In this document: piece by piece, positions 1 to 64,000 of the stretch
Position numbering within the stretch: position 1 is the stretch's first letter
Layout: every line of letters begins with the position of its first letter
Assembly (NCBI RefSeq): GCF_024666595.1
Contig: NZ_CP088296.1
Location: 1,488,001 to 1,552,000 of the forward strand
Reading direction: 5' to 3'
Origin: Sphingomonas sp. J315
GTDB lineage: Bacteria > Pseudomonadota > Alphaproteobacteria > Sphingomonadales > Sphingomonadaceae
DNA: 64,000 nucleotides
The notes under the pieces: model-generated
Seen by the model: the letters and a program-made list of their open reading frames with translations, nothing else
What the model was told of the DNA's origin: nothing
The model's database searches: none
Position numbers and translations under genes: made by a program

Positions 1-610
1 ACGTCCGGCAATCCCGCAGCGACCCGAACCAGTCGCGGCTCCGCTGGTCGATCAGCACCAGCAGCGCGCCGTCGTGCTCCAGCGCCCAGTCACGCGCCAG
101 CGTCAGTGCGAACGCCGTGTTGAAATGCGTGCCGACATAGAGCGGGTAGGTCAGCTTGGGCAGGAACCCCATGAACCGCTCCGCGAACGCGCGCGCCAGC
201 GGCTCCAGCGCCGCCGCCCACGGGGCGTCGTGCCGCGCGAGCTCGCCATGCAGCGCGAGCAGCCAGCCCCAGCCATAGGGCCGCTCGAACGCCGCCGCAT
301 AGGGCCGCGAGAGATAGGCAAGCTCGACCGCGACCTTGTCCGGCACCAGCATCGCATCGGCCCGCGCGCGCGCCGCTGCCGCCTCGGGCAGGTCGGGGAA
401 GCGCCGAGCGATCCGCATCACCTGCCACCAGCCATGCACGCAGCTGTGCCAGTCGAAGCTGCCGTGAAAGATCGGGTGGAAGGCGACCGGCGGGCGCGCA
501 TCCTCTGGCCCGTTCAGCACATGGTCCATCTTGTACGGCCATTGCTGGCCGAGGTGCGACAAGGTGGTGCGGGCGAACCGCGCGGCGAGTTCGGGGGTGA
601 GGGTGCTCAT
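1..610 (-). CDS. DUF2891 family protein (3' end outside window)
   Basis: The gene starts at 610 and runs off the left edge, so about 203 residues of a longer protein are visible. The N-terminus opens MSTLTPELAARFA and continues with a Trp/His-rich stretch (HGSFDWHSCVHGWW, near residues 50-63), which I recognise as typical of DUF2891. Its function is unknown. The start overlaps the stop of the upstream membrane protein by one base (TGATG), so the two are translationally coupled. With 5-oxoprolinase and DUF969/DUF979 upstream, a role in scavenging pyroglutamyl compounds or peptides is an inference. The protein is soluble, with no signal peptide seen. Confidence 0.8.
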   Translation of the reverse strand, partial: MSTLTPELAARFARTTLSHLGQQWPYKMDHVLNGPEDARPPVAFHPIFHGSFDWHSCVHGWWQVMRIARRFPDLPEAAAARARADAMLVPDKVAVELAYLSRPYAAAFERPYGWGWLLALHGELARHDAPWAAALEPLARAFAERFMGFLPKLTYPLYVGTHFNTAFALTLARDWALEHDGALLVLIDQRSRDWFGSLRDCRT

Positions 611-2225
611 CAAAAGCCCAGCCACCAGATGAACAGGATATTGACCCCCAGCAGCGGCAGCGCCGTCGCCACCTGCGCCTTGATTACGCCATTGCGGTCC
701 TTCAGCTCGAGCAGCGCGGCGGGGACCAGATTGAAGTTCGCCGCCATCGGCGTCATCAGCGTCCCGCAAAAGCCAGCCAGCATCCCGATCGCCCCGATCA
801 CCGCCGGGTCGCCGTTGTACTGAACGATCAACAACGGCACGCCGATCGCCGCCGCCATCACAGGAAAAGCGGCGAAAGCGTTGCCCATGATCATCGTGAA
901 CAACGCCATCCCGACGCCGAACACCACGACGGTCAGGAACACGCTACCCCCAGGTATCATCGCGCGCGTAAGGTCGCCGATCACCGTGCCAACCCCGGCC
1001 GCAGCAAACACCACGCCGAGCGCGGCGAGCATCTGTGGCAGCACTGCCGCCCAGCCGATCGAGTCGATCAGCCGCCGCCCCTCCTGAAGCGGGGCGAGCG
1101 CGGGCGGGCGCAACCACACGAACAGCACCAGGATGGCGCCCAGCACGCCGAGACCGAGGAGCACATAGGTCTCGCGCTTCGCTTCGATCAGGCCGGAGGT
1201 GCCGAGCGGGGTGTAATTGTAAAGCAACGTCCCGAACAGCGCGACGGCGGGGATGATCAGCGCGGGGAGGAACAGCCGGTTGCCGAGCCTCGCGCTGAAC
1301 GCTTCACGCTCGGCGTCGCTGGTCGTCGCCGGCTCGCCGCGCCCGATCGCGCCGAACCCGGCTAGCCCCGCCAACCCCAGCACCAGCAGCCCGTTGCCAA
1401 GGTCGCCGAGATACGATCCGGCGAGCAGGCTCAGCGCCATCAGGCCCCAGAAGGCGGCGTTGCCGAACCGCTTCGTATTGCGCCGGTCGCGCGCGCTCAG
1501 CACCGCAAAGGCGGCGAACATCAGACCGGCAAGGACGTAGAGCCAGTTAAGGGTGATCATGTGCGCCCCCTCCCCAACCGTCGGTCGAGCAGCAGCAGCC
1601 GCGCGGGCATGGATGACGAACGCGGCGATCGCGGTCGGGATCGCCCAGACGGCAAGCTCCAGCGGGGCGAGCAATATGCCATAGGTCGACAGCGTCGCCT
1701 GAATCAGCACGATCGATCCGATCGCGAAGAAGATGTCCTCGCCAAAGAACAGCCCGACATTGTCCGTAGCGGCGGCATTGGCCTTGACCGTTTCCGCCTC
1801 ATCCTCGGTCAGCGCGCCATGCTGCTGCTCGGCGGCGGCCAGCGCCATCGGAGCAACGAGCGGTCGCACCGTCTGGGGATGCCCTGCCGTCGAATGGAGC
1901 CCGATCGCCGCCGTGATCTGGCGATAGAGGAGGTAAAGGATCAGCAGCCGGCCGGCGGTCGCGCGGCGGAACCCGCCGATCACCGCGCGCGCCCGCTGCT
2001 GAAGGCCATAGCGTTCGAGCAGACCGATCACCGGCAGCACGATCCATACGATCGCGATGATGCGGTTGTCGTTGAACGCCTTGCCGAACGCCGAGATCAC
2101 CTCGACCGGCCCCATCCCGGCAAGCAGACCGGTGACCAGCGCCGAGGCGGTGACAACCAGCATCGGGTTGAGGCGCAGCGCAAAGCCAGCAACGACGACC
2201 AGGATGCCGAGCAGGGGGAGGTAAC

Positions 2226-2229
<4 letters not shown>
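610..2229 (-). CDS. DUF969-DUF979 putative transporter, read as one fused protein
   Basis: This 539-residue, very hydrophobic protein has two parts. Residues 1-223 look like DUF969 and residues 224-539 look like DUF979 (new start-like MITLNWLYVLAG). In most genomes these are two adjacent genes. Here they are in frame, but the junction carries an ATGA (1560-1557), the usual overlap of separate genes. Just before it, another frame encodes a more DUF969-like tail ending RLLLLDRRLGRGRT and stops at that TGA. The fusion may therefore come from an indel near 1570-1610, real or an assembly error. The neighbouring oxoprolinase suggests uptake of 5-oxoproline or related acids. It overlaps oplAH by 4 bases (ATGA at 2229-2226). 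Confidence 0.8.
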
Positions 2230-5790
<3,561 letters not shown>

Positions 5791-5862
5791 CCCGGCCCCC
5801 CGTTACACCTCGCAGCACCCGTGGATACGCGGCTGGCCAAATCAGACAAGATGGCGATTGGA

Positions 5863-6789
5863 TTACCCGGTCGCCGTTTCGCCCGACCCGGCGTTGCCAC
5901 TTGCGGCACGTTTCAGCCGGTCGCAAAGCCATGACAGGCCCCGGTCGCTGCTGCGCGCGCTGTGAAACTGCATCATTTCGCGCATCACCGGCAGCGGGAA
6001 GGGCGATTCCTGGACGATCAGCCCCAGTTGCGGCGCCAGTTCGCGTGCGAGCCGTTCGTGCATCAGCGCGAGGCGGGTCGTCCCGGGCAGGATCCACGGC
6101 ACCTGCGAAAAGGCAGCACAGACAATTTCCACACGACGCTGTTCGCCCTGACCGCGCAGATAATTGTCGATGAACGTGCCATCGCGCGACACGCTGGTCG
6201 CCACATGCCCGCTGGCGAAATAGGTCTCTGCATCCAGCCGTCGGTGCATCACGGGGTTGGTCGAGCAACCGACCACGACATGCCGTTCCTCGAACAGCAA
6301 TTCGCGCGGGTGATGCGGACTGAGAAACTGTTCGGGCGAAATGAGCAAGTCGATCTCGCCGTCGTCGAGCTGTTCGAGAATGTCGGAGCGCGGCAGCGTA
6401 ATCTCGATCCGGATGTGCGGTGCTTCCCTGTGCAGCATGCGCAGTGCCGGGCCGAGTAGAACGGTGGTGATATAATCCGACCCGACAATGCGGAACGTGC
6501 GCTGCGACTGGGCAGGATCGAACCGCATACCGCTCGCAAGGATCGCGCGCATGTTCAGCAGTGCTGCGGCCACGTCGGGCGCCAGCGACAGAGCGGCAGC
6601 GGTCGGCACCATCCGCTTGCCGTGCTGCACCAGAATTTCGTCGGCGAACGATTCGCGCAACCGCTTGAGCGCCGCGCTCATCGCCGATTGGGTAAGGTTG
6701 AGCCGCTCCGCCGCACGCGTGACGCTGCGTTCCTCGATCAGGACGTCGAATGCAATCAACAGGTTGAGATCGAATTGATCGAGCCGCAT
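5863..6789 (-). CDS. LysR-family transcriptional regulator (NodD/NahR-like)
   Basis: A 308-residue LysR protein. The winged helix is at the N-terminus (LNLLIAFDVLIEERSVTRAA, then TQSAMSAALKRLR), followed by a periplasmic-binding-type co-inducer domain. It is divergent from the TonB receptor gene at 6908, the usual arrangement for a regulator of the adjacent cluster. It is clearly similar to the LysR at 18000-18899: both share the spaced pattern D-LNL--AF--L---RSV-RAAERLNL-Q-AMS-AL-RLR, and both have an SDYI-T motif at the start of the effector domain. The two flank the catabolic cluster. The effector is unknown; an aromatic inducer is inferred. Confidence 0.9.
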   Translation of the reverse strand: MRLDQFDLNLLIAFDVLIEERSVTRAAERLNLTQSAMSAALKRLRESFADEILVQHGKRMVPTAAALSLAPDVAAALLNMRAILASGMRFDPAQSQRTFRIVGSDYITTVLLGPALRMLHREAPHIRIEITLPRSDILEQLDDGEIDLLISPEQFLSPHHPRELLFEERHVVVGCSTNPVMHRRLDAETYFASGHVATSVSRDGTFIDNYLRGQGEQRRVEIVCAAFSQVPWILPGTTRLALMHERLARELAPQLGLIVQESPFPLPVMREMMQFHSARSSDRGLSWLCDRLKRAASGNAGSGETATG

Positions 6790-6810
6790 CCATCAATTCC
6801 ATTTGTGCTA

Positions 6811-6830
6811 AACGATAGAAACAAATCGTT
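6811..6830. promoter_or_regulatory. Candidate LysR operator (inverted repeat)
   Basis: The divergent promoter region holds AACGAT, an 8-base spacer, then ATCGTT, a perfect dyad. It lies 22 bases from the LysR start and about 78 bases from the receptor start. LysR proteins commonly autoregulate from such sites. No binding data exist, so this is inferred from position and symmetry. Confidence 0.4.
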
Positions 6831-6907
6831 ATGATAAATGATCGGCTTTGACCATCCTCAATGCAGAGGCGCGCTCGGCGAAGCGGCGCCCATGGGAGGA
6901 TTGTCTG

Positions 6908-9220
6908 ATGAAAAAATTGCTTCTCGCGGGGACCGCGATCCTCGTCGCCCATGCTGCTCCTGCGCTGGCGCAGGATGCGCCCGCCGCCCCCGAAGCCGCG
7001 CAGGCGACCGAGGAAGGCGAGGGTCTTCAGGACATCGTCATCACCGCGCAGCGCCGTTCGGAATCGCTCCAGCGCGCCGCCGTCGCGGTGACCGCAGTGA
7101 CCGGCGACGACCTCGCCCAATCGGGCATCACCGAAACCGCCAACCTCGGCAAGCTGGTCCCCTCGCTCGTCGTCCAGCCGACCGGCGGCACGACCAGCTT
7201 CTTCCTGCGCGGCGTCGGCACCAATTCGCAGAACTCGTTCTCGGAAAACGCCGTCGCGTTCAACTTCAACGGCGTCTATGTCGGCCGCCCGACGGCACCC
7301 GCCGGCGTGTTCTACGACCTCGAACGCGTCGAGGTGGTCAAGGGGCCGCAGGGCACGCTCTATGGCCGCAACGCTACCGGCGGCGCGATCAACGTGCTCC
7401 CCAAAAAGCCGATCCTCGGCAAGTTCGGCGGCGAAGCGCTGCTCGAATATGGCAATTACGACAGCAAGAAGGGCTTCCTCGCGCTCAACGTGCCGCTGGG
7501 CGACAAGGTCGCGCTGCGCGTCGCGGGGCAGGTGGTCGATCGGGACGGATATATCTCCGACGGCTATGACGACGACAAGGGCGAGGCGGTGCGCGCGTCG
7601 CTGTTGATCGAGCCGTCCGACCGCTGGTCGATGACCCTGGTCGCCGACTATTACAACCAGCATGGCAAGGGATCGGGCGCGGTGCTGTTGCCCGAGGCGC
7701 GCTACACCGTTCCGGCGCTCGAGGATCGCGTCAGCGTGTCGGACCCGCGCGCGCACGCCGCGATCCGTCAGCTGGCGTCGACCATCTCCGCCCCGCCCTT
7801 CTGCGGCGGCATGGGCAATTTCGTGAACAGCGGCTGCGTGGCGCTGGCCGGGACTGACGGCTTCCTCGACAACCAGTTCATCGGCGTCAGCGCGACCGTG
7901 GTCGGCGACCTTGGCTTCGGCACCTTGACGGTCCTCCCCGCATGGCGGCGTTCGGACGTCAATTTCCGCACCTATCTGCCCGGCTTTGCCGGCGACATCA
8001 CCGATCTGGCCGAGCAGACCTCGGTCGAGGTGCGGCTGGCGTCGAATGAGGACGGGCGGCTGCGCTACGTCGTCGGCGGCTTCTATTTCGGCGAAAATCA
8101 GAACACTCTGAACTTCTTCCGCCAGGGCAATATCTCGACCACGCGCTTTACCCCGCGCCTCAATACCGAGAGCGTCGCGGCGTTCGGACAGCTGACCTTC
8201 GACCTCAGCGACAAGCTGCGCCTTGTCGCGGGTGGCCGCTTCACGCGCGAGGACAAGAAACAGCTCACCTCGACCGCGTCGGGCGGCCTGCCCGGCCCGG
8301 TGCTGCCCCCGCTGAGCGCGCCGTTCACCGGCAGCCTGAGCTTCGAGAAATTCACCTGGAAGGCGGGGGTCGAGTTCGACGCGGGTCCGGCGTCGTTGGT
8401 CTATGCCAATGTCGCGACCGGCTTCAAGGCGGGCGGTTTCTTCGTCGCGCAGCCGCCGAACAACACGTTCCGCCCGGAAACGCTGACCGCCTATACCTTC
8501 GGCGCGAAGAACCGTTTCATGGACAACAAGCTGCAGCTGAATTTCGAGGCATTCTACTGGGACTACAAGGACCAACAGATTACCTATGTCGGCGGCGTGC
8601 CGACCGGGACCGGCGTGTTCGCGCAGGGGTCGATCACGGTCAATGCCGGCAAGTCGCACATCTATGGCGCCGAATTCGAGGCGCGCTTTGCGCCGACCCG
8701 CAACGACCTGTTCAACCTCAACGTCCAGTATCTCAAGGGCAAGTATGACAGCCTGCAGACGGCGAATTTCTCGCCGACGGGCGCGCCGGTGACCACGGGC
8801 TGCACCACGCTGGGCAGCCGTGCGGCCAATCCGGGGGTCAACAACGCGCGCTTCTATGACATCGACTGTTCGGGCAAGCCGACGGTCAACTCGCCCGAAT
8901 GGGCGATCAATGTCGGGTACGAGCGGACGTTCGAGCTGACCGGCGACCTCGATTTCGTCGCGGGTGCGCGGGCGAATATCGAGAGCAGCCGCTTCATGAA
9001 CTCGAACTACCGCCCTGAAGAAAAGCAGGACGGGTTCGTGATGGCCGACGCGTTCGTCACACTGCGCAGCCAGCAGGGGTGGAGCGTCACCGGCTTCGTC
9101 AACAATCTGACCGATGAGGTCGTGCTGGCGCGCGCGGGTACCCGGCCGATCCTCGACTTCCCGGTCGGCACGCTGCGCCCGCCGCGCACCTATGGCGTCC
9201 GCGTCGGGTTCGACTTCTGA
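6908..9220 (+). CDS. TonB-dependent outer-membrane receptor
   Basis: A 770-residue receptor. I chose the ATG at 6908 because a GGGAGGA ribosome site lies just upstream and it begins a signal peptide (MKKLLLAGTAILVAHAAPALAQ region). A plug domain follows (DIVITAQRRSESLQ, VEVVKGPQGTLYGRNATGGAIN), then a beta-barrel ending in an aromatic residue (VGFDF), as outer-membrane barrels do. Such receptors import siderophores, sugars or aromatic compounds. Because it heads a catabolic operon, it probably takes up that substrate. Its stop overlaps the next start by one base. Confidence 0.95.
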   Translation: MKKLLLAGTAILVAHAAPALAQDAPAAPEAAQATEEGEGLQDIVITAQRRSESLQRAAVAVTAVTGDDLAQSGITETANLGKLVPSLVVQPTGGTTSFFLRGVGTNSQNSFSENAVAFNFNGVYVGRPTAPAGVFYDLERVEVVKGPQGTLYGRNATGGAINVLPKKPILGKFGGEALLEYGNYDSKKGFLALNVPLGDKVALRVAGQVVDRDGYISDGYDDDKGEAVRASLLIEPSDRWSMTLVADYYNQHGKGSGAVLLPEARYTVPALEDRVSVSDPRAHAAIRQLASTISAPPFCGGMGNFVNSGCVALAGTDGFLDNQFIGVSATVVGDLGFGTLTVLPAWRRSDVNFRTYLPGFAGDITDLAEQTSVEVRLASNEDGRLRYVVGGFYFGENQNTLNFFRQGNISTTRFTPRLNTESVAAFGQLTFDLSDKLRLVAGGRFTREDKKQLTSTASGGLPGPVLPPLSAPFTGSLSFEKFTWKAGVEFDAGPASLVYANVATGFKAGGFFVAQPPNNTFRPETLTAYTFGAKNRFMDNKLQLNFEAFYWDYKDQQITYVGGVPTGTGVFAQGSITVNAGKSHIYGAEFEARFAPTRNDLFNLNVQYLKGKYDSLQTANFSPTGAPVTTGCTTLGSRAANPGVNNARFYDIDCSGKPTVNSPEWAINVGYERTFELTGDLDFVAGARANIESSRFMNSNYRPEEKQDGFVMADAFVTLRSQQGWSVTGFVNNLTDEVVLARAGTRPILDFPVGTLRPPRTYGVRVGFDF

Positions 9221-10191
9221 TGCGCGCGTCGCTTCTGGGACTGGTGGTTGCGGCGGTGCTCGCGGCGGTGCCCGCGTCCGCACAGCAGGCGCCGCCCCAG
9301 GGCGATGCGTTCATCACGCTCGGCACAATGGGCGGACCGGTGGCGAGCCGCGACCGCTCGCAGCCCGCCAATGCGCTGGTGCATGACGGGCGCGTCTATC
9401 TGGTCGATGCCGGGGATGGCGCGGTCCAGCAGCTGACCAAGGCTGGCTATCAGCTGCCCCGCGTGCGCGCGGTGTTCCTGAGCCACCTGCACACCGATCA
9501 TACCGGCGGCCTGTCGGCGGTGCTGGGGCTGCGCAACCAGACCAATGTCGCGGAGAAGCTGACCGTCTATGGCCCGCCGGGCACGCGCGAGTTGGTCGCG
9601 GGAATGGTCGCGTCGATGCAGCCTGCCGCGCGGGTCGGCTATGGCATTCCGGGCCAGCCCTGGGCGCCGCCCGCCGACACGGTGATTGTGATCGAGCTGA
9701 ACGACGGCGACAAGATGACGGTGGACGGCATGACCGTCACTGCGGCGCAGAACAGCCATTACGATTTCCCGCCCGGCAGCGTCGAGGACCGCAACTACAA
9801 GTCGCTGTCGCTGCGCTTCGACCTGCCCGGCCGGTCGATCGTCTATACCGGCGACACCGGGCCGAGCGCGGCCGTGGAACGGCTAGCCAAGGGCGCGGAC
9901 CTGCTGGTCAGCGAGATGATCGACATGGCCGCGACAATGGCGACGGTCGCGCGCAATTCGCCGAACATGCCGCCCCCCGCCAAGCAGAAGCTCGAACAGC
10001 ATCTGTCCACCCATCACCTGACGCCCGAAGCGGTCGGCGATCTTGCCGCGCGCGCCGGGGTGAAGGCGGTGGTCATCACCCATTTCGCGGGCGGCACCCC
10101 CGACCCCGTCCGCACCCGGGGCTATATCGCGCAGGTCCGTGCCCGCTTTGCCGGGCCGATTACGCTGGCCAACGATCTCGACCGATTCTGA
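9220..10191 (+). CDS. Exported metallo-beta-lactamase-fold hydrolase
   Basis: 323 residues with an N-terminal signal peptide (MRASLLGLVVAAVLAAVPASAQ). The binuclear metal motif HLHTDH sits near residue 90. Later ligands include the Asp of YTGDTG and the His of VITHFAGG. The fold covers lactonases, arylsulfatases and ribonuclease Z-like enzymes, and the exact substrate cannot be read. In this cluster a periplasmic ester- or lactone-opening step on the imported substrate is a reasonable inference. It is coupled to the receptor gene by a TGATG overlap. Confidence 0.85.
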   Translation: MRASLLGLVVAAVLAAVPASAQQAPPQGDAFITLGTMGGPVASRDRSQPANALVHDGRVYLVDAGDGAVQQLTKAGYQLPRVRAVFLSHLHTDHTGGLSAVLGLRNQTNVAEKLTVYGPPGTRELVAGMVASMQPAARVGYGIPGQPWAPPADTVIVIELNDGDKMTVDGMTVTAAQNSHYDFPPGSVEDRNYKSLSLRFDLPGRSIVYTGDTGPSAAVERLAKGADLLVSEMIDMAATMATVARNSPNMPPPAKQKLEQHLSTHHLTPEAVGDLAARAGVKAVVITHFAGGTPDPVRTRGYIAQVRARFAGPITLANDLDRF

Positions 10192-10201
10192 GAGAACAAA
10201 C

Positions 10202-11317
10202 ATGCAATCCGGCAACATCCTCGTCATCGGCGGCGGCATTGGCGGCCTGACCACCGCCATCGCGTTGCGCGCCAAGGGCTTTGACGTCACGGTGATCGAG
10301 CGCGATCCCGACTGGTCGGTCTATGGCGTCGGCATCATCCAGCAATCGAACGTGATCCGCGCGATGGCGCAGCTGGGGCTGATCGACGAATATGTCGCGT
10401 CGGGCGTCGGGTTCGATGCGGTCGAGATCTACACGCCGACGGGGGTAAAGGTCGCGCGCGTCCCCACCCCGCGACTGGTCGACGGCTATCCGGCCAATAT
10501 GGGGATCGCCCGCCCGGCGCTGCACAAGATCCTCGGCGACAGCACGATCGCCAGCGGGGCCAAGGTGCTGCTGGGGGTGACCGCGACCGAGTTGAGCGAC
10601 GATGGCGCGGGCGTCGATGTGACACTGTCCAATGGCGAGAGCGCGCGCTTCGACCTCGTGGTCGGCGCGGACGGCGTCTATTCGCAGACGCGCGCGGCGC
10701 TGTTCCCCGACCTGACCGGGCCGCAATTCACCGGGCAAGCGGTGTGGCGCTACAACCTGCCCCGCCCCGCCGATCTCGACGCGCTGCACGTCTATAACGG
10801 GCCGACCGGCGTCGGGCTGGTGCCGGTGTCGGAAAGCCTGATGTACATCTATGTCACCACGCCCGAGCCCGATAACCCGCGCTACCCGCGTGAGGGGCTG
10901 GCCGCAGTGATGCGCTCGAAAATGGCGAATTGCGCGCCGTACATCCGCGAGCTGTCGGAGCTGGTCACCGATGATGATGGCGTCGTCTATCGCCCGCTCG
11001 AAGGCATGCTGGTCGAGGGCGCGTGGCATCGCGGGCGGATCGCGCTGTTGGGCGATGCGGTGCATGCGACCACCCCGCATCTGGGCCAGGGTGCGGGGAT
11101 GGCGATCGAGGACAGCCTGGTGCTGGCCGAGGAGCTGGCGCGCCACGACGACATCGAGACAGCGCTGACCGCCTATCGCGCGCGCCGGTTCGAGCGCTGC
11201 GCCTATATCGTCCGCTCCAGCCTCGCCATCTGCATGGGCCAGCTCGGCAAGGGGCCGCCGGTGGACAATGCCAAGGCAACGCACGAAATGTTCGAAGTCG
11301 TGGCAAAGCCAATTTGA
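10202..11317 (+). CDS. FAD-dependent monooxygenase (aromatic hydroxylase type)
   Basis: 371 residues of the group A flavoprotein monooxygenase family. The Rossmann motif GGGIGGLTTAIAL is at the N-terminus, the DG motif reads GADGVYSQTR in the middle, and the FAD ribityl-binding GD motif reads GRIALLGDAVHATTPHLGQG. Relatives hydroxylate salicylate, 3- or 4-hydroxybenzoate and similar phenols using NAD(P)H. The start at 10202 follows GAGAGAAC. A ring hydroxylation that produces the diol for the extradiol enzyme at 16993-17895 is inferred from the cluster. Confidence 0.9.
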   Translation: MQSGNILVIGGGIGGLTTAIALRAKGFDVTVIERDPDWSVYGVGIIQQSNVIRAMAQLGLIDEYVASGVGFDAVEIYTPTGVKVARVPTPRLVDGYPANMGIARPALHKILGDSTIASGAKVLLGVTATELSDDGAGVDVTLSNGESARFDLVVGADGVYSQTRAALFPDLTGPQFTGQAVWRYNLPRPADLDALHVYNGPTGVGLVPVSESLMYIYVTTPEPDNPRYPREGLAAVMRSKMANCAPYIRELSELVTDDDGVVYRPLEGMLVEGAWHRGRIALLGDAVHATTPHLGQGAGMAIEDSLVLAEELARHDDIETALTAYRARRFERCAYIVRSSLAICMGQLGKGPPVDNAKATHEMFEVVAKPI

Positions 11318-11327
11318 GGATCGTCCG

Positions 11328-12488
11328 ATGACCCAGCAAGCGACGACCCGGCATGGCGTGATCCTGATGCTCACCGCGGTGATGCCGACCATGGCGATCA
11401 TAGCGCTGGTGCCGGTGCTGCCGCTGCTGATGCGCGAGTTCGCCGATGTGCCGGGCGCGGCGGTGCTGGTGCCGATGGCGCTGACGATTCCCGCTTTGTG
11501 CGTCGCGCTGTTTTCCCCGGTCGCCGGCTGGCTGTCGGACAAGCTCGGCCGCAAGCGGCTGCTGATTGCGGCGCTGGTCGGTTATGCGGGGTTCGGCCTG
11601 CTGCCCTTGCTGCTCGATGATCTGCGCATGATCCTTGGCGCGCGCGTCGCGCTGGGGGTGACCGAGGCGATCATCATGACCGTCGCGACCGCGCTGGTCG
11701 GCGATTACTTCACCGGCGAGCGGCGCGAAAAATGGGTGTCGATCCAGATCGCCACCGCGAGCGTCAGCGCGATCGTCCTGATCGCGGCGGGCGGCGCGCT
11801 GGGTGAGGCTTTGGGGTCGCGCGGGCCGTTCTGGCTGTATCTGCTGGCGCTGCCCGTGGCGCTTGCCGCTGCCCTGATCCTGTTCGAACCGGCGAAGACT
11901 GCCGCGAGCGCGCCCGCAGCTGCGGGCAAGGCGCAGGGCATCGCGATGCTGGTCGCGATCACCTTTGGCATCGGCATGCTGTTCTACACGCTGATCGTCC
12001 AGCTCGGGCCGGTGATCGAAGCGACGGGGGTCACCTCCCCCGCCACGATCGGGCTGGCCGGAGCCGCCGCCAATCTCGGCGTGATGGCCGGGTCGATGCT
12101 GTTCGGGCGGCTCAAGGGCTGGTCGGGGCAGACCTTGCTGTCGATCGGCCTTCCTCTGGTCGCGCTCGGCTATGTCGGCATTGCATTGTCCACGAGCTTC
12201 GCGCTGACCGCCGCCTGTGCGGTCGTGATCTCGATCGGCAACGGGCTGATGCTGCCGACGATGCTCGCCTGGGTTCTCCGCCGCCTTCCGCCGGAGACGC
12301 GCGGGCGCGGGACGGGTGTGTGGACCGGGTCCTTCTTCCTCGCCCAGTTCGTCGCGCCGATCGTCGCGGTGGCGCTGTCGGGGGTGCTCGGCGGCCTGTC
12401 GGGCGTCTTTCTTTTCTACGCGGCTGCGGCGGCGATCGGCGCGGGCGTCGCGCTGCTGCGTCGCAGTCCGGCAACTCAAGGAGCATGA
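11328..12488 (+). CDS. Major facilitator superfamily transporter
   Basis: A 386-residue inner-membrane carrier with about twelve hydrophobic segments. The loop after helix 2 carries the MFS signature (GWLSDKLGRKRLL). The ATG at 11328 is eleven bases after the monooxygenase stop. It probably carries the catabolic substrate across the inner membrane after the TonB receptor has taken it through the outer membrane. Export of a toxic intermediate is the alternative. Confidence 0.88.
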   Translation: MTQQATTRHGVILMLTAVMPTMAIIALVPVLPLLMREFADVPGAAVLVPMALTIPALCVALFSPVAGWLSDKLGRKRLLIAALVGYAGFGLLPLLLDDLRMILGARVALGVTEAIIMTVATALVGDYFTGERREKWVSIQIATASVSAIVLIAAGGALGEALGSRGPFWLYLLALPVALAAALILFEPAKTAASAPAAAGKAQGIAMLVAITFGIGMLFYTLIVQLGPVIEATGVTSPATIGLAGAAANLGVMAGSMLFGRLKGWSGQTLLSIGLPLVALGYVGIALSTSFALTAACAVVISIGNGLMLPTMLAWVLRRLPPETRGRGTGVWTGSFFLAQFVAPIVAVALSGVLGGLSGVFLFYAAAAAIGAGVALLRRSPATQGA

Positions 12489-12489
12489 A

Positions 12490-13053
12490 ATGACCAAGCC
12501 AGTACGTCGCGTCGTCACCGGCCACGATGCCAGCGGCCGCGCGATCATCCAGGAGGATGGCGCCGCCCCGCGTGTGCAGCAGATCGGCGGGCCGTCGGGG
12601 CCGATGTTCCACGAAATCTGGAACACCCAGTCGACTCCGGTGCTGATCGACGCCGCTTCGGGCGAGCCGCATGAGGACGGCATCAAGCTCGCCCCGCCCA
12701 AGGGCGGCACCCGCATCCGCGTGCTCGACATCCCGCCCGAGAGCGACGAGATCCGCACCATGTCACCCGAAGAGGCGCAGGCGCATTTCGCCGAAATCGG
12801 CGCGGGCGATGCGTCGGCGCATCATGGCGAAGGCAGCCGCCACGCGCTGATGCACCGCACCGAGACGATCGATTACGGCATCGTGCTGGAGGGTGAACTG
12901 GTCCTGATCATGGACGAGGGCGAGACCACCGTGCGCGCGGGCGACATCGTGATCCAGCGCGGCACCAACCATGGCTGGTCCAACCGCTCCAACGCCAATT
13001 GCCGGATCGCCTTCATCCTGATCGACGGCGAATTCGCGCCCGAGCTGAAGTAA
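12490..13053 (+). CDS. Cupin-domain protein
   Basis: 187 residues. The C-terminal half is a single cupin barrel (ETIDYGIVLEGELVLIMDEG, then GDIVIQRGTNHGWSN). The usual first-motif histidines are partly replaced: only H and E residues near RHALMHRTETIDYG could bind metal. It may be a decarboxylase, isomerase or small-molecule-binding protein in the pathway rather than a dioxygenase. The gene lies in the plus-strand operon one base after the MFS stop and overlaps the next start (TAATG). Confidence 0.75.
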   Translation: MTKPVRRVVTGHDASGRAIIQEDGAAPRVQQIGGPSGPMFHEIWNTQSTPVLIDAASGEPHEDGIKLAPPKGGTRIRVLDIPPESDEIRTMSPEEAQAHFAEIGAGDASAHHGEGSRHALMHRTETIDYGIVLEGELVLIMDEGETTVRAGDIVIQRGTNHGWSNRSNANCRIAFILIDGEFAPELK

Positions 13054-13946
13054 TGCGGCTGGCGATCACCGGCGCGGCGGGGTTCGTCGGCCGGTCGGTC
13101 GTGCGGCAGCTTGCTGCGCAACATCCGGGGGTCGACCTGCTGCTCGCCGACCGCGAGGTGGCGGGGTTCGACGGGCATGAAACGCTTGAAGGCGACCTGA
13201 CCGACCCGACGGTGATCGCCGCGCTGACCGCCAAGCGGGTCGATGCGGTGCTCCACCTCGCGGCCCTGCCCGGCGGTGCTGCGGAGCATGATCCCGCCGC
13301 GTCGCGCGCGGTCAATCTCGACATGCCGCTCGCGCTGATCGAGGCGATGCGCGGGCGGCGGCTGGTCATCGCCGGGTCGATCGCGGTGTTCGGCGGCGTG
13401 CTGCCCGATCCGGTGGACGAGGCGACAGTGCCGACGCCGACCAGCGTCTATGGCACGCACAAGCGCATGGTCGAGCTGGCCTTTGGCGACGCGGTGCGGC
13501 GCGGGGCCGTGACCGGCTTCGCGCTGCGCCTGCCCGGCATCGTCGCGCGACCGGCTGCGGCCGGTGGTTTCGGCTCGGCATTTCTGAGCGGCATGTTTCA
13601 TTCCGCTCTGGCAGGGAAGGTGCTGCGGGTGCCAGTCGCGCCCGATGCGACCAGCTGGCTGATGTCGGTGCGCTGCTGCGCCGCCAACCTGGTTGCGGCG
13701 GCACTGGGCGAGCGGACCGAACAGACGGCGGTGACGCTGCCCGCGCTGCGCGTGACAGTCGGCAATCTTGTCGCAGAGCTTGGGCGCCACGGCGACGTAT
13801 CGGGGATCCGGTTTGAAGAGGTTCCCGCGACCCGCGCGACCTTCGGCAGCTACCCGCAGCTCGTAACGCCGCGCGCCGACGCGCTCGGGTTCCGGCATGA
13901 CGGCAATCTGACGAAGTTGGTGGAGACGGTGATTGGCGACCTCTGA
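13053..13946 (+). CDS. NAD-dependent epimerase/dehydratase (extended SDR)
   Basis: 297 residues. The N-terminal nucleotide-binding motif is GAAGFVG, and the catalytic Tyr and Lys fall in SVYGTHKRMVE. The protein resembles the D-erythronate dehydrogenase-like branch of extended SDRs, so oxidation of a hydroxy acid is as likely as sugar epimerisation. The start ATG overlaps the cupin stop (TAATG). It is part of the plus-strand catabolic operon. Confidence 0.8.
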   Translation: MRLAITGAAGFVGRSVVRQLAAQHPGVDLLLADREVAGFDGHETLEGDLTDPTVIAALTAKRVDAVLHLAALPGGAAEHDPAASRAVNLDMPLALIEAMRGRRLVIAGSIAVFGGVLPDPVDEATVPTPTSVYGTHKRMVELAFGDAVRRGAVTGFALRLPGIVARPAAAGGFGSAFLSGMFHSALAGKVLRVPVAPDATSWLMSVRCCAANLVAAALGERTEQTAVTLPALRVTVGNLVAELGRHGDVSGIRFEEVPATRATFGSYPQLVTPRADALGFRHDGNLTKLVETVIGDL

Positions 13947-14706
13947 CCCCCTGGCCGCCTTTCGCCTCGACGGACGCACCGCGCTGGTCACCGGGCCGGT
14001 ACGTGGGATCGGACTGGCGATCGCGCACCTGTTCGCCGGAGCCGGAGCGCGGCTGGTGCTGGCCGATCTGGATGCCGCGGCGTGCGATGCGTTGGCGGTG
14101 GAGCTAGGCGGCATCTCCATCCCCACCGATGTCGGCGATGCCGCCGCGCTCGACCGGCTCGCGCAGCAGGCCGAGGCCCGGACCGACGGCATCGACATTC
14201 TTGTCTGCAACGCCGGGATCGCGGGACAGGCGTCGCCAATGCACGCGATGACCGAGGACGCGCGCGAGCGGCTCTATGCGATCAACCTGCTCCACCCTCT
14301 GCGCCTCACCAGCCGCATCGCCCCGGCGATGGCGGCGCGCGGGCGGGGCAGTATCGTGCTGCTGTCGAGCATCGCCGGGCTGCGCGGCAATGCGATGCTG
14401 GGGCATTACGGGATGACCAAGGCGGCGCTGGCGCAGCTCGCGCGCAACCTGGCGGTCGAATGGGGGCCGTCGGGGGTGCGCGCCAACGCCATTGCGCCGG
14501 GGCTGATCGAGACCGACTGGGCGGGCGCGATCCTGTCGAGCCCGGAGCGCGCCGCGCGGCGGCTGGGCATGACCCCGCTGCGTCGCGCCGGATCACCGGA
14601 CGAGGTCGCGGCGACCGCGCTCTACCTCGCCAGCGACGCGGGCGGGTTCACCACCGGTCAAACCGTCGTGGTCGATGGCGGGACGCTGATTTCGGACGGG
14701 AGTTAG
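13933..14706 (+). CDS. Short-chain dehydrogenase/reductase
   Basis: 257 residues of the classical SDR family. The cofactor motif reads TGPVRGIG (TGxxxGIG), followed by NAG (LVCNAGIAG), the catalytic Ser in VLLSSIAG, and the Tyr/Lys in HYGMTKAAL. The C-terminal VNAIAPG-like motif reads RANAIAPGLIETDW. The start appears to be TTG at 13933, overlapping the upstream gene by 14 bases; no better in-frame start exists. It probably oxidises an alcohol intermediate of the pathway. It is the last gene of the plus-strand operon before a terminator and repeat region. Confidence 0.85.
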   Translation: MATSDPLAAFRLDGRTALVTGPVRGIGLAIAHLFAGAGARLVLADLDAAACDALAVELGGISIPTDVGDAAALDRLAQQAEARTDGIDILVCNAGIAGQASPMHAMTEDARERLYAINLLHPLRLTSRIAPAMAARGRGSIVLLSSIAGLRGNAMLGHYGMTKAALAQLARNLAVEWGPSGVRANAIAPGLIETDWAGAILSSPERAARRLGMTPLRRAGSPDEVAATALYLASDAGGFTTGQTVVVDGGTLISDGS

Positions 14707-14713
14707 GTGCCAA

Positions 14714-14862
14714 TCCCCCCTCCCTGAAAGGGAGGGGGCGGGGTGGGTGCGCGCGTCTGCGCGCCGAAGAGACTCCAACAGACAGCGCGAAAAAAAGCGG
14801 CCAGCGAGGCATCGAGCCTCGCTGGCCGCTAAACTCACCCCTGCCCCTCCCTTTCAGGGAGG
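14714..14862. repeat. Pair of inverted REP-like palindromic elements
   Basis: Two copies of a short element with core CCCTCCCTGAAAGGGAGGG followed by a GGGGTG(A/G)GT tail lie in opposite orientation, near 14714-14750 on plus and 14832-14862 on minus. Each core is itself a hairpin. The arrangement resembles REP doublets dispersed between genes. They flank the terminator hairpin between two converging operons. Genome-wide copy number cannot be judged from this window. Confidence 0.6.
14790..14829 (-). terminator. Rho-independent terminator for the minus-strand operon
   Basis: A perfect 14-bp stem (14797-14810 with 14816-14829, loop ATCGA) is preceded on the plus strand by seven A (14790-14796). 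Read on the minus strand this is a strong hairpin followed by seven T, so it ends the transcript of 17895-14882. In the plus direction the hairpin lacks a T tract but may still act weakly. Confidence 0.85.
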
Positions 14863-14881
14863 GGAGTTCACAGGATCGGAG

Positions 14882-15832
14882 CTACCCCTTCACCACCCGC
14901 TGATCGATCGCGCCGAACGGTGATGCGCCCTCCCCCGCCCGCATCGACACACGGCTGCCGAACGACAGGAACGGCGTCTGCGGTGCGCCGTGAGCGATCA
15001 TCTCGATCGCGCGGCGTTCGGACATGCAGGTCGATCCGACCGTCTCATGCTCCGCGTTCGACACCGTGCCCGATCCGATGATCGTGCCGGCGGGCAGCGA
15101 GCGGGTCCGTGCGGCGTGCGCGATCAGCTCGTGGAAACCATAGCCCATCGCAGCGCCATTGGGGTTGCCGAACCACTTGCCATCGACCTCGACCGTCAGC
15201 GGCAGATGGACGCGACCGTCGCGCCAGGCATCGCCCAGCGCGTCGGGCGTCACCGCGAACGGCGCGACGCTGCATGCGGGCTTGGCCTGCACCCAGCCAA
15301 AGCCGGTCTTCATCTCGGGGATCGCAATCGCGCGCAGCGACCAATCGTTGATCAGCACCACCAGCCGGACATGAGCCAGCGCGTCGGCGGCGCTGCACCC
15401 GATCGGCACATCGCCGGTGATGACGCCGAACTCTCCCTCGAAATCGATGCCATCGGCTTCGCTGGGCAGCGGCACGTCGGCGGTCGGCGCGATGAACTGA
15501 TGGCTCATCCCCTGATACATCAGCGGCAGATCGGTCTCGATCGGCGCATGGCCGAACGCGAGCTGCATCAGCGCGCCGTGATTGGCAAAGGCCGACCCGT
15601 CGAGCCACTGCCACGCGCGCGGCAGCGGCGCGGCGAAATCGTCCGGCTGGACCGCCTCGCCGCTCTCCGCCGTTTCAGCCGCAGTGGCCAGCGCGCCCTG
15701 GGCCGCATCCCAATCGTCGAGCGCGGCCTGAAGCGTCGCATAGCCCGCGACCGGCGCGACGCGCGCACCGTCGCGGCTAACCGCCACCAACGTCCCGTCG
15801 CGCCCGCCGCGCCGCAATGTCGCGAGGCGCAT
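14882..15832 (-). CDS. Fumarylacetoacetate hydrolase-family enzyme
   Basis: 316 residues. I chose the start at 15832 (MRLATLRRGGRDG) because it overlaps the upstream stop as TGATG; the longer open frame upstream lies inside the hydrolase gene. The FAH-type metal-binding acidic residues are in DFEGEFGVITGDVP, and a Gly-rich IGSGTVSN segment follows. Family members hydrolyse C-C bonds of acylpyruvates or act as hydratases and decarboxylases after ring cleavage. Placed after the extradiol dioxygenase and an alpha/beta hydrolase, it is the likely last step of a ring-cleavage route. Confidence 0.85.
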   Translation of the reverse strand: MRLATLRRGGRDGTLVAVSRDGARVAPVAGYATLQAALDDWDAAQGALATAAETAESGEAVQPDDFAAPLPRAWQWLDGSAFANHGALMQLAFGHAPIETDLPLMYQGMSHQFIAPTADVPLPSEADGIDFEGEFGVITGDVPIGCSAADALAHVRLVVLINDWSLRAIAIPEMKTGFGWVQAKPACSVAPFAVTPDALGDAWRDGRVHLPLTVEVDGKWFGNPNGAAMGYGFHELIAHAARTRSLPAGTIIGSGTVSNAEHETVGSTCMSERRAIEMIAHGAPQTPFLSFGSRVSMRAGEGASPFGAIDQRVVKG

Positions 15833-16989
15833 CAGGACAGCTTTCCGCCGAGCGTCTCGGCAAACCAGTCGGCGATATAGTCGCGGCCAAAGCTCATATT
15901 GTCGGCCCCGACATGCTCGACCCCGCCTTCGCGCTCGGTGAACAGCTTGAGTTCGCGGCGCGGCGAGTTGACCAGCTGGTCGTAGCAATCCTGCGCATAA
16001 TCGACGCTGATCTGCCGGTCCTTGGCGCCATGGGTGACGAGGAAGGGGACGCGCACCCCGCCCATATGGCCGTTGAGGTTCATATCCTCCGCCTTGGCGA
16101 GGAAGTCGTCCATGTCCTTGGCGCCGAACGCCCAAATCACGTGCGCCCAGTAATGCGGGACCGGATTCTCGCCTTCGCGCTTCAGCCGCTTCTGCTGTAC
16201 CTCGGCCCAATTGTGGTTCGCGCCCCAGCATGCGCCGCTGGCGAAACGCGGTTCATAGGCGACGGCGCGCGGCGCGAAATGGCCGCCGAGCGAGATGCCG
16301 GTCATGCCGATGCGCTTGGGGTCGACGTCGGGCTGGGTTTCGAGCCAGTCGATCGCCTTGCTCGCCCAGTTTTCGCTGTGCGGATCGACGGGGAGGTTCT
16401 GCAGGCGCAGCGCTTCACCGGTGCCCGGCTGATCGACGCACAGGGTCGAGATGCCACGCTTGGCCAGCGCCTCGGGCAGGCGGGACCAGTAGAGCAGCTC
16501 CTTGCAGCTATCGAGACCGTTGCAGTAGACCACCACCGGATGCGGCCCCGGCCCCTCGGCGCGGGTGCAGAGCGCGGGCATGGTGCCGGTGGTCAGCGGG
16601 ATTTCCACACGCTCGCGGTTGATCGAACCCAGCCGGGTCGAGCGCGCAAAGGTGTCGAGCGCGCGCGCATAGGTTTCGGCGCGGCCGGGATGGCCATGGC
16701 CCTGCATCCGCTCGGCGACGAGCAAATAGAGCGACGCACGTTCCAGCTTGTCGGAGGCGGAGAAGCCGCGCCCCGCGGCCTCATCCTCGTCCGCCAGGCC
16801 GATCAGCTTGTCGCCCATCTCGACCCATTTGGCCATGAATTGCGGCGTGCCGGCATCCGAACCCGACGCGGCGGCGTCGCGGATCGGCTGGCACATATCG
16901 ACGATCTCGCCGATCCGCCCGCCGCTCTCCAGCGCGATGGCGACCGACAGGTTCCAGATATAGTTCGGGAAATATTCGAAGAGTGCCAT
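15832..16989 (-). CDS. Alpha/beta hydrolase, FrsA / 2,6-dihydroxypseudooxynicotine hydrolase type
   Basis: 385 residues. A helical N-terminal cap is followed by an alpha/beta-hydrolase core with the nucleophile elbow GISLGG. An Asp in AKDRQISVDYA and a His in GGVEHVGADN complete a plausible triad. The overall plan matches the FrsA-like group that includes the nicotine-pathway C-C hydrolase. Next to a ring-cleaving dioxygenase, it probably cuts a C-C bond of the vinylogous diketone formed. It lies three bases after the dioxygenase stop and overlaps the FAH-family gene by one base. Confidence 0.85.
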   Translation of the reverse strand: MALFEYFPNYIWNLSVAIALESGGRIGEIVDMCQPIRDAAASGSDAGTPQFMAKWVEMGDKLIGLADEDEAAGRGFSASDKLERASLYLLVAERMQGHGHPGRAETYARALDTFARSTRLGSINRERVEIPLTTGTMPALCTRAEGPGPHPVVVYCNGLDSCKELLYWSRLPEALAKRGISTLCVDQPGTGEALRLQNLPVDPHSENWASKAIDWLETQPDVDPKRIGMTGISLGGHFAPRAVAYEPRFASGACWGANHNWAEVQQKRLKREGENPVPHYWAHVIWAFGAKDMDDFLAKAEDMNLNGHMGGVRVPFLVTHGAKDRQISVDYAQDCYDQLVNSPRRELKLFTEREGGVEHVGADNMSFGRDYIADWFAETLGGKLS

Positions 16990-16992
16990 CGA

Positions 16993-17895
16993 TCAGACCT
17001 CCGCCGCCTGGAACAGGCCCGCATCGGGCTCGGGATGCGGCATGGTCTGCGGGCCGCCGACGCCGACGCCCCATTGGTCCATGATCTGCGGTCCCGGGAC
17101 GTGCACCTTGTCGACATGATTCTCGAAATCGACCTCTTCCAGCTCCGAAGTATATTCGACCGCAAAGCCGCTCGGCGTGGTGAAATAGCTGAAGGTGTTG
17201 TTGCCCGCCGTATGCCGCCCCGGGCCCCAGCGGATATCGGTGCCCTTCTTCCGCAGGCGGCTGATCCCGCGCATCATGTCGTCCACGGTCAGCATGTCAT
17301 AGGCGACATGGTTGAGGCAGGCCGGCCCGGGCAGGATCGCGATACGGTGATGCGCGCTGTTGCAGCGCAGGAAGCACATGAAGTCGCCCAGCCAGTCGCT
17401 GACGCGGAAGCCGAGCACGTCGACAAAGAATTTCACCATCGCCTGATGGTCGGGCGAGTGGAGCACGATATGGCTGATCTTCTGCGGCACGCCGTCCCAG
17501 CGCTGCATCTCGCGGCTCGATCCGCGCGCGACATCGCTCGAAATCTCGAACGGCAGGCCATCGGGGGAGAAGAAGCGGAAGCCATAGCCGCCGCCCGGCG
17601 CAGTCAGATCGCGCGGGGCATGGATGATCCGGCAGCCGGCCGCTGCAACCTTGGCGTGCAGCGCATCGACATCGGCGCGACTTTCCGCCGCCAGCGCGAT
17701 CACATCGATCCGCTTGGTATCCGCCGCGCGCAGCCGGACGACATGATGCTCGTCGTGCCCCTGTGCCTTGAAATAGACCATGCCATCGTCCGACGGGACC
17801 GCCTCCAGCCCCCAGACATCGGCGTAAAAGGCGCGCTCTTCCTCCAGCGCCGTGACGGCATATCCGACATAGCGGATCTCGCTTACCTTGCTCAT
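16993..17895 (-). CDS. Type I extradiol ring-cleavage dioxygenase (VOC family)
   Basis: 300 residues with two vicinal-oxygen-chelate modules. The Fe(II) ligands expected from the BphC family are present in the second module: His142 (SHIVLHSPDH), His196 (NHVAYD) and Glu247 (VEYTSE). It should cleave a catechol-like substrate next to the hydroxyls. I chose the start at 17895, which follows a GGAG site, rather than an in-frame upstream ATG. It is first in a three-gene operon with a C-C hydrolase and an FAH-family enzyme, divergent from the LysR at 18000. Confidence 0.9.
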   Translation of the reverse strand: MSKVSEIRYVGYAVTALEEERAFYADVWGLEAVPSDDGMVYFKAQGHDEHHVVRLRAADTKRIDVIALAAESRADVDALHAKVAAAGCRIIHAPRDLTAPGGGYGFRFFSPDGLPFEISSDVARGSSREMQRWDGVPQKISHIVLHSPDHQAMVKFFVDVLGFRVSDWLGDFMCFLRCNSAHHRIAILPGPACLNHVAYDMLTVDDMMRGISRLRKKGTDIRWGPGRHTAGNNTFSYFTTPSGFAVEYTSELEEVDFENHVDKVHVPGPQIMDQWGVGVGGPQTMPHPEPDAGLFQAAEV

Positions 17896-17999
17896 GCATC
17901 CTGCTCCAATCGTGGTTGTCCCCGCCCTAGCGGCATCGATCTTCATTGAAAAAGTGATTGTTTTTATCCATTAGCATTCATGCAAAAAATGGATGGCCG

Positions 18000-18899
18000 A
18001 TGCGCTTCAAGGGACTGGACCTCAACCTGATCGTCGCGTTCGAGGCGCTGATGAGCGACCGCAGCGTGTCGCGCGCGGCGGAGCGGCTTAACCTCAGCCA
18101 GCCGGCGATGAGCAACGCGCTGGCCCGGCTGCGCAGCTATTTCGGCGACGAGCTGCTGATCGCGCGCAACAAGCGCATGTATCCCACCCCCTTCGCCGAG
18201 ACACTGCTGCCGCAGGTGCGACAGGCGCTGGAGACGATGGAGGGGGTGATTGCCACCTCGCGCCATTTCGATCCCGCGACGACCAACCGGACGTTCCGGA
18301 TCATGACATCGGATTACATCGCGACGTCGATCCTGTTCCCGATCGTCACCCGCCTGTCCGCGACCGCGCCCGGCGTGCGGATCGAACTGCTGCTGCCCAG
18401 CCCGCGCCGGATCGAACTGCTCGAAAGCGGCGGGATCGACCTGCTCATCACGCTGCGCGAATATCTGACCCCCGAACTGCCGTCGGAGCCGCTGTTCGAG
18501 GACGCCTATCACCTCGTTGGGCGTGCGGGCCACCCGGCACTCGGCGGCGAGACCACGCTGGCGGCGATGCTGGCCTATGACCATGTCCATGTCGCGATCG
18601 GCGACGAGCGACTGCCAAGCTTCGGCGACGCCTTTCTCGACCGCATGGGCATCCAGCGCCGCATCGCGATGATCGCGCCCAATTTCGGCATGCTGCCGTG
18701 GCTGTTGCAGGATACGGACTGGCTGGCGCTGATCCAGGGACGGCTGGCGGCGCAGATGGCGCGCAACTTTCCGCTGGTGGCCGTGGCACCCCCGCTGCCG
18801 ATCCCGCCCTTGGTCGAGATGGCGCAATATCATGTTACGCGCAGCAACGATCCGGGCCTGCGCTGGCTGATCGACCTGATCCGCGACTCGACGCGCTGA
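18000..18899 (+). CDS. LysR-family regulator, paralogue of the one at 5863-6789
   Basis: 299 residues, with start at 18000 (MRFKGLDLNLIVAFEAL). The N-terminal HTH reads RAAERLNLSQPAMSNALARL and the effector domain begins RIMTSDYIATSILF. It is divergent from the dioxygenase operon with about 104 bases between starts. That space is AT-rich for this genome and contains near-repeats such as GCATTCATGC that could be operator elements. It probably controls the minus-strand ring-cleavage operon, while its paralogue controls the uptake operon. Confidence 0.9.
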   Translation: MRFKGLDLNLIVAFEALMSDRSVSRAAERLNLSQPAMSNALARLRSYFGDELLIARNKRMYPTPFAETLLPQVRQALETMEGVIATSRHFDPATTNRTFRIMTSDYIATSILFPIVTRLSATAPGVRIELLLPSPRRIELLESGGIDLLITLREYLTPELPSEPLFEDAYHLVGRAGHPALGGETTLAAMLAYDHVHVAIGDERLPSFGDAFLDRMGIQRRIAMIAPNFGMLPWLLQDTDWLALIQGRLAAQMARNFPLVAVAPPLPIPPLVEMAQYHVTRSNDPGLRWLIDLIRDSTR

Positions 18900-18950
18900 T
18901 GTGCAGGTCGACCGGCGCGACGCGCGTCCAGACTGCCGCTGACCGCTCCC

Positions 18951-19670
18951 TCAGGGAGCCGGGCGGGTTGCTTTAGTCGGAAGCGCGCGCCACCCGCGAA
19001 CCAATGCGTTGAATTCATCCGGCTTTTCGGCGGGCGCCATGTGCCCCGCACCGTCCAGCACATGAAACTGCGCGCCGGCGATGCCCGCCGCAATCTCGCG
19101 ATGTTGGGCAGGCGGTGACCATCGGTCCTCGGCCCCGACGACCACGCTGACCGGACAGGTCAGTGCCTGCAGCACCAGGCCGGTTTCAGGGCGGTGCAAC
19201 AGTGCCTCGGTCTGCGCCTCGAACACCTTCTGCCCGGCACGCCGGCACATGGCGCGCAACGCATCCATCAGCACCGGGTCGCCGCGTGCCGCATCACCCA
19301 CCATCGGGGGAAGCCAGGCATCGACCAGCCGGTCGAAGCCTTCGCGGCGACCGAGATCGCGCAAGGCATAGCGGTTTTCCATCTCTCCCGGACGGACGCC
19401 ATGGACGCCCGTATCGGCAAGCATCAATCGGGTAACGCGATCGGGTTCCCGCGCGACGATTTCGAGCGCGACCCGCGCGCCCATCGAATGACCGATCAAG
19501 GCGAACCGGTCGGGCGCAGCGGCTAGAACGTGCGCCGCCATCTGATCGATCCGGTCGGCGCCGCCATAGTGATCATCGATCACGTGCGATCGCGGAACCT
19601 GCTTCAACGTTTCCACGAACATGGCCGCGTCGCACATCAACCCCGGCAAGATCAGCACGTCCTCGTCCAC
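18951..19670 (-). CDS. Alpha/beta hydrolase
   Basis: 239 residues with the nucleophile elbow GHSMG (residues near 61-65), a late Asp in VVGAEDRWSPP and a His in LDGAGHMAPAE, giving a complete triad. The start is GTG at 19670. The closest general class is the small esterase/lactone hydrolase group; the substrate is unknown. It stands alone, convergent with the LysR gene and divergent from the crbS-like gene. Confidence 0.85.
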   Translation of the reverse strand: MDEDVLILPGLMCDAAMFVETLKQVPRSHVIDDHYGGADRIDQMAAHVLAAAPDRFALIGHSMGARVALEIVAREPDRVTRLMLADTGVHGVRPGEMENRYALRDLGRREGFDRLVDAWLPPMVGDAARGDPVLMDALRAMCRRAGQKVFEAQTEALLHRPETGLVLQALTCPVSVVVGAEDRWSPPAQHREIAAGIAGAQFHVLDGAGHMAPAEKPDEFNALVRGWRALPTKATRPAP

Positions 19671-19888
19671 GCATTCCCCCTGACCGTTTCGCCGGGACTG
19701 CGCCTAGGCCCATTCGGGTCGCCGCGCCAGATGACGAGCCCGAGCAGGCGGCGCGCATTCACCCCGGGACAAAGCGCCGACCTGCGACGAATGCGATTGC
19801 GCACAGCCGGCCAGACTGCCTAGTGCTGCCAAGGTCGAGCCGCTCGGGCGGGACATCTGCTCGCCCCCAATTGCTCTGCGGAGTCACT

Positions 19889-22800
19889 GTGAGCCTCAGC
19901 CTCTCCACTTTCTTTGCGTTGGCGCTGGTTCTCCTGATGTTTGCCGTCGCGGCGTTGGTCGAGCGCAAGTCGGACGTCGTGCGCCCGCATCTGCGTCGCC
20001 GTGCCTACACGCTCGCGCTGGGCGTCTATTGCACCAGCTGGACCTTTTACGGCGCGGTCGGCAGCGCGGTGCGTGACGGGTGGAGCTATCTGCCGATCTA
20101 TGCCGCGCCGATCCTGTTGCTGCTGGTCGCGCCGCGCCTGCTCAGACGTCTGGCTTACTCGGTCGCGGAGGAGCGGGCGACGACCGTGTCGGACTTTATC
20201 GCCGCACGGTTTCGCCACGACATCGTCGTCGCCCGGCTGGTGACCACCATCGCCCTGTTCGGAACGATTCCGTACATTGCGCTGCAACTCCGCTCGATCG
20301 GGGCCGCCTTTTCGATCGTGTCGGGTGCGGATGTCGCCACCCAGACGATGCTGGTCGCGGCGCCGGTGCTCGCGCTGTTTGCGGCGCTGTTCGGCGCGCG
20401 CAAGTTCGAACTCGCCGGACGCAGCGAAGGGCTGCTCTATGCGATCGCGCTCGAATCGGTCATCAAGCTTGTCGCCCTTCTGCTCGTCGCCGGGATCGCG
20501 GTGGCGGTGATCGCCAATAGCGATCCGGCAACGCTGAGCCGTGGGCTGGAGCGGTTCCAGCAGAGCTTTAGCACCGATCGAATCTCGATCGAAGTCGCGG
20601 TGATCTTCCTGATCGCGATGCCGGCGATCATCGTCCTGCCCCGCCAATTCTATATGGGCCTGGTCGAGGCGCGGCAGCCCGACGATTTCGTCCACGCCCG
20701 CTTTGGCCTGGCTTCCTATCTGGCGGTCATGGCGCTGGTTGTCTTGCCGATCGCGCTGGCCGGGGTGATCTCGCTGCAACCCGATGTCCCGGTCGACTGG
20801 TACGTCCTCGAACTGCCCGCCGAGCAGGGCCAATATTGGGTGGTGATCGCCGCCCTGCTGGGCGGGGTGAGCGCGGCTGCGTCGATGGCGATCGTCGATT
20901 CGACCGCGCTGGCGACGATGGTCTCGAACGACCTGCTGTTTCCGACACTGGTGCGGCGGCGCGGCCTCGCCTCCGCCGCCGCATCGGGCGCGATGGGTGA
21001 GCGGATGCTGACGCTCCGCCGCCTCACGATCCTCGCGATCATGGCGCTTGGCCTCGGATGGGCGCTACTGGTCTCGTCGCAGGATTCGCTTGCCTCGATC
21101 GGGCTGATCGCCTTTGCCGCGATGGCGCAATTCGTGCCGCATCTGATGCTCGCCGCGACCGGGAAGGATCGCGACCCGCTAGCCGCGCGGGCGAGCCTGG
21201 CGACCGGGTTCCTGCTGTGGCTCTACACGCTGGCGTTGCCGCCGGTGCTGCCCGCGTACTGGATTGCAGGACTGACGGGTGGACTGGCTGACCCGGTCAA
21301 CCTTCTTGGTATCGGCTCCGCCTCTCCGCTGACGCATGGCGTGATCTGGAGCGTCGGCGCCAATCTCCTCGTCTATGCGGCAGTGGCAGCACGCGGCATC
21401 CATGCGCCACAATTGCCCCGCCTGTTCGGAGCCGAGCGCGCAATCAGCAACCAGCGCGACCTTATCGCACTGACCGGTAGCTTTGTCGGCCATGAGCGCG
21501 CGGATCGCGCCTTTGACGACATGGACCCGATGGCACCGGTCGATCGGCGATCGGCGCGCCGTGCGCGCGCGCTGATTGCGCAGGTGGTCGGCGCTTCCTC
21601 CGCACGCGCGCTCGTCGCGTCGGCGCTCGCCGGCAACCGCATGAGCCTCCAGGATGTCGCACGGCTGCTCGACGAAGGCGGGGCCAGCCTGCAATTCTCG
21701 CGCAAGCTGCTCGCATCGACGTTCGAGAATATCGATGCCGGGATCAGCGTTGTCGACGCCGACCTGAACCTGGTCGCGTGGAACAGCCGCTATCTCGAGC
21801 TGTTCGATTATCCGTCCGACATGGTCTATGTCGGCGCACCGGTCGCCGACCTGATCCGCCACAATGCCCGCCATGGCGATTTCGGACCGGGCGAGATCGA
21901 CTATCATGTCGAGAAGCGGCTGGATCACCTGCGCAACGGTCAGCCGCACAGCTTCGAGCGCCGCCGTCACGACGGCAAGACGATCAAGACCGTTGGCGGC
22001 CCGATGCCGGGCGGCGGCTATGTCATGTCGTTCACCGATATTAGCGCCGAAGCACGCGCGCAGGCCGAATTGCGCACGACGCTGGAGGAGCTGGAGCGCA
22101 GGGTCGATCAGCGCACCAGCGAGTTGAGCGCCGCCAACCAGCGGCTCGCGCTGGCGGACCGCGACAAGACGCGCTTCCTGGCGGCGGCCAGCCATGACCT
22201 GCTTCAGCCGCTTCACGCCGCGCGATTGTTTACCGGCGCGCTCGCCCGGGACGTGTCACCGACGCAACAGGGCCTGGTGGGACAGATCGAAGGCTCGCTG
22301 CTGGCAGCCGAGGACCTGCTGCGCTCGCTGCTCGATATCAGCCGACTCGACGCGGGTGGGGTCACGCCAGAGCCGGTCGCGATCGCGCTTGCTCCCTTCT
22401 TGTCGGATCTGCTCGCGAATCTCCGTCCGACGGCGGCGGCGCAGGGATTGCGTCTGGACGCCGTCGCGTTGCGCGGCGCGGTGCGGTGCGACGTCGGGCT
22501 GCTCCGATCGGTGTTGCAGAACATTGTCGGCAACGCACTGCGCTATACTCCTGCGGGCGGCGTGCTGGTCGGGGTGCGCCGCCGTGGCGGCGACTGGCGC
22601 ATCGATATCGTCGATACCGGGGTCGGCCTGGAGGAAGCGCAGATCCCCCTGATCTTCGCCGAGTTCACCCGGCTGGGCATGGTCGAGGCGGAGGGGCTCG
22701 GGCTGGGCCTGGCGCTGGTGCGACGGATCCTGCCGCTGATCGGCGGCCGGCTGGACGTCCGGTCGCGCCCGGGTCGCGGCAGCCGGTTCATTCTGACCCT

Positions 22801-23236
22801 GCCTGCCGCCGACGGCGTCCCGGCGCATGACCCGGCAGCGGTAACGGAGCCTGACGGGCCGTCGCGTGCGCTCACCGTCCTTGTCGTCGATGACGATTCC
22901 CGCATCGTCGCGGCCAGCCTCGCGCTGCTCGCGGCATTGGGCCATCGTGGCATGGGTGCGCGCGACGCGAACGAAGCGCTCGAGATGGTGGAGCGCGCAG
23001 ACGCTGCGCTGGTCGATTATCAGCTTGGCGACGCACAAACCGGTCTGGCCCTCATCCCGGCCTTGCGCGCGCGCCGGTCGGGACTACCGATTCTGTTGGT
23101 TACCGCAGAGTCCGGCGCGGAACTGTGCGCCCGGGCTGCAGCGTTGGGCGTCGAGATGCTCGCCAAGCCCGCGACCCCCGACGCGATCGATGCGTTCCTG
23201 CGCGGCGCCTCAGTCGCGCGAATCGATCCCGAGTGA
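19889..23236 (+). CDS. crbS: SSF-linked hybrid sensor histidine kinase (CrbS-like)
   Basis: About 1,115 residues. I chose GTG at 19889 because GGAG precedes it by eight bases. A sodium:solute-symporter-like membrane domain of about 12 helices comes first. A PAS domain follows (FENIDAGISVVDADLNLVAWNSRYLELF), then a HisKA box with His769 (AASHDLLQPLHAARLF), a HATPase domain (NIVGNALRYTP, GLGLGLALV) and a C-terminal receiver with Asp1043 (LVDYQLGD). This architecture is CrbS-like; such kinases with CrbR control acetyl-CoA synthetase and acetate use. No target gene is adjacent. The 3' end overlaps the convergent regulator by 27 bases. Confidence 0.88.
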   Translation: MSLSLSTFFALALVLLMFAVAALVERKSDVVRPHLRRRAYTLALGVYCTSWTFYGAVGSAVRDGWSYLPIYAAPILLLLVAPRLLRRLAYSVAEERATTVSDFIAARFRHDIVVARLVTTIALFGTIPYIALQLRSIGAAFSIVSGADVATQTMLVAAPVLALFAALFGARKFELAGRSEGLLYAIALESVIKLVALLLVAGIAVAVIANSDPATLSRGLERFQQSFSTDRISIEVAVIFLIAMPAIIVLPRQFYMGLVEARQPDDFVHARFGLASYLAVMALVVLPIALAGVISLQPDVPVDWYVLELPAEQGQYWVVIAALLGGVSAAASMAIVDSTALATMVSNDLLFPTLVRRRGLASAAASGAMGERMLTLRRLTILAIMALGLGWALLVSSQDSLASIGLIAFAAMAQFVPHLMLAATGKDRDPLAARASLATGFLLWLYTLALPPVLPAYWIAGLTGGLADPVNLLGIGSASPLTHGVIWSVGANLLVYAAVAARGIHAPQLPRLFGAERAISNQRDLIALTGSFVGHERADRAFDDMDPMAPVDRRSARRARALIAQVVGASSARALVASALAGNRMSLQDVARLLDEGGASLQFSRKLLASTFENIDAGISVVDADLNLVAWNSRYLELFDYPSDMVYVGAPVADLIRHNARHGDFGPGEIDYHVEKRLDHLRNGQPHSFERRRHDGKTIKTVGGPMPGGGYVMSFTDISAEARAQAELRTTLEELERRVDQRTSELSAANQRLALADRDKTRFLAAASHDLLQPLHAARLFTGALARDVSPTQQGLVGQIEGSLLAAEDLLRSLLDISRLDAGGVTPEPVAIALAPFLSDLLANLRPTAAAQGLRLDAVALRGAVRCDVGLLRSVLQNIVGNALRYTPAGGVLVGVRRRGGDWRIDIVDTGVGLEEAQIPLIFAEFTRLGMVEAEGLGLGLALVRRILPLIGGRLDVRSRPGRGSRFILTLPAADGVPAHDPAAVTEPDGPSRALTVLVVDDDSRIVAASLALLAALGHRGMGARDANEALEMVERADAALVDYQLGDAQTGLALIPALRARRSGLPILLVTAESGAELCARAAALGVEMLAKPATPDAIDAFLRGASVARIDPE

Positions 23237-23836
23237 GCGCGCCACCAGCGCCGCCTGGGTCCGCGTTCGCACGTCCAGCTTGCGCATGATCGCTGTCATG
23301 TGAACCTTCACCGTCGCCTCGCTGATATCGAGGCGGTGGGCGATCTGTTTGTTCAATTGTCCATCGAGCACCGCGAGCAAAACCTTGAGCTGCATCGGAG
23401 TGAAACCGGCAACCGTCCTGCGGACCTGATCTGCCGGCTGGACACCGGGCGGTTGTTCGACCGGTGCGACATGGTTGAGCGCGCGAGCGATCGCATCCTC
23501 GATCGTGGCGAGGTCGCACCCTTTGTGAAGATAGCCGACCGCGCCAAACGCGCGCGCCTCCCCCGCCGCTTCGGCTCCGGCACTCGATACGACCAGAATC
23601 GGAACATCGGGGCATTCGGCGTGCAGCAACGCAATACCCGAATAGCCGACCGCGCCGGGCATTTTGAGGTCGAGCAGGATCAGGCGCAGCTCCTGCGTCG
23701 ATGCGGCGGCCGCGGCAGCGGTCGCCAGCGTGCCGGCCTCGACGATGCGCGCGCCCGGCATGATCCGCTCGATCGCCAGCTTCAGCGCCTGGCGGAACAG
23801 CGGGTGATCGTCCGCGATCAGGACCGACCCGCTCAC
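23210..23836 (-). CDS. crbR: NarL/LuxR-type response regulator (CrbR-like)
   Basis: About 208 residues from the GTG at 23836 (SGSVLIADDHPLFRQAL); an in-frame GTG at 23947 would add 37 residues without receiver-like sequence, so I prefer the shorter form. The receiver has the acidic pair ADD, the phospho-accepting Asp in LILLDLKMPG and the Lys in YLHKG. The LuxR HTH reads NKQIAHRLDISEATVKVHM. It is the natural partner of the kinase at 19889-23236. The tail-to-tail overlap of the two genes is unusual, because partners are more often co-directional. Confidence 0.88.
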   Translation of the reverse strand: MSGSVLIADDHPLFRQALKLAIERIMPGARIVEAGTLATAAAAAASTQELRLILLDLKMPGAVGYSGIALLHAECPDVPILVVSSAGAEAAGEARAFGAVGYLHKGCDLATIEDAIARALNHVAPVEQPPGVQPADQVRRTVAGFTPMQLKVLLAVLDGQLNKQIAHRLDISEATVKVHMTAIMRKLDVRTRTQAALVARSLGIDSRD

Positions 23837-24674
23837 GACAGAATCGCCAAGTGAAGCATGGAGCCGTCCAAGCGCTGAATTCCGATAGGCACTCTCGTCA
23901 ACACTCCCCCGGTCGCGGACTCCGGGTCCGACCCCGAAGTCGAACACTTATCAGCCAGCCATTCGGTCGCAATGGGGACGTGACGACACGGACGCCAAGG
24001 TGCCCGCGAGCATTGCCGTTCAGGACTGCGGGCAAATCGCACGCCCGTGAAAGAGAGACGAATGGCGGAGCGGGAGGCTGCCAAATTTTTCTGAATCTAA
24101 AGAGAAATTATGTCTTTCAAGTGTTTCGTCATAATATTGGCCATAAAGCCGGCTTCGGACTCGTCATGAATAGAAAACGCCACAACCACGACAGCGGAGG
24201 AGGAGGTGCGGGCCGCAAATGCGCGCCATACGACCCAAGGGCATCTCAGCGCTTCCCAAGGCCACATTGATCGGTAATGTTCGCATCAAGCGCATGGGAT
24301 CGCTACGGTCGGACGCTCGCGCTGGTTCGGGGCTCTAAAGGTGACCGCTCCTGTTGGCCAAGCGATCGACCGGGGAGACTGGGATAGCCGGTCCGGAGTT
24401 GAGGCGCAGATTAAAAAATCCGTTTTGCTAAGCACACGATGAACGCGAGCAGGTCGCATCCCTTCTGCGGACCTCCAAACTTAGTTCCATGAACTGATCT
24501 GGCTCCTCATGTTGGCGACGCAAACACGGCCAAAATCCAAAGTAGCATCACTGCCAACATTCCCGACTTTAGCTAATCGAGCAGGCCAATGAAGTTAGAA
24601 CTCCCTCTGCTGCCGTTAATCCTGGACGCGCCGCGAGCAATTTCCCATCATGCACCCCAAGAGGTGAGACCGAG
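23837..24674. other. Gene-poor gap
   Basis: I see no convincing gene here. The base composition falls well below that of the flanking operons, and short open frames lack ribosome sites and codon bias. It marks the left edge of the accessory region. The promoter for the orphan gene at 24675 must lie here, and a GAGGTGAG ribosome site precedes that start. Confidence 0.5.
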
Positions 24675-25406
24675 ATGATTAACGACGCTGTCACGTTTCA
24701 ATTCCGGCGCTTAGATGAGCCGCGGCTCACACTTCCAGCCGCTTTCATCGGTGGTGTTACCTCGACCTTCACGCGCATGGCGGAAGAACTAGCAGCTACC
24801 GGCGGATATGAGGTGCGGATCGAGCTTGAACTGCTCTCCGCACAGCAGGGGTCTCTGACCACAATGTGGATTGCGACGGTTGAGTGGCTCAACGAGCGGC
24901 GCACCTCGCCAGGCGAGGTGGCAACTTTGATCGCCCTACCTCTCGCAGCGTTGCAGATGCTCAATTCTGGCAGTTCCGCCAGTGCGGTGCCGACGACCCC
25001 AGAACCGAGCTATGAACGCGCGCTAGCGATAGTCGAGCGAGCCGAGGCGCGTGTAACCGCGAAGGAGTGGGCAACGAGTCTGCAGAACGCCATTGAGATA
25101 TGCCGAGTCGATGAGGTTTTGATTGTGGTTCCCGATTCCCCAGGACGCGTGGTGCGCGGCTCGAACTACCTGGGTCGCAAGATGTCTGAGTATCTTCGGG
25201 TAGAACCCGATCAGATTGGAGACCTGATCCGGGATCTGCGTCGGATCGACGCAATCTGCGATGTCGTCGTGCTGAATGATCGAACGGTCCGGTATTTTGT
25301 GCCCCACCCAGACTCCGATCTGAACAACTTTCTGATGCAGATCGAAGATATCAAGAAGGCGTATCAAGTCACGGCTAGTCGCGATGAACGCGACATAATA
25401 TTTTGA
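24675..25406 (+). CDS. Orphan protein of unknown function
   Basis: 243 residues that I do not recognise. The start is supported by GAGGTGAGACCGAG just upstream. The N-terminal 100 residues mix beta-like segments with one hydrophobic stretch (VATLIALPLAALQML, near residues 82-96). The C-terminal half is alpha/beta-like and charged (VDEVLIVVPDSPGRVV, ICDVVVLNDRTVRYFV). No nucleotidyltransferase, nuclease or ATPase motif is visible. Composition is less GC-rich than the core genes. It stands 974 bases ahead of the Hhe-like operon on the same strand and could be an accessory to it, but this is a guess. Confidence 0.65.
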   Translation: MINDAVTFQFRRLDEPRLTLPAAFIGGVTSTFTRMAEELAATGGYEVRIELELLSAQQGSLTTMWIATVEWLNERRTSPGEVATLIALPLAALQMLNSGSSASAVPTTPEPSYERALAIVERAEARVTAKEWATSLQNAIEICRVDEVLIVVPDSPGRVVRGSNYLGRKMSEYLRVEPDQIGDLIRDLRRIDAICDVVVLNDRTVRYFVPHPDSDLNNFLMQIEDIKKAYQVTASRDERDIIF

Positions 25407-26380
25407 CGTGCTACTATTATTTTAATCCCATGCGCGCTGCAATTGTAAAAAATGCTCGATTGAGCGCGCTAATAGCTGCCATGCTGCCCGCGAATGATCG
25501 CTTTCAGAGCTCCATGCTCGGGATTTGCGGACCGCGTCCATTTGCTGACAAAGGGACATGCCGCATCTCTCCAGGTTTGCGCTTAAGATGACGCAAATGC
25601 CGGTCGGGCAATAACCCAAGTTGGTGACGCGTTCTCGACGCGGCGCCGGTCAAAATGAATCAATAGGGCGATTGAGAAGAGCCGTCGCATAATAATACTG
25701 TCGCGACAGGTTGTAGTGGCACGATCGGCAGGCTGAATGACGGATTTTCGAGCGCATTGCAGACTGGCAGTTTGTACTGAGACGGCCCGGCAGCTACTGG
25801 GCCGATTGCAGACTGGCCGGTTTCAAGAGCAGCAGCTGTGAAAGCGGACCTTCGTTCAACTAAGCCTCGAGTCGCAAAGGACCCACAGTCGGTCATTCAG
25901 GCCGCCCTTGCGATTTCCAAACTTCAGCCACTCGTTTATGATGTTACCTGTGACCGCTCAGAGCTCCAGCACAGCTGACAAATCGGCACGCCTTGAGAAA
26001 GCAGAACGCGAACGTCGTCGAGCTTGACGTCCGGCGCGTCGCAGACTCAACATGAACTGGAAGTCCCCTGAATGTTTTCCAGGGCGTCGCTGGCGTTGTT
26101 GGATGACAGATTTCGGTAAGGTCAAAGGCAGGCTTGCGACACCCTGGTTGCGCCGCCATCACCGTAGAGTTTTGCGGATATCGCGTTGGCCTTTGTTCTC
26201 CGCATGCTCTCAAACTTAATTGTCGAGCGATGCTGCTTGAAGCAATCGTTTTACAGCTGGGTCAAGCAGCGGGAACGTCTGGCGCGCGCCGGAACAGACC
26301 ATAACGGCCGAAAATTCGTGCGCAGTTCATTCTTTTTAACTTGGTAATGCGTCGCTATCCTGTCCATCAAGGGGGATGCC
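25407..26380. other. Gene-poor gap with degenerate short repeats
   Basis: No supportable gene. A 12-base direct repeat, ATTGCAGACTGG, occurs at 25756-25767 and 25805-25816, 49 bases apart. Small open frames on the minus strand show no ribosome sites or protein-like composition. The low GC and lack of coding signal suggest remnant or recently acquired DNA upstream of the Hhe-like operon. Confidence 0.5.
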
Positions 26381-29300
26381 ATGCAGATTTTCAACGATGA
26401 TGCGGCAGGGTCGGAGACAGGAGAGGGGCGCCATCCGGCGATAGTCGCCGATGTTGCGGGCAGTTTCACTTACGCTTCCTATCAGAACGCGATCCCCGTA
26501 CTTCGTTCGATCCGAATCGACAACGAACCGGGCCAGCGCCATGAAAACTGCCGACTGGAGCTGACTGCGTCCCCCGCCTTTTTGCGGCCTAAGACCTGGA
26601 TGATCGACAGGCTTGCGCCGGGTGACAGCCTGCCGCTCGGCGACCGCAAGGTCGAGCTCGACGCCGACTATCTTTCCGGCCTGAACGAGGCCGAGCGCGG
26701 CGAGATCACGCTGCGGCTTATCGCTGGCGACACGCTGCTCGACGAGCAGCGCTTCGCCGTTCGCCTGCTGGCGCGCGACGAATGGGGCGGGGTCGCCGAC
26801 ATGGCGCAACTGCTTCCCGCGTTCGTAATGCCGAACGAACCCGCGGTCGCGCGTATTCTGCGCACCGCGGCAGAGCGGCTGGCGGCGCATGGCCATGCCA
26901 GCGGGCTGGATGGCTATCAGTCGGGTGACCCGCAGCGCGCGTACATGCTGTGTGCGGCGATCTATTCGGCGATCGCTGCCATGGGAGTGCATTATGCCGA
27001 GCCGCCCGCCAGCTTCGAGGCTCGCGGACAGAAGGTGCGCCGCCCGGCGACGATTGCCGAGGAGCGACTGGGCACCTGCCTCGACACCACGCTGCTGTTC
27101 GCGGCGGCGCTGGAAGGGGCGGGCCTATACCCCGTCATCCTTATGTTCGAGGGACATGCCGCAGTCGGCGTATGGCTGGTCAAGCGGACGCTGGCGAATA
27201 CGATCGAGACCGATGCGATGGAAGTGCGCAAGGCGCTTGCCTCGCACGAACTGATCGTGTTCGAGACCACAGGCGTGACGCATCGACCAGCGATGGCGCT
27301 CGACGCGGCGCAGCGCGCGCTGGATTACCGACTGGGGGAGGAAGACGCGCACGGCTTTGTCGCGGCAATCGACGTGCGGCGCGCGCGCAGCGGCGGGATC
27401 ACACCGCTCGCCTCGCACGAGCTGCGGGCCCCTGCGGATGTGGATGCGGATGATGCGGCGGCGGTAGCCGAACTGTCCCTGCCCGCGGCGCCTTCTTTCA
27501 ATGAGCTGGCAGTCGTGCCGGTTGAGGAAAAGCCGACCAATGCCGCCGGACGGATTGATCGCTGGCAACGCAAGCTGCTCGATCTGACGTTGCGCAACCG
27601 GCTGCTCAACTTCCCGGACACCAAGAAGACGATCCCGTTTCTGTGCACGGACGTGGCCTATCTCGAGGATCGGCTGGCCGATGGCGCGGCGATCCAGATC
27701 GTCTCGCTGCCCCATCAGAACCCGCTCGGCGAGCGCGATGCTGGGCTGTACCGCGAGGTGCATGGGCGCGATATCCAACGCGGTTTCGCGGCGGAAGCGC
27801 TGGCGCGCGATGAATTGCCGTCGCCGCTCGAACAAGCGCTGTTGGAGGCGCGGCTGATTGACCTGCATCGCCAGGTCCGCAACGATTTTGCCGAGGGCGG
27901 CGCGAACACACTGTTCCTCGCGGTGGGCTTTCTGCGCTGGAAGAAAAAGCCCGAAGACTCACGCAGCTATCGCGCACCGCTGCTGCTGGTGCCGGTCAAG
28001 CTTGAGCGGCGCAGCGCGAGCGCGCCCTTCCGCCTGCGCTTCCACGAGGACGAGCCGCGCTTCAACGCGACGCTGTTGCAGTTCCTGGAGCGCGAGTTCG
28101 ATTTGAAGCTGCCGCAGTTCGCCGGCGCGCTGCCCACCGACGATAGCGGTATCGATGTGACGCGGATTCATGCGATGATGCGTCACGCCGTGCGCGACGT
28201 GCCGGGAATGGAAGTGCTCGACGAGACCGCGCTGTCGACCTTCAGCTTCGCTAAGTTCTTGATGTGGAAGGATCTGGTCGAACGGACCGATGCGCTTCGC
28301 GAGAATCGCGTGGTGCGACATCTCATCGATACGCCCGAACACCCCTTCTCCGGTGAGGAGGGGCAGGTGGCCTTTCATGACGAAGCCGAGCTCGACCGCA
28401 TCTATGCGCCGGTGGACATCATCTGCCTGTTGCCGTCGGATTCGTCGCAAACTGCCGCAAGCCTGGCTGCGGCGGAGGGACGCGATTTCGTGATTGTTGG
28501 TCCGCCCGGCACGGGCAAGAGCCAGACGATCGCCAATATGATCGCCAACTGCCTGGCGGTGGGGAAGACCGTGCTGTTCGTCGCCGAGAAGACGGCTGCG
28601 CTCGACGTGGTCTATCGTCGGCTGCGCGAGCACGGCCTGGGCGATCACTGCATCGAGCTGCATTCGAACAAAGCCGATCGGCGCCATTTTCTGGCGCAGC
28701 TCAAGTCCGCATGGGAGCATGGGGGGAGCGGTGATCCGGCGCAATGGATCGCGGTGAACGAGCGGCTGCGGGTGCGGCGCGATATGCTGAACGGTTATGT
28801 CGCAGCGCTGCACAAGCGCTATCCCAATGGTTGGACGCCCTATCTCGCGCTCGGCATCGCGCTACGGGCCGCGGACGCACCCGCGCCGGAACTCGGCTGG
28901 CAACCGGGGCAGGTGCAAGACGCGCAGACGCTGGCCGCGCTGGAGGAACTGGCGGACGAACTCGGGAAGGTCTTCGGGTCGGTCGAGCATCGGCCGGCGC
29001 TCGATCTGGTAGACATCGAGGAATGGAGCGCGGCACGCCAGGACGAAGCGCTCGCGGCGGGGGCGTCGTTGCGCAATGCGAGCGAATTGCTCGAAGGCGC
29101 GCTTGACGGCTATCGGTCCGCGCTCGGCATTGAGGCGGCGGATCGGCCGGGCGAGGCCGAAATCGTCGCGCTGTCGAAGCTCGCCGAAGCGATGGAGGGT
29201 GCCCGCGGACGCGACCTGTCGATCGCGTTCGATCCCGACTTTGCGCGCTGGGCGGGCGACCTGTCTGCGCTGGAGGCAGCGATCGCCGATTATCGCGGTG

Positions 29301-32300
29301 CCGAGCACGGGCTTGCCGCAACGTTCGAGCCCGCTGCCGTGCGAGATCTGGATCCCGAGGCACTGGAGCGCCAGTGGCGCGAGGCGAGCGCCTCATTCTG
29401 GCCGTTGTCAGCGCTGGGTCGGCGCAAGGTCGCGCGGCTGTTGCAGGGCTACGCGACAAGTGGCGAGCCGCGACCGGAAAAGGACTTGCCCAACCTGCGC
29501 CGGATGAAGGCGCAGCTGGCAGTGATTGACGGTACGCCTCTCACCGATCGACCTTTGCCGATAGCGGGCCTCGACACCGACGCTGTGGCGATCGCCGACC
29601 TGCTCGCCCGCGCGGGCAAGCTCCGCGCTGCCGTGAAGCTAGACGGACAGGATCGCGACGCTGTGGCGCAGCGCATCGCCGCTGCGTTGCGGGATCGCGA
29701 TGAAACGGGCTGGATCTGGCAGGCGGGCGCCAAGCTGCTCGCGGCCACGCGGGTATTCGACACGGCGCGGGACCGCTTTGCCAGCAGCGCAGGGCGCCGC
29801 GTGACAGTCGACAGCGGGCCACACGCGCTGACCGCGCTGGGCGATACGCTTGGGGCGTTGGCGGAGTCGCGCCACCTGCTGCGCGATTGGTCGGCATGGT
29901 GCCGCGTGCGCAACCGCGCCATCGCGGCAGGGCTGGAAGGGCTGGTCGCCCGCCTGGAAGATGGGGGCGTGGCCCCGGACCAGACCCAGGCGGCGTTCCG
30001 CCTGGGTTATGCGCGGTGGTGGTTGCCCTCGGTGCTGGATGGCGATCCGGTGCTGCGCGACTTCCGCCGCTTCAGCCATGACAACGCCATCGTCGAGTTT
30101 CGTGAGATTGACGATCTGGTTCGCAGCCATGCAACCGGGCGGGTGATCAGCGCCATCGCGCACGGGCTTCCGCCGGTGCAGTCAGTGCCGCGCAATTCCG
30201 AACTGGGCCTGCTGCGCTATCAGATGGAGTTGCAACGCCCCAGCCAGTCGATCCGCGACCTGATCGGCAAGATGCCCGAGAGCTTCTCGAAGCTGGCACC
30301 GTGCATGCTGATGTCGCCGCTGTCGATCGCGCAATATTTCCCGCCTAATCAGGCATTGTTCGATGTGGTGATCTTCGATGAAGCCTCGCAGATCACGACC
30401 TGGGACGCGGTGGGCGCAATCGCGCGTGGACGCCAGACGATCATCGTCGGCGACCCCAAGCAATTGCCGCCGACCAACTTCTTCGGGCGCAACGAGGAAG
30501 AGGAGGAGGTCGCCGATCACGAGCGCGACCTCGAAAGTATCCTCGACGAAGCCAAGGCGTCGGGCATTCCGGTGCGCGACTTGCGCTGGCACTATCGCAG
30601 CCGCAGCGAATCGCTGATCGCCTTTTCGAACTATCATTATTATCAGAACCGGCTGGTCACCTTCCCGTCGCCCCAAGTCGAGGATCGCGCAGTCAGGCTG
30701 CACAAGGTGCCGAACGGAGTTTACGACCGTGGCAAGAGCCGGACCAACCGGATCGAGGCGCAGGTCGTTGCGGACGAAGCCGTGGCGCGGATGCGGACCT
30801 GGCTCGACCTGCCCGAAAAGACCCGCCCGACGTTGGGGATCATCACCTTCAATGCGCAGCAGCAATCATTGATCCTCGACCTACTCGACGCAGCCCGGCG
30901 CGAAATGCCCGCGCTCGAATGGTTTTTCGCCGACGAGCGGATCGAGCCGACGATCGTCAAGAATCTTGAAAATGTGCAGGGCGACGAGCGCGATGTCATC
31001 CTGTTCTCGATCACCTTCTGGAAGGATGCGGCGGGCAAGCTGACGATGGATTTCGGCGCGCTCAATCGCGACGGTGGCGAGCGGCGGCTGAACGTGGCGG
31101 TCACGCGCGCGCGGCAGGAGCTGATCGTGTTTTCGGGCTTCACCGCCGACCAGATCGATTCGACGCGCACCAAGGCGATGGCGGTCCATCACCTCAAGAC
31201 CTTTCTCGACTATGCCGAGCGCGGGACGATCGCGTTGCCGGCACGGACCATGGGGTCGGTCGGGGGTTTCGATTCTCCGTTCGAGGAAGCGGTAGCCGAG
31301 CAGCTGGAGCGGCGCGGCTGGCAGGTCGTGCCGCAGGTCGGCGTTTCCGGATTTCGCATCGACCTCGGCATTCGCCATCCCGATCTGCCCGGAGCCTATC
31401 TGGCCGGTGTCGAGTGCGACGGCGCCTCCTATCACAGCGCCGCAACCGCGCGCGATCGCGACAAGGTGCGTGAGCAGGTCCTGGTCGGGCTGGGCTGGAA
31501 TATCCTGCGCGTCTGGTCGACCGACTGGTGGTATGACCCATCCGGCTGCATCGAGCGGCTGCATGCTGCGCTCGATGCGCTGCTGGAGGCCGGCCGCGTC
31601 GCAGAAACCGAGCCAGCCGTCACGGTCCGTTGGGACGCCGGGCATGAAGCCGAGGGCATCGAGCCAATCGTCGACAATGACGTCGTCGAGACCTTCGAAA
31701 CGGTCCCAGGGCCCGGCGTCGCCGAAGGCGCAGTGGTCGCAGCCGAAGCGCCCCCAACCCAGGTCGCAACCGTGCAAGGGGAAGCATCGCCCGGCGTTGC
31801 TGCGGAGGGGGCGTATCGCCTGACCGATCTGTCCGGTATCGCGACCGATCCCGATCGCTTCTTCGACTTTGCCTATCGCGACACGCTCCGGGCGCTGATC
31901 GCGGCGGTGATCGAGAGCGAAAGCCCACTGCGCACCGATATCCTATACCAGCGGATCGCGCGCGCACATGGCTGGCTGCGTACCGGCTCCAAGATCCGCG
32001 AGCGCATCGAAATGCATCTGCGCGATTTCGACCGAACACAGGAATCGAGCGGCGAGTTCATCTGGAAGCGGGGTGCGATAGCCGAAACCGTCCCATACCG
32101 CATGTCGGCGGACGAGGAGTCGCGTCGCGGGATACCGGATATCCCGTTGGCCGAACTGGCGGCGGTGATTCAGGCGCATCCGGAACTGCTCGACGAGCCC
32201 GATCCCGCGCGCGAACTGGCGCGGTTGCTGGGTGTCGAACGGCTCGCGGCGGGATCGCGCACGCGGCTCGACGAGGCGATCGCGCGGATGCGCGGTGACG

Positions 32301-32335
32301 CGGGGCCGCCGATAATGCAGAACATCACCGAATGA
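26381..32335 (+). CDS. Giant Hhe-like helicase-nuclease (TGase-like / DUF4011 / SF1 helicase / PD-(D/E)XK / DUF3320)
   Basis: 1,984 residues. In order I see: an N-terminal beta domain; a transglutaminase-like fold with Cys233 (GTCLDTTLLFAAAL) and His259 (EGHAAVGVWL); DUF4011 (RIDRWQRKLLDLTLRNRLLN, from about residue 387); an SF1 helicase split by a long helical insert, with Walker A GPPGTGKS near 707 and Walker B DEAS at 1333; a restriction-like nuclease with Asp1661 and Glu1678 (VECDGASYHS); and DUF3320 near the C-terminus. This plan matches the single-protein anti-phage system named Hhe as I recall it. Here it is coupled by ATGA to an SbcD-like and an SbcC-like gene, which is not part of that description. 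Confidence 0.85.
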   Translation: MQIFNDDAAGSETGEGRHPAIVADVAGSFTYASYQNAIPVLRSIRIDNEPGQRHENCRLELTASPAFLRPKTWMIDRLAPGDSLPLGDRKVELDADYLSGLNEAERGEITLRLIAGDTLLDEQRFAVRLLARDEWGGVADMAQLLPAFVMPNEPAVARILRTAAERLAAHGHASGLDGYQSGDPQRAYMLCAAIYSAIAAMGVHYAEPPASFEARGQKVRRPATIAEERLGTCLDTTLLFAAALEGAGLYPVILMFEGHAAVGVWLVKRTLANTIETDAMEVRKALASHELIVFETTGVTHRPAMALDAAQRALDYRLGEEDAHGFVAAIDVRRARSGGITPLASHELRAPADVDADDAAAVAELSLPAAPSFNELAVVPVEEKPTNAAGRIDRWQRKLLDLTLRNRLLNFPDTKKTIPFLCTDVAYLEDRLADGAAIQIVSLPHQNPLGERDAGLYREVHGRDIQRGFAAEALARDELPSPLEQALLEARLIDLHRQVRNDFAEGGANTLFLAVGFLRWKKKPEDSRSYRAPLLLVPVKLERRSASAPFRLRFHEDEPRFNATLLQFLEREFDLKLPQFAGALPTDDSGIDVTRIHAMMRHAVRDVPGMEVLDETALSTFSFAKFLMWKDLVERTDALRENRVVRHLIDTPEHPFSGEEGQVAFHDEAELDRIYAPVDIICLLPSDSSQTAASLAAAEGRDFVIVGPPGTGKSQTIANMIANCLAVGKTVLFVAEKTAALDVVYRRLREHGLGDHCIELHSNKADRRHFLAQLKSAWEHGGSGDPAQWIAVNERLRVRRDMLNGYVAALHKRYPNGWTPYLALGIALRAADAPAPELGWQPGQVQDAQTLAALEELADELGKVFGSVEHRPALDLVDIEEWSAARQDEALAAGASLRNASELLEGALDGYRSALGIEAADRPGEAEIVALSKLAEAMEGARGRDLSIAFDPDFARWAGDLSALEAAIADYRGAEHGLAATFEPAAVRDLDPEALERQWREASASFWPLSALGRRKVARLLQGYATSGEPRPEKDLPNLRRMKAQLAVIDGTPLTDRPLPIAGLDTDAVAIADLLARAGKLRAAVKLDGQDRDAVAQRIAAALRDRDETGWIWQAGAKLLAATRVFDTARDRFASSAGRRVTVDSGPHALTALGDTLGALAESRHLLRDWSAWCRVRNRAIAAGLEGLVARLEDGGVAPDQTQAAFRLGYARWWLPSVLDGDPVLRDFRRFSHDNAIVEFREIDDLVRSHATGRVISAIAHGLPPVQSVPRNSELGLLRYQMELQRPSQSIRDLIGKMPESFSKLAPCMLMSPLSIAQYFPPNQALFDVVIFDEASQITTWDAVGAIARGRQTIIVGDPKQLPPTNFFGRNEEEEEVADHERDLESILDEAKASGIPVRDLRWHYRSRSESLIAFSNYHYYQNRLVTFPSPQVEDRAVRLHKVPNGVYDRGKSRTNRIEAQVVADEAVARMRTWLDLPEKTRPTLGIITFNAQQQSLILDLLDAARREMPALEWFFADERIEPTIVKNLENVQGDERDVILFSITFWKDAAGKLTMDFGALNRDGGERRLNVAVTRARQELIVFSGFTADQIDSTRTKAMAVHHLKTFLDYAERGTIALPARTMGSVGGFDSPFEEAVAEQLERRGWQVVPQVGVSGFRIDLGIRHPDLPGAYLAGVECDGASYHSAATARDRDKVREQVLVGLGWNILRVWSTDWWYDPSGCIERLHAALDALLEAGRVAETEPAVTVRWDAGHEAEGIEPIVDNDVVETFETVPGPGVAEGAVVAAEAPPTQVATVQGEASPGVAAEGAYRLTDLSGIATDPDRFFDFAYRDTLRALIAAVIESESPLRTDILYQRIARAHGWLRTGSKIRERIEMHLRDFDRTQESSGEFIWKRGAIAETVPYRMSADEESRRGIPDIPLAELAAVIQAHPELLDEPDPARELARLLGVERLAAGSRTRLDEAIARMRGDAGPPIMQNITE

Positions 32336-33459
32336 CCATCCGCTTCATCCATTCGAGCGACCTGCATCTGGGCAAGCGCTTCGGCAATTTCGACGGCGAC
32401 CTGCCCGGCAGGCTCCGCGAGGCGCGTCACGCGGTGATTGGTCGGCTCGCCGAACATGCGCGGTCACAGGGGGCGGACACCATCCTGCTCGCCGGCGATA
32501 CGTTCGATACCGAGACGCCAGCCGCCGATGTGCGGCGCCAGGCGCTTACCGAAATGGCGCATCACGCGCCGATCCGCTGGGTGATCCTGCCAGGCAACCA
32601 TGACTCGCTCCAGGCGAGCGAATTGTGGGCGCAACTGACGCGAGAAGCGCCCGAGAATGTCGTGTTGGCGGTCGACGCTGCTCCGATGGAGCTGGCATCC
32701 GGGGCCGTGCTGCTTCCGGCGCCGTGCACCACGCGCCGCCCCGGACGCGATTTGAGTGCGTGGATGGACGGGGCGGGGACCCCCGAGGGAGCAGTTCGCA
32801 TCGGCATGGCGCATGGCCCGATCCAGAGTTTTTCGGAGGACTCCGGCGCGTCGGAAGTGATCGCGCCTGATCGTGCGCGCCGGGCTGGCCTCGACTATCT
32901 GGCGCTCGGCGACTGGCACGGTGCGATCGAAGTCGATCCGCGCACGCGCTACAGCGGCACGCCCGAACAGGATCGGTTCAAGCATGACCGTCCGGGAGAG
33001 GCGCTGTTGATCGAGATCGCCGGACCCGGCGCACTGCCGCAGGCGACTGCGCTCGCCACCGCCAGCTTTGTGTGGCGTACGCTCGACCTGCATTTGCTGG
33101 CCGAGGACGATCCTGCCCCTGCATTGGCCGCGCTGTTGCCTGAATTGCGCGATCGTCGGCAGACACTCGCGCGGATCGTGGCCAGCGGACGCGCAGGACT
33201 AGCGGCACGCACCGCTCTGGCAGCGGGGGTGGAAGCGGTTTCGCCCGATTTCGGGTGGCTTGCGCTCGACGACGCGGATCTCGCGACCGAGTGTGCGGTG
33301 GAGGATCTGGATGGGATCGATCGTGCTGGCGCGTTGCGCGAGGCAGCCGACGCCCTGCTCGCCGAAAGCGAGGACAGCAGCCGTTCTGCGGCGGAACGCG
33401 GTGTCGCCGCGGCTGCGCTGGCGCGGCTCTATGGCTATGCCCAGGCGGTGTCGGCATGA
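32332..33459 (+). CDS. SbcD/YhaO-like DNA repair exonuclease subunit
   Basis: 375 residues of the calcineurin-type metallophosphoesterase family. All motifs are present: DLHLG (near residue 10), GDTFD, PGNHD, MAHGP and GDWH, so a two-metal nuclease site is expected. The C-terminal third is a helical cap with no clear family. It overlaps the upstream helicase gene (ATGA) and the downstream AAA gene (ATGA), so the three proteins are made together. It probably forms a Mre11/Rad50-like complex with the next gene product. Confidence 0.9.
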   Translation: MTIRFIHSSDLHLGKRFGNFDGDLPGRLREARHAVIGRLAEHARSQGADTILLAGDTFDTETPAADVRRQALTEMAHHAPIRWVILPGNHDSLQASELWAQLTREAPENVVLAVDAAPMELASGAVLLPAPCTTRRPGRDLSAWMDGAGTPEGAVRIGMAHGPIQSFSEDSGASEVIAPDRARRAGLDYLALGDWHGAIEVDPRTRYSGTPEQDRFKHDRPGEALLIEIAGPGALPQATALATASFVWRTLDLHLLAEDDPAPALAALLPELRDRRQTLARIVASGRAGLAARTALAAGVEAVSPDFGWLALDDADLATECAVEDLDGIDRAGALREAADALLAESEDSSRSAAERGVAAAALARLYGYAQAVSA

Positions 33460-36107
33460 AGCTTACCGCCCTCCGCCTGCATAACGTCAAGCGCTTCGGC
33501 GGGCGCGGCGTGGCGATCGAGGGGATTGGGGATGGCGTGAACGTGTTGTGTGCTGCCAATGAGTTCGGCAAATCGACCAGCTTCGAGGCGCTGCACGGCC
33601 TGTTCTTCCAGCCGCATTCGAGCACCGCTGGCGATGTCCGCAATTTGCGCCCCTATAGCGGCGGCAGTCCGCTGATCGAGGCGGATATCGCAGTTGGCGA
33701 CCAGCAGCTGCGCATCACCAAGCAATTCTATACCGGGAGGTTCGCCAAAGTTGCGGATATGGCCAGTGGTCGGCTGATTGCGCAGGCTGACGAAGCGGAG
33801 AATTTCATCGCCGGCCTGATCCATGGCGGCGCCGGCGGGCCGGCTGGGCTGCTCTGGGTGCGCCAGGGCATCACCGGGATCGAACAGCGGAGCCGCGCAG
33901 CGGAGGATAGCGACCGGCTCGCGCGCACCAGTCTGCTCGAATCGGTGCAGGGCGAAGTCGAAGCAATGACGGGCGGGCGGCGCATGGCCGAGATCATCGC
34001 TGCCGCCGCAGAGGAAAGCGGGGCATTAGTGACAGCAACCGGTCGCCCCAAGGCGGGTGGGCGCTACGCCGCTGCGATCGAGCTCCGCGATTGCCTGGCG
34101 GCGGACGAGCGCCGGCTCGCGGACGAAGTTGCGGCGCTACGCGATGAGCTTGACCGGCGCGGCGTGGCGCAGAAGCGGCTTGCCGAACTGGAGAATGCGG
34201 ACGAGCGCGATGCGCGGCGCCAGGCAGTGATTGCCGCCGAAGCCACCTTGGATGCGGCTCGCGCGCAGGCTGACAAGCTCAAGGCTGCGGAAGCCGAACT
34301 CGGATTGGCACGCGAACGCCGGGATATGGCGGAACGCGAGCAGCAACAGTTTCTCGCCGCGTCGACGGAAGCGCAGCAGGTGGCCGAGGAGAGCCGCACG
34401 GCGAATTCGCAGCGGGACGAGGCGGTCCGCCGTCGCCAGGCGGCAAGCGCCGCAATCGCTGCGGCGCAGGCTCAAGCAGAGAAGGCAGAGGCGGAGGAAG
34501 CCGAAGCGCGCGCCTTGCTCGACACACTGAATGCCGCAGCGCGCGCACGCGATGCTGCCGAGCGGCGCACCGAGGTCGAGGATCGTCTTCGCCGCGCCGA
34601 GGAAGCGCGCTCAAAGATCGAAGGCTGTGAGGCGCGGCTCGCGCAGGTGCGCCTGCCAGCGGGGGCGATCGAGGAGCTGGCCGGGCTCGACGTGGAAATC
34701 GTCCGCATCCGCGCCGTGCAGGATGCCGCGCGCCCTTCGGTCACCGTCACCTATGCCGACGGCGCTGCGGAGAGCGTCACGCTGCAGGGTCTCGTGCTGG
34801 AGGATGGCGAGGAGCGCGGCTATGACGGTCACGCCGAACTCGTCGCACCGGGCGTCGGGGTGATCACGCTGCGATCGAACCGGGCCGATCAGGATGACGG
34901 CCGGCTCGCCGCGGTGGAGGCGCAGCGGCGTGCGCTGCTCGCGTCGATGGGGGTGCCCGATCTGGCGGCGGCCCGCGAACAGCAGGTCCACGCGCAAGGG
35001 ATCGAGGCGCAGGCGAGCGAGGCGCGCGCGCAGCTCGCCGTGCTTGCGCCGGATGGGCTGGAGGCGTTGCGCGGGGCTGCGGTGATGCTGGCGGCGGTCG
35101 ATCCGGTGCCGATCGAACTGAAGGCCGATCCGGAGGAGGCGCGCGTCGCTTGTGAAGCGGCGGAACAACGACGACGCGATGCAACGCAGACGATCCGCGT
35201 GACCGAACCGGTTCGCGCTCAGGCGGAAACGGCATTCGTTGGCGCGGAAACGGCACTGGCGCGGTTGCAGGCGCGGGAGCAGCAGAGCGCTGCGGTGCTG
35301 GGCCCATCAGATGCGCGCGAGGCGAGAGGCGAGGAGCTTGGCATCCGCTTTGCCGAGCGCGAGGCGCTGCTTGGACAAGCGCAGGAACAGGTGGATGCGT
35401 TGGTCTCCGCTGTGCAGGATTTCGACGCCGCGGAGGCAGCGTTGCGCCGGATTCGTTCGGTCGAGCAGGCCGCCGAGAGCGAGATCCAGCAATTGCGCGA
35501 GACCATCGCGGGACTGAATGCGCGGATCACGGCTCGATCCGACGACGCCGTCGAGGAAAACTGGCTTCAGACCGTCGATGCGCTGAATGCGGCCGAAGCT
35601 CGGGTGGCAGCGTTTGCGCAGGAGGTGGCGGTGCTCTCGCGGTTGTCTGCGGCGCTTGAGACGGCGAGGGCAGAGGCGCGTGACCTGTATCTCACGCCGG
35701 TGATGAACGAACTGCGCCCGCTGCTCGGCCTGTTGTTCGACGATGTTACGATCAGCTTCGACGATCGCACCCTGTTGCCGCAGAAGATTGTGCGCGGCGG
35801 TCAGGAAGAGGATGTCGAGCGTCTGAGCGGCGGTATGCGCGAACAGCTCTCGGTGCTCACCCGGCTGGCGTTCGCCCGCTTGCTCGCACGCGACGGGCGC
35901 CCGGCGCCGGTCATCCTGGACGATGCGCTTGTCTATTCGGACGACGATCAGAATCGAGCGCATGTTCGATGCCTTGCATCGCCAGGCGCGCGATCAGCAG
36001 ATCATCGTCTTTTCCTGCCGCCAACGCGCGTTTCAGCGCTTAGGTGGAAATATATTGCAGATGACGGATTGGCAGCCGTCAGCATGAACGCGGGAAAATG
36101 GTCATGA
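33456..36107 (+). CDS. SbcC/Rad50/YhaN-like coiled-coil ATPase, frame-disrupted at the 3' end
   Basis: 883 residues as read. The N-terminal ATPase lobe has AANEFGKST as Walker A (first Gly replaced by Ala). Long coiled coils rich in Ala/Glu/Arg follow, and the C-terminal lobe has the signature LSGGMREQL and Walker B PVILDDALVYSDDD. Right after this the frame is broken near 35950: dropping one base of CAGAATC restores about 44 residues (IERMFDALHRQARDQQ...) ending at 36087. As read, that tail, with the segment that normally carries the switch region, is replaced by unrelated sequence ending at 36107. It may be an assembly indel or a mutation that disables the ATPase. Confidence 0.85.
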   Translation: MKLTALRLHNVKRFGGRGVAIEGIGDGVNVLCAANEFGKSTSFEALHGLFFQPHSSTAGDVRNLRPYSGGSPLIEADIAVGDQQLRITKQFYTGRFAKVADMASGRLIAQADEAENFIAGLIHGGAGGPAGLLWVRQGITGIEQRSRAAEDSDRLARTSLLESVQGEVEAMTGGRRMAEIIAAAAEESGALVTATGRPKAGGRYAAAIELRDCLAADERRLADEVAALRDELDRRGVAQKRLAELENADERDARRQAVIAAEATLDAARAQADKLKAAEAELGLARERRDMAEREQQQFLAASTEAQQVAEESRTANSQRDEAVRRRQAASAAIAAAQAQAEKAEAEEAEARALLDTLNAAARARDAAERRTEVEDRLRRAEEARSKIEGCEARLAQVRLPAGAIEELAGLDVEIVRIRAVQDAARPSVTVTYADGAAESVTLQGLVLEDGEERGYDGHAELVAPGVGVITLRSNRADQDDGRLAAVEAQRRALLASMGVPDLAAAREQQVHAQGIEAQASEARAQLAVLAPDGLEALRGAAVMLAAVDPVPIELKADPEEARVACEAAEQRRRDATQTIRVTEPVRAQAETAFVGAETALARLQAREQQSAAVLGPSDAREARGEELGIRFAEREALLGQAQEQVDALVSAVQDFDAAEAALRRIRSVEQAAESEIQQLRETIAGLNARITARSDDAVEENWLQTVDALNAAEARVAAFAQEVAVLSRLSAALETARAEARDLYLTPVMNELRPLLGLLFDDVTISFDDRTLLPQKIVRGGQEEDVERLSGGMREQLSVLTRLAFARLLARDGRPAPVILDDALVYSDDDQNRAHVRCLASPGARSADHRLFLPPTRVSALRWKYIADDGLAAVSMNAGKWS

Positions 36108-36572
36108 TTGGCGCCCCACGCTGGATAAAAATAACGAATATGTGTCGCCGCTCGTACTACCATAGAGCCGCCGCGGTCCACCAGTTGCCGCTACCCCCAC
36201 AACCGCGCCGCCGCTGATAATTCGACGAGGACCAATCGATCCAATTACCAGGCGCAAGTTCGGCCGCCACAATGGGAGCTGCCGGTGGAAGCCGTCGACT
36301 AATTCCCGCCGAGGTGGTCGCGTTGTCAACGACAGCTCTGAGAGGAGACGCCGTCGCAGCCACGCGACCAGTCGGTCGGTATCGCTGCCAACGTGGACGC
36401 TCTAGGCTGCCGGAGAGTCCACATTAGCGGACATGACTAGGCCGAAACCGGGACCGTTCGGGAGGTCGATCTCCCTGATCATACGGCAGGCTCGCACAAC
36501 GATCCCGCGCTGGCTTAGTAGGCAAGGCGAGAGAAATCGCGGAAAGCGATAGAATGTCGCTATAGGATTAGC
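36108..36572. other. Gap between the SbcCD-like operon and the OxyR-like gene
   Basis: I see no gene or clear structured element in this 465-base stretch. It probably contains the promoter of the OxyR-like gene, whose start at 36573 is preceded by a short AT-richer stretch (36540-36570). Confidence 0.4.
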
Positions 36573-37487
36573 ATGCCGACCTTTCGCCAACTCGAGTATC
36601 TTGTCGCAGTTTCGGATCTGAAACATTTCGGTCGGGCTGCGCAGGCAGCTCACGTTTCGCAGCCCACGTTGAGCCAACAGCTTCGCGCTCTCGAGGAGCG
36701 GCTCGGCGTCACGCTGGTCGAACGGGGCCTCGGCAGCGTCGAACTCACACCTGTCGGAAGGGAAATTGCCGATCGCGCCCGGCGTCTCTTGATCGGAATG
36801 AAAGACATCCGTGCATTGGCCACGCGCGCCGCTGAAGGCGGGGCGGGAACCATCCGGTTCGGAGTCACGCCCACACTGGGACCTTATCTCATGCCGGCGA
36901 TCGTCGCTGCCCTCCATCGCGAGCAGCCCGACCTCAGGCTCTATATCCGCGAAGGGATACCGGACGAACAGGCGCTGGAATTGACGCGCGGCCAGATCGA
37001 CATGCTGCTGGGGCCGCTGCCGATTCAGGGAGACGATCTGGTCATCGAGCCGCTGCTGCGTGAGCAACTGTACCTAGTGGCGCCGCCTGATCACCCGCTT
37101 GCGCAGGCATCGCGGGTGACGAAACACGACCTCAAAGGAGCGGAAATCCTCAGCCTGGATCGCCGCCATCACCTCCACCGCACGGTTGCGGACCTTTGCG
37201 CCGACTATGAGATGATCCTGCTGCGCGACTATGAAGGCACCAGCTTGGACAGCCTCCGTCAAATGGCCGGCTCTGGGCTTGGCCTCGCGATATTGCCGGA
37301 ATTCTACATTCGCTCTGAGGTCGGTGGCGGCGCAGGCGTGCGGGTGCTCGATGTCGCCGGCTGGAAGGAGTCGAGGAGCATCGCCGCAGCGTGGCGCTGC
37401 GGGGCCGCCTACGGCGATCTGTACCTCATGATCGCTCGCCGTATTCAGAAAGAGGCCTCGCTGCTGACCGCGCCGCCCCTGCGATAG
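36573..37487 (+). CDS. OxyR-like LysR regulator lacking the peroxidatic cysteine
   Basis: 304 residues with a strong OxyR-like N-terminus (MPTFRQLEYLVAVSDLKHFG, QPTLSQQLRALEERLG). Aligning its redox segment with E. coli OxyR (GHCLRDQAMGFC) gives RHHLHRTVADLC here. Cys199 is thus replaced by His200 while the partner Cys208 is kept as Cys209, and the nearby (A/G)TSL-(T/S)LR-M segment is also conserved. A classical H2O2-driven disulfide is therefore not possible in this protein. It may sense another signal or act constitutively. A degraded copy of its 3' end lies about 900 bases downstream. Confidence 0.88.
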   Translation: MPTFRQLEYLVAVSDLKHFGRAAQAAHVSQPTLSQQLRALEERLGVTLVERGLGSVELTPVGREIADRARRLLIGMKDIRALATRAAEGGAGTIRFGVTPTLGPYLMPAIVAALHREQPDLRLYIREGIPDEQALELTRGQIDMLLGPLPIQGDDLVIEPLLREQLYLVAPPDHPLAQASRVTKHDLKGAEILSLDRRHHLHRTVADLCADYEMILLRDYEGTSLDSLRQMAGSGLGLAILPEFYIRSEVGGGAGVRVLDVAGWKESRSIAAAWRCGAAYGDLYLMIARRIQKEASLLTAPPLR

Positions 37488-37644
37488 AAAAAACCTTTCG
37501 CTGGAGGTCCCTTCAATCGAATGGCTGTCATGCCCGCCGTGCCCTAAGCGAGTGGGTCATTGCCATGCGCGCAATTGGCGTGGCCGGCTTGGTGAAAAGC
37601 GGTTTCAGTTCGCTGCATGAGTTTTCAGGGCTAAGGAGCAAAAA

Positions 37645-37776
37645 ATGAAGTTCTTCATCGCATCTGCAACCGCTGTACTACTCACCTTGTCGGCCTGCGA
37701 CGCCCCGCAGAGTGACAACAATGAAGACGATCGCACGGAACGGGGCTCTCAGGCTGATGAAAATGATGATGACTAG
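37645..37776 (+). CDS. Small lipoprotein with acidic tail
   Basis: 43 residues. A hydrophobic signal with lipobox LSAC (Cys18) is followed by a short, very acidic tail ending ADENDDD. An AAGGAGC ribosome site lies eight bases before the ATG. The mature part is too short for an enzyme; such proteins resemble entericidin-like or metal-binding envelope peptides, but no family is recognised. It lies between the OxyR-like gene and another small lipoprotein on the same strand. Confidence 0.6.
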   Translation: MKFFIASATAVLLTLSACDAPQSDNNEDDRTERGSQADENDDD

Positions 37777-37868
37777 ATCCGATTGCGAGGATTCCGGTGG
37801 GCCTTAGCACCGGTACGGGCCCAAGAGCATAAAGACTGAAGTGTCTACGGAACAAGCGGAGACCCAGA

Positions 37869-38126
37869 TTGAAGAAGTTCGCTTTTATCCTTGTCTTTCT
37901 CCCGCTCGCCGCGTGCGATGTCCAGCAGGCCGCAGAAGATCAGGTCCGCAACGAAATTTCCGAGCGAGCCGCCGCCGCCGAAAACGAGATCCGCTCTCGA
38001 GCTAACGAACATCTCAACGCCGTCGCGCCGGAACTCTCTAATAGAATCGACGATGTGCACAATCGTGTAGAGGATGCGCGGCAGCGGCACGACGAATTTC
38101 AGAATCAAGCTGGTTACTCGAGGTGA
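37869..38126 (+). CDS. Small lipoprotein with amphipathic helix
   Basis: 85 residues from a TTG start at 37869, preceded by GGAGAC. The signal peptide ends in the lipobox LAAC (Cys16). The mature part (residues 20-78) is a charged, heptad-like helix (QVRNEISERAAAAENEIRSR). The function is unknown. It shares only the lipoprotein character with the neighbour at 37645. Confidence 0.6.
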   Translation: MKKFAFILVFLPLAACDVQQAAEDQVRNEISERAAAAENEIRSRANEHLNAVAPELSNRIDDVHNRVEDARQRHDEFQNQAGYSR

Positions 38127-38277
38127 GTTTCAGCCAAATGTCCCAGTATTAATGCTGGACTAAATGGGAATGCATTGAACCGCCGAATGAAGCCAATAGA
38201 GACGGCAAGCCGCCGCGTTTGAATGCCTCGTCTTGTCCATTCAAATTCTGCCGCGATGCTTTGCGGTGATCGGTGCC

Positions 38278-38465
38278 AGGGCTCGAAGTCGAGCTAAGCA
38301 TCGCGCTGGGAACCGCTGAGGGGGCCCCATCATACCTCATGGTCGCTTACCCTATTCAGAAAGGAAGCCTCGCCGCTCACCTCGCGTCCCGAGCGATAGA
38401 GGCAACCTATCGCAGGCGGCCTATTCAATCGAATGGTCGATATGCCCGCCGCGCGCTAAATGAGG
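38278..38465 (+). pseudogene. Relic of the 3' end of the OxyR-like gene
   Basis: This stretch aligns with the last 120 bases of the OxyR-like gene and about 60 bases after it. Shared tracts include AGCATCGC, ACCTCATG, TATTCAGAAA, GCGATAGA and, beyond the stop, TTCAATCGAATGG and ATGCCCGCCG. Identity is roughly three quarters by eye. No start or DNA-binding domain remains. It looks like a duplicated and decayed copy, leaving the two lipoprotein genes between the homologous segments. Confidence 0.6.
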
Positions 38466-38470
38466 GTTGC

Positions 38471-38521
38471 GGGCCGGGCCCCTCTGGCGGTTGTCTCCCC
38501 TGACAACAGCGATGTCGGACC
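38471..38521 (+). promoter_or_regulatory. Structured RNA leader, copy A (upstream of DUF465/BI-1 genes)
   Basis: The outer stem is GGGCCG (38471-38476) with CGGACC (38516-38521), five of six pairs. The apical hairpin is GTTGTC/GACAAC around TCCCCT. Between them lie two loops, GGCCCCTCTGGC and GCGATGT, nearly identical to copy B at 39865-39913, while the hairpin bases differ completely but still pair. It starts 136 bases before the DUF465 gene. The known ybhL leader RNA of alphaproteobacteria precedes BI-1 family genes and may be the same class; I could not compare it directly. Confidence 0.65.
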
Positions 38522-38606
38522 GCATCGGGTTGGTCCGGTGCAGCTACACGCCCCGTTTCTGCGCCGCGGCCCGCCCGATCGATGCAACGTCGATTGGAGA
38601 GAGGCT

Positions 38607-38783
38607 ATGAACGCATTCATGTATAGACTGAGCGTTATCCACCGGAAGCTCGACGACGAGATCCGTCGGGAGCTCAAGCGACGCTTCCCGGACAGCATCA
38701 AGCTGCTGCGGCTCAAGAAGCTCCGGCTCGCCGTCAAGGACCGTCTCCACCACGGTTTTCGCGACAAGAGGGTCGGCGCGTGA
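38607..38783 (+). CDS. DUF465 / YdcH-like small protein
   Basis: 58 residues: one charged helical hairpin with the family pattern H-KLDDEI, RRFPDSIKLLRLKKLRLAVKD. A GGAGAGAGG site precedes the ATG at 38607. DUF465 proteins are of unknown function. It is coupled to the BI-1 gene by a GTGA overlap, which is an unusual partnership worth noting for function prediction. Confidence 0.8.
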   Translation: MNAFMYRLSVIHRKLDDEIRRELKRRFPDSIKLLRLKKLRLAVKDRLHHGFRDKRVGA

Positions 38784-39496
38784 ACACGCCCTACCCGGTG
38801 CCGCGCGCCGAAGCACGCGTCGGAGCCCCGTTCGACGAGGGGCTCCGGCGGCACATGCTCGGCATCTACAATCATATGGGATTGGGGCTGGCGATCACCG
38901 GCCTGGTCGCCCTCCTGGTCGCGGCCACCCCGGCACTCCATGGCCCGATCTTCGGGACGCCGCTCAAGTGGCTGGCGATCTTCGCTCCGCTCGGCTTCGT
39001 CCTCTTCCTGTCGTTCCGGATCGAGCGGATGACAACCGCCTCGGCGCGCACGGCTTTTTACGCCTTTTCGGCGGTCATGGGCATCTCGCTGGCGAGCATC
39101 TTCCTCGTCTACACGGGGACCAGCATCGCCCGCACCTTCTTCATCGCCGCGTCGATGTTCTTGGGAATGAGCCTGTGGGGCTATACGACGAAGCGCGACC
39201 TCACCCGCTGGACGGTTTTCCTGTTCATGGGCCTCATCGGCGTTGTGAGCGCGAGCATCGTCAATCTGTTCCTGGGATCGTCGACGCTGCAGCTAGTGGT
39301 GTCGCTGGTTGGAGTGTTGGTGTTCACCGGCCTTACCGCCTGGGACACGCAGCGGGCGAAGTCGGACTACGTCGCCTATGCGGGAACGCCGCATGCCGAC
39401 AAGCTCGCCGTCATGGGCGCGCTCTCGCTCTACCTCAACCTCGTCAATCTCTTTCAATTGCTGCTGGCCTTCTTCGGCCAGCGCCAGGAGACCTAA
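38780..39496 (+). CDS. Bax inhibitor-1 / YccA-YbhL family membrane protein
   Basis: 238 residues with seven hydrophobic segments and a short cytosolic N-terminus; start GTG at 38780. Family features include the final helix region LYLNLVNLFQLLLAFFG and GLTAWDTQRAKS before it. Bacterial BI-1 proteins act as calcium or proton leak channels or modulate membrane proteases. The structured leader upstream suggests RNA-level control. It lies in an operon with DUF465 and a zinc-ribbon protein. Confidence 0.9.
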   Translation: MNTPYPVPRAEARVGAPFDEGLRRHMLGIYNHMGLGLAITGLVALLVAATPALHGPIFGTPLKWLAIFAPLGFVLFLSFRIERMTTASARTAFYAFSAVMGISLASIFLVYTGTSIARTFFIAASMFLGMSLWGYTTKRDLTRWTVFLFMGLIGVVSASIVNLFLGSSTLQLVVSLVGVLVFTGLTAWDTQRAKSDYVAYAGTPHADKLAVMGALSLYLNLVNLFQLLLAFFGQRQET

Positions 39497-39499
39497 GCC

Positions 39500-39814
39500 A
39501 TGCGTAGTCAGGAAGAAGTAAGCGCGATGCTCTGCCCCACCGACAGGACCGCTCTGGTCATGTCCGACCGGCAGGGAATCGAAATCGATTATTGCCCGAC
39601 CTGTCGGGGCATCTGGCTCGATCGTGGCGAGCTCGACAAGATCATCGAACGCAACGCGGCTGATACGGCGCCGCCACCGCTCCCCCGTGCCGAGGGAGGA
39701 AGACAGGCGCCGTACCCCCCTCAGCAACGCTACAGCGACGATTACCACGATGATTACCGTCGCGGCGGCTATCGCAAGCGCAAAAAGTCGTTCCTTTCGG
39801 AGCTATTCGACTGA
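39500..39814 (+). CDS. TFIIB-type zinc-ribbon protein
   Basis: Up to 104 residues. An internal ATG at 39527, preceded by GGAAGAAG, gives the shorter form starting MLCPTDRTALV, which fits the family better. The zinc ribbon is partial: CP-x-D at the first knuckle and CPTCRGIWLDRGELD at the second. The C-terminus is a basic, Tyr/Arg-rich low-complexity tail (DDYHDDYRRGGYRKRKKSF). Its role is unknown. It follows the BI-1 gene by three bases. Confidence 0.8.
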   Translation: MRSQEEVSAMLCPTDRTALVMSDRQGIEIDYCPTCRGIWLDRGELDKIIERNAADTAPPPLPRAEGGRQAPYPPQQRYSDDYHDDYRRGGYRKRKKSFLSELFD

Positions 39815-39864
39815 ACTCATCCCGCCGCCGGCGTCCAGCGTCGGCAGTGGAGCCCATCTTCTCG

Positions 39865-39913
39865 GATCCGGGACCCTCTGGCGGCTGGCCTCCACCAGCC
39901 GCGATGTCGGATC
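39865..39913 (+). promoter_or_regulatory. Structured RNA leader, copy B (upstream of terC)
   Basis: The outer stem is GATCCG (39865-39870) with CGGATC (39908-39913), perfect. The apical hairpin is GGCTGG/CCAGCC around CCTCCA. The internal loops GGACCCTCTGGC and GCGATGT match copy A except for one base. It ends 45 bases before the TerC start. It does not show the GGGGAGUA core expected of a yybP-ykoY manganese riboswitch, the element usually found before terC-like genes. Confidence 0.65.
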
Positions 39914-39958
39914 GAACCAGCATCGCGTCAGCACGCGCGGTTTTGATCGGATCTACTC

Positions 39959-40948
39959 ATGGAATTTCTGTTCTTCGACTTTCTTGGCAAGCCCGCGTGG
40001 ATGTGGCTGACCTTCATCGGCATCGTGATCATTCTGTTGGCGCTCGACCTGGGTGTGCTTCACCGCAAGCAGCGCGAGATCGGCGTCAGCGAGAGCCTGA
40101 TCCTGTCGGCCATCTATATCGGGCTCAGCCTGGCCTTCGGCGCCTGGGTCTGGTGGTATATGGGGCAAACCGCCGGGATGGCCTACGTCACGGGCTTTGT
40201 GATCGAGAAGAGCCTGGCGATGGACAATGTGTTCGTTATCGCCATGATCTTCAGCTACTTCGCCATCCCACGGCTCTACCAGCATCGGGTGCTCTTCTGG
40301 GGTATTCTGGGGGTCATCGTGCTGCGCGCGGTGATGATCGGCTTCGGCGCCGCGATGGTCGAGCAGTTCAGCTGGGTCCTCTATGTCTTCGCTGCTTTCC
40401 TGATCCTCACCGGCATCAAGATGTGGGTGATGGCGGACAAGCCTTACGACGTCGGGAACGCGGCCGTGCTGAAGTGGGTGCGGCGACGCTTCCGCGTCAG
40501 CGACGAGCTACACGGCGAAAGCTTCTGGGTAAGAAAGGTCGATCCAAAGACGGGTCAGCTGGCGTGGTTCATGACCCCCTTGTTTCTCGCATTGATTATG
40601 ATCGAGTTCGTCGATGTGGTTTTCGCGGTGGACTCGGTGCCGGCGATCTTCGCCATCACCACTGACCCGTTCATCGTTTACACCTCGAACATCTTCGCGA
40701 TCCTCGGTCTTCGGGCGCTCTATTTCGCGCTCGCGGCGATGGTCGACCGCTTCCACTATCTGAAATACGCGCTGGCCGTCCTGCTGGTGTTCATTGGCTC
40801 CAAGATCTTCGTGGCCGATGCTCTCGGCCTGGCCAAAATTCCGCCTGCCGCCTCACTTGGGGTGACCTTCTCGATTCTGCTCGTGGGCGTCGTGTGGTCG
40901 CTGTGGAAGACCCGCGCGTCCGCAACCCCATCCTCGACCACCGCTTGA
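39959..40948 (+). CDS. TerC/Alx-family membrane protein
   Basis: 329 residues with about nine membrane segments. The family's acidic membrane motifs are clear: SLAMDNVFV in the first half and EFVDVVFAVDSVPA in the second, which probably bind a divalent metal. Alx-type proteins export manganese; TerC proteins are also tied to tellurite resistance and metal loading of exported enzymes. It begins an operon with a universal stress protein and a TauE-like exporter, and carries the structured leader upstream. Confidence 0.92.
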   Translation: MEFLFFDFLGKPAWMWLTFIGIVIILLALDLGVLHRKQREIGVSESLILSAIYIGLSLAFGAWVWWYMGQTAGMAYVTGFVIEKSLAMDNVFVIAMIFSYFAIPRLYQHRVLFWGILGVIVLRAVMIGFGAAMVEQFSWVLYVFAAFLILTGIKMWVMADKPYDVGNAAVLKWVRRRFRVSDELHGESFWVRKVDPKTGQLAWFMTPLFLALIMIEFVDVVFAVDSVPAIFAITTDPFIVYTSNIFAILGLRALYFALAAMVDRFHYLKYALAVLLVFIGSKIFVADALGLAKIPPAASLGVTFSILLVGVVWSLWKTRASATPSSTTA

Positions 40949-40969
40949 TGTCTTCAGGGGAAGATCAAC

Positions 40970-41806
40970 ATGACACTCCATAGTATATTGCACCACGCAG
41001 CTGCAGAACGCTGCGACCCGCAGCTCGGGGCAACAGGGTACGCGCTTCAGCTTGCGCGCGCATTCGACGCCCGGTTGACGGCATTGGTCTACGAGCTCGA
41101 CGTGGTGCTTCCGCGCAGCGCCTATGGGCGCCAGATCACGGCCGAGGCCCGGACGACCCTGGCGCAACGCAATTCCGATGCACGAGGGAAAGCCGCGGGT
41201 CTGCGTGACGCTGCCGCCGGTATGCAGCTGGAAGCCGAGGTGCTGACGGACCGCTCGTTTGCTTACACTATTCCAGAGGTAGTCGCCGACCGGGCGCGCC
41301 TGCATGACCTTACCGTCTGCGGAATAGACGACCACGGCTTGCTCAGTGAGCACGCTATAGCCGACTATGTGCTCTTCCAATCAGGACGTCCACTCATCGT
41401 GGTTCCGTCCGATCACTCGGGACCCTTTTCCTGCGAGCGAGTGATCGTCGCCTGGGATTACAGCCGGACCGCAGCGCGCGCCCTTGGCGACGCGATGCCG
41501 TTCCTGCGAGCGGCGAAAGAAGTCGCGATCATAACCTTCGGAGACGACAAGGAAATGGCATCAAGTCTCACGCGTGACGGCGTCGTTGCCTCCTTGAAGC
41601 ACCGCGGTGTGACGGCCTGCTATGAACAGACCGAGCGTGGCGATCTGACCATAGCTCAAGCCATCAATGCCGCCGCCGCCCGTCTGGAAGCGAATCTCCT
41701 GGTGATGGGAGGGTATGGGCATTCGCGCTTCCGGGAGTTCGTTCTGGGCGGAGCCACCCGCGGGGTCTTGCAAGCACCGGCGCTGCCTACGTTCCTATCG
41801 CACTGA
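40970..41806 (+). CDS. Tandem-domain universal stress protein
   Basis: 278 residues made of two UspA-like units. The second has the nucleotide-binding pattern MGGYGHSRFREFVLGGATRGVL near the C-terminus; the first is degenerate. The start at 40970 follows AGGGGAAG. USP proteins bind ATP or AMP and respond to starvation or oxidative stress. Its place between TerC and TauE-like genes suggests an envelope or metal stress operon. Confidence 0.88.
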   Translation: MTLHSILHHAAAERCDPQLGATGYALQLARAFDARLTALVYELDVVLPRSAYGRQITAEARTTLAQRNSDARGKAAGLRDAAAGMQLEAEVLTDRSFAYTIPEVVADRARLHDLTVCGIDDHGLLSEHAIADYVLFQSGRPLIVVPSDHSGPFSCERVIVAWDYSRTAARALGDAMPFLRAAKEVAIITFGDDKEMASSLTRDGVVASLKHRGVTACYEQTERGDLTIAQAINAAAARLEANLLVMGGYGHSRFREFVLGGATRGVLQAPALPTFLSH

Positions 41807-41863
41807 TCCTGAAGCGAGCCTTGCGATGCCAGCCAGTTGCCGGCCGGCTCTTGAGAGCCCTCG

Positions 41864-42631
41864 TTGTTTGACCTGAGCCTCCTGACCTGGGCAGACCTCG
41901 TCCCGTTCATCGCGGTGGGATTTGCCGCGCAGATGGTGGACGGCGCCCTCGGCATGGCATTTGGGGTGATCTCGAGCATGCTGCTGATTAGCCTCGGGGT
42001 TCCTCCTGCCGCGGCCTCGGCTGGCGTCCATGCGGTGGAAAGCTTCACGACTGCTGCCTCTGGAACCAGTCACATCGCCCACAAGAATGTCGACTGGCGT
42101 CTGTTCTTGAGACTCGTCATTCCCGGCGTGATCGGAGGCGTTTTGGGTGCTTATGTTCTCACTCACGTTGATGCGCAGATCGCCCGCCCCTTCGTTCTGG
42201 CCTACCTCGCAATTCTGGCCATCTTTCTCGTTTGGAAAGGACTCAGAGCCCCGCCCGCCGATCGCAGGCCACGGTATGTTGCGCCACTTGGGCTGGTCGG
42301 CGGCTTTCTAGACGCAGCGGGCGGTGGTGGTTGGGGACCGATCGTGACCAGTAACTTGCTTGTTCAGGGTGCGACGCCGCGCCGGGTGATCGGCACGGTC
42401 ATCGTCGCCGAGTTCTTTCTGACCGTGACCATATCCGCGACATTCATCGCAACGATGGGCTGGGCCGCATTCACGGCCGCTACGATTGGATTGCTGATCG
42501 GCGGAATACTGGCAGCTCCGCTCGGCGGACTGGTGGCGAAGCGCGTCCCGGCCAAGGCGCTACTCGTTGTAATAGGGTTTATTTTGGCCGCAATCAGCCT
42601 GTTCGGCATCTGGCAAACGCTCGCCGGATAG
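41864..42631 (+). CDS. TauE/SafE-family sulfite/sulfonate exporter
   Basis: 255 residues with about eight hydrophobic segments in two related halves (GFAAQMVDGALGMAFG in the first, GLVGGFLDAAGGGGWGP in the second), the family's hallmark Gly-rich repeats. The start is TTG at 41864; no closer start fits. Members export sulfite, sulfonates or organic acids. It is the last gene of the TerC operon. Confidence 0.88.
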   Translation: MFDLSLLTWADLVPFIAVGFAAQMVDGALGMAFGVISSMLLISLGVPPAAASAGVHAVESFTTAASGTSHIAHKNVDWRLFLRLVIPGVIGGVLGAYVLTHVDAQIARPFVLAYLAILAIFLVWKGLRAPPADRRPRYVAPLGLVGGFLDAAGGGGWGPIVTSNLLVQGATPRRVIGTVIVAEFFLTVTISATFIATMGWAAFTAATIGLLIGGILAAPLGGLVAKRVPAKALLVVIGFILAAISLFGIWQTLAG

Positions 42632-43162
42632 CCCTTCGCTGAAGGGCGTCGGTTCGGTTGCTCGTTTGGCAGACGTTCAGAAAACACACACTCGTGGTGA
42701 GAGGTGCCAAACCATGAAACCTGGCGGGCACCGTGTTCCGCCACCAATGCTATGCGAGTTCCGCATTTCCCCGCCGCTTTCCGCCTCTACTGCGATTAGG
42801 AAATTGGTGCGCCCGGATGGATCCGAACTATCTTTTGATCGTGAGACTATCGAAGTGAGGTTCGTCCGCTTTTGGGATTCTCCCATTCGAGCCTGAACGG
42901 CCGAAATTAGGGCGCGTTGCCGACGGGCTGGTTGTGACAAGAGCAGACAGACCGCTGATGGGCCGTCAGTTGACTGTCTGCTTCCGATGCAGCGGCCACC
43001 TGAAGCAGACACAAAGACGTCGCTGATGCAGCCTACAAGGAACGTCGCTCAGATCCTTTGCTGAGTGGCTCTTCTCGCGAGTTAGGCCGCCGGCTTCAAA
43101 GACCCAAATGCATCATGGAGGGAGCGTTTCGCTTTAGTCTAACAGCGCCCCCCCAAGCCATA
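42632..43162. other. Gap at the left edge of the nuclease/helicase locus
   Basis: I find no supportable gene in these 531 bases. A TTG-initiated open frame at 42666-42896 lacks a ribosome site and family features. The stretch separates the convergent TauE-like and UvrD-like genes and should contain their terminators; none with a clear T tract is evident. Confidence 0.45.
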
Positions 43163-45034
43163 TTAGGCTTTGCCATCCGGAAGAGCGATCGGCCCGGCAA
43201 CGCGAGGAACCGTGTCTCCCAATATCTTGTCGAGCCAGGCGATATGCCCCCCGCGCTCGGCGCAGCGCGTAAAGAAGGCACGTTGCTTCGCCCGAGTGAA
43301 CGCTACGAAGAATGAATTGAGTTCTTCGGTGCGGTTGGGAGTCAGGCTCCACCAGCTTTGATTGTCGAGGCCAAAAAAAATGATGGTGTGAAACTCCATC
43401 CCTTTGCTCTTGTGGATCGTCATCAGAGGGACCTGATTCTTCCCTTCGAAGCGATCGAGCGCATCAGGCCACGACTCCGCGTCGGTCAAGCTTTCATCCA
43501 AAAGTGCGATAAACCCTTCGCGAACCCGGTCAAAATCGGCTTGTCGCTGATAAGAAGGGTTGGCCTGCCGAATATTCTCCTCCCCGATCATATCGACAAT
43601 CAAGGTCGTCAGTTCACCACCGTATCCCTTCGCGGCGGCGTTCGCAGCCATGAAGGCGCGGCATGCCTTAGCGACCTCTTCGACCTTCATGCTCAACCTG
43701 TTCAGCAACACGTCCTCATCGTCGCTGATCGATTCAAGCGACCGCAACTCATCCTGCGCAGTTGACCATGCTTCGGCATTTTTCTTGGTCGCGCCGAGGC
43801 GCAAGCATGGGATCAAAAGCGCGGTCAGATTTTCCGTCAGCAAATCCTGAATGGCTATGTCGCCGACATTGCGGGCCAGGTTACGAATGGTGACGCCCCT
43901 ATCGGCAAACACTTCGCTAAGTTCAGCTTCGACGGCGTCGGCGTAGTTCCTGACAAGGATGGCGACGTCGTGCGCTTCCACGGTGCCGCTTTCGATCTCT
44001 TCGGGCACCCACCCGGCCAATCCCGCTACTTCAGTCTCTTTGTCGGGGTATATCCAAATCGCTGCCACATCGCCGTCAACCTCGCGCTCCGCCCGCGCCT
44101 CGACGGGCTCAACATCCGGGTCGATCTGGCTGGCGATGATGTGTTGGATCGCCACAAGGTCTTCATGCGATCTCCAATTGAGAAGCAATGAGATACAACG
44201 GGCGTTGTAGTGGGCCGTAAATGCCGCGAAAGCATTGGTCATTGCGCCTGCCCAACCCATGATCTTTTGTTTATCGTCACCCACCGCCGTCAGTTTGGCG
44301 GTGGCCGGATCGAACGCTGCGGTGACAATTTCAAACTGGGCAGAGGTCGCGTCCTGAAACTCGTCGAGGAACACAATCGGATAGGTCATCCGAATGGCCC
44401 GCCGAATTCTGGAATTCGTGCGTAATAGGTACTCGGCAAGTCGATTTATCATCGCAAAGGTCAAATAGGCGTGTGCACCGCCGTGGTATTGGTCCTGCCA
44501 ATACGCATCCATGATTTCCTTCTGCCGCGCCGACACTCCCTGAGTAGGGTCGAGCAGCCGACGCATCCCGATCCACTTTGTCAGGGTCTGCGCATTCACG
44601 TCGTTGATGTCAGCGCGCTGGAGAAAATCGTTCAAGATTGCGGCCGTCGGAAATGAAATCTCGTAATCGGCGGGTGGTCGAAATTGCGGTGGGAGCGCGT
44701 TTCTAAATTGATCCACCAGCCCTTTGGTAAAGGCGTCGAATGTTTGTGAGACGAAGCGCCGCGCTTGATGCTCCGGACATCGTTTTCCAACCCGCTGCGC
44801 CAGCGTTTGCGCCGCATCCCGCTTGAAGCTGATCGCCAATATCCGTTTCGGATGTGGACATAGGCCCGTCTGAAGCAAATAGGTCGCCTTCTGCGCAAGG
44901 AACTCCGTTTTGCCTGCGCCAGCGCCGGCGGTGACACACACGCTTCGAGCCGTTTCTCGCAAAGCTTCCCACGCGCGGTCCTCCAAGCTCTCGACACCTT
45001 GAGGAACCCAATCGTCTGGCTTGATCAAAGTCAT
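43163..45034 (-). CDS. UvrD-like SF1 helicase, partner of the OLD nuclease (Gabija GajB-like)
   Basis: 623 residues. Walker A is TAGAGAGKTEF (residues 35-45), Walker B is VFLDEFQD (221-228), the switch region is AVGDDKQKIMGWAGA, and late motifs are LMTIHKSKGMEFHT and VAFTRAKQR. The gene overlaps the OLD gene by ATGA. Class 2 OLD nucleases are typically paired with such helicases, and Gabija (GajAB) is the well-known anti-phage example. This protein is longer than the Bacillus GajB I remember, so the pair may be a sister type. GC is lower than in core genes. Confidence 0.85.
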   Translation of the reverse strand: MTLIKPDDWVPQGVESLEDRAWEALRETARSVCVTAGAGAGKTEFLAQKATYLLQTGLCPHPKRILAISFKRDAAQTLAQRVGKRCPEHQARRFVSQTFDAFTKGLVDQFRNALPPQFRPPADYEISFPTAAILNDFLQRADINDVNAQTLTKWIGMRRLLDPTQGVSARQKEIMDAYWQDQYHGGAHAYLTFAMINRLAEYLLRTNSRIRRAIRMTYPIVFLDEFQDATSAQFEIVTAAFDPATAKLTAVGDDKQKIMGWAGAMTNAFAAFTAHYNARCISLLLNWRSHEDLVAIQHIIASQIDPDVEPVEARAEREVDGDVAAIWIYPDKETEVAGLAGWVPEEIESGTVEAHDVAILVRNYADAVEAELSEVFADRGVTIRNLARNVGDIAIQDLLTENLTALLIPCLRLGATKKNAEAWSTAQDELRSLESISDDEDVLLNRLSMKVEEVAKACRAFMAANAAAKGYGGELTTLIVDMIGEENIRQANPSYQRQADFDRVREGFIALLDESLTDAESWPDALDRFEGKNQVPLMTIHKSKGMEFHTIIFFGLDNQSWWSLTPNRTEELNSFFVAFTRAKQRAFFTRCAERGGHIAWLDKILGDTVPRVAGPIALPDGKA

Positions 45035-47004
45035 CCGAGGACGGACTTTCGGACGTATTTGACCAACTTTATCAGTTCAGGTGGTGCGTCGCTCGCGAGT
45101 TCGTCGTTGTCGATTTTGCTCAAAGCGGAGATGTGAATTTCGGGCTTGCTGTTGGAAATGAAGAGATACGGATACCAGAGAAACTCATCGTCCCAATGGT
45201 CGTCATAGAGGTCAGGATTGCCGCCCGTTTTAAGGGTTACGGCCTTTTTATCCGCGAGGGCCTGCGCTCCTGTACGGGGCCCGGTCCCGCCCTCATTTTT
45301 CATCTGATAAGTTTCGCCGAAGCAAAGAAGCATGCTGAAGTCGAGGTCGATGGGAGACGAGAAAAACACGCCTTCCTCACGCAGCGCCTTTAACCAAACA
45401 TGAGCCTGATCCTCATCGACCAGTTCCTGATCGTCAATTTCATCGACATCACCGACTTCGATGTCTCCTGATAGGACGAACGAGTTTTCGTCGAGCGTGT
45501 TGCCGATTTCTGCCAGTTCTTCGACCACGTAGGCGATCGCGCCCGCGCCGCCGTGCTTCCTGCCCGCATCCAAATCCAGCAATGTTGCATAGGGGATATT
45601 GAGATCCGCCAGCAGCCTCCAGAAGTGGCTGACGAAACGTCCGCCCAGAGGCACGATCGGCACGAAAGATCGATCAAGAGGGAACTTCATCGCTTCGGCC
45701 AGCCGGGGCAACACGATGGCCTCTGACTCGCCTTCGGCGAGTACGACGAAGCGGGCGAAATACAGTTCCGGAAAAGCCTTTACAGCCAAGCGAACGTATT
45801 TGCTGGCGTCGGAGTCTGCTTCCGGCAGCGTTAGCGCCCGGACATCCGATTCCCGGGTTTTCGCCTCCATCCGAGCGTAGCGGACTTCTTCCGGTTCGAC
45901 GCGGCTCAAGACGCTCGCGCTGTGGCTGGAAATCACCACCTGCGCCCCGTCCAGCTTACCAATGTCGCGCGCCTGCATCATGATGCGCGAGAGGAAAAAC
46001 GGCGACAGGCTGTTCTCCGGCTCCTCAATCGCCAAGATCGTCAAATAGGTTCTGCGCAGCTTCTCCTGATCGAACACGCTATCGGCAGGTTTTTGGGCGA
46101 GAGCGTCGCGTTCGATTTCTAACGTGGCAGCCGTCAGAGCGATGTGGAACAGGGAGCGCTGTCCATCGCTAAGGTCGTCCAAACGCCTCGTCTGGGCTGC
46201 TTCGTCAGGGAAGAACACAAACTCGGCGCGACGCACGAGTTGTTCCATTTCATGCTCAACCAGACGCATTAGCGGTTTGGAGTCCGTGTCGCCTTGGTGG
46301 ACTTCTGCCCACCGCTTTTCCAATCGTTCGGAAATGAACTTGGCGGGCAGTTCCGCATCAAACTGCGTCTGGATGTCGGTGGCCCCCTTTAGCGCGATTT
46401 CGGACAGCGCGTTCGACCAACGGGCGGCGCGCCACAGCCGCCCTTTCAGAAGGTTCGTGACCTGATCGAAGGCATTTCGATTAGCAGGCACGTAAACCAG
46501 CTGGATGTAGTTTCGCTCGACAGCCTGAACCCGCCGGCACTCTTCCCATGTGAACTCGTCATCGAGGGTCGTAATCCATCGAACCTCGTCTTCCACCGTG
46601 CCGTCTGGCGTCGTGTCGTCCGCCCAGGTTGCCTGAAGCCTGATACGGACCTTGAGCGGAGAGTCCTCGTCTCCGGTCGCCATATGCGTGAAAACTTCCG
46701 GGACGGTCGCACTGTCCTCGCCATCATCGTCGGCTTCCAGTTCCGGGAAGCCAAGTACGCAATCAATGGAGAGGGTGGCGCCGGATGCCGGGCCTGTGCT
46801 GTCCAATGGCACGTGGAAGTCGCTTTTGCGCAACGCGCGGAGCGATGGCGAGATACCGAATAGTTTTGTGAGCGCCGCGAAAATAGCGGTCTTGCCGGAC
46901 CCATTGTTGCCGACAATGGCTGTTACATCATCCCTGAACTGGATCGTCACCGGCTCCGGACCGAAGCATCGGAAATTCGAGATGGTGACTTGTTCTATTT
47001 TCAT
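45031..47004 (-). CDS. OLD-family ATPase-TOPRIM endonuclease (Gabija GajA-like)
   Basis: 657 residues from the ATG at 47004, which has a GGAGGA site; an upstream in-frame ATG at 47130 has none. The ATPase half has Walker A GNNGSGKT (32-39), signature LSDGQR, Walker B ILAIEEPENSL and H-loop VVISSHSASVL. The TOPRIM half has the Glu in VLAEGESEA and the Asp pair in LLDLDAGR. These proteins nick or cut DNA; in Gabija, nucleotide depletion during infection unleashes this. It is the first gene of a two-gene minus-strand operon, divergent from the OGG-type glycosylase. Confidence 0.88.
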   Translation of the reverse strand: MKIEQVTISNFRCFGPEPVTIQFRDDVTAIVGNNGSGKTAIFAALTKLFGISPSLRALRKSDFHVPLDSTGPASGATLSIDCVLGFPELEADDDGEDSATVPEVFTHMATGDEDSPLKVRIRLQATWADDTTPDGTVEDEVRWITTLDDEFTWEECRRVQAVERNYIQLVYVPANRNAFDQVTNLLKGRLWRAARWSNALSEIALKGATDIQTQFDAELPAKFISERLEKRWAEVHQGDTDSKPLMRLVEHEMEQLVRRAEFVFFPDEAAQTRRLDDLSDGQRSLFHIALTAATLEIERDALAQKPADSVFDQEKLRRTYLTILAIEEPENSLSPFFLSRIMMQARDIGKLDGAQVVISSHSASVLSRVEPEEVRYARMEAKTRESDVRALTLPEADSDASKYVRLAVKAFPELYFARFVVLAEGESEAIVLPRLAEAMKFPLDRSFVPIVPLGGRFVSHFWRLLADLNIPYATLLDLDAGRKHGGAGAIAYVVEELAEIGNTLDENSFVLSGDIEVGDVDEIDDQELVDEDQAHVWLKALREEGVFFSSPIDLDFSMLLCFGETYQMKNEGGTGPRTGAQALADKKAVTLKTGGNPDLYDDHWDDEFLWYPYLFISNSKPEIHISALSKIDNDELASDAPPELIKLVKYVRKSVLG

Positions 47005-47189
47005 TGGGCATCCTCCACACGCAAGACAGTATTGGATCGCAGCGGCGTGAGAAAGCCGTGGCCGCCCTGCAACACCCCTCATGAAAAGCGCGGCGCTTGT
47101 TGAATCGGAACGAGTCCAAATGCGGATCATGCTGAGAACGTCGAATATCTCCGGTTGCTGGCGATAAACTTCGTTGATTCAAGCTCGCT

Positions 47190-47972
47190 ATGGTGGTGGA
47201 GCAAAGCATACAGGTCGCTTGGACCTATAGCGGACGGCAGTTACGCTCCCTCGAAATCCCACCCGCTTCGGCCGAGATAATGCCGGGCGTGGTTTGGGGC
47301 TGCGCGACGGAGTTATTCACGCCCGCATTTTGGAAATATCAATCCGCTGGCTTTCAGCTTCGCGTCGACCGCAATTCATTTCGCCTCGGAAACACAATCA
47401 CAGAGGAGCTGGCAGTCTGCCTCCTCGGAGGATTCGGTATGCCGGCGGAACTCGGTCTAGCGGCCTTTCATCGATTGCGTGACCGCAGCCTTCTGGCGGC
47501 TGAGGTACGGCAAGAAGAAATCGAGCGCGCGCTTAGCGAGCCGTTCCATATTGGAAATCGGCAGCGGCGATATCGCTTTCCAAAGCAAAAGGCGCGCTAC
47601 CTCTGGCATGCTCTGCAAATGACTGGCGCACTCCCTGAAGCTCCCCGGCAACTCCGCGATTTCCTCGTCCGCCTGCCCGGGATAGGACCGAAAACCGCGT
47701 CCTGGGTAGTTCGAAATCACTACGCGTGCGACGAAGTTGCGATCCTCGATGTACACATATTGAGAGCCGGTGTAGCGATGGGGCTATTTCTGCCCGGCGC
47801 CGATCCCGCGAGGGACTATTTCAAACTTGAAGCCCGCTTCCTTCAATTCTGCGGAGCGATCGGCGAGCCCGCGAGTTTGGTGGACTCGCTTATGTGGGAC
47901 TATATGCGACGGATCGGTCCAACCGCGATCAATCGGACTCATGTGCAGCGGGAGACCGTTTGCGTCCAATGA
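47190..47972 (+). CDS. OGG-type DNA glycosylase/lyase
   Basis: 260 residues of the HhH-GPD superfamily. The hairpin reads LPGIGPKTASWVV (162-174) and the catalytic pair is Lys168 and Asp187 (AILDVHILRAG). Their spacing of 19 equals that of Lys249/Asp268 in human OGG1, so a bifunctional base-excising lyase is expected. OGG-like proteins are accessory proteins of type IV CBASS. The gene is divergent from the OLD nuclease (186 bases between starts) and overlaps the nitroreductase-like gene tail to tail by 44 bases. Confidence 0.85.
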   Translation: MVVEQSIQVAWTYSGRQLRSLEIPPASAEIMPGVVWGCATELFTPAFWKYQSAGFQLRVDRNSFRLGNTITEELAVCLLGGFGMPAELGLAAFHRLRDRSLLAAEVRQEEIERALSEPFHIGNRQRRYRFPKQKARYLWHALQMTGALPEAPRQLRDFLVRLPGIGPKTASWVVRNHYACDEVAILDVHILRAGVAMGLFLPGADPARDYFKLEARFLQFCGAIGEPASLVDSLMWDYMRRIGPTAINRTHVQRETVCVQ

Positions 47973-48561
47973 TGGCCGTCCCAACCGCGAGATAGTTTGA
48001 ATGGGGCTGCTTCAAGCTCGACAGCAAATCCGCACCAGTGGGCCCCAATGGTGCGAAGCCGCAGCCATAGGCGGCGGCGAATAAGGAGAATGATTGAAGC
48101 ACCGCACCGGTATCGCGCCAGAGCAGCGTTATCGGATTCTCATACGACTGTTCGGCATGTCGTACGTTCGCCACCAGTAAAAGGAAGTGCCCCGACGCAT
48201 CGGGAAGCACCCCCCGCAGCGGGGTCAGCGCTTCGTTGAGGCGTTCGGCGTTCTCGACCTCGATTGTTCCAAACACGTCGTGGGTGTCGCAATAGAGGAT
48301 TGGCAGCTCTACCCCCGGGCCTGAAACGATCAGGACTTCGATCGACTGTAATGCTCCGGCGGAAAGCGACACCTTGCGAGCCCGGCCCGAATTTCCCCCA
48401 ATGCCAAGTTGCCGCACCTGCATCACCTCGCGAACGAGCGCAAAGGTTTCATCTAGATCGAGCGACGATATTTCGCGGATCGTTCGGCGGCCTAACGCCA
48501 CATCGAGAAAGCCGCTTTTCGGGGCGAACTCCGTCCTCGGCATGTCGTAGATCGAAGTCAT
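47929..48561 (-). CDS. Nitroreductase / SagB-like flavoprotein
   Basis: 210 residues from the ATG at 48561 (GAAGGA upstream). It resembles SagB-type nitroreductases: ALGRRTIREI near the N-terminus, SLSAGALQSIEVLIV in the core, then YENPITLLWRDTGAVLQSF and YGCGFAPLGPTG, all expected FMN-site segments. SagB enzymes oxidise azolines in peptides; other members reduce nitro groups or cleave rings. It is the last gene of the coupled minus-strand cassette, 49 bases after the QueC-like gene. The substrate is unknown. Confidence 0.75.
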   Translation of the reverse strand: MTSIYDMPRTEFAPKSGFLDVALGRRTIREISSLDLDETFALVREVMQVRQLGIGGNSGRARKVSLSAGALQSIEVLIVSGPGVELPILYCDTHDVFGTIEVENAERLNEALTPLRGVLPDASGHFLLLVANVRHAEQSYENPITLLWRDTGAVLQSFSLFAAAYGCGFAPLGPTGADLLSSLKQPHSNYLAVGTAIIGRKRSPAAHESD

Positions 48562-48610
48562 CGGCCAGGGGTCCTTCGGCCGAGTTCGATTGGAATGCTT
48601 TGGGACGGGG

Positions 48611-49207
48611 TCAATGTGGGAGTCCAAAGACCTCTCCCATGACTTCGAAGTGCTTTCGGCATCCGCGGCAGAATCCGCACGCAATATCGCTGATATGGCA
48701 GGACAGCGACCATCCAAGGACTTCCAACGGCGTTTCCGAAATCCGCACCAGTTCCCCCGCTGTGAGATGTATTGCGGGCGTTGTGACCTGTAGCGCGCCT
48801 TCCTGTTGGCCGATCAGCTCGTTGACGGCTGCAAAAAAGGAAGGGGTTCCGTCCGCGTGGAATCCATCGCTACGGAGTGCGCCGACCATCAGCTCCGTTA
48901 CACCGAGCTGATGGCATTTCATGGCCGCAACGGTGACTAGGAACTGATTTCGGTACGGCCACCATTCGCTTGCGGGTGCGCTTTCGGAGGCTGGCGTTCC
49001 CGCTAAGTCGCCGCTGCCGAGCGAAGCGATATTAGCTTCAACCACCACATGCTCGATTCCGAGCGCGTCAGCTACCGCCTTGGCCGCCCGAACTTCTCCT
49101 GCGGCAGGCCTCTGTCCGTAATCTATCGTCACTGCATATGCGGGTCGTTGCCAGTAGGCGATGCAGGTCGAATCCATCCCGCCGGACAGAAGGACCGCTT
49201 TGGTCAT
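48611..49207 (-). CDS. QueC-like PP-loop ligase (7-deazaguanine amide/nitrile synthase family)
   Basis: 198 residues. The ATP-pyrophosphatase loop is VLLSGGMDST near residue 10. The zinc-binding four-cysteine motif of QueC is kept at the C-terminus (SCHISDIACGFCRGC). Housekeeping QueC turns carboxy-deazaguanine into preQ0 with ATP and ammonia. No other queuosine gene is present here. QueC homologues also serve in QatABCD and as Cap9 in type IV CBASS, where transfer of a deazaguanine to a protein N-terminus has, as I recall, been reported. I chose the start at 49207, which overlaps the kinase gene by ATGA. Confidence 0.88.
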   Translation of the reverse strand: MTKAVLLSGGMDSTCIAYWQRPAYAVTIDYGQRPAAGEVRAAKAVADALGIEHVVVEANIASLGSGDLAGTPASESAPASEWWPYRNQFLVTVAAMKCHQLGVTELMVGALRSDGFHADGTPSFFAAVNELIGQQEGALQVTTPAIHLTAGELVRISETPLEVLGWSLSCHISDIACGFCRGCRKHFEVMGEVFGLPH

Positions 49208-50397
49208 GCTCGCCACGCAAGCAGATGCAGGGCGCTGATGAAGTCCTCATGGATGGTACATCCCGCCCCGGCAGGAAGCTTTGTGTCGTTTGAGCGCATG
49301 TTCTGAGCAACGCAGAAAACCGGCTTACCAAGCGCGACAGCGTAGCCGACTTCGAACAGTGTGCCTGGGCTGCTCCCATTGATAATGGCTAGCACTGCGT
49401 CACAATCTCGGATTGCTTGAAGATCCTGCTCGACCACGGCTTCAGCGGGTCCGTGGCCGATATCGTGAACGGGACTGAATACCTCCATACCCCAACCGGC
49501 CAGCACCTTTCGCGCTTCATTGATAATCACGCGCTGCCCCAGCTCGCGAAACGGCCCGGCCAGATACACCTTGCCGCCCGCGAGGCGGATGGGCTCGTGC
49601 GAGCCCGCCAAGGTTTCAGAGATCGGAGCGATCGGAAGGGTTTCGGACTCCACATAGGCGGCGACGCTTCGTGAAGCGTAGTCGGCGGCCTCGACAGGAG
49701 TCATGTTCTCCTTGCCCCACGCAAGCGCAAACGCTGCTACGAACACGTCGCCCGAACCCACTGTGAATACGCTCGAGGCTCGATACGCTGGGACGGTCCC
49801 TTCCAGGCCATCACGCGTGAATATGCGCGCGCCATCAAGCCCACATTTTGCGATCACAACCTCGGCGCTTTCCTCTTTGAGAAGATGCATTGCACCCTGA
49901 TCGACCTGCATTCGCGTCAGCAGCCGGATTTCCGCCGCGTTTGCGACAATGGCGAGCCGATCGGCAGTCGAACCCGATTGCCGGAAACCCTTCGGGCTTA
50001 TTGGCGACTGGGGATCGTAGACGCAGATGTCAGCCCTCACCGTCGGAGAGCATTCGAGCATCCCGAATTGCAAAACCAGCCCGCCATCCAAATGGAACGA
50101 CGGTTGAGCCATGATCTCAGACAGCCGTGGATGAATTAATGGCTCGGCCAGAGAATGTAGATATTCGAAGCTGATGAACTGGTCGCCGCCATGACGGACG
50201 ACATCGACTCCGTAGGCTTCGAAATTGGGGATTACGCGCTCGGCTGCGAGGTCGGGCAGCACCGTGTGAAGTGTCACGGCGTCGAAGTACGGAGCTAACG
50301 CAACAGCCGCCCGGCCAGCGGAGCCGAACACCTGCCTCCTGATCGGAAACGCGCATTCTTCTCCGTAGACTCCGCCGACAACAGAGAGCGCGGTCAT
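49204..50397 (-). CDS. PfkB-family nucleoside kinase fused to nucleoside 2-deoxyribosyltransferase
   Basis: 397 residues. Residues 1-265 form a PfkB/ribokinase fold with the anion hole and catalytic Asp217 in FTVGSGDVFVAAF. Residues 275-397 are a nucleoside deoxyribosyltransferase: VYLAGPF (277-283), DCDAVLAIING (331-341) and the nucleophile Glu349 in GTLFEVGYAVALGKPV. The fusion could swap a base onto deoxyribose and phosphorylate the product. It overlaps both neighbours by ATGA. With the QueC-like enzyme next door, a deazapurine-type nucleotide is a reasonable hypothesis, not an observation. Confidence 0.88.
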   Translation of the reverse strand: MTALSVVGGVYGEECAFPIRRQVFGSAGRAAVALAPYFDAVTLHTVLPDLAAERVIPNFEAYGVDVVRHGGDQFISFEYLHSLAEPLIHPRLSEIMAQPSFHLDGGLVLQFGMLECSPTVRADICVYDPQSPISPKGFRQSGSTADRLAIVANAAEIRLLTRMQVDQGAMHLLKEESAEVVIAKCGLDGARIFTRDGLEGTVPAYRASSVFTVGSGDVFVAAFALAWGKENMTPVEAADYASRSVAAYVESETLPIAPISETLAGSHEPIRLAGGKVYLAGPFRELGQRVIINEARKVLAGWGMEVFSPVHDIGHGPAEAVVEQDLQAIRDCDAVLAIINGSSPGTLFEVGYAVALGKPVFCVAQNMRSNDTKLPAGAGCTIHEDFISALHLLAWRA

Positions 50398-50768
50398 GCC
50401 GGTTTGATCTCGATTTCGACCTTTGCCCCGCTGATCGACAGAACCTCGGCCTGATAGGCAAATTTCTCCTTCAGGCATTCGATCATATCGACGAGCCTGA
50501 GTGAGGTTACGGCGCCCACGACTGCGCCCGCGACCGTTTTGACCACAACCCGGTTACGAGGCGCCGTTTCCAGCTCGACCAACAGGATGTCGCCAGCCTT
50601 GAGCGTCGCAACCACCGAAGCGACGGCCGAAGCTATGACAGTCTTCTCATAGATCGCACACTTATCCGGACCCCCACCGCCGCCGCCTTCTCCAGCACTG
50701 CCACCTTGTGAAGTTCCGCTTTGACGCCAATCATCAAAGCCGGAACTTGTATCTCCTCCCCCCGACAT
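50394..50768 (-). CDS. Gly/Ser-rich small protein with a beta-barrel-like core
   Basis: 124 residues. Residues 1-34 are a flexible Gly/Ser tail (MSGGGDTSSGFDDW..., then a run of six Gly). Residues 36-124 look like a compact beta domain (TLKAGDILLVELET, NRVVVKTVAGAVVGAVTS, YQAEVLSISGAKVEIEI), loosely HIRAN-like in its strand pattern, at low confidence. Cys37 and Cys98 are the only cysteines. GGAG precedes the ATG by eight bases. It is first in the coupled cassette and could be a sensor, adaptor or substrate of the QueC-like enzyme; none of this is proven. Confidence 0.7.
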   Translation of the reverse strand: MSGGGDTSSGFDDWRQSGTSQGGSAGEGGGGGGPDKCAIYEKTVIASAVASVVATLKAGDILLVELETAPRNRVVVKTVAGAVVGAVTSLRLVDMIECLKEKFAYQAEVLSISGAKVEIEIKPA

Positions 50769-51118
50769 AGGCAGTTCTCCAAGTGATTATTGGAGGTACG
50801 ATTTCGCGCTCATTTGCAATTGCGTCAATCTCGTCTGTTTCAAAGAGGTGTGTATACATCTCCCTATTCACACCCAGCCGCGCCAGACGGCAGGTTTGAT
50901 ATCAGCACGACAATAGCGCGCCCATCCGTGCGCCGATGGTCGCACGAATTTCTAGATCCGGCGAAGGTTTGCGGCCTTGAGGCTCTGCTCGAGCAAATGC
51001 ACTAGCTGTTAGGAGCTGACGGGTGGCCGCCCGTCATGGCTATAGCATTCCTTGACCAGGCGTCGAGCGAATGGCGGCTTTTGGCAGTCCTCAAGGTCAC
51101 CTCAAATGACCGATATTA

Positions 51119-51186
51119 GGGCGCAAAGCCGTCGTCACTCATGGCACTTTGGCGAAAATGCCATGAGTGACGACCGCTTTGCGCCC
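51119..51186. repeat. Near-perfect 28-bp inverted repeat
   Basis: Arms at 51119-51146 and 51159-51186 pair at 27 of 28 positions around a 12-base loop. No T tract follows on either strand, so it is not a standard intrinsic terminator. It lies between the defence-like cassette and the metal cluster, and could be a mobile-element terminus, a MITE-like hairpin or an RNA-stabilising structure. Confidence 0.7.
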
Positions 51187-51361
51187 CATTATCCGTCGTT
51201 CAGCAGGGCCGCGAGCTTTCCTAAAAGCCGTCGTTCGTCCCGATGCCGCGAGAGCGGTGGTTTTGGTGTCCTGCCACACCTGTTGGGAATGGATCGCGCG
51301 ATGCACCCGATTGTGGAGCATCGATCTGGAAAGAGCCGCAGTTCGCACCGCGGCCCTAATC

Positions 51362-51430
51362 TCATTTTCCTTTATCTCTTTCTTTAGCGCAGCAGGGGCA
51401 GTCCTTATCGCAGCAGTCGCTCATGTTCAT
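51362..51430 (-). CDS. Tiny Cys-rich protein (metallothionein-like candidate)
   Basis: A 22-residue frame, MNMSDCCDKDCPCCAKERDK plus two residues. Five of nine residues from Cys6 to Cys14 are Cys, in the pattern CC-x4-C-P-CC when counted through DKD. A strong GGGAGG site lies seven bases before the ATG. Its place next to a copper/heavy-metal cluster suggests metal binding. It is too short for family assignment, so it rests on the ribosome site and composition. Confidence 0.45.
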   Translation of the reverse strand: MNMSDCCDKDCPCCAKERDKGK

Positions 51431-51749
51431 TGCCAGCCTCCCAATTGAAGGGGAGATAGTACCTTTCCGGCCCATATCTGCAAGTCTGCTATCCCTTGTA
51501 GCGACAAGGCCTGGTCGCAAAACCGCGATTTGATCCGGCCCTCGCCGATTGGCAGGCCGCGTGAGCTAACGAATAGGAAGCTGTCCATCGGCGCGCAGGC
51601 CGAACGGCTCAGGGCTACGCACTTCGGTGCCGGACGTCGGTATGGAACGTGGCTATTCGGCAATGCGGCCGATACTTCTAACGTGTGGCCACGCCCGATG
51701 AGGGACACATTGGCAGTTCGCGTATTTATATGGCCGGTGGAGGGGGAAA

Positions 51750-52223
51750 ATGATGAATACAGGACTGTTGATCGCAATGACGCTGGCGCTTGTCGGCTTG
51801 AGCAAGACACCACTCGCAATCGCCACAACCGCTGAGGACATCGCCGCCGTCCAACCACCAATCGCGACGGTGGACAGGTTTCACTTAGCGTTGGCTGAGG
51901 GGAGAGTCGAAGCCGCGCTCAGGCTGCTGAGCGACGATGTGCTGATCTACGAGTCCGGTCGGGCAGAGCGCAGCAAGGCGGAATATGCGAACCATCATCT
52001 TAAAGCGGACGCCGAGTTCGCGGGCGCGACCCAACGCAAGCTGGTGAAGCGTACGTTCTGGATCGGAGCCGAGTCCGCCTGGGTCACCAGCGAAACCGAG
52101 ACGACCGGCACTTTGAAGGGGAAAACGCTTGCCCTTACCGGCACGGAGACGATGATCCTGCGTCGAACGGCTGGCGTGTGGAAGATCGTCCATATTCACT
52201 GGTCATCGGCGACCAAGCGCTAG
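51750..52223 (+). CDS. Exported NTF2-like (SnoaL/DUF4440) protein
   Basis: 157 residues with an N-terminal signal peptide (MNTGLLIAMTLALVGLSKTPLAIA). A GGAGGGGGAAA site lies before tandem ATGs. The mature part has the NTF2-like pattern: VDRFHLALAEGRVEAALRLL, then YESGRAERSKAEY and a final WKIVHIHWSS. Such proteins often accompany CopA/CopB-type copper genes. The role is unknown. Its stop shares CTAG with the convergent copD stop. Confidence 0.82.
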   Translation: MMNTGLLIAMTLALVGLSKTPLAIATTAEDIAAVQPPIATVDRFHLALAEGRVEAALRLLSDDVLIYESGRAERSKAEYANHHLKADAEFAGATQRKLVKRTFWIGAESAWVTSETETTGTLKGKTLALTGTETMILRRTAGVWKIVHIHWSSATKR

Positions 52224-53098
52224 TCGGGTGATAGCGTTCCAAGGAGCGCAACCACCAGCACCGCAGTGATGCCGAGCGCTAATTCGAGCAACAGGCTGAT
52301 GCGGATCGCGCGCATGTCGCGACCGGCGGCATGTTCGAGTTGCGGGGTGAAGCGCCAGCGATTTGCCGCCGCGAATGCGAGCATCGCCAGGAACAGGGCG
52401 ATCTTGACCGCCAGCGTCTGGCCATAGTCGCTCGCGATCAACTGCACGGGACGGGCGAGATCGGCGATCAAGGCGAGGTTGATCACGCCGGTCACAATCA
52501 GCACACCGACGACTGCCGTGCCTGTGTTCGCGAAGTGGCGCAATGCCGGGACGATCTCGTCGATCGCGGGCTCGCGCCGCCCGATTGCAACGAGCAGAAG
52601 GACCAGCGTACCGATCCAGATGGCGGCCGCGATCAGGTGGAAGATGTCGGACGCCTTATGCAGGACGCCCGTCGCACCCTCGCCAGCCCCCGCATGGCCA
52701 GACCAGGCGAGGCTCGCGAGCGCAACTACGCCCAGCATTGTTGGCAGCAGGGGGGAACGTTCGGATCGCGCTAGCACGGTAAGCACAAGCAGCGCGCCCA
52801 AGGCCAGAAGTCGGACCACCGCCCCTTTTCCGTGGCTCGTTTCGAGCGCGATGAAGCGCAGCATTTCGGTATCGAGAAGGGCTTCATCACCGCCGACCAT
52901 GGCTGCGGCGCTTGCCGCGAAATGCGCGGCAGTGACCACCACGCCAATGGCAGCGAGCAAGGCGATCAAACGCGGCGACACCGCGGCCGGCGCGGTTCGC
53001 TGCGCGCACAGGAGCAACCCGGCGATTGCCATCAGATCGAGGTAGAGGAGAAAGCGCAGCGCGACTGCCACGCCTTCCCCCGCTATTACCCCGATCAT
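52220..53098 (-). CDS. copD: Copper homeostasis membrane protein CopD
   Basis: 292 residues with about eight membrane helices and His/Met residues at their ends (SGHAGAGEGATGVLHKASDIFHL). CopD works with CopC in copper movement across the inner membrane. The ATG at 53098 is one base from the copC stop, so the two form an operon. It is convergent with the NTF2-like gene. Confidence 0.9.
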   Translation of the reverse strand: MIGVIAGEGVAVALRFLLYLDLMAIAGLLLCAQRTAPAAVSPRLIALLAAIGVVVTAAHFAASAAAMVGGDEALLDTEMLRFIALETSHGKGAVVRLLALGALLVLTVLARSERSPLLPTMLGVVALASLAWSGHAGAGEGATGVLHKASDIFHLIAAAIWIGTLVLLLVAIGRREPAIDEIVPALRHFANTGTAVVGVLIVTGVINLALIADLARPVQLIASDYGQTLAVKIALFLAMLAFAAANRWRFTPQLEHAAGRDMRAIRISLLLELALGITAVLVVALLGTLSPD

Positions 53099-53099
53099 G

Positions 53100-53489
53100 T
53101 CAGCCGATGGTGAAGCTGTGCGTGCCGGTGATCCGATGCGTGTCGCCGCCGACGACGTGCCAATCGACCCGATAGGTGCCAGCCGGGAGCGGCTTGGCCG
53201 AGGTCAGCACGATCGAGCTGCCATCGCTGCCGACGGCCGAGTTGACGCCCGTCATCTTCATGTCGGGGTGGTCGGCCATTCCCGGCATGCCGGTCATGGT
53301 CAGCGTCGCTCCCGACAGCTTCGGCGTCAGCCGCTCGCTGAACTTCAGGACGATGCGCGCGGCGGTCTTGACCGTCGCATTCGCCGCCGGGCTCGCGGAC
53401 AGCAGCTTGGGATGGGCCAGCGCGATGCCCGGCACCGCGAGCAGCGAGAAGATCGCTGCTGCGAACATGGATTTCGAAAGGAAGCGCAT
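53100..53489 (-). CDS. copC: Periplasmic copper-binding protein CopC
   Basis: 129 residues with a signal peptide ending ALA before His-Pro; the mature N-terminal His is a Cu(II) ligand in the CopC family. The Met-rich loop MTGMPGMADHPDMKM and the late DTHRITG motif support Cu(I)/Cu(II) binding. GGAG lies six bases before the ATG. It is divergent from the cnrY-like gene across a 108-base region holding a palindrome. Confidence 0.92.
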   Translation of the reverse strand: MRFLSKSMFAAAIFSLLAVPGIALAHPKLLSASPAANATVKTAARIVLKFSERLTPKLSGATLTMTGMPGMADHPDMKMTGVNSAVGSDGSSIVLTSAKPLPAGTYRVDWHVVGGDTHRITGTHSFTIG

Positions 53490-53537
53490 GAACTACTCCA
53501 GTTGGTTCGATGCATGATACGTGCAGGCACATCGCAC

Positions 53538-53555
53538 CCCTCGAAATTTCGAGGG
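53538..53555. promoter_or_regulatory. Palindromic operator candidate between copC and the sigma module
   Basis: CCCTCGAAATTTCGAGGG is a perfect 18-base palindrome centred between the divergent copC and cnrY-like starts. It is well placed to bind a dimeric regulator for both. A short hairpin function is the alternative. No MerR-type spacing is present here, so the CueR-like protein is not the obvious binder. Confidence 0.45.
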
Positions 53556-53597
53556 CACACGCCCATACGCACGTAGTGAGGGGCGGAGACGAAAAAG

Positions 53598-53882
53598 ATG
53601 GCAACCGAAATCGACTATACCGCCCACATGGCGCAGACGCGCTGGTCCGAGCATCCCGGCCTCGACGGCATCGAGGAACGTATCATCGCAGGCATCGATG
53701 CGCGCAGTTCCGACGCGGTGGGGCCGCGCATGACCGTAATGCTTGCGACGGGCGCGTTGTTGATCGGCGCAGTCTTTGGAGGCGTGCCCGGCCAGCGCGC
53801 GGTGGCCGCAACGCCGCATGGATTGGTTGAGCCGGGGCCGCTGGCGCCGTCCACGCTGTTGCTGGGCAGCGCGGCCGAATGA
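53598..53882 (+). CDS. CnrY-like membrane anti-sigma factor (putative)
   Basis: 94 residues with one membrane segment (MTVMLATGALLIGAVFGGV, near residues 45-63) and a cytosolic N-terminus. Length, topology and gene order (Y-X-H) match the CnrY anti-sigma factor of the Cupriavidus cobalt/nickel system, although similarity is not obvious from sequence alone. GGAG lies upstream. It overlaps the next gene by ATGA. Confidence 0.65.
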   Translation: MATEIDYTAHMAQTRWSEHPGLDGIEERIIAGIDARSSDAVGPRMTVMLATGALLIGAVFGGVPGQRAVAATPHGLVEPGPLAPSTLLLGSAAE

Positions 53883-54313
53883 TCCGCCGTCGCGCCGGAC
53901 TCGCGTTGATTGCGTTTGTTGCTGCGCTGTGCGGCGCGCTGGTCGCGCATTTTCTGATCCCTGACCCCGTCAAACCCTCGGTCGATATTCACGCCGTGCT
54001 CCACGAACGGCTGAACCTTGACGCCGAGCAGGCGAAAAAGCTGGAGGTTCTGGAGCGCGATTTCGCGGAGCAGCGACGGTCGCTCGAGGCGCGGATGCGC
54101 GCAGACAATCGTCGGCTCGCCGCCGCAATCCAGGCGGAGCACCGCAACGGCCCTGCGGTCGAGGCGGCGATCGACGCCACACACATGACGATGGGCGAGC
54201 TTCAAAAAGCGACCGTCGCGCATGTCTTCGCTATGCGCGCGTTGCTGCGGGACGACCAGGTCGGGGTGTTCGATGAGGCTGTGACCAAGGCGCTTGTCGA
54301 AGCGCCCAAGTGA
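53879..54313 (+). CDS. CnrX-like periplasmic heavy-metal sensor
   Basis: 144 residues: an N-terminal membrane anchor, then a helical periplasmic domain (HERLNLDAEQAKKLEVLERDF..., HMTMGELQKATVAHVFAMRALL). His and Met residues could bind metal, as in CnrX/NccX. In that system metal binding to X releases the sigma factor held by Y. It is coupled to the sigma gene by a GTGA overlap. Confidence 0.82.
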   Translation: MIRRRAGLALIAFVAALCGALVAHFLIPDPVKPSVDIHAVLHERLNLDAEQAKKLEVLERDFAEQRRSLEARMRADNRRLAAAIQAEHRNGPAVEAAIDATHMTMGELQKATVAHVFAMRALLRDDQVGVFDEAVTKALVEAPK

Positions 54314-54864
54314 GCGTCGGCGACGATGGCAGCGATGCCGCTTTGGTGTCGCGAACGCTGGCAGGGGACCAGCGCGCGTTCGCCATTCTGGTCGGGCGCT
54401 ACAAACGCTATCTCTACGCCATCATCGTCCGGCTGGTTGGCGATCCCGACGAAGCGCTCGACCTGGTTCAGGAGGCGTTCGTGTCGGCGCATGCCGCGCT
54501 TCGGCGTTATGATCCCGATCGCCCGCTGCGGGGTTGGCTCGCGCGGATCGCGCTCAACAAGGCGCGGGACTGGCGGCGCAAGGAGCGCGTGCGCGCGGCG
54601 CTTCGGGCACTGCTGCCGATCGGCGAGGGTCAGAATGTCGCCGATGACGCTGCCTTGCCCGATCGCCAACTGGCCGACCGCAGCGAACTGACCAGCATCG
54701 AACGGAGGATAGCGGGAATGCCCGCGCGCTTGCGAGAAGTGCTGCTGCTGCGGACGATCGACGAACTGACCCAGGCGCAGGTCGCCGAACTGCTCGGAAT
54801 CAGCGAGAAAGCGGTCGAGACGCGGTTATACCGCGCGCGCCGCTATCTGCTCGATGCAGGGTGA
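54310..54864 (+). CDS. ECF sigma factor (CnrH-like)
   Basis: 184 residues from GTG at 54310. Region 2 reads FAILVGRYKRYLYAIIVRL...EALDLVQEAFVSAH and region 4 reads LREVLLLRTIDELTQAQVAELLGISEKAVETRLYRAR. With the upstream Y- and X-like genes it forms a complete cnrYXH-type surface-signalling module. Its targets are probably the adjacent copper genes or a remote efflux pump; no Cnr/Czc RND pump is in the window. The 3' end overlaps the convergent MerR-type gene by 22 bases. Confidence 0.88.
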   Translation: MSVGDDGSDAALVSRTLAGDQRAFAILVGRYKRYLYAIIVRLVGDPDEALDLVQEAFVSAHAALRRYDPDRPLRGWLARIALNKARDWRRKERVRAALRALLPIGEGQNVADDAALPDRQLADRSELTSIERRIAGMPARLREVLLLRTIDELTQAQVAELLGISEKAVETRLYRARRYLLDAG

Positions 54865-55256
54865 TCCGACGGATCGTTCAGCTTCGCGATGATCGGGCAT
54901 TCCGGCCGATCGTCCCCCGCGCAATGCGACGCAAGATCCCTCAGCGTGTCGGCCATAGCCTGCAAAGAGTTAATCTTGGCCTGAAGCTTGCCGATGTGGC
55001 CCGCCGCCATTGCCTTCACATCGGCGCTCTTGCGTTCGCGATCGCGCCACAGGCCCAACAGTTCGGAAATCTCCGCGACCGAGAATCCCAGGTCGCGCGC
55101 GCGCCCGATGAACCGTAGCTCGTGGACATTGGCATCCGAATAGTCGCGATAGCCAGAATCGCGGCGATCCGCGGGCGGGATGAGCCCGATCTCTTCATAA
55201 TAGCGGATCATCTTTGCCGAGATTCCCGTTAACCGCGCCGCCGTGCCTATATTCAT
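54843..55256 (-). CDS. CueR-like MerR-family copper regulator
   Basis: 137 residues from the ATG at 55256 (MNIGTAARLTGISAKMIRYYEEIGLI). After the MerR HTH and dimer helix, the C-terminal metal loop has two Cys with CueR-type spacing (HCAGDDRPECPI), fitting Cu(I)/Ag(I)/Au(I) sensing. It is divergent from the Grx-MauE gene, whose promoter has the matching 19-base spacer and dyad. Confidence 0.88.
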   Translation of the reverse strand: MNIGTAARLTGISAKMIRYYEEIGLIPPADRRDSGYRDYSDANVHELRFIGRARDLGFSVAEISELLGLWRDRERKSADVKAMAAGHIGKLQAKINSLQAMADTLRDLASHCAGDDRPECPIIAKLNDPSDHPASSR

Positions 55257-55303
55257 GTCTGTCCGCCCGCTGATACCGACGCAAAAAATATAGCGGCACC
55301 GGC

Positions 55304-55334
55304 TTGACCTTCCAATGGTTGGAAGGATTATTGG
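55304..55334 (+). promoter_or_regulatory. MerR-type promoter with operator dyad
   Basis: -35 TTGACC (55304-55309) and a -10 candidate TATTGG (55329-55334) are separated by 19 bases, the long spacer typical of MerR-activated promoters. Within it lies the dyad CCTTCCAA-TGG-TTGGAAGG (55308-55326). It should drive the Grx-MauE gene and probably copAB under the CueR-like protein. Confidence 0.8.
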
Positions 55335-55389
55335 CCCATCACGTTGGGGTTGGAAGCGACCCTGACTCCGCAAATTCAAGGAGTTCGAC

Positions 55390-56151
55390 GTGGCACGCAC
55401 CGTAAAGACCGCAGAATTGTTTCGTATGGTGATGCCCAAGCACACCTGTCCCTACGGCCTGAAGGCACTCGATCTGCTCCGGCGCGAAGGCTTTTCGGTC
55501 GATGACCATCACCTGACGACGCGATCCGAAACCGATGCGTTCAAGGTAGAGCATGGGGTGGCGACCACGCCGCAGGTCTTCATCGATGGACGGCGCATTG
55601 GCGGCTATGACGATCTGCGCCGCTATCTGGGCAAGCGCGTCCGCGACAAGGACGCGGTGACCTATGTCCCGGTCATCGCGCTGTTCGGCGTCGCCGCCGC
55701 GATGGCGCTTTCGGCCAGCTGGGCAATCGAACAGAGCCTGTTTACGGTTCGCGCGGCCGAGTGGTTCATCGCTTTTGCCATGTGTCTGCTCGCCCTTCAG
55801 AAGCTCAAGGATGTCGAGAGTTTCGCGACGATGTTCCTCAACTACGACCTGCTGGCCAAGCGGTGGGTGCCCTATGGCCGCATCTATCCCTTTGCTGAGC
55901 TTGCCGCCGGCATTTTGATGGTCACCGGGACGATGATGTGGCTTTCGGTGCCCATCGCATTGTTCATCGGCACGATCGGCGCGGTATCCGTGTTCTATGC
56001 CGTCTATATCGAGCGGCGGGAGCTCAAATGCGCCTGCGTCGGCGGCGACAGCAAGGTTCCGCTGGGTTTCGTCTCGCTGACCGAGAATGTGATGATGGTC
56101 GCGATGGCGGTGTGGATGGTGGCAAAACCATCGCTGCTTGCCACGCACTGA
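55390..56151 (+). CDS. Glutaredoxin-MauE membrane fusion protein
   Basis: 253 residues. The N-terminal glutaredoxin fold has a CPYG motif (HTCPYGLKALDLL) and TPQVFIDGRRIGGYDDL. The C-terminal half has four membrane helices of the MauE/DoxX-like group, with a CAC motif (KCACVGGDSKVPLG). Only one Cys is in the thioredoxin site, so it may transfer reductant through mixed disulfides. The start is GTG at 55390 after AAGGAG. It is the first gene of the CueR-regulated copper operon and probably handles thiol or copper redox state at the membrane. Confidence 0.85.
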   Translation: MARTVKTAELFRMVMPKHTCPYGLKALDLLRREGFSVDDHHLTTRSETDAFKVEHGVATTPQVFIDGRRIGGYDDLRRYLGKRVRDKDAVTYVPVIALFGVAAAMALSASWAIEQSLFTVRAAEWFIAFAMCLLALQKLKDVESFATMFLNYDLLAKRWVPYGRIYPFAELAAGILMVTGTMMWLSVPIALFIGTIGAVSVFYAVYIERRELKCACVGGDSKVPLGFVSLTENVMMVAMAVWMVAKPSLLATH

Positions 56152-56230
56152 GCCCACAGCATGCATCGCCGTGAGGGATGACCCGCATCGGCGCGTAGTC
56201 AGGTGCAATTCAACGGAGCTTTAACAAGCC

Positions 56231-58000
56231 ATGGTTCGAACAATGGATCGACGACAGCTGCTCGGCGGCGTCGGGATGGGGGGCGCTGCCCTTGCGCTTT
56301 CGCAATGGATGCCGGCATGGGCGCGCAGCAATTCTCCCGGTCTGGTTGCTGACCTCAAGACGGTGTCCGGCGAAGACATCCGGCTGCGCATTGCGCACCA
56401 GATGATCCATCTCGACGGCCGCCACGGCCATGCGATCGGGATCAACGGCACCGTGCCGGGGCCGCTGATCCGGTTGCGCGAGGGGCAGAATGTCCGGCTT
56501 CATGTCGAAAACGCTCTGGACGAAGACAGCTCGATTCATTGGCACGGCCTGATCCTCCCCTTTCACATGGACGGGGTGCCGGGGGTCAGCTTTCCTGGGA
56601 TCAAGCCACGCACCACCTTTACCTACGAGTTCCCGATCGTTCAGGCAGGCACCTACTGGTATCACAGCCATTCGGGGTTGCAGGAGCAGATGGGCCATTA
56701 CGGCCCGATCGTGATCGATCCCGAAGGCGATGATCCGATCCAGTCCGATCGCGAGCATGTGATCGTGCTGTCCGACTACAGCTTCATGCATCCGCACCGG
56801 ATCTTCCAGAAGCTCAAGCAGATGGGCGGTTACTTCAACCACCAGAAGCTGACCGCGACCGACGGCGAAGCGATGTCGGCCGCCGAGCGGATGGCCTGGG
56901 GCAAGATGCGGATGGACCCGACCGATATTTCTGACGTCACCGGCGCGACATACACTTACCTCGTCAACGGCCATGGCCCGAAAGAGAACTGGACCGGCCT
57001 GTTTCGACCGGGCGAGCGGGTGCGGCTGCGCATCGTCAATGCGTCGGCGATGACGACATTCAACCTGCGCATTCCGGGGCTGAAGCTCAGCATCGTGCAG
57101 GCGGACGGAATGAATGTGCGCCCCGTTGCGGTCGACGAGTTCCAGATCGCGGTCGCAGAAACCTATGACGTGATCGTCGAGCCGAGCGAGGACCGCGCCT
57201 ACACCTTCGTCGCCGAGACGGTTGATCGCTCGGGAATGGGGGTCGCGACGCTGGCACCTCGGCCCGGCATGCGCGCACCGGTGCCACCGCTGCGCAAGCG
57301 ACCGCTGGCGACGATGAAGGATATGGGAATGGGTGGCATGGGCGGTCATGGCGCTGCCGCCTGCACGCCTGAGCATGCGGCCATGGGCCATTGCACGATG
57401 CCAAGCGGCGACGGCGCGGAACACAGCGCTGGCACCGCGATGAAGCATTCGATGCGCGATTTCTCGGTCGCGCCTGACGTTGCCAAGACGCCGACGGTCC
57501 AGTCGATCTCGCCGATGCCAGTCGATCGGATGGGCGAACCTGGACAGGGGCTGGACGATGTCGGCCATCGCGTTCTCAATTATCGTGATCTGGTCGCGCT
57601 CGATCGAAACCCCGACATTCGCGGCCCTGAGCGCGAAGTGCGCATCCACCTGACCGGCAATATGGAACGCTATATGTGGGCATTCGATGGCGAGAAGCTG
57701 TCCGAGGTTGGCGCCCCGATCCCGTTCACCGAAGGCGAACGCGTCCGGGTCACCCTGGTCAACGACACGATGATGACCCACCCGATCCATCTGCACGGAC
57801 ATTTCTTCGAGCTGGTGACGGGGCATGGCGACCATTCGCCGCGCAAGCACACCGTCAACGTTCAGCCTGGCGGCACCGCTGCCTTCGACTTCACCGCCGA
57901 CGCAGTGGGCGACTGGGCGTTCCACTGCCACATGCTCTATCACATGCATGCCGGGATGATGCAGGTCGTGACCGTGCGCCCGCAGGAGGACGCGGCATGA
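56231..58000 (+). CDS. copA: Periplasmic multicopper oxidase CopA
   Basis: 589 residues (585 from the second ATG). A Tat signal (DRRQLLGGVGMGGAALALS) exports it folded. Copper-site motifs are complete: IHWHGLILPF, YHSHSGLQEQ, HPIHLHGHFFEL and HCHMLYHMHAGMM. A Met/His/Cys insert (MKDMGMGGMGGHG, CTPEHAAMGHC) binds extra copper. CopA oxidises Cu(I) in the periplasm. It overlaps copB by ATGA. Confidence 0.95.
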   Translation: MVRTMDRRQLLGGVGMGGAALALSQWMPAWARSNSPGLVADLKTVSGEDIRLRIAHQMIHLDGRHGHAIGINGTVPGPLIRLREGQNVRLHVENALDEDSSIHWHGLILPFHMDGVPGVSFPGIKPRTTFTYEFPIVQAGTYWYHSHSGLQEQMGHYGPIVIDPEGDDPIQSDREHVIVLSDYSFMHPHRIFQKLKQMGGYFNHQKLTATDGEAMSAAERMAWGKMRMDPTDISDVTGATYTYLVNGHGPKENWTGLFRPGERVRLRIVNASAMTTFNLRIPGLKLSIVQADGMNVRPVAVDEFQIAVAETYDVIVEPSEDRAYTFVAETVDRSGMGVATLAPRPGMRAPVPPLRKRPLATMKDMGMGGMGGHGAAACTPEHAAMGHCTMPSGDGAEHSAGTAMKHSMRDFSVAPDVAKTPTVQSISPMPVDRMGEPGQGLDDVGHRVLNYRDLVALDRNPDIRGPEREVRIHLTGNMERYMWAFDGEKLSEVGAPIPFTEGERVRVTLVNDTMMTHPIHLHGHFFELVTGHGDHSPRKHTVNVQPGGTAAFDFTADAVGDWAFHCHMLYHMHAGMMQVVTVRPQEDAA

Positions 58001-59025
58001 TCGGCAGCCTACTTCTCGCCGGGACCGGCTTTGTTTCTGCCATGGGTCTTGCGCCCGCCGGACAGACGATGCCGCCGATGGCGGCTCCCAAGGCTGAGGC
58101 TCAGGCCGCGTCAGCCTGCACGCCAGAGCATGCGGCGATGGGGCATTGCCAGATGCCTGATACCAAGGCGCCGGCGAGCCCCCCCACGAACGACCCGGAT
58201 TGTCCCCCCGAACACGCAAAAATGGGGCACTGCACACCCAAGGACGCGGCACCGGCAGAGGATGCGGTCGGCACCGACCTGGCGCCGGGCACTGGCCCGG
58301 CACCCGCCCCCGTCGCGGCGAACTATGCCGACCGCGTCTGGGGCCGCGAGGCGATGCAGCCGACCCGCGACGACCTGCGCCGCCATCACGGTGGCGGCAC
58401 GTTCAGCAAGGTGACGATCGATCTGGCCGAGCTGACCATCGCCAAGGGACATGAAGGATATCGTTTCGAGACCGACGCATGGTTCGGCGGTGACATCAAC
58501 CGCCTCGCGTTGAAGGCTGAAGGCGAAGGCACCTTTGGCGAGGCGATCGAAGGCGTTGATTTCAAGGCGCTCTACTCACGCGCGATCGGCCCCTATTTCA
58601 ATCTTCAGGGCGGTCTGAGACAGGAGATTGGTCATGGTCCCGACCGGACCCATGCCGTGATCGGCATCGAAGGGCTCGCGCCCTATTGGTTTGAGGTCGA
58701 TGCCTATCTGTCGCTCTCGACACAGGGGGAACTGCGCGCCAGTGCGTCGGCGGAATATGACCAGCGTCTGACCCAGCGCCTGATCCTTCAGCCGAAGATC
58801 GAGTTCGAGCTATCGGCACAGGACATCCCGGCGCTCGGCATCGGGGGCGGGTTCTCGAGCGCCGAGGCGGGGCTCCGTCTGCGCTACGAGATCGCGCGCG
58901 AGTTCGCGCCCTATGTAGGCATCGTGCATGAGCGAAAGTTTGGACGAACCGCATCCTTCGCGCGTGCGTCCGGCGAGGATACGCATGCGACCAGTCTCGT
59001 CCTGGGGGTCCGTGCCTGGTTCTGA
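57997..59025 (+). CDS. copB: Outer-membrane copper resistance protein CopB
   Basis: 342 residues: a signal-like N-terminus, then a Cys/Met/His-rich segment with two copies of the C-x-PEHAxMGHC motif also found in CopA, then a beta-barrel (WFGGDINRLALKAEGEGTFG, YSRAIGPYFNLQGGLRQE) ending in Phe. CopB sequesters or exports copper at the outer membrane. The start at 57997 is coupled to the copA stop. Confidence 0.92.
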   Translation: MIGSLLLAGTGFVSAMGLAPAGQTMPPMAAPKAEAQAASACTPEHAAMGHCQMPDTKAPASPPTNDPDCPPEHAKMGHCTPKDAAPAEDAVGTDLAPGTGPAPAPVAANYADRVWGREAMQPTRDDLRRHHGGGTFSKVTIDLAELTIAKGHEGYRFETDAWFGGDINRLALKAEGEGTFGEAIEGVDFKALYSRAIGPYFNLQGGLRQEIGHGPDRTHAVIGIEGLAPYWFEVDAYLSLSTQGELRASASAEYDQRLTQRLILQPKIEFELSAQDIPALGIGGGFSSAEAGLRLRYEIAREFAPYVGIVHERKFGRTASFARASGEDTHATSLVLGVRAWF

Positions 59026-59086
59026 AGGTTATAGGTGCAGGGCTGAAGATGGTGGCGCATGCGCATAGCGCGGTTCAGGAGGTCTG

Positions 59087-59437
59087 ATGCTCTACCTAGC
59101 AATCAAGGCGGCGATTTCCGGCGTGCTCATCGCGCTCGTCTCGGAGATCGCCCGCCGCTCCCCCGGCTTCGGCGCGCTGGTCGCGTCGCTGCCGCTGGTC
59201 TCTGTCCTCGGCATGATCTGGCTCTGGCGCGACAAACCCGACATAACGCTGATGGCCGATCACGCACTCGCGACCTTCTGGTATGTGCTTCCCAGCCTGC
59301 CGATGTTCTTGGTGATCCCACTGTTACTCAAGCGTGGCGTCGGTTTCTTGCCGTCGCTCGCAGCCGGATGCGTGCTGACGGTGCTGCTCTATGCGGGGAT
59401 GACGGTTGTGCTGGGACGATTCGGGGTCCGGCTTTAA
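59087..59437 (+). CDS. DUF3147 small membrane protein
   Basis: 116 residues with four hydrophobic helices, matching DUF3147. Its function is unknown, but members often follow metal or stress genes. GGAGG lies ahead of the ATG at 59087. It is probably the last gene of the copper operon. Confidence 0.8.
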   Translation: MLYLAIKAAISGVLIALVSEIARRSPGFGALVASLPLVSVLGMIWLWRDKPDITLMADHALATFWYVLPSLPMFLVIPLLLKRGVGFLPSLAAGCVLTVLLYAGMTVVLGRFGVRL

Positions 59438-60120
59438 GGCGGCTACTTCATGACCTCGCGATGCCAGATTAGCGAATCCAGCTTACCGGTTCGAGGCAAT
59501 GTATATTGAGCAAGCGCATAAGCCTTGGTCGCCACCCCGAATCCACCTGACCTCTAGCGACCGATGGTCGGAGATAACCTCTAGCAGTTGAGCGGATTGA
59601 AACGCAGAAATCCACTAGCCTCTTGGCGGGGATCTACCCACTGTCCGCGCAAGTCACGCGATGGCTGCTTTCGTGGTTCGTCCTGCCAAAAGCCGCCAGA
59701 CCGCTTACGGCCCACATCCCGCCGTTCGCTACCCCTGCCGGGCGATGGCCGAAAATGGGCCGCAACCGGACTGGCGGCTTGTGGCCGCCGGAGCGGCATA
59801 AGCAGACATCGTAGCGGGTGGTGCGCGTACAACTCGAATTAGGCCGTCAGCAGCCTGTCTATTTTCGGGTACGGCAGTGGGCAAAGCCGACGCACGTAAG
59901 CCGATTGCGCCAGAACTCCGTTTCTGAACACTGCCGTCTTCCGCTCGATCATCACCTCGCAGTGGGTCTGCGGTCCGAGAGCATGGCTCTCGATCTCGCC
60001 CCGATTGCGGACCATGTCGTTGGTCGACCCTTGTGCGTCACGCTCTCGACCGGCCGCACCCGTCGATATGTCAATCATCAATTCCCGCATGACAATCGCC
60101 GCGCAGCACAATCTCATAAC
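59438..60120. other. Gap upstream of the methionine operon
   Basis: I see no supportable gene in these 683 bases. Short open frames lack ribosome sites and family features. The regulatory elements of the mesX-mesD operon begin immediately after, at 60121. Confidence 0.5.
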
Positions 60121-60142
60121 GATATAAAGATATCTTTATATC
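60121..60142. promoter_or_regulatory. Perfect palindromic operator, SahR/methionine-regulon type
   Basis: GATATAAAGAT followed directly by its reverse complement makes a perfect 22-base palindrome. It lies just before a TTGACA (-35-like, 60147-60152) upstream of the riboswitch. AT-rich ATAAAGATATCTTTAT palindromes of this kind are, as I recall, sites of ArsR-family SahR/SamR regulators of methionine genes in proteobacteria. Control of mesXD by SAH or SAM is therefore likely. Confidence 0.65.
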
Positions 60143-60180
60143 AGGATTGACAGCGTAGTTTCGATTGTGTTGAAAGGGCG

Positions 60181-60377
60181 CGTCGAGGTTCCCCGCCTCA
60201 GGCACGACGGCGGGGCTAAGACGGGAAGCCGGTGATGTCCTTCTGGGCAGATTCCGGCGCTGCCCCCGCAACTGTAAGCGGCGAGTGGCGGTTCCATTTT
60301 GTGCCACTGAGCGTCCGCAAGACGCTCGGGAAGGCCGGAACCACCGCGACGACCCGTGAGCCAGGAGACCTGCCTCC
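60181..60377 (+). promoter_or_regulatory. Cobalamin (B12) riboswitch
   Basis: The conserved core is clear: GACGGGAA and GCCGGTG at the 5' side, GCTGCCCCCGCAACTGTAAGCGG and a CACTG in the middle, GGGAAGGCCGG, then the B12-box region GACGACCCGTGAGCCAGGAGACCTGCC. (Segments are quoted with gaps between them.) It lies 143 bases before mesX. Such switches shut off B12-independent methionine synthesis when B12 is present, which fits the genes downstream. Confidence 0.95.
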
Positions 60378-60519
60378 GACGCGATAACGTTCCTCGGACG
60401 GGGGTGTCTCCGGTGGATCGCGCTTGACGCAGGGCTTGCGGCTGTCCGCCGTCGCCTGTCCATCGTGCGCGTTCTTCCTTCGGCCCTCCTGCCCGCACAT
60501 GCAGTTTGGGGTACCGACC

Positions 60520-61506
60520 ATGACCGACAGCGCCTTCACCTTCACGCTCAAGAGCATTCCGTTCGACGAAGAGTATCGGCCGGCCGACAATACGCGGATC
60601 ACGACCAACTTCGCCAATCTGGCGCGGGGTGAGCGCCGTGAGGAAAATCTGCGCAACACGCTGCGCATGATCGACAACCGCTTCAATTCACTGGTGCACT
60701 GGGACAATCCGGCGGGCGATCGCTACGCGCTCGAGCTCACCATCATCACCGCCGAGATGCATGTCGCCGCCAACGGCGCTCAGGATGCGTTCCCGCTGAT
60801 CGAGATCCTCAGGACCACGATCATCGACAAGAAGACCAGAGCGCGGATGGACGGCATCGTCGGGAACAATTTTTCCTCCTACATCCGCGATTACGACTTC
60901 AGCGTCGTGCTGCCCGAACATAGCAAGGCGCATCCCAACTCGGGCACGCCAGAAGGGTTCGGCGACCTTCACGGCAATCTGTTCAAGCATTTCCTGAAGT
61001 CGGAAGCGTATCGCGCAACGTTCAGCAAGCCGCCTGTGATCTGTCTCAGCGTGTCGAGCAACAAGACCTATCAGCGTACCGGCAACGAGCACCCGATCCT
61101 GGGCTTTGAATATGAGAATGACGAGTTCTCGGCGACCGACGACTATTTCGCGAAGATGGGGATGAAGGTCCGCTACTTCATGCCGCGCAACAGCGCCGCG
61201 CCCTTCGCCTTCTACCATATCGGCGACCTGCTGGGCGACTATACCAACCTCGAGCTGGTCAGCACGATTGCGACGATGGACACGTTCCAGCGCATCTATC
61301 GCCCCGAGATCTACAACGCCAATTCGGTAGCGGCGGAACAGTATCGGCCTAGCCTGAAATACCAGGACTATTCGCTGACCCGCATCGTCTATGACCGCGA
61401 GGAGCGTAGCCGGCTCGCGTTTGAACAGGGCAAGTTCGCCGAAGAGCGGTTCATCAAGCCCTATCGCGCAGCGCTTGAACAATGGTCGGCCAGTTTCGCC
61501 GCCTGA
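60520..61506 (+). CDS. mesX: MesX, DUF1852 partner of core methionine synthase MesD
   Basis: 328 residues of DUF1852, starting MTDSAFTFTLKSIPFDEEYR; the upstream in-frame extension lies in the riboswitch region. DUF1852 proteins (MesX) are needed with MesD for a folate-independent, oxygen-dependent methionine synthase. Being first after a B12 riboswitch and next to mesD supports this. Its own chemistry is not settled. Confidence 0.9.
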   Translation: MTDSAFTFTLKSIPFDEEYRPADNTRITTNFANLARGERREENLRNTLRMIDNRFNSLVHWDNPAGDRYALELTIITAEMHVAANGAQDAFPLIEILRTTIIDKKTRARMDGIVGNNFSSYIRDYDFSVVLPEHSKAHPNSGTPEGFGDLHGNLFKHFLKSEAYRATFSKPPVICLSVSSNKTYQRTGNEHPILGFEYENDEFSATDDYFAKMGMKVRYFMPRNSAAPFAFYHIGDLLGDYTNLELVSTIATMDTFQRIYRPEIYNANSVAAEQYRPSLKYQDYSLTRIVYDREERSRLAFEQGKFAEERFIKPYRAALEQWSASFAA

Positions 61507-61536
61507 TCTCCCCTGAATTCAAAGGTATTTTCGAAC

Positions 61537-62565
61537 ATGACGATGTTGTTGCCCACGACGACCGCGGGCAGTCTGCCCAAGCCCTCCTGGCTCGCTGAGC
61601 CCGAGAAGCTGTGGGCCGCGTGGAAGCATGAAGGCGAAGAACTTGTCGCCGCCAAGCAGGACGCGCTGCGCCTTGCGGTCGATGATCAGAAAAAGGCGGG
61701 TATCGACATCGTCGGCGATGGCGAACAGACGCGCCAGCATTTTGTCACCACCTTCATCGAGCATCTGGAAGGCGTCGATTGGGAAAAGAAGCAGGTCATG
61801 CGCATCCGCAACCGCTACGACGCCAGCGTGCCGTCGGTGGTGGGCGCGGTGTCGCGGCCCAGGTCGGTGTTCGTCGAGGATGCCAAGTACCTGCGCGCGC
61901 AGACCGACGGGCCGATCAAATGGACGCTGCCCGGTCCGATGACGATGATCGATACGTTGTACGACGATCACTATAAGAGCCGTGAGAAGCTCGCCTGGGA
62001 ATTCGCCTGCATCCTCAACGAAGAGGCGAAGGAGCTGGAAGCCGCAGGCGTCGATATTGTCCAGTTCGACGAACCGGCGTTCAACGTCTTTTTCGACGAG
62101 GCGAACGACTGGGGCATCAAGACTCTGGAGCGCGCCGCCGAGGGGCTGAAGTGTGAGACCGCGGTCCACATCTGCTATGGCTATGGCATCAAGGCTAACA
62201 CCGACTGGAAGAAGACGCTCGGCTCCGAATGGCGGCAATATGAGGAAATCTTCCCCAATTTGCAGAAGTCGACGATCGATATCGTCAGCCTCGAATGCCA
62301 GTGTTCGCGCGTACCGATGGACCTGATCGAGCTCATTCGCGGCAAGAAGGTGATGGTCGGCGCGATCGACGTGGCGACCGACACGGTCGAGACGCCCGAA
62401 GAGGTCGCGGCGACGCTGCGCAACGCGTTGCGCTTCGTCGATGCCGACAAGCTCATCCCCGCCACCAACTGCGGCATGGCGCCGCTGTCGCGTGCGGTTG
62501 CGAACGGCAAGCTGAGGGCGCTGGGTGCGGGTGCGGAGATCGTCCGCAAGGAACTGGCGGCGTAA
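61537..62565 (+). CDS. mesD: Folate-independent methionine synthase MesD (MetE-core family)
   Basis: 342 residues, equal to the MetE C-terminal catalytic domain only. Zinc ligands are suggested by His and Cys in AVHICYGYG, Glu in SLECQC and Cys in ATNCGM; homocysteine-binding motifs include VQFDEPAF. It lacks the folate-binding N-terminal half. With MesX it should methylate homocysteine with a non-folate donor. It is 30 bases after mesX, under the same riboswitch and palindrome. Confidence 0.9.
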   Translation: MTMLLPTTTAGSLPKPSWLAEPEKLWAAWKHEGEELVAAKQDALRLAVDDQKKAGIDIVGDGEQTRQHFVTTFIEHLEGVDWEKKQVMRIRNRYDASVPSVVGAVSRPRSVFVEDAKYLRAQTDGPIKWTLPGPMTMIDTLYDDHYKSREKLAWEFACILNEEAKELEAAGVDIVQFDEPAFNVFFDEANDWGIKTLERAAEGLKCETAVHICYGYGIKANTDWKKTLGSEWRQYEEIFPNLQKSTIDIVSLECQCSRVPMDLIELIRGKKVMVGAIDVATDTVETPEEVAATLRNALRFVDADKLIPATNCGMAPLSRAVANGKLRALGAGAEIVRKELAA

Positions 62566-62576
62566 GCAAAAATCGG

Positions 62577-62607
62577 GTCCGGCGATGCCCACACGGCATC
62601 GCCGGAC
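62577..62607 (+). terminator. Intergenic hairpin after mesD
   Basis: A perfect 13-bp stem (62577-62589 with 62595-62607, loop CACAC) lies eleven bases after the mesD stop. No T tract follows on the plus strand, so it may act as a weak terminator or RNA stabiliser rather than a full stop. The symporter gene begins 44 bases later. Confidence 0.5.
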
Positions 62608-62650
62608 GGCGTATCCGGGCGCGGTCGCGTGCTCGATTCAGGAATATTCG

Positions 62651-63649
62651 ATGAACGCTCTTCTGCGCCGCCCGCGGCTCGATCCCTATATCTTCGCGAT
62701 CATGGCGATGGTCGCGGTGGCCGCGATCATTCCCGCGCGGGGCGTCGGGAAAGAGGTGCTTGATCATGTCGTGCACGCCGCGATCGCGCTGCTGTTCTTC
62801 ATCTATGGCGCGAAGATTTCGCGGCAGGCGATCTGGCAGGGCATCGCCCATTGGCGCCTGCAGGGTCTGGTCTTTGCCACCACCTTCCTCGCCTTCCCGG
62901 TGATCGGGTTCGCGTTGATCGCTCTGGCGGGGGGCGTTCTGGATAGCGGGCTGGTCACCGGCCTGATGTTCCTGTGCCTGTTGCCCTCCACGGTGCAATC
63001 GTCGATCGCGCTGACCTCAATCGCGCGCGGCAATGTCCCGGCGGCGCTGTGCTGCGCGTCGCTGTCGAACCTAGCCGGGGTGGTGATCACGCCTGTGCTC
63101 GCGGCACTGCTGCTGACCACCAATAGCGGCGGCATTTCGCTCGACGCGGTGCGCGAGATCGCGCTGCAGATCCTGCTGCCCTTCATCATCGGCCAGTTGG
63201 CGCGCCCGCTGGTCGGCGACTGGTTCACCCGCCAGAAGACGCTGACGATGCTGGTCGATCGCGGATCGATCCTGCTGGTCGTCTATGCGGCGTTCAGCGC
63301 GGGCGTGGTCGCGGGCATCTGGAGCAAGGTGACGCCGCAGAGCATTGCGCTGGTCATCCTGCTCGATCTGCTGCTGCTGTCGATCGCCCTCGTCTTCACG
63401 ACTGCGGCCGCTCGCCTGTCGCGCCTGCCGGTCGAGGATGAAGTCACGATCGCGTTCTGTGGATCGCAAAAGAGCATGGCGAGCGGACTGCCGATGGCGA
63501 ACATCCTCTTTCCGGCCAGCACTGTTGGCCTGATCGTCCTGCCGCTGATGCTGTACCACCAGATGCAGCTGATGATCTGCGCCGCGCTCGCCCGGCGCTA
63601 CAGCCTGCGCCCCGAACAAGCCGTGCCGATGGTCACAGCCGCGGCATGA
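62651..63649 (+). CDS. Bile acid:sodium symporter family transporter (BASS)
   Basis: 332 residues with about ten helices. It resembles the SBF-like / SLC10A7 branch, with the conserved crossing regions LCLLPSTVQSSIALTSIARGN and FCGSQKSMASGLPMANILF (quoted apart). The substrate is unknown; its place after mesXD under methionine-type control suggests transport of a sulphur or methyl compound used by this pathway. The start at 62651 is chosen over an upstream frame that begins inside mesD. Confidence 0.85.
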   Translation: MNALLRRPRLDPYIFAIMAMVAVAAIIPARGVGKEVLDHVVHAAIALLFFIYGAKISRQAIWQGIAHWRLQGLVFATTFLAFPVIGFALIALAGGVLDSGLVTGLMFLCLLPSTVQSSIALTSIARGNVPAALCCASLSNLAGVVITPVLAALLLTTNSGGISLDAVREIALQILLPFIIGQLARPLVGDWFTRQKTLTMLVDRGSILLVVYAAFSAGVVAGIWSKVTPQSIALVILLDLLLLSIALVFTTAAARLSRLPVEDEVTIAFCGSQKSMASGLPMANILFPASTVGLIVLPLMLYHQMQLMICAALARRYSLRPEQAVPMVTAAA

Positions 63650-63687
63650 CCCCGATTCATCCAGCCGTCAGTCAAGGATCAAACCCT

Positions 63688-64000
63688 ATGACCATCCTCC
63701 GCGATATCGACGACGACAGCGATCTGCGCCAGCTGTTCGGCCGGTTCCCGACCGGCGTCACGGCATTGTGCGCGATGAATGGGGACCAGCCGATCGGCAT
63801 GACCGCAAGCGCCTTCGTGGCGATCTCGCTCAAGCCCGCATTGGTCTCGGTGTGCATCAAGCACGGGTCGTGGACCTGGCAGCAATTGCGCGGGTGCGAC
63901 CGGATCGGAATCTCATTTCTGGGCCACGGGCACGCCGCAGTCGCGCGTCAGCTATCGCAGCGCAGCGACGACCGGTTTGAGGGGCTGGATTATGACGTGA
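63688..64000 (+). CDS. Flavin reductase (HpaC/NtaB-like), truncated by window end
   Basis: The first 104 residues are visible. The start MTILRDIDDDSDLR is followed by FGRFPTGVTALCAM, GMTASAFVAISLKPALVSVCI and RIGISFLG, the FMN-site pattern of flavin reductases that supply FMNH2 to oxygenases. It lies 38 bases after the symporter. It may provide reduced flavin to the oxygen-dependent MesX/MesD reaction; this is inferred from position. Confidence 0.85.
   Translation, partial: MTILRDIDDDSDLRQLFGRFPTGVTALCAMNGDQPIGMTASAFVAISLKPALVSVCIKHGSWTWQQLRGCDRIGISFLGHGHAAVARQLSQRSDDRFEGLDYDV

Follow-up and report, generated by a model that had tools for sequence, protein, structure and literature searches.

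Positions 47190 to 50768 of the window (the whole stretch of 64,000 nucleotides of Sphingomonas sp. J315 DNA that was analysed) contain a five-gene cassette that probably (about 0.6) encodes a further QueC-based immune system acting by N-terminal nucleobase conjugation; we infer both the conjugation and the defence, as well as every reaction described below and protection from phage. The core of the cassette consists of a HIRAN-fold protein with a Met-Ser-Gly (MSG) start, a PfkB-NDT enzyme and a QueC-like ligase. The genes of the locus and its neighbours are as follows.

43163..45034, minus strand: GajB of Gabija, UvrD-like (PADLOC 3.1e-208), judged outside the cassette
45031..47004, minus strand: GajA of Gabija, OLD-like (PADLOC 1.2e-237), judged outside the cassette
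47190..47972, plus strand: OGG-type HhH DNA glycosylase/AP lyase, 260 aa (PF22175, Ogg-HhH, 9.8e-15)
47929..48561, minus strand: SagB/ThcOx-like (nitroreductase-like) flavoprotein, 210 aa; start codon uncertain, frame open upstream
48611..49207, minus strand: QueC-like ligase, 198 aa (PF06508, 6.1e-24)
49204..50397, minus strand: PfkB-NDT fusion, 397 aa (PF00294 and PF05014)
50394..50768, minus strand: small protein, 124 aa (homologue alignment, AlphaFold model, VIA matches)
50397..50657, minus strand: HIRAN-like C-terminal domain, residues 38-124 of the small protein (predicted fold)

An earlier note had placed five genes at these positions, and its description of their arrangement was borne out: ATGA overlaps link the genes for the small protein, PfkB-NDT and the QueC-like ligase, the flavoprotein gene begins 49 bases beyond the QueC-like gene (its start codon being uncertain), and the OGG-like gene is convergent with the flavoprotein gene, their 3' ends overlapping by 44 bases. 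The genes do not scatter independently but form one unit, all five being present in 67 of the 72 relatives with enough flanking DNA; PfkB-NDT lies beside the QueC-like gene in the window and in 71 of these 72. None of the five proteins matches a CD-NTase model, and TGT (Pfam), the QatA KAP ATPase and the QatD TatD nuclease (Pfam, PADLOC) are likewise absent among the five genes, as had been claimed. The lower-GC setting of the note holds insofar as GC is 0.57-0.60 at 47-51 kb, but low GC is not peculiar to the cassette: the first 35 kb, mostly at 0.62-0.72, dip to 0.54-0.56 at 24-26 kb, and from 36 kb to the end of the window all values are 0.56-0.66. These observations support the view of the five genes as one cassette in an immune-type setting, related to the QueC and OGG genes of other systems.

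The nuclease/helicase pair that directly adjoins the cassette is Gabija (43163-47004, PADLOC). Although the two are adjacent in the window, Gabija homologues occur near the cassette in only 3 of 86 relatives (in the fetched stretches), which speaks against the functional tie suggested earlier, and we judge Gabija to be a separate, known system and not part of the cassette. A nuclease/helicase pair is also found near the Citrobacter copy and one E. coli copy of the cassette.

The cassette is mobile and common to many unrelated microbes. Its distribution is patchy: counting the window's own genome, 3 of 298 genomes of the family and 6 of 398 of the phylum have it. One version is present in 10 of 5,426 E. 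coli genomes, the QueC-like gene is found in 24 of 72,556 plasmid records, and some copies are on prophage-like contigs. Across 19 genomes, distance correlations within the cassette are 0.63-0.89, as opposed to 0.23-0.26 between the cassette and the hosts' canonical QueC; the cassette is decoupled from host phylogeny. It also sits among known defence genes: 145 and 134 cassette-flanking genes match 341 and 263 PADLOC families (threshold 1e-10), while in the control 148 genes flanking canonical queC match 5.

This distribution bears on a published interpretation. A QueC group of PF06508 found beside PfkB-NDT, termed Cluster 4, has been read as probable purine salvage, with PfkB-NDT in ~88-89% of its neighbourhoods (Libby et al. 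2026, PMC13329287); the QueC-like ligase and PfkB-NDT would then serve the host by recycling unusual purine deoxynucleosides. The window protein resembles Cluster 4 both in its PfkB-NDT neighbour and in its C-terminal signature CH(x)5CxxCxGCxK, reading CHISDIACGFCRGCRK, and its YGQRPAAGE, or YGQ(x)5E, is one residue off the printed motif YGQ(x)6E. Salvage agrees with the action of NDT and PfkB families on nucleosides, with the published neighbourhood figure and with a Vut-type (queuosine-precursor-type) transporter near a Roseivivax copy and at 3 of 86 loci. We nevertheless consider salvage quite improbable, since the cassette is patchy, occurs on plasmids in some cases, does not follow host phylogeny and lies among defence genes, and since the MSG protein, OGG and the variants with Mrr or dGTPase would be left unexplained. 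The words "nitroreductase", "OGG" and "glycosylase" do not occur in the main text of PMC13329287, the consulted parts of which do not discuss the small protein, the flavoprotein, the glycosylase or a defence role for Cluster 4.

The QueC-like ligase contains the motifs SGGMDS and WWPYRNQ and the residues His117/Asp119, and its best PDB profile match is Cap9 (9nto). At the YPDC substrate motif of canonical QueC it has HADG, in which Tyr is replaced by His and Asp is kept; this base-recognising Asp is conserved in the alignments. The gene is not the organism's only QueC, since a canonical copy lies elsewhere beside QueE (G000:620604-621233), and unlike that copy it is not linked to queD or queE. 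Counting against conjugation is that PF01242 (QueD) has no match in the window's own genome. In the cassette-bearing draft genomes G005, G018 and G050, neither a canonical QueC over the cut-off nor QueD nor a confident QueE was found, making de novo CDG an unlikely substrate there; TGT and a Vut-type transporter are found in these genomes, so salvage of the base is possible.

The small protein comprises an M-S-G N-terminus, a disordered Gly-rich tail (about residues 1-35) and the HIRAN-like domain. Its N-terminus is its most conserved feature: MSG is carried by 120 of 120 homologues among the matches listed (367 found), 115 of these having it at the called start. With motif-blind start calling, M[ST]G stands at the start in 72 of 80 loci, compared with 20 of 2090 comparison ORFs (>150 aa, first start codon taken). 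Pfam gave chance-level matches only for the small protein. Its C-terminal part is a folded, conserved domain, whose HIRAN-like fold is predicted from the AlphaFold model and VIA matches at 9-13% identity. This domain shares a predicted fold with the HIRAN domains of HLTF and Rad5 but no sequence-profile link, which counts against our reading, as does a position 2 that is mostly Ser, compared with the modified Gly in CBASS. The HIRAN domain of HLTF binds DNA 3' ends.

We propose that the small protein is an N-terminal conjugation substrate. The earlier note had left three fates for the modified base: a poison nucleotide, a DNA mark or a protein tag. We favour the tag over the other two, since a conserved N-terminus on a disordered tail is what the small protein has in common with QatB and with the CD-NTase of type IV CBASS. 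The N-terminal motifs of the latter two are MGTS and MGGS, respectively, and G2 changes block defence; as a general rule, Met is removed when the second residue is small (PMC13279940). In the small protein, Met removal would expose Ser2, to which, or rather to whose N-terminus, the QueC-like enzyme probably joins a guanine-like base, most likely of 7-deazaguanine type, with ATP, as Cap9 does to its CD-NTase; QatC is believed to act in a similar way on QatB. The NDT domain probably transfers the base to or from a sugar, the PfkB domain would phosphorylate the nucleoside, and the SagB-like flavoprotein may mature the conjugate. The HIRAN-like domain, judging by its fold, could deliver the N-terminus with its tag to the ends of DNA or to damaged phage DNA, where OGG, or the Mrr nuclease or dGTPase of some relatives, may act as effector or partner.

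Type IV CBASS has OGG as a further ancillary gene beside Cap9 QueC and Cap10 TGT. The cassette likewise combines a QueC-family enzyme, a base-glycosyl-transfer enzyme and an OGG-type glycosylase, and its MSG protein shares a conserved small-residue N-terminus with the CD-NTase, Ser replacing Gly2. It lacks CD-NTase and TGT, however; the partner is instead the HIRAN-fold MSG protein, the NDT domain of NDT-PfkB occupies the place that TGT has in type IV CBASS and in a related TIR operon, and a SagB-like flavoprotein is added. That related operon (pTiCFBP4996, R. etli pB) encodes TGT, OGG, QueC and an MGGG-starting ThsB-type TIR protein. QatABCD also pairs a QueC-family enzyme with a partner having a disordered tail and a conserved N-terminal motif, but it includes the QatA ATPase and QatD nuclease that the cassette lacks, QatB is helical and not HIRAN-like, and QatC is ~400 aa with N- and C-terminal extensions and has Thr in place of the base-binding Asp that the 198-aa cassette enzyme keeps.

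The fusion enzyme has a ribokinase-type kinase domain (GSGD, Asp217) and a nucleoside deoxyribosyltransferase domain (Asp325, Glu349), with PDB profile matches to 6evs and others; Asp217 and Glu349 are invariant in 37 aligned rows, as are GSGD and Asp325. NDT, PfkB and dGTPase together would suit base exchange on deoxynucleosides, and in 14 of 86 relatives a dGTPase is encoded no more than 6 kb from QueC; in Moraxella one directly overlaps queC. That the cassette makes a free modified deoxynucleotide to poison phage replication or mark DNA, with the small protein as carrier or sensor, is nonetheless unlikely: no enzyme making or polymerising di- or triphosphates is found among the five genes (Pfam), and such a nucleotide would not need the small protein's N-terminus.

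OGG matches the 8-oxoguanine DNA glycosylases 9o00 and 3fhf of the PDB and has an HhH motif with catalytic Lys168 and Asp187, both invariant in 35 aligned rows. It could excise a base from phage DNA while a Dam-like methyltransferase marks self and the other genes regulate, for which the Brig1-Brig3 DNA glycosylases, reported as phage defence (passages of PMC13160076), would be a precedent. In 25 of 86 relatives there is a D12-type methyltransferase akin to that of Citrobacter, and in a 21-locus group it adjoins or overlaps the cassette edge; the other 61 have no match, and OGG was not found near the P2-like, Moraxella and haloarchaeal versions, which keep the small protein, PfkB-NDT and QueC, leaving such restriction improbable. 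Accessory genes vary: some relatives carry an Mrr-type nuclease gene, some an anti-phage dGTPase gene and some none. Some have neither a flavoprotein gene nor OGG close by, which also counts against the conjugation reading.

The flavoprotein has no Pfam match; ThcOx (azoline oxidase) is nearest to it, and BmdC and McbC also score high. SagB/ThcOx azoline dehydrogenases have a Lys-Tyr catalytic motif. Despite the likeness to SagB/McbC/ThcOx in fold and nearest structure, the Lys is not conserved: Tyr140 is present in 48 of 48 rows, the preceding Lys in only 16 (Ser in the window), and no YcaO-type partner was seen. A RiPP-like cluster, in which this dehydrogenase matures the small protein as precursor of a secreted product, would fit these nearest structures, but is very improbable given that the small protein ends in a conserved, folded domain rather than a core peptide, and that no dedicated exporter, processing peptidase or cyclodehydratase stands out among the first 25 of 100 and 25 of 81 recurrent Pfam families. 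Among the recurrent neighbours, a subtilase matched 2 genes.

Within the conjugation reading, a doubtful but possible elaboration is that the N-terminus matures into an oxazole-locked deazaguanine nucleotide linked to the protein, which the HIRAN-like domain would carry to phage DNA ends. The QueC-like enzyme would attach the base to Ser2, and activation a second time would let the Ser hydroxyl close an oxazoline (alternatively, a preQ0-type nitrile would condense with the N-terminal Ser), which the ThcOx-like flavoprotein would oxidise to the oxazole; NDT would add deoxyribose and PfkB phosphate, and dGTPase could supply deoxyguanosine as donor. A hint comes from position 2, which is Ser or Thr in 79 of 79 counted copies with the flavoprotein and Gly or Cys only in copies without it (4 of 11; Fisher p 1.3e-4, the copies not being phylogenetically independent). 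Against it stand the Ser2 kept in 7 of the 11 copies without the flavoprotein and the poor conservation of the Lys of Lys-Tyr.

If the conjugation reading is right, QueC-family N-terminal base conjugation would not be peculiar to type IV CBASS and Qat but would be a recurring immune chemistry with at least four unrelated partners (CD-NTase, QatB, HIRAN-fold protein and TIR protein), whose N-termini all have conserved small residues. The purine-salvage reading of Cluster 4 would be corrected, and NDT, the kinase and the azoline-oxidase-like flavoprotein would hint at the fate of the base after attachment. The small single-domain partner and the natural E. coli version (10 of 5,426 genomes) would make the role of the tag directly testable.

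The cassette occupies the minus strand beside a Gabija system, except for its convergent glycosylase gene, and is arranged in the window as follows.

50768 down to 50394, minus strand: first gene, a Gly-rich small protein of 124 aa
from the small protein onward, down to 47929, minus strand: PfkB-NDT fusion, QueC-like and nitroreductase-like (SagB/ThcOx-like flavoprotein) genes
47190-47972, convergent to the other four: OGG-type glycosylase
43163-47004: GajA and GajB of Gabija, neighbours of the cassette

ATGA overlaps join the first three genes (small protein, PfkB-NDT and QueC-like; hereafter the core), and 49 bases precede the start of the fourth. The earlier note had held that its idea would fall if the QueC-like gene were the organism's sole queuosine QueC. 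The genome, a single contig of 3.93 Mb, encodes a canonical QueC separately at 620604-621233, adjoining QueE; the cassette gene is therefore a paralogue, and its assignment as the canonical enzyme was rejected. Membership in type IV CBASS or Qat was also rejected, as their defining genes are absent from the cassette. On the right flank, the window at 51750-59025 resembles a copper-resistance region, with genes that, from their translations, we take to encode a multicopper oxidase and CopB-, CopC- and CopD-like proteins; accordingly, the cassette may be part of a larger acquired region.

A search with an alignment of the QueC-like family yielded 395 relatives among genome contigs; the analysis used the best 80, so that the sample leans toward the window's type. 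Of 80 matching viral loci, seven close ones were kept; the other 73 (L093-L165), no more than 34% identical to the query, were excluded as ordinary QueC-like loci. By profile search, 82 of the resulting 87 loci (the best 80 of 395 plus seven viral) have the small protein, 84 have PfkB-NDT, 80 the flavoprotein and 79 OGG. The co-occurrence that the earlier note proposed to look for is borne out: all five genes are together in 67 of the 72 loci with adequate flank (at least 3.3 kb left and 2.3 kb right). Among the exceptions, an IstB-type transposition gene adjoins the cassette in L031, OGG is shifted about 6 kb away in L043, L076 and L091 are without the flavoprotein, and the prophage-like L090 is without both flavoprotein and OGG. 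In 28 of the 72 loci OGG is upstream in the same orientation, and in 42 it is downstream and convergent. By record title, the bacterial hosts of the best 80 of 395 include Alpha-, Beta- and Gammaproteobacteria, Myxococcus, Archangium, Bacteroidota, a Thermoanaerobaculia MAG and Akkermansiaceae; plasmid copies also occur in a cyanobacterium and haloarchaea.

The pairwise distances of the cassette proteins, compared over 19 genomes, correlate at 0.63-0.89 among the five, but at just 0.23-0.26 with those of the same hosts' canonical QueC; by this measure the cassette moves as one unit. Its distribution is patchy: within the family it is present in 3 of 298 genomes and within the phylum in 6 of 398, counting this one, and the six further congeners listed do not have it. 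Of 72,556 plasmid records, 24 contain the QueC-like gene and 37 contain PfkB-NDT; a search of 50,697 phage records gave no match to either protein at 1e-10. Ten of 5,426 E. coli genomes share one version, at least 97.7% identical at the nucleotide level, and the two cases inspected sit between recombinase genes and yjcB. Flanking DNA revealed no clean empty site in six congener genomes, matching only partially, in 3/6 and 5/6 of them and at differing places.

The cassette sits among defence genes. In two scans, which took 279 of 321 flanking genes, 145 and 134 genes matched 341 and 263 PADLOC families at 1e-10, those listed including type II methyltransferases, type I restriction parts, dGTPase, Old, AriA, GajB, IetA and pAgo; as a control, 148 (of 149) genes from around canonical queC, taken in 20 of these genomes, matched five. 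The contrast is large, although the number of families overstates the number of genes, since many models match a single Gabija or type I gene. The nuclease/helicase pair beside the cassette, whose nuclease the earlier note had acting with it, proves to be Gabija, and was rejected as a partner: homologues lie near just 3 of 86 relatives (best 80 of 395 plus viral). A nuclease/helicase pair near the Citrobacter copy and that of the river-water strain E. coli KMi029 favours some link; none was found in the stretch examined for ABWA45. DNA glycosylases have a precedent in defence in Brig1-3 (PMC13160076).

Genes around the core vary. On plasmid pNP7-2 of Moraxella, the queC stop is overlapped by the gene of an anti-phage dGTPase (L188:9581-11071), and neither flavoprotein nor OGG was found in that stretch. 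A restriction-endonuclease gene replaces the flavoprotein in Rhizobium CC1099 (Mrr_cat) and Agrobacterium larrymoorei (by annotation), with OGG upstream in both. The core stands alone on the prophage-like contig L090:4136-11009 and, so far as can be judged from the short left flank, on prophage-like L089:581-6398; repressor-type and replication genes near both are presumably P2-type, a judgement made for L090 from its replication gene. Among 86 loci (best 80 of 395 plus viral), a methyltransferase akin to that of Citrobacter occurs in 25 and dGTPase in 14. In Citrobacter and E. coli (L187:11044-13502; L201:15611-18069), a DNA adenine methylase adjoins OGG and an anti-phage dGTPase adjoins the cassette. 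Multiubiquitin, ThiF-type and DUF6527 genes lie beside the cassette on Synechocystis and Rhizobium plasmids (L189:4273-7081, L207:8494-10791). This variation resembles that of CBASS, which has a constant core with changing partners.

In the small protein (window 50394-50768), Cys37, Cys98, Gly85 and Tyr105 are invariant in 75 of 75 aligned members. A PDB profile search gave no match at E up to 1, and Pfam gave scattered weak matches for the 75 members, HIRAN not among them. A motif-blind start test left 2 of 82 loci without a candidate start, its background being 2090 ORFs taken at the first start codon, a rule differing from that for the test loci. Position 2 is Ser or Thr in 79 of 79 counted flavoprotein-bearing copies, versus Ser in 7 of 11 counted copies without it (p 1.3e-4, with three haloarchaeal plasmids dependent). 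The count omits L020 and L051 (truncated), L092 (edge), L194-L200 (cut by the locus end), near-identical E. coli copies and, of 24 QueC-like plasmid records, 12 (one, L045, already in the set) together with L219. On this difference rests the idea that the flavoprotein would oxidise an oxazoline closed on Ser2 to an oxazole; the seven Ser2 copies without flavoprotein weaken it, and we regard it as improbable.

A canonical QueC above the cut-off was found in 42 of the 50 cassette-bearing genomes tested; most genomes behind these loci are drafts. Of the eight without it, G005, G018 and G050 have neither PF01242 (QueD) nor a confident QueE, in G008 QueE is absent and PF01242 matches weakly, and G007, G019, G020 and G029 have both. 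The genomes in which QueC, QueD and QueE are missing weaken de novo CDG, a 7-deazaguanine-type base, as a universal substrate. G005, G008, G018 and G050 all encode TGT and a Vut-type (queuosine-precursor) transporter. The base would thus be either salvaged or something other than CDG, possibly a preQ0-type nitrile. Vut genes occur near the Roseivivax copy and in 3 of 86 loci (best 80 of 395 plus viral). On the Roseivivax plasmid, a VUT-family transporter annotated for queuosine salvage lies directly downstream of the cassette (L186:10311-10850), and its relatives lie near QueC in L085, L045 and L018. The Sphingomonas genome itself has QueC, QueE, TGT and two Vut-type matches, and no PF01242 match genome-wide.

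Related arrangements extend beyond the five-gene set. Haloarchaeal plasmids carry small protein, PfkB-NDT and QueC; flavoprotein and OGG are absent from the stretches fetched. Their small protein begins MGGG or MCGGG and has a duplicated domain (L203:6158-6793, L204:5688-6776, L205:6116-6775). A sister operon on Agrobacterium plasmid pTiCFBP4996 and R. etli pB (L208:7001-11401, L206:7007-11371) encodes PfkB-type, TGT-like, OGG, QueC and ThsB-type TIR proteins, the last beginning MGGG. Its QueC is of a more canonical type than the cassette's, and its TGT-like protein is fused to TIR in pTiCFBP4996 (E 1.6e-9), the match in R. etli pB being weak (6.4e-4). This operon appears to be another immune system built on QueC, the TIR protein being its proposed acceptor.

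Libby et al. 2026 (PMC13329287) place this QueC group in Cluster 4, report that about 88-89% of its neighbourhoods contain PfkB-NDT and that HTH genes are frequent there, and propose purine salvage; a term search of its main text returned no mention of nitroreductase, OGG or glycosylase. Our evidence concerns the cassette's gene content, conservation, mobility, context and predicted folds. In the mechanism we propose, a guanine-like base would be attached to Ser2 of the small protein, PfkB-NDT would transfer a sugar and phosphorylate, the flavoprotein would act in maturation, a HIRAN-like domain would target DNA ends, and OGG, Mrr or dGTPase would serve as effectors. No description of the five-gene cassette was found in a literature search that covered chiefly papers in PMC. 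We estimate a probability of roughly 0.6 that the cassette represents a further form of QueC-based immunity, in which N-terminal conjugation would serve defence.
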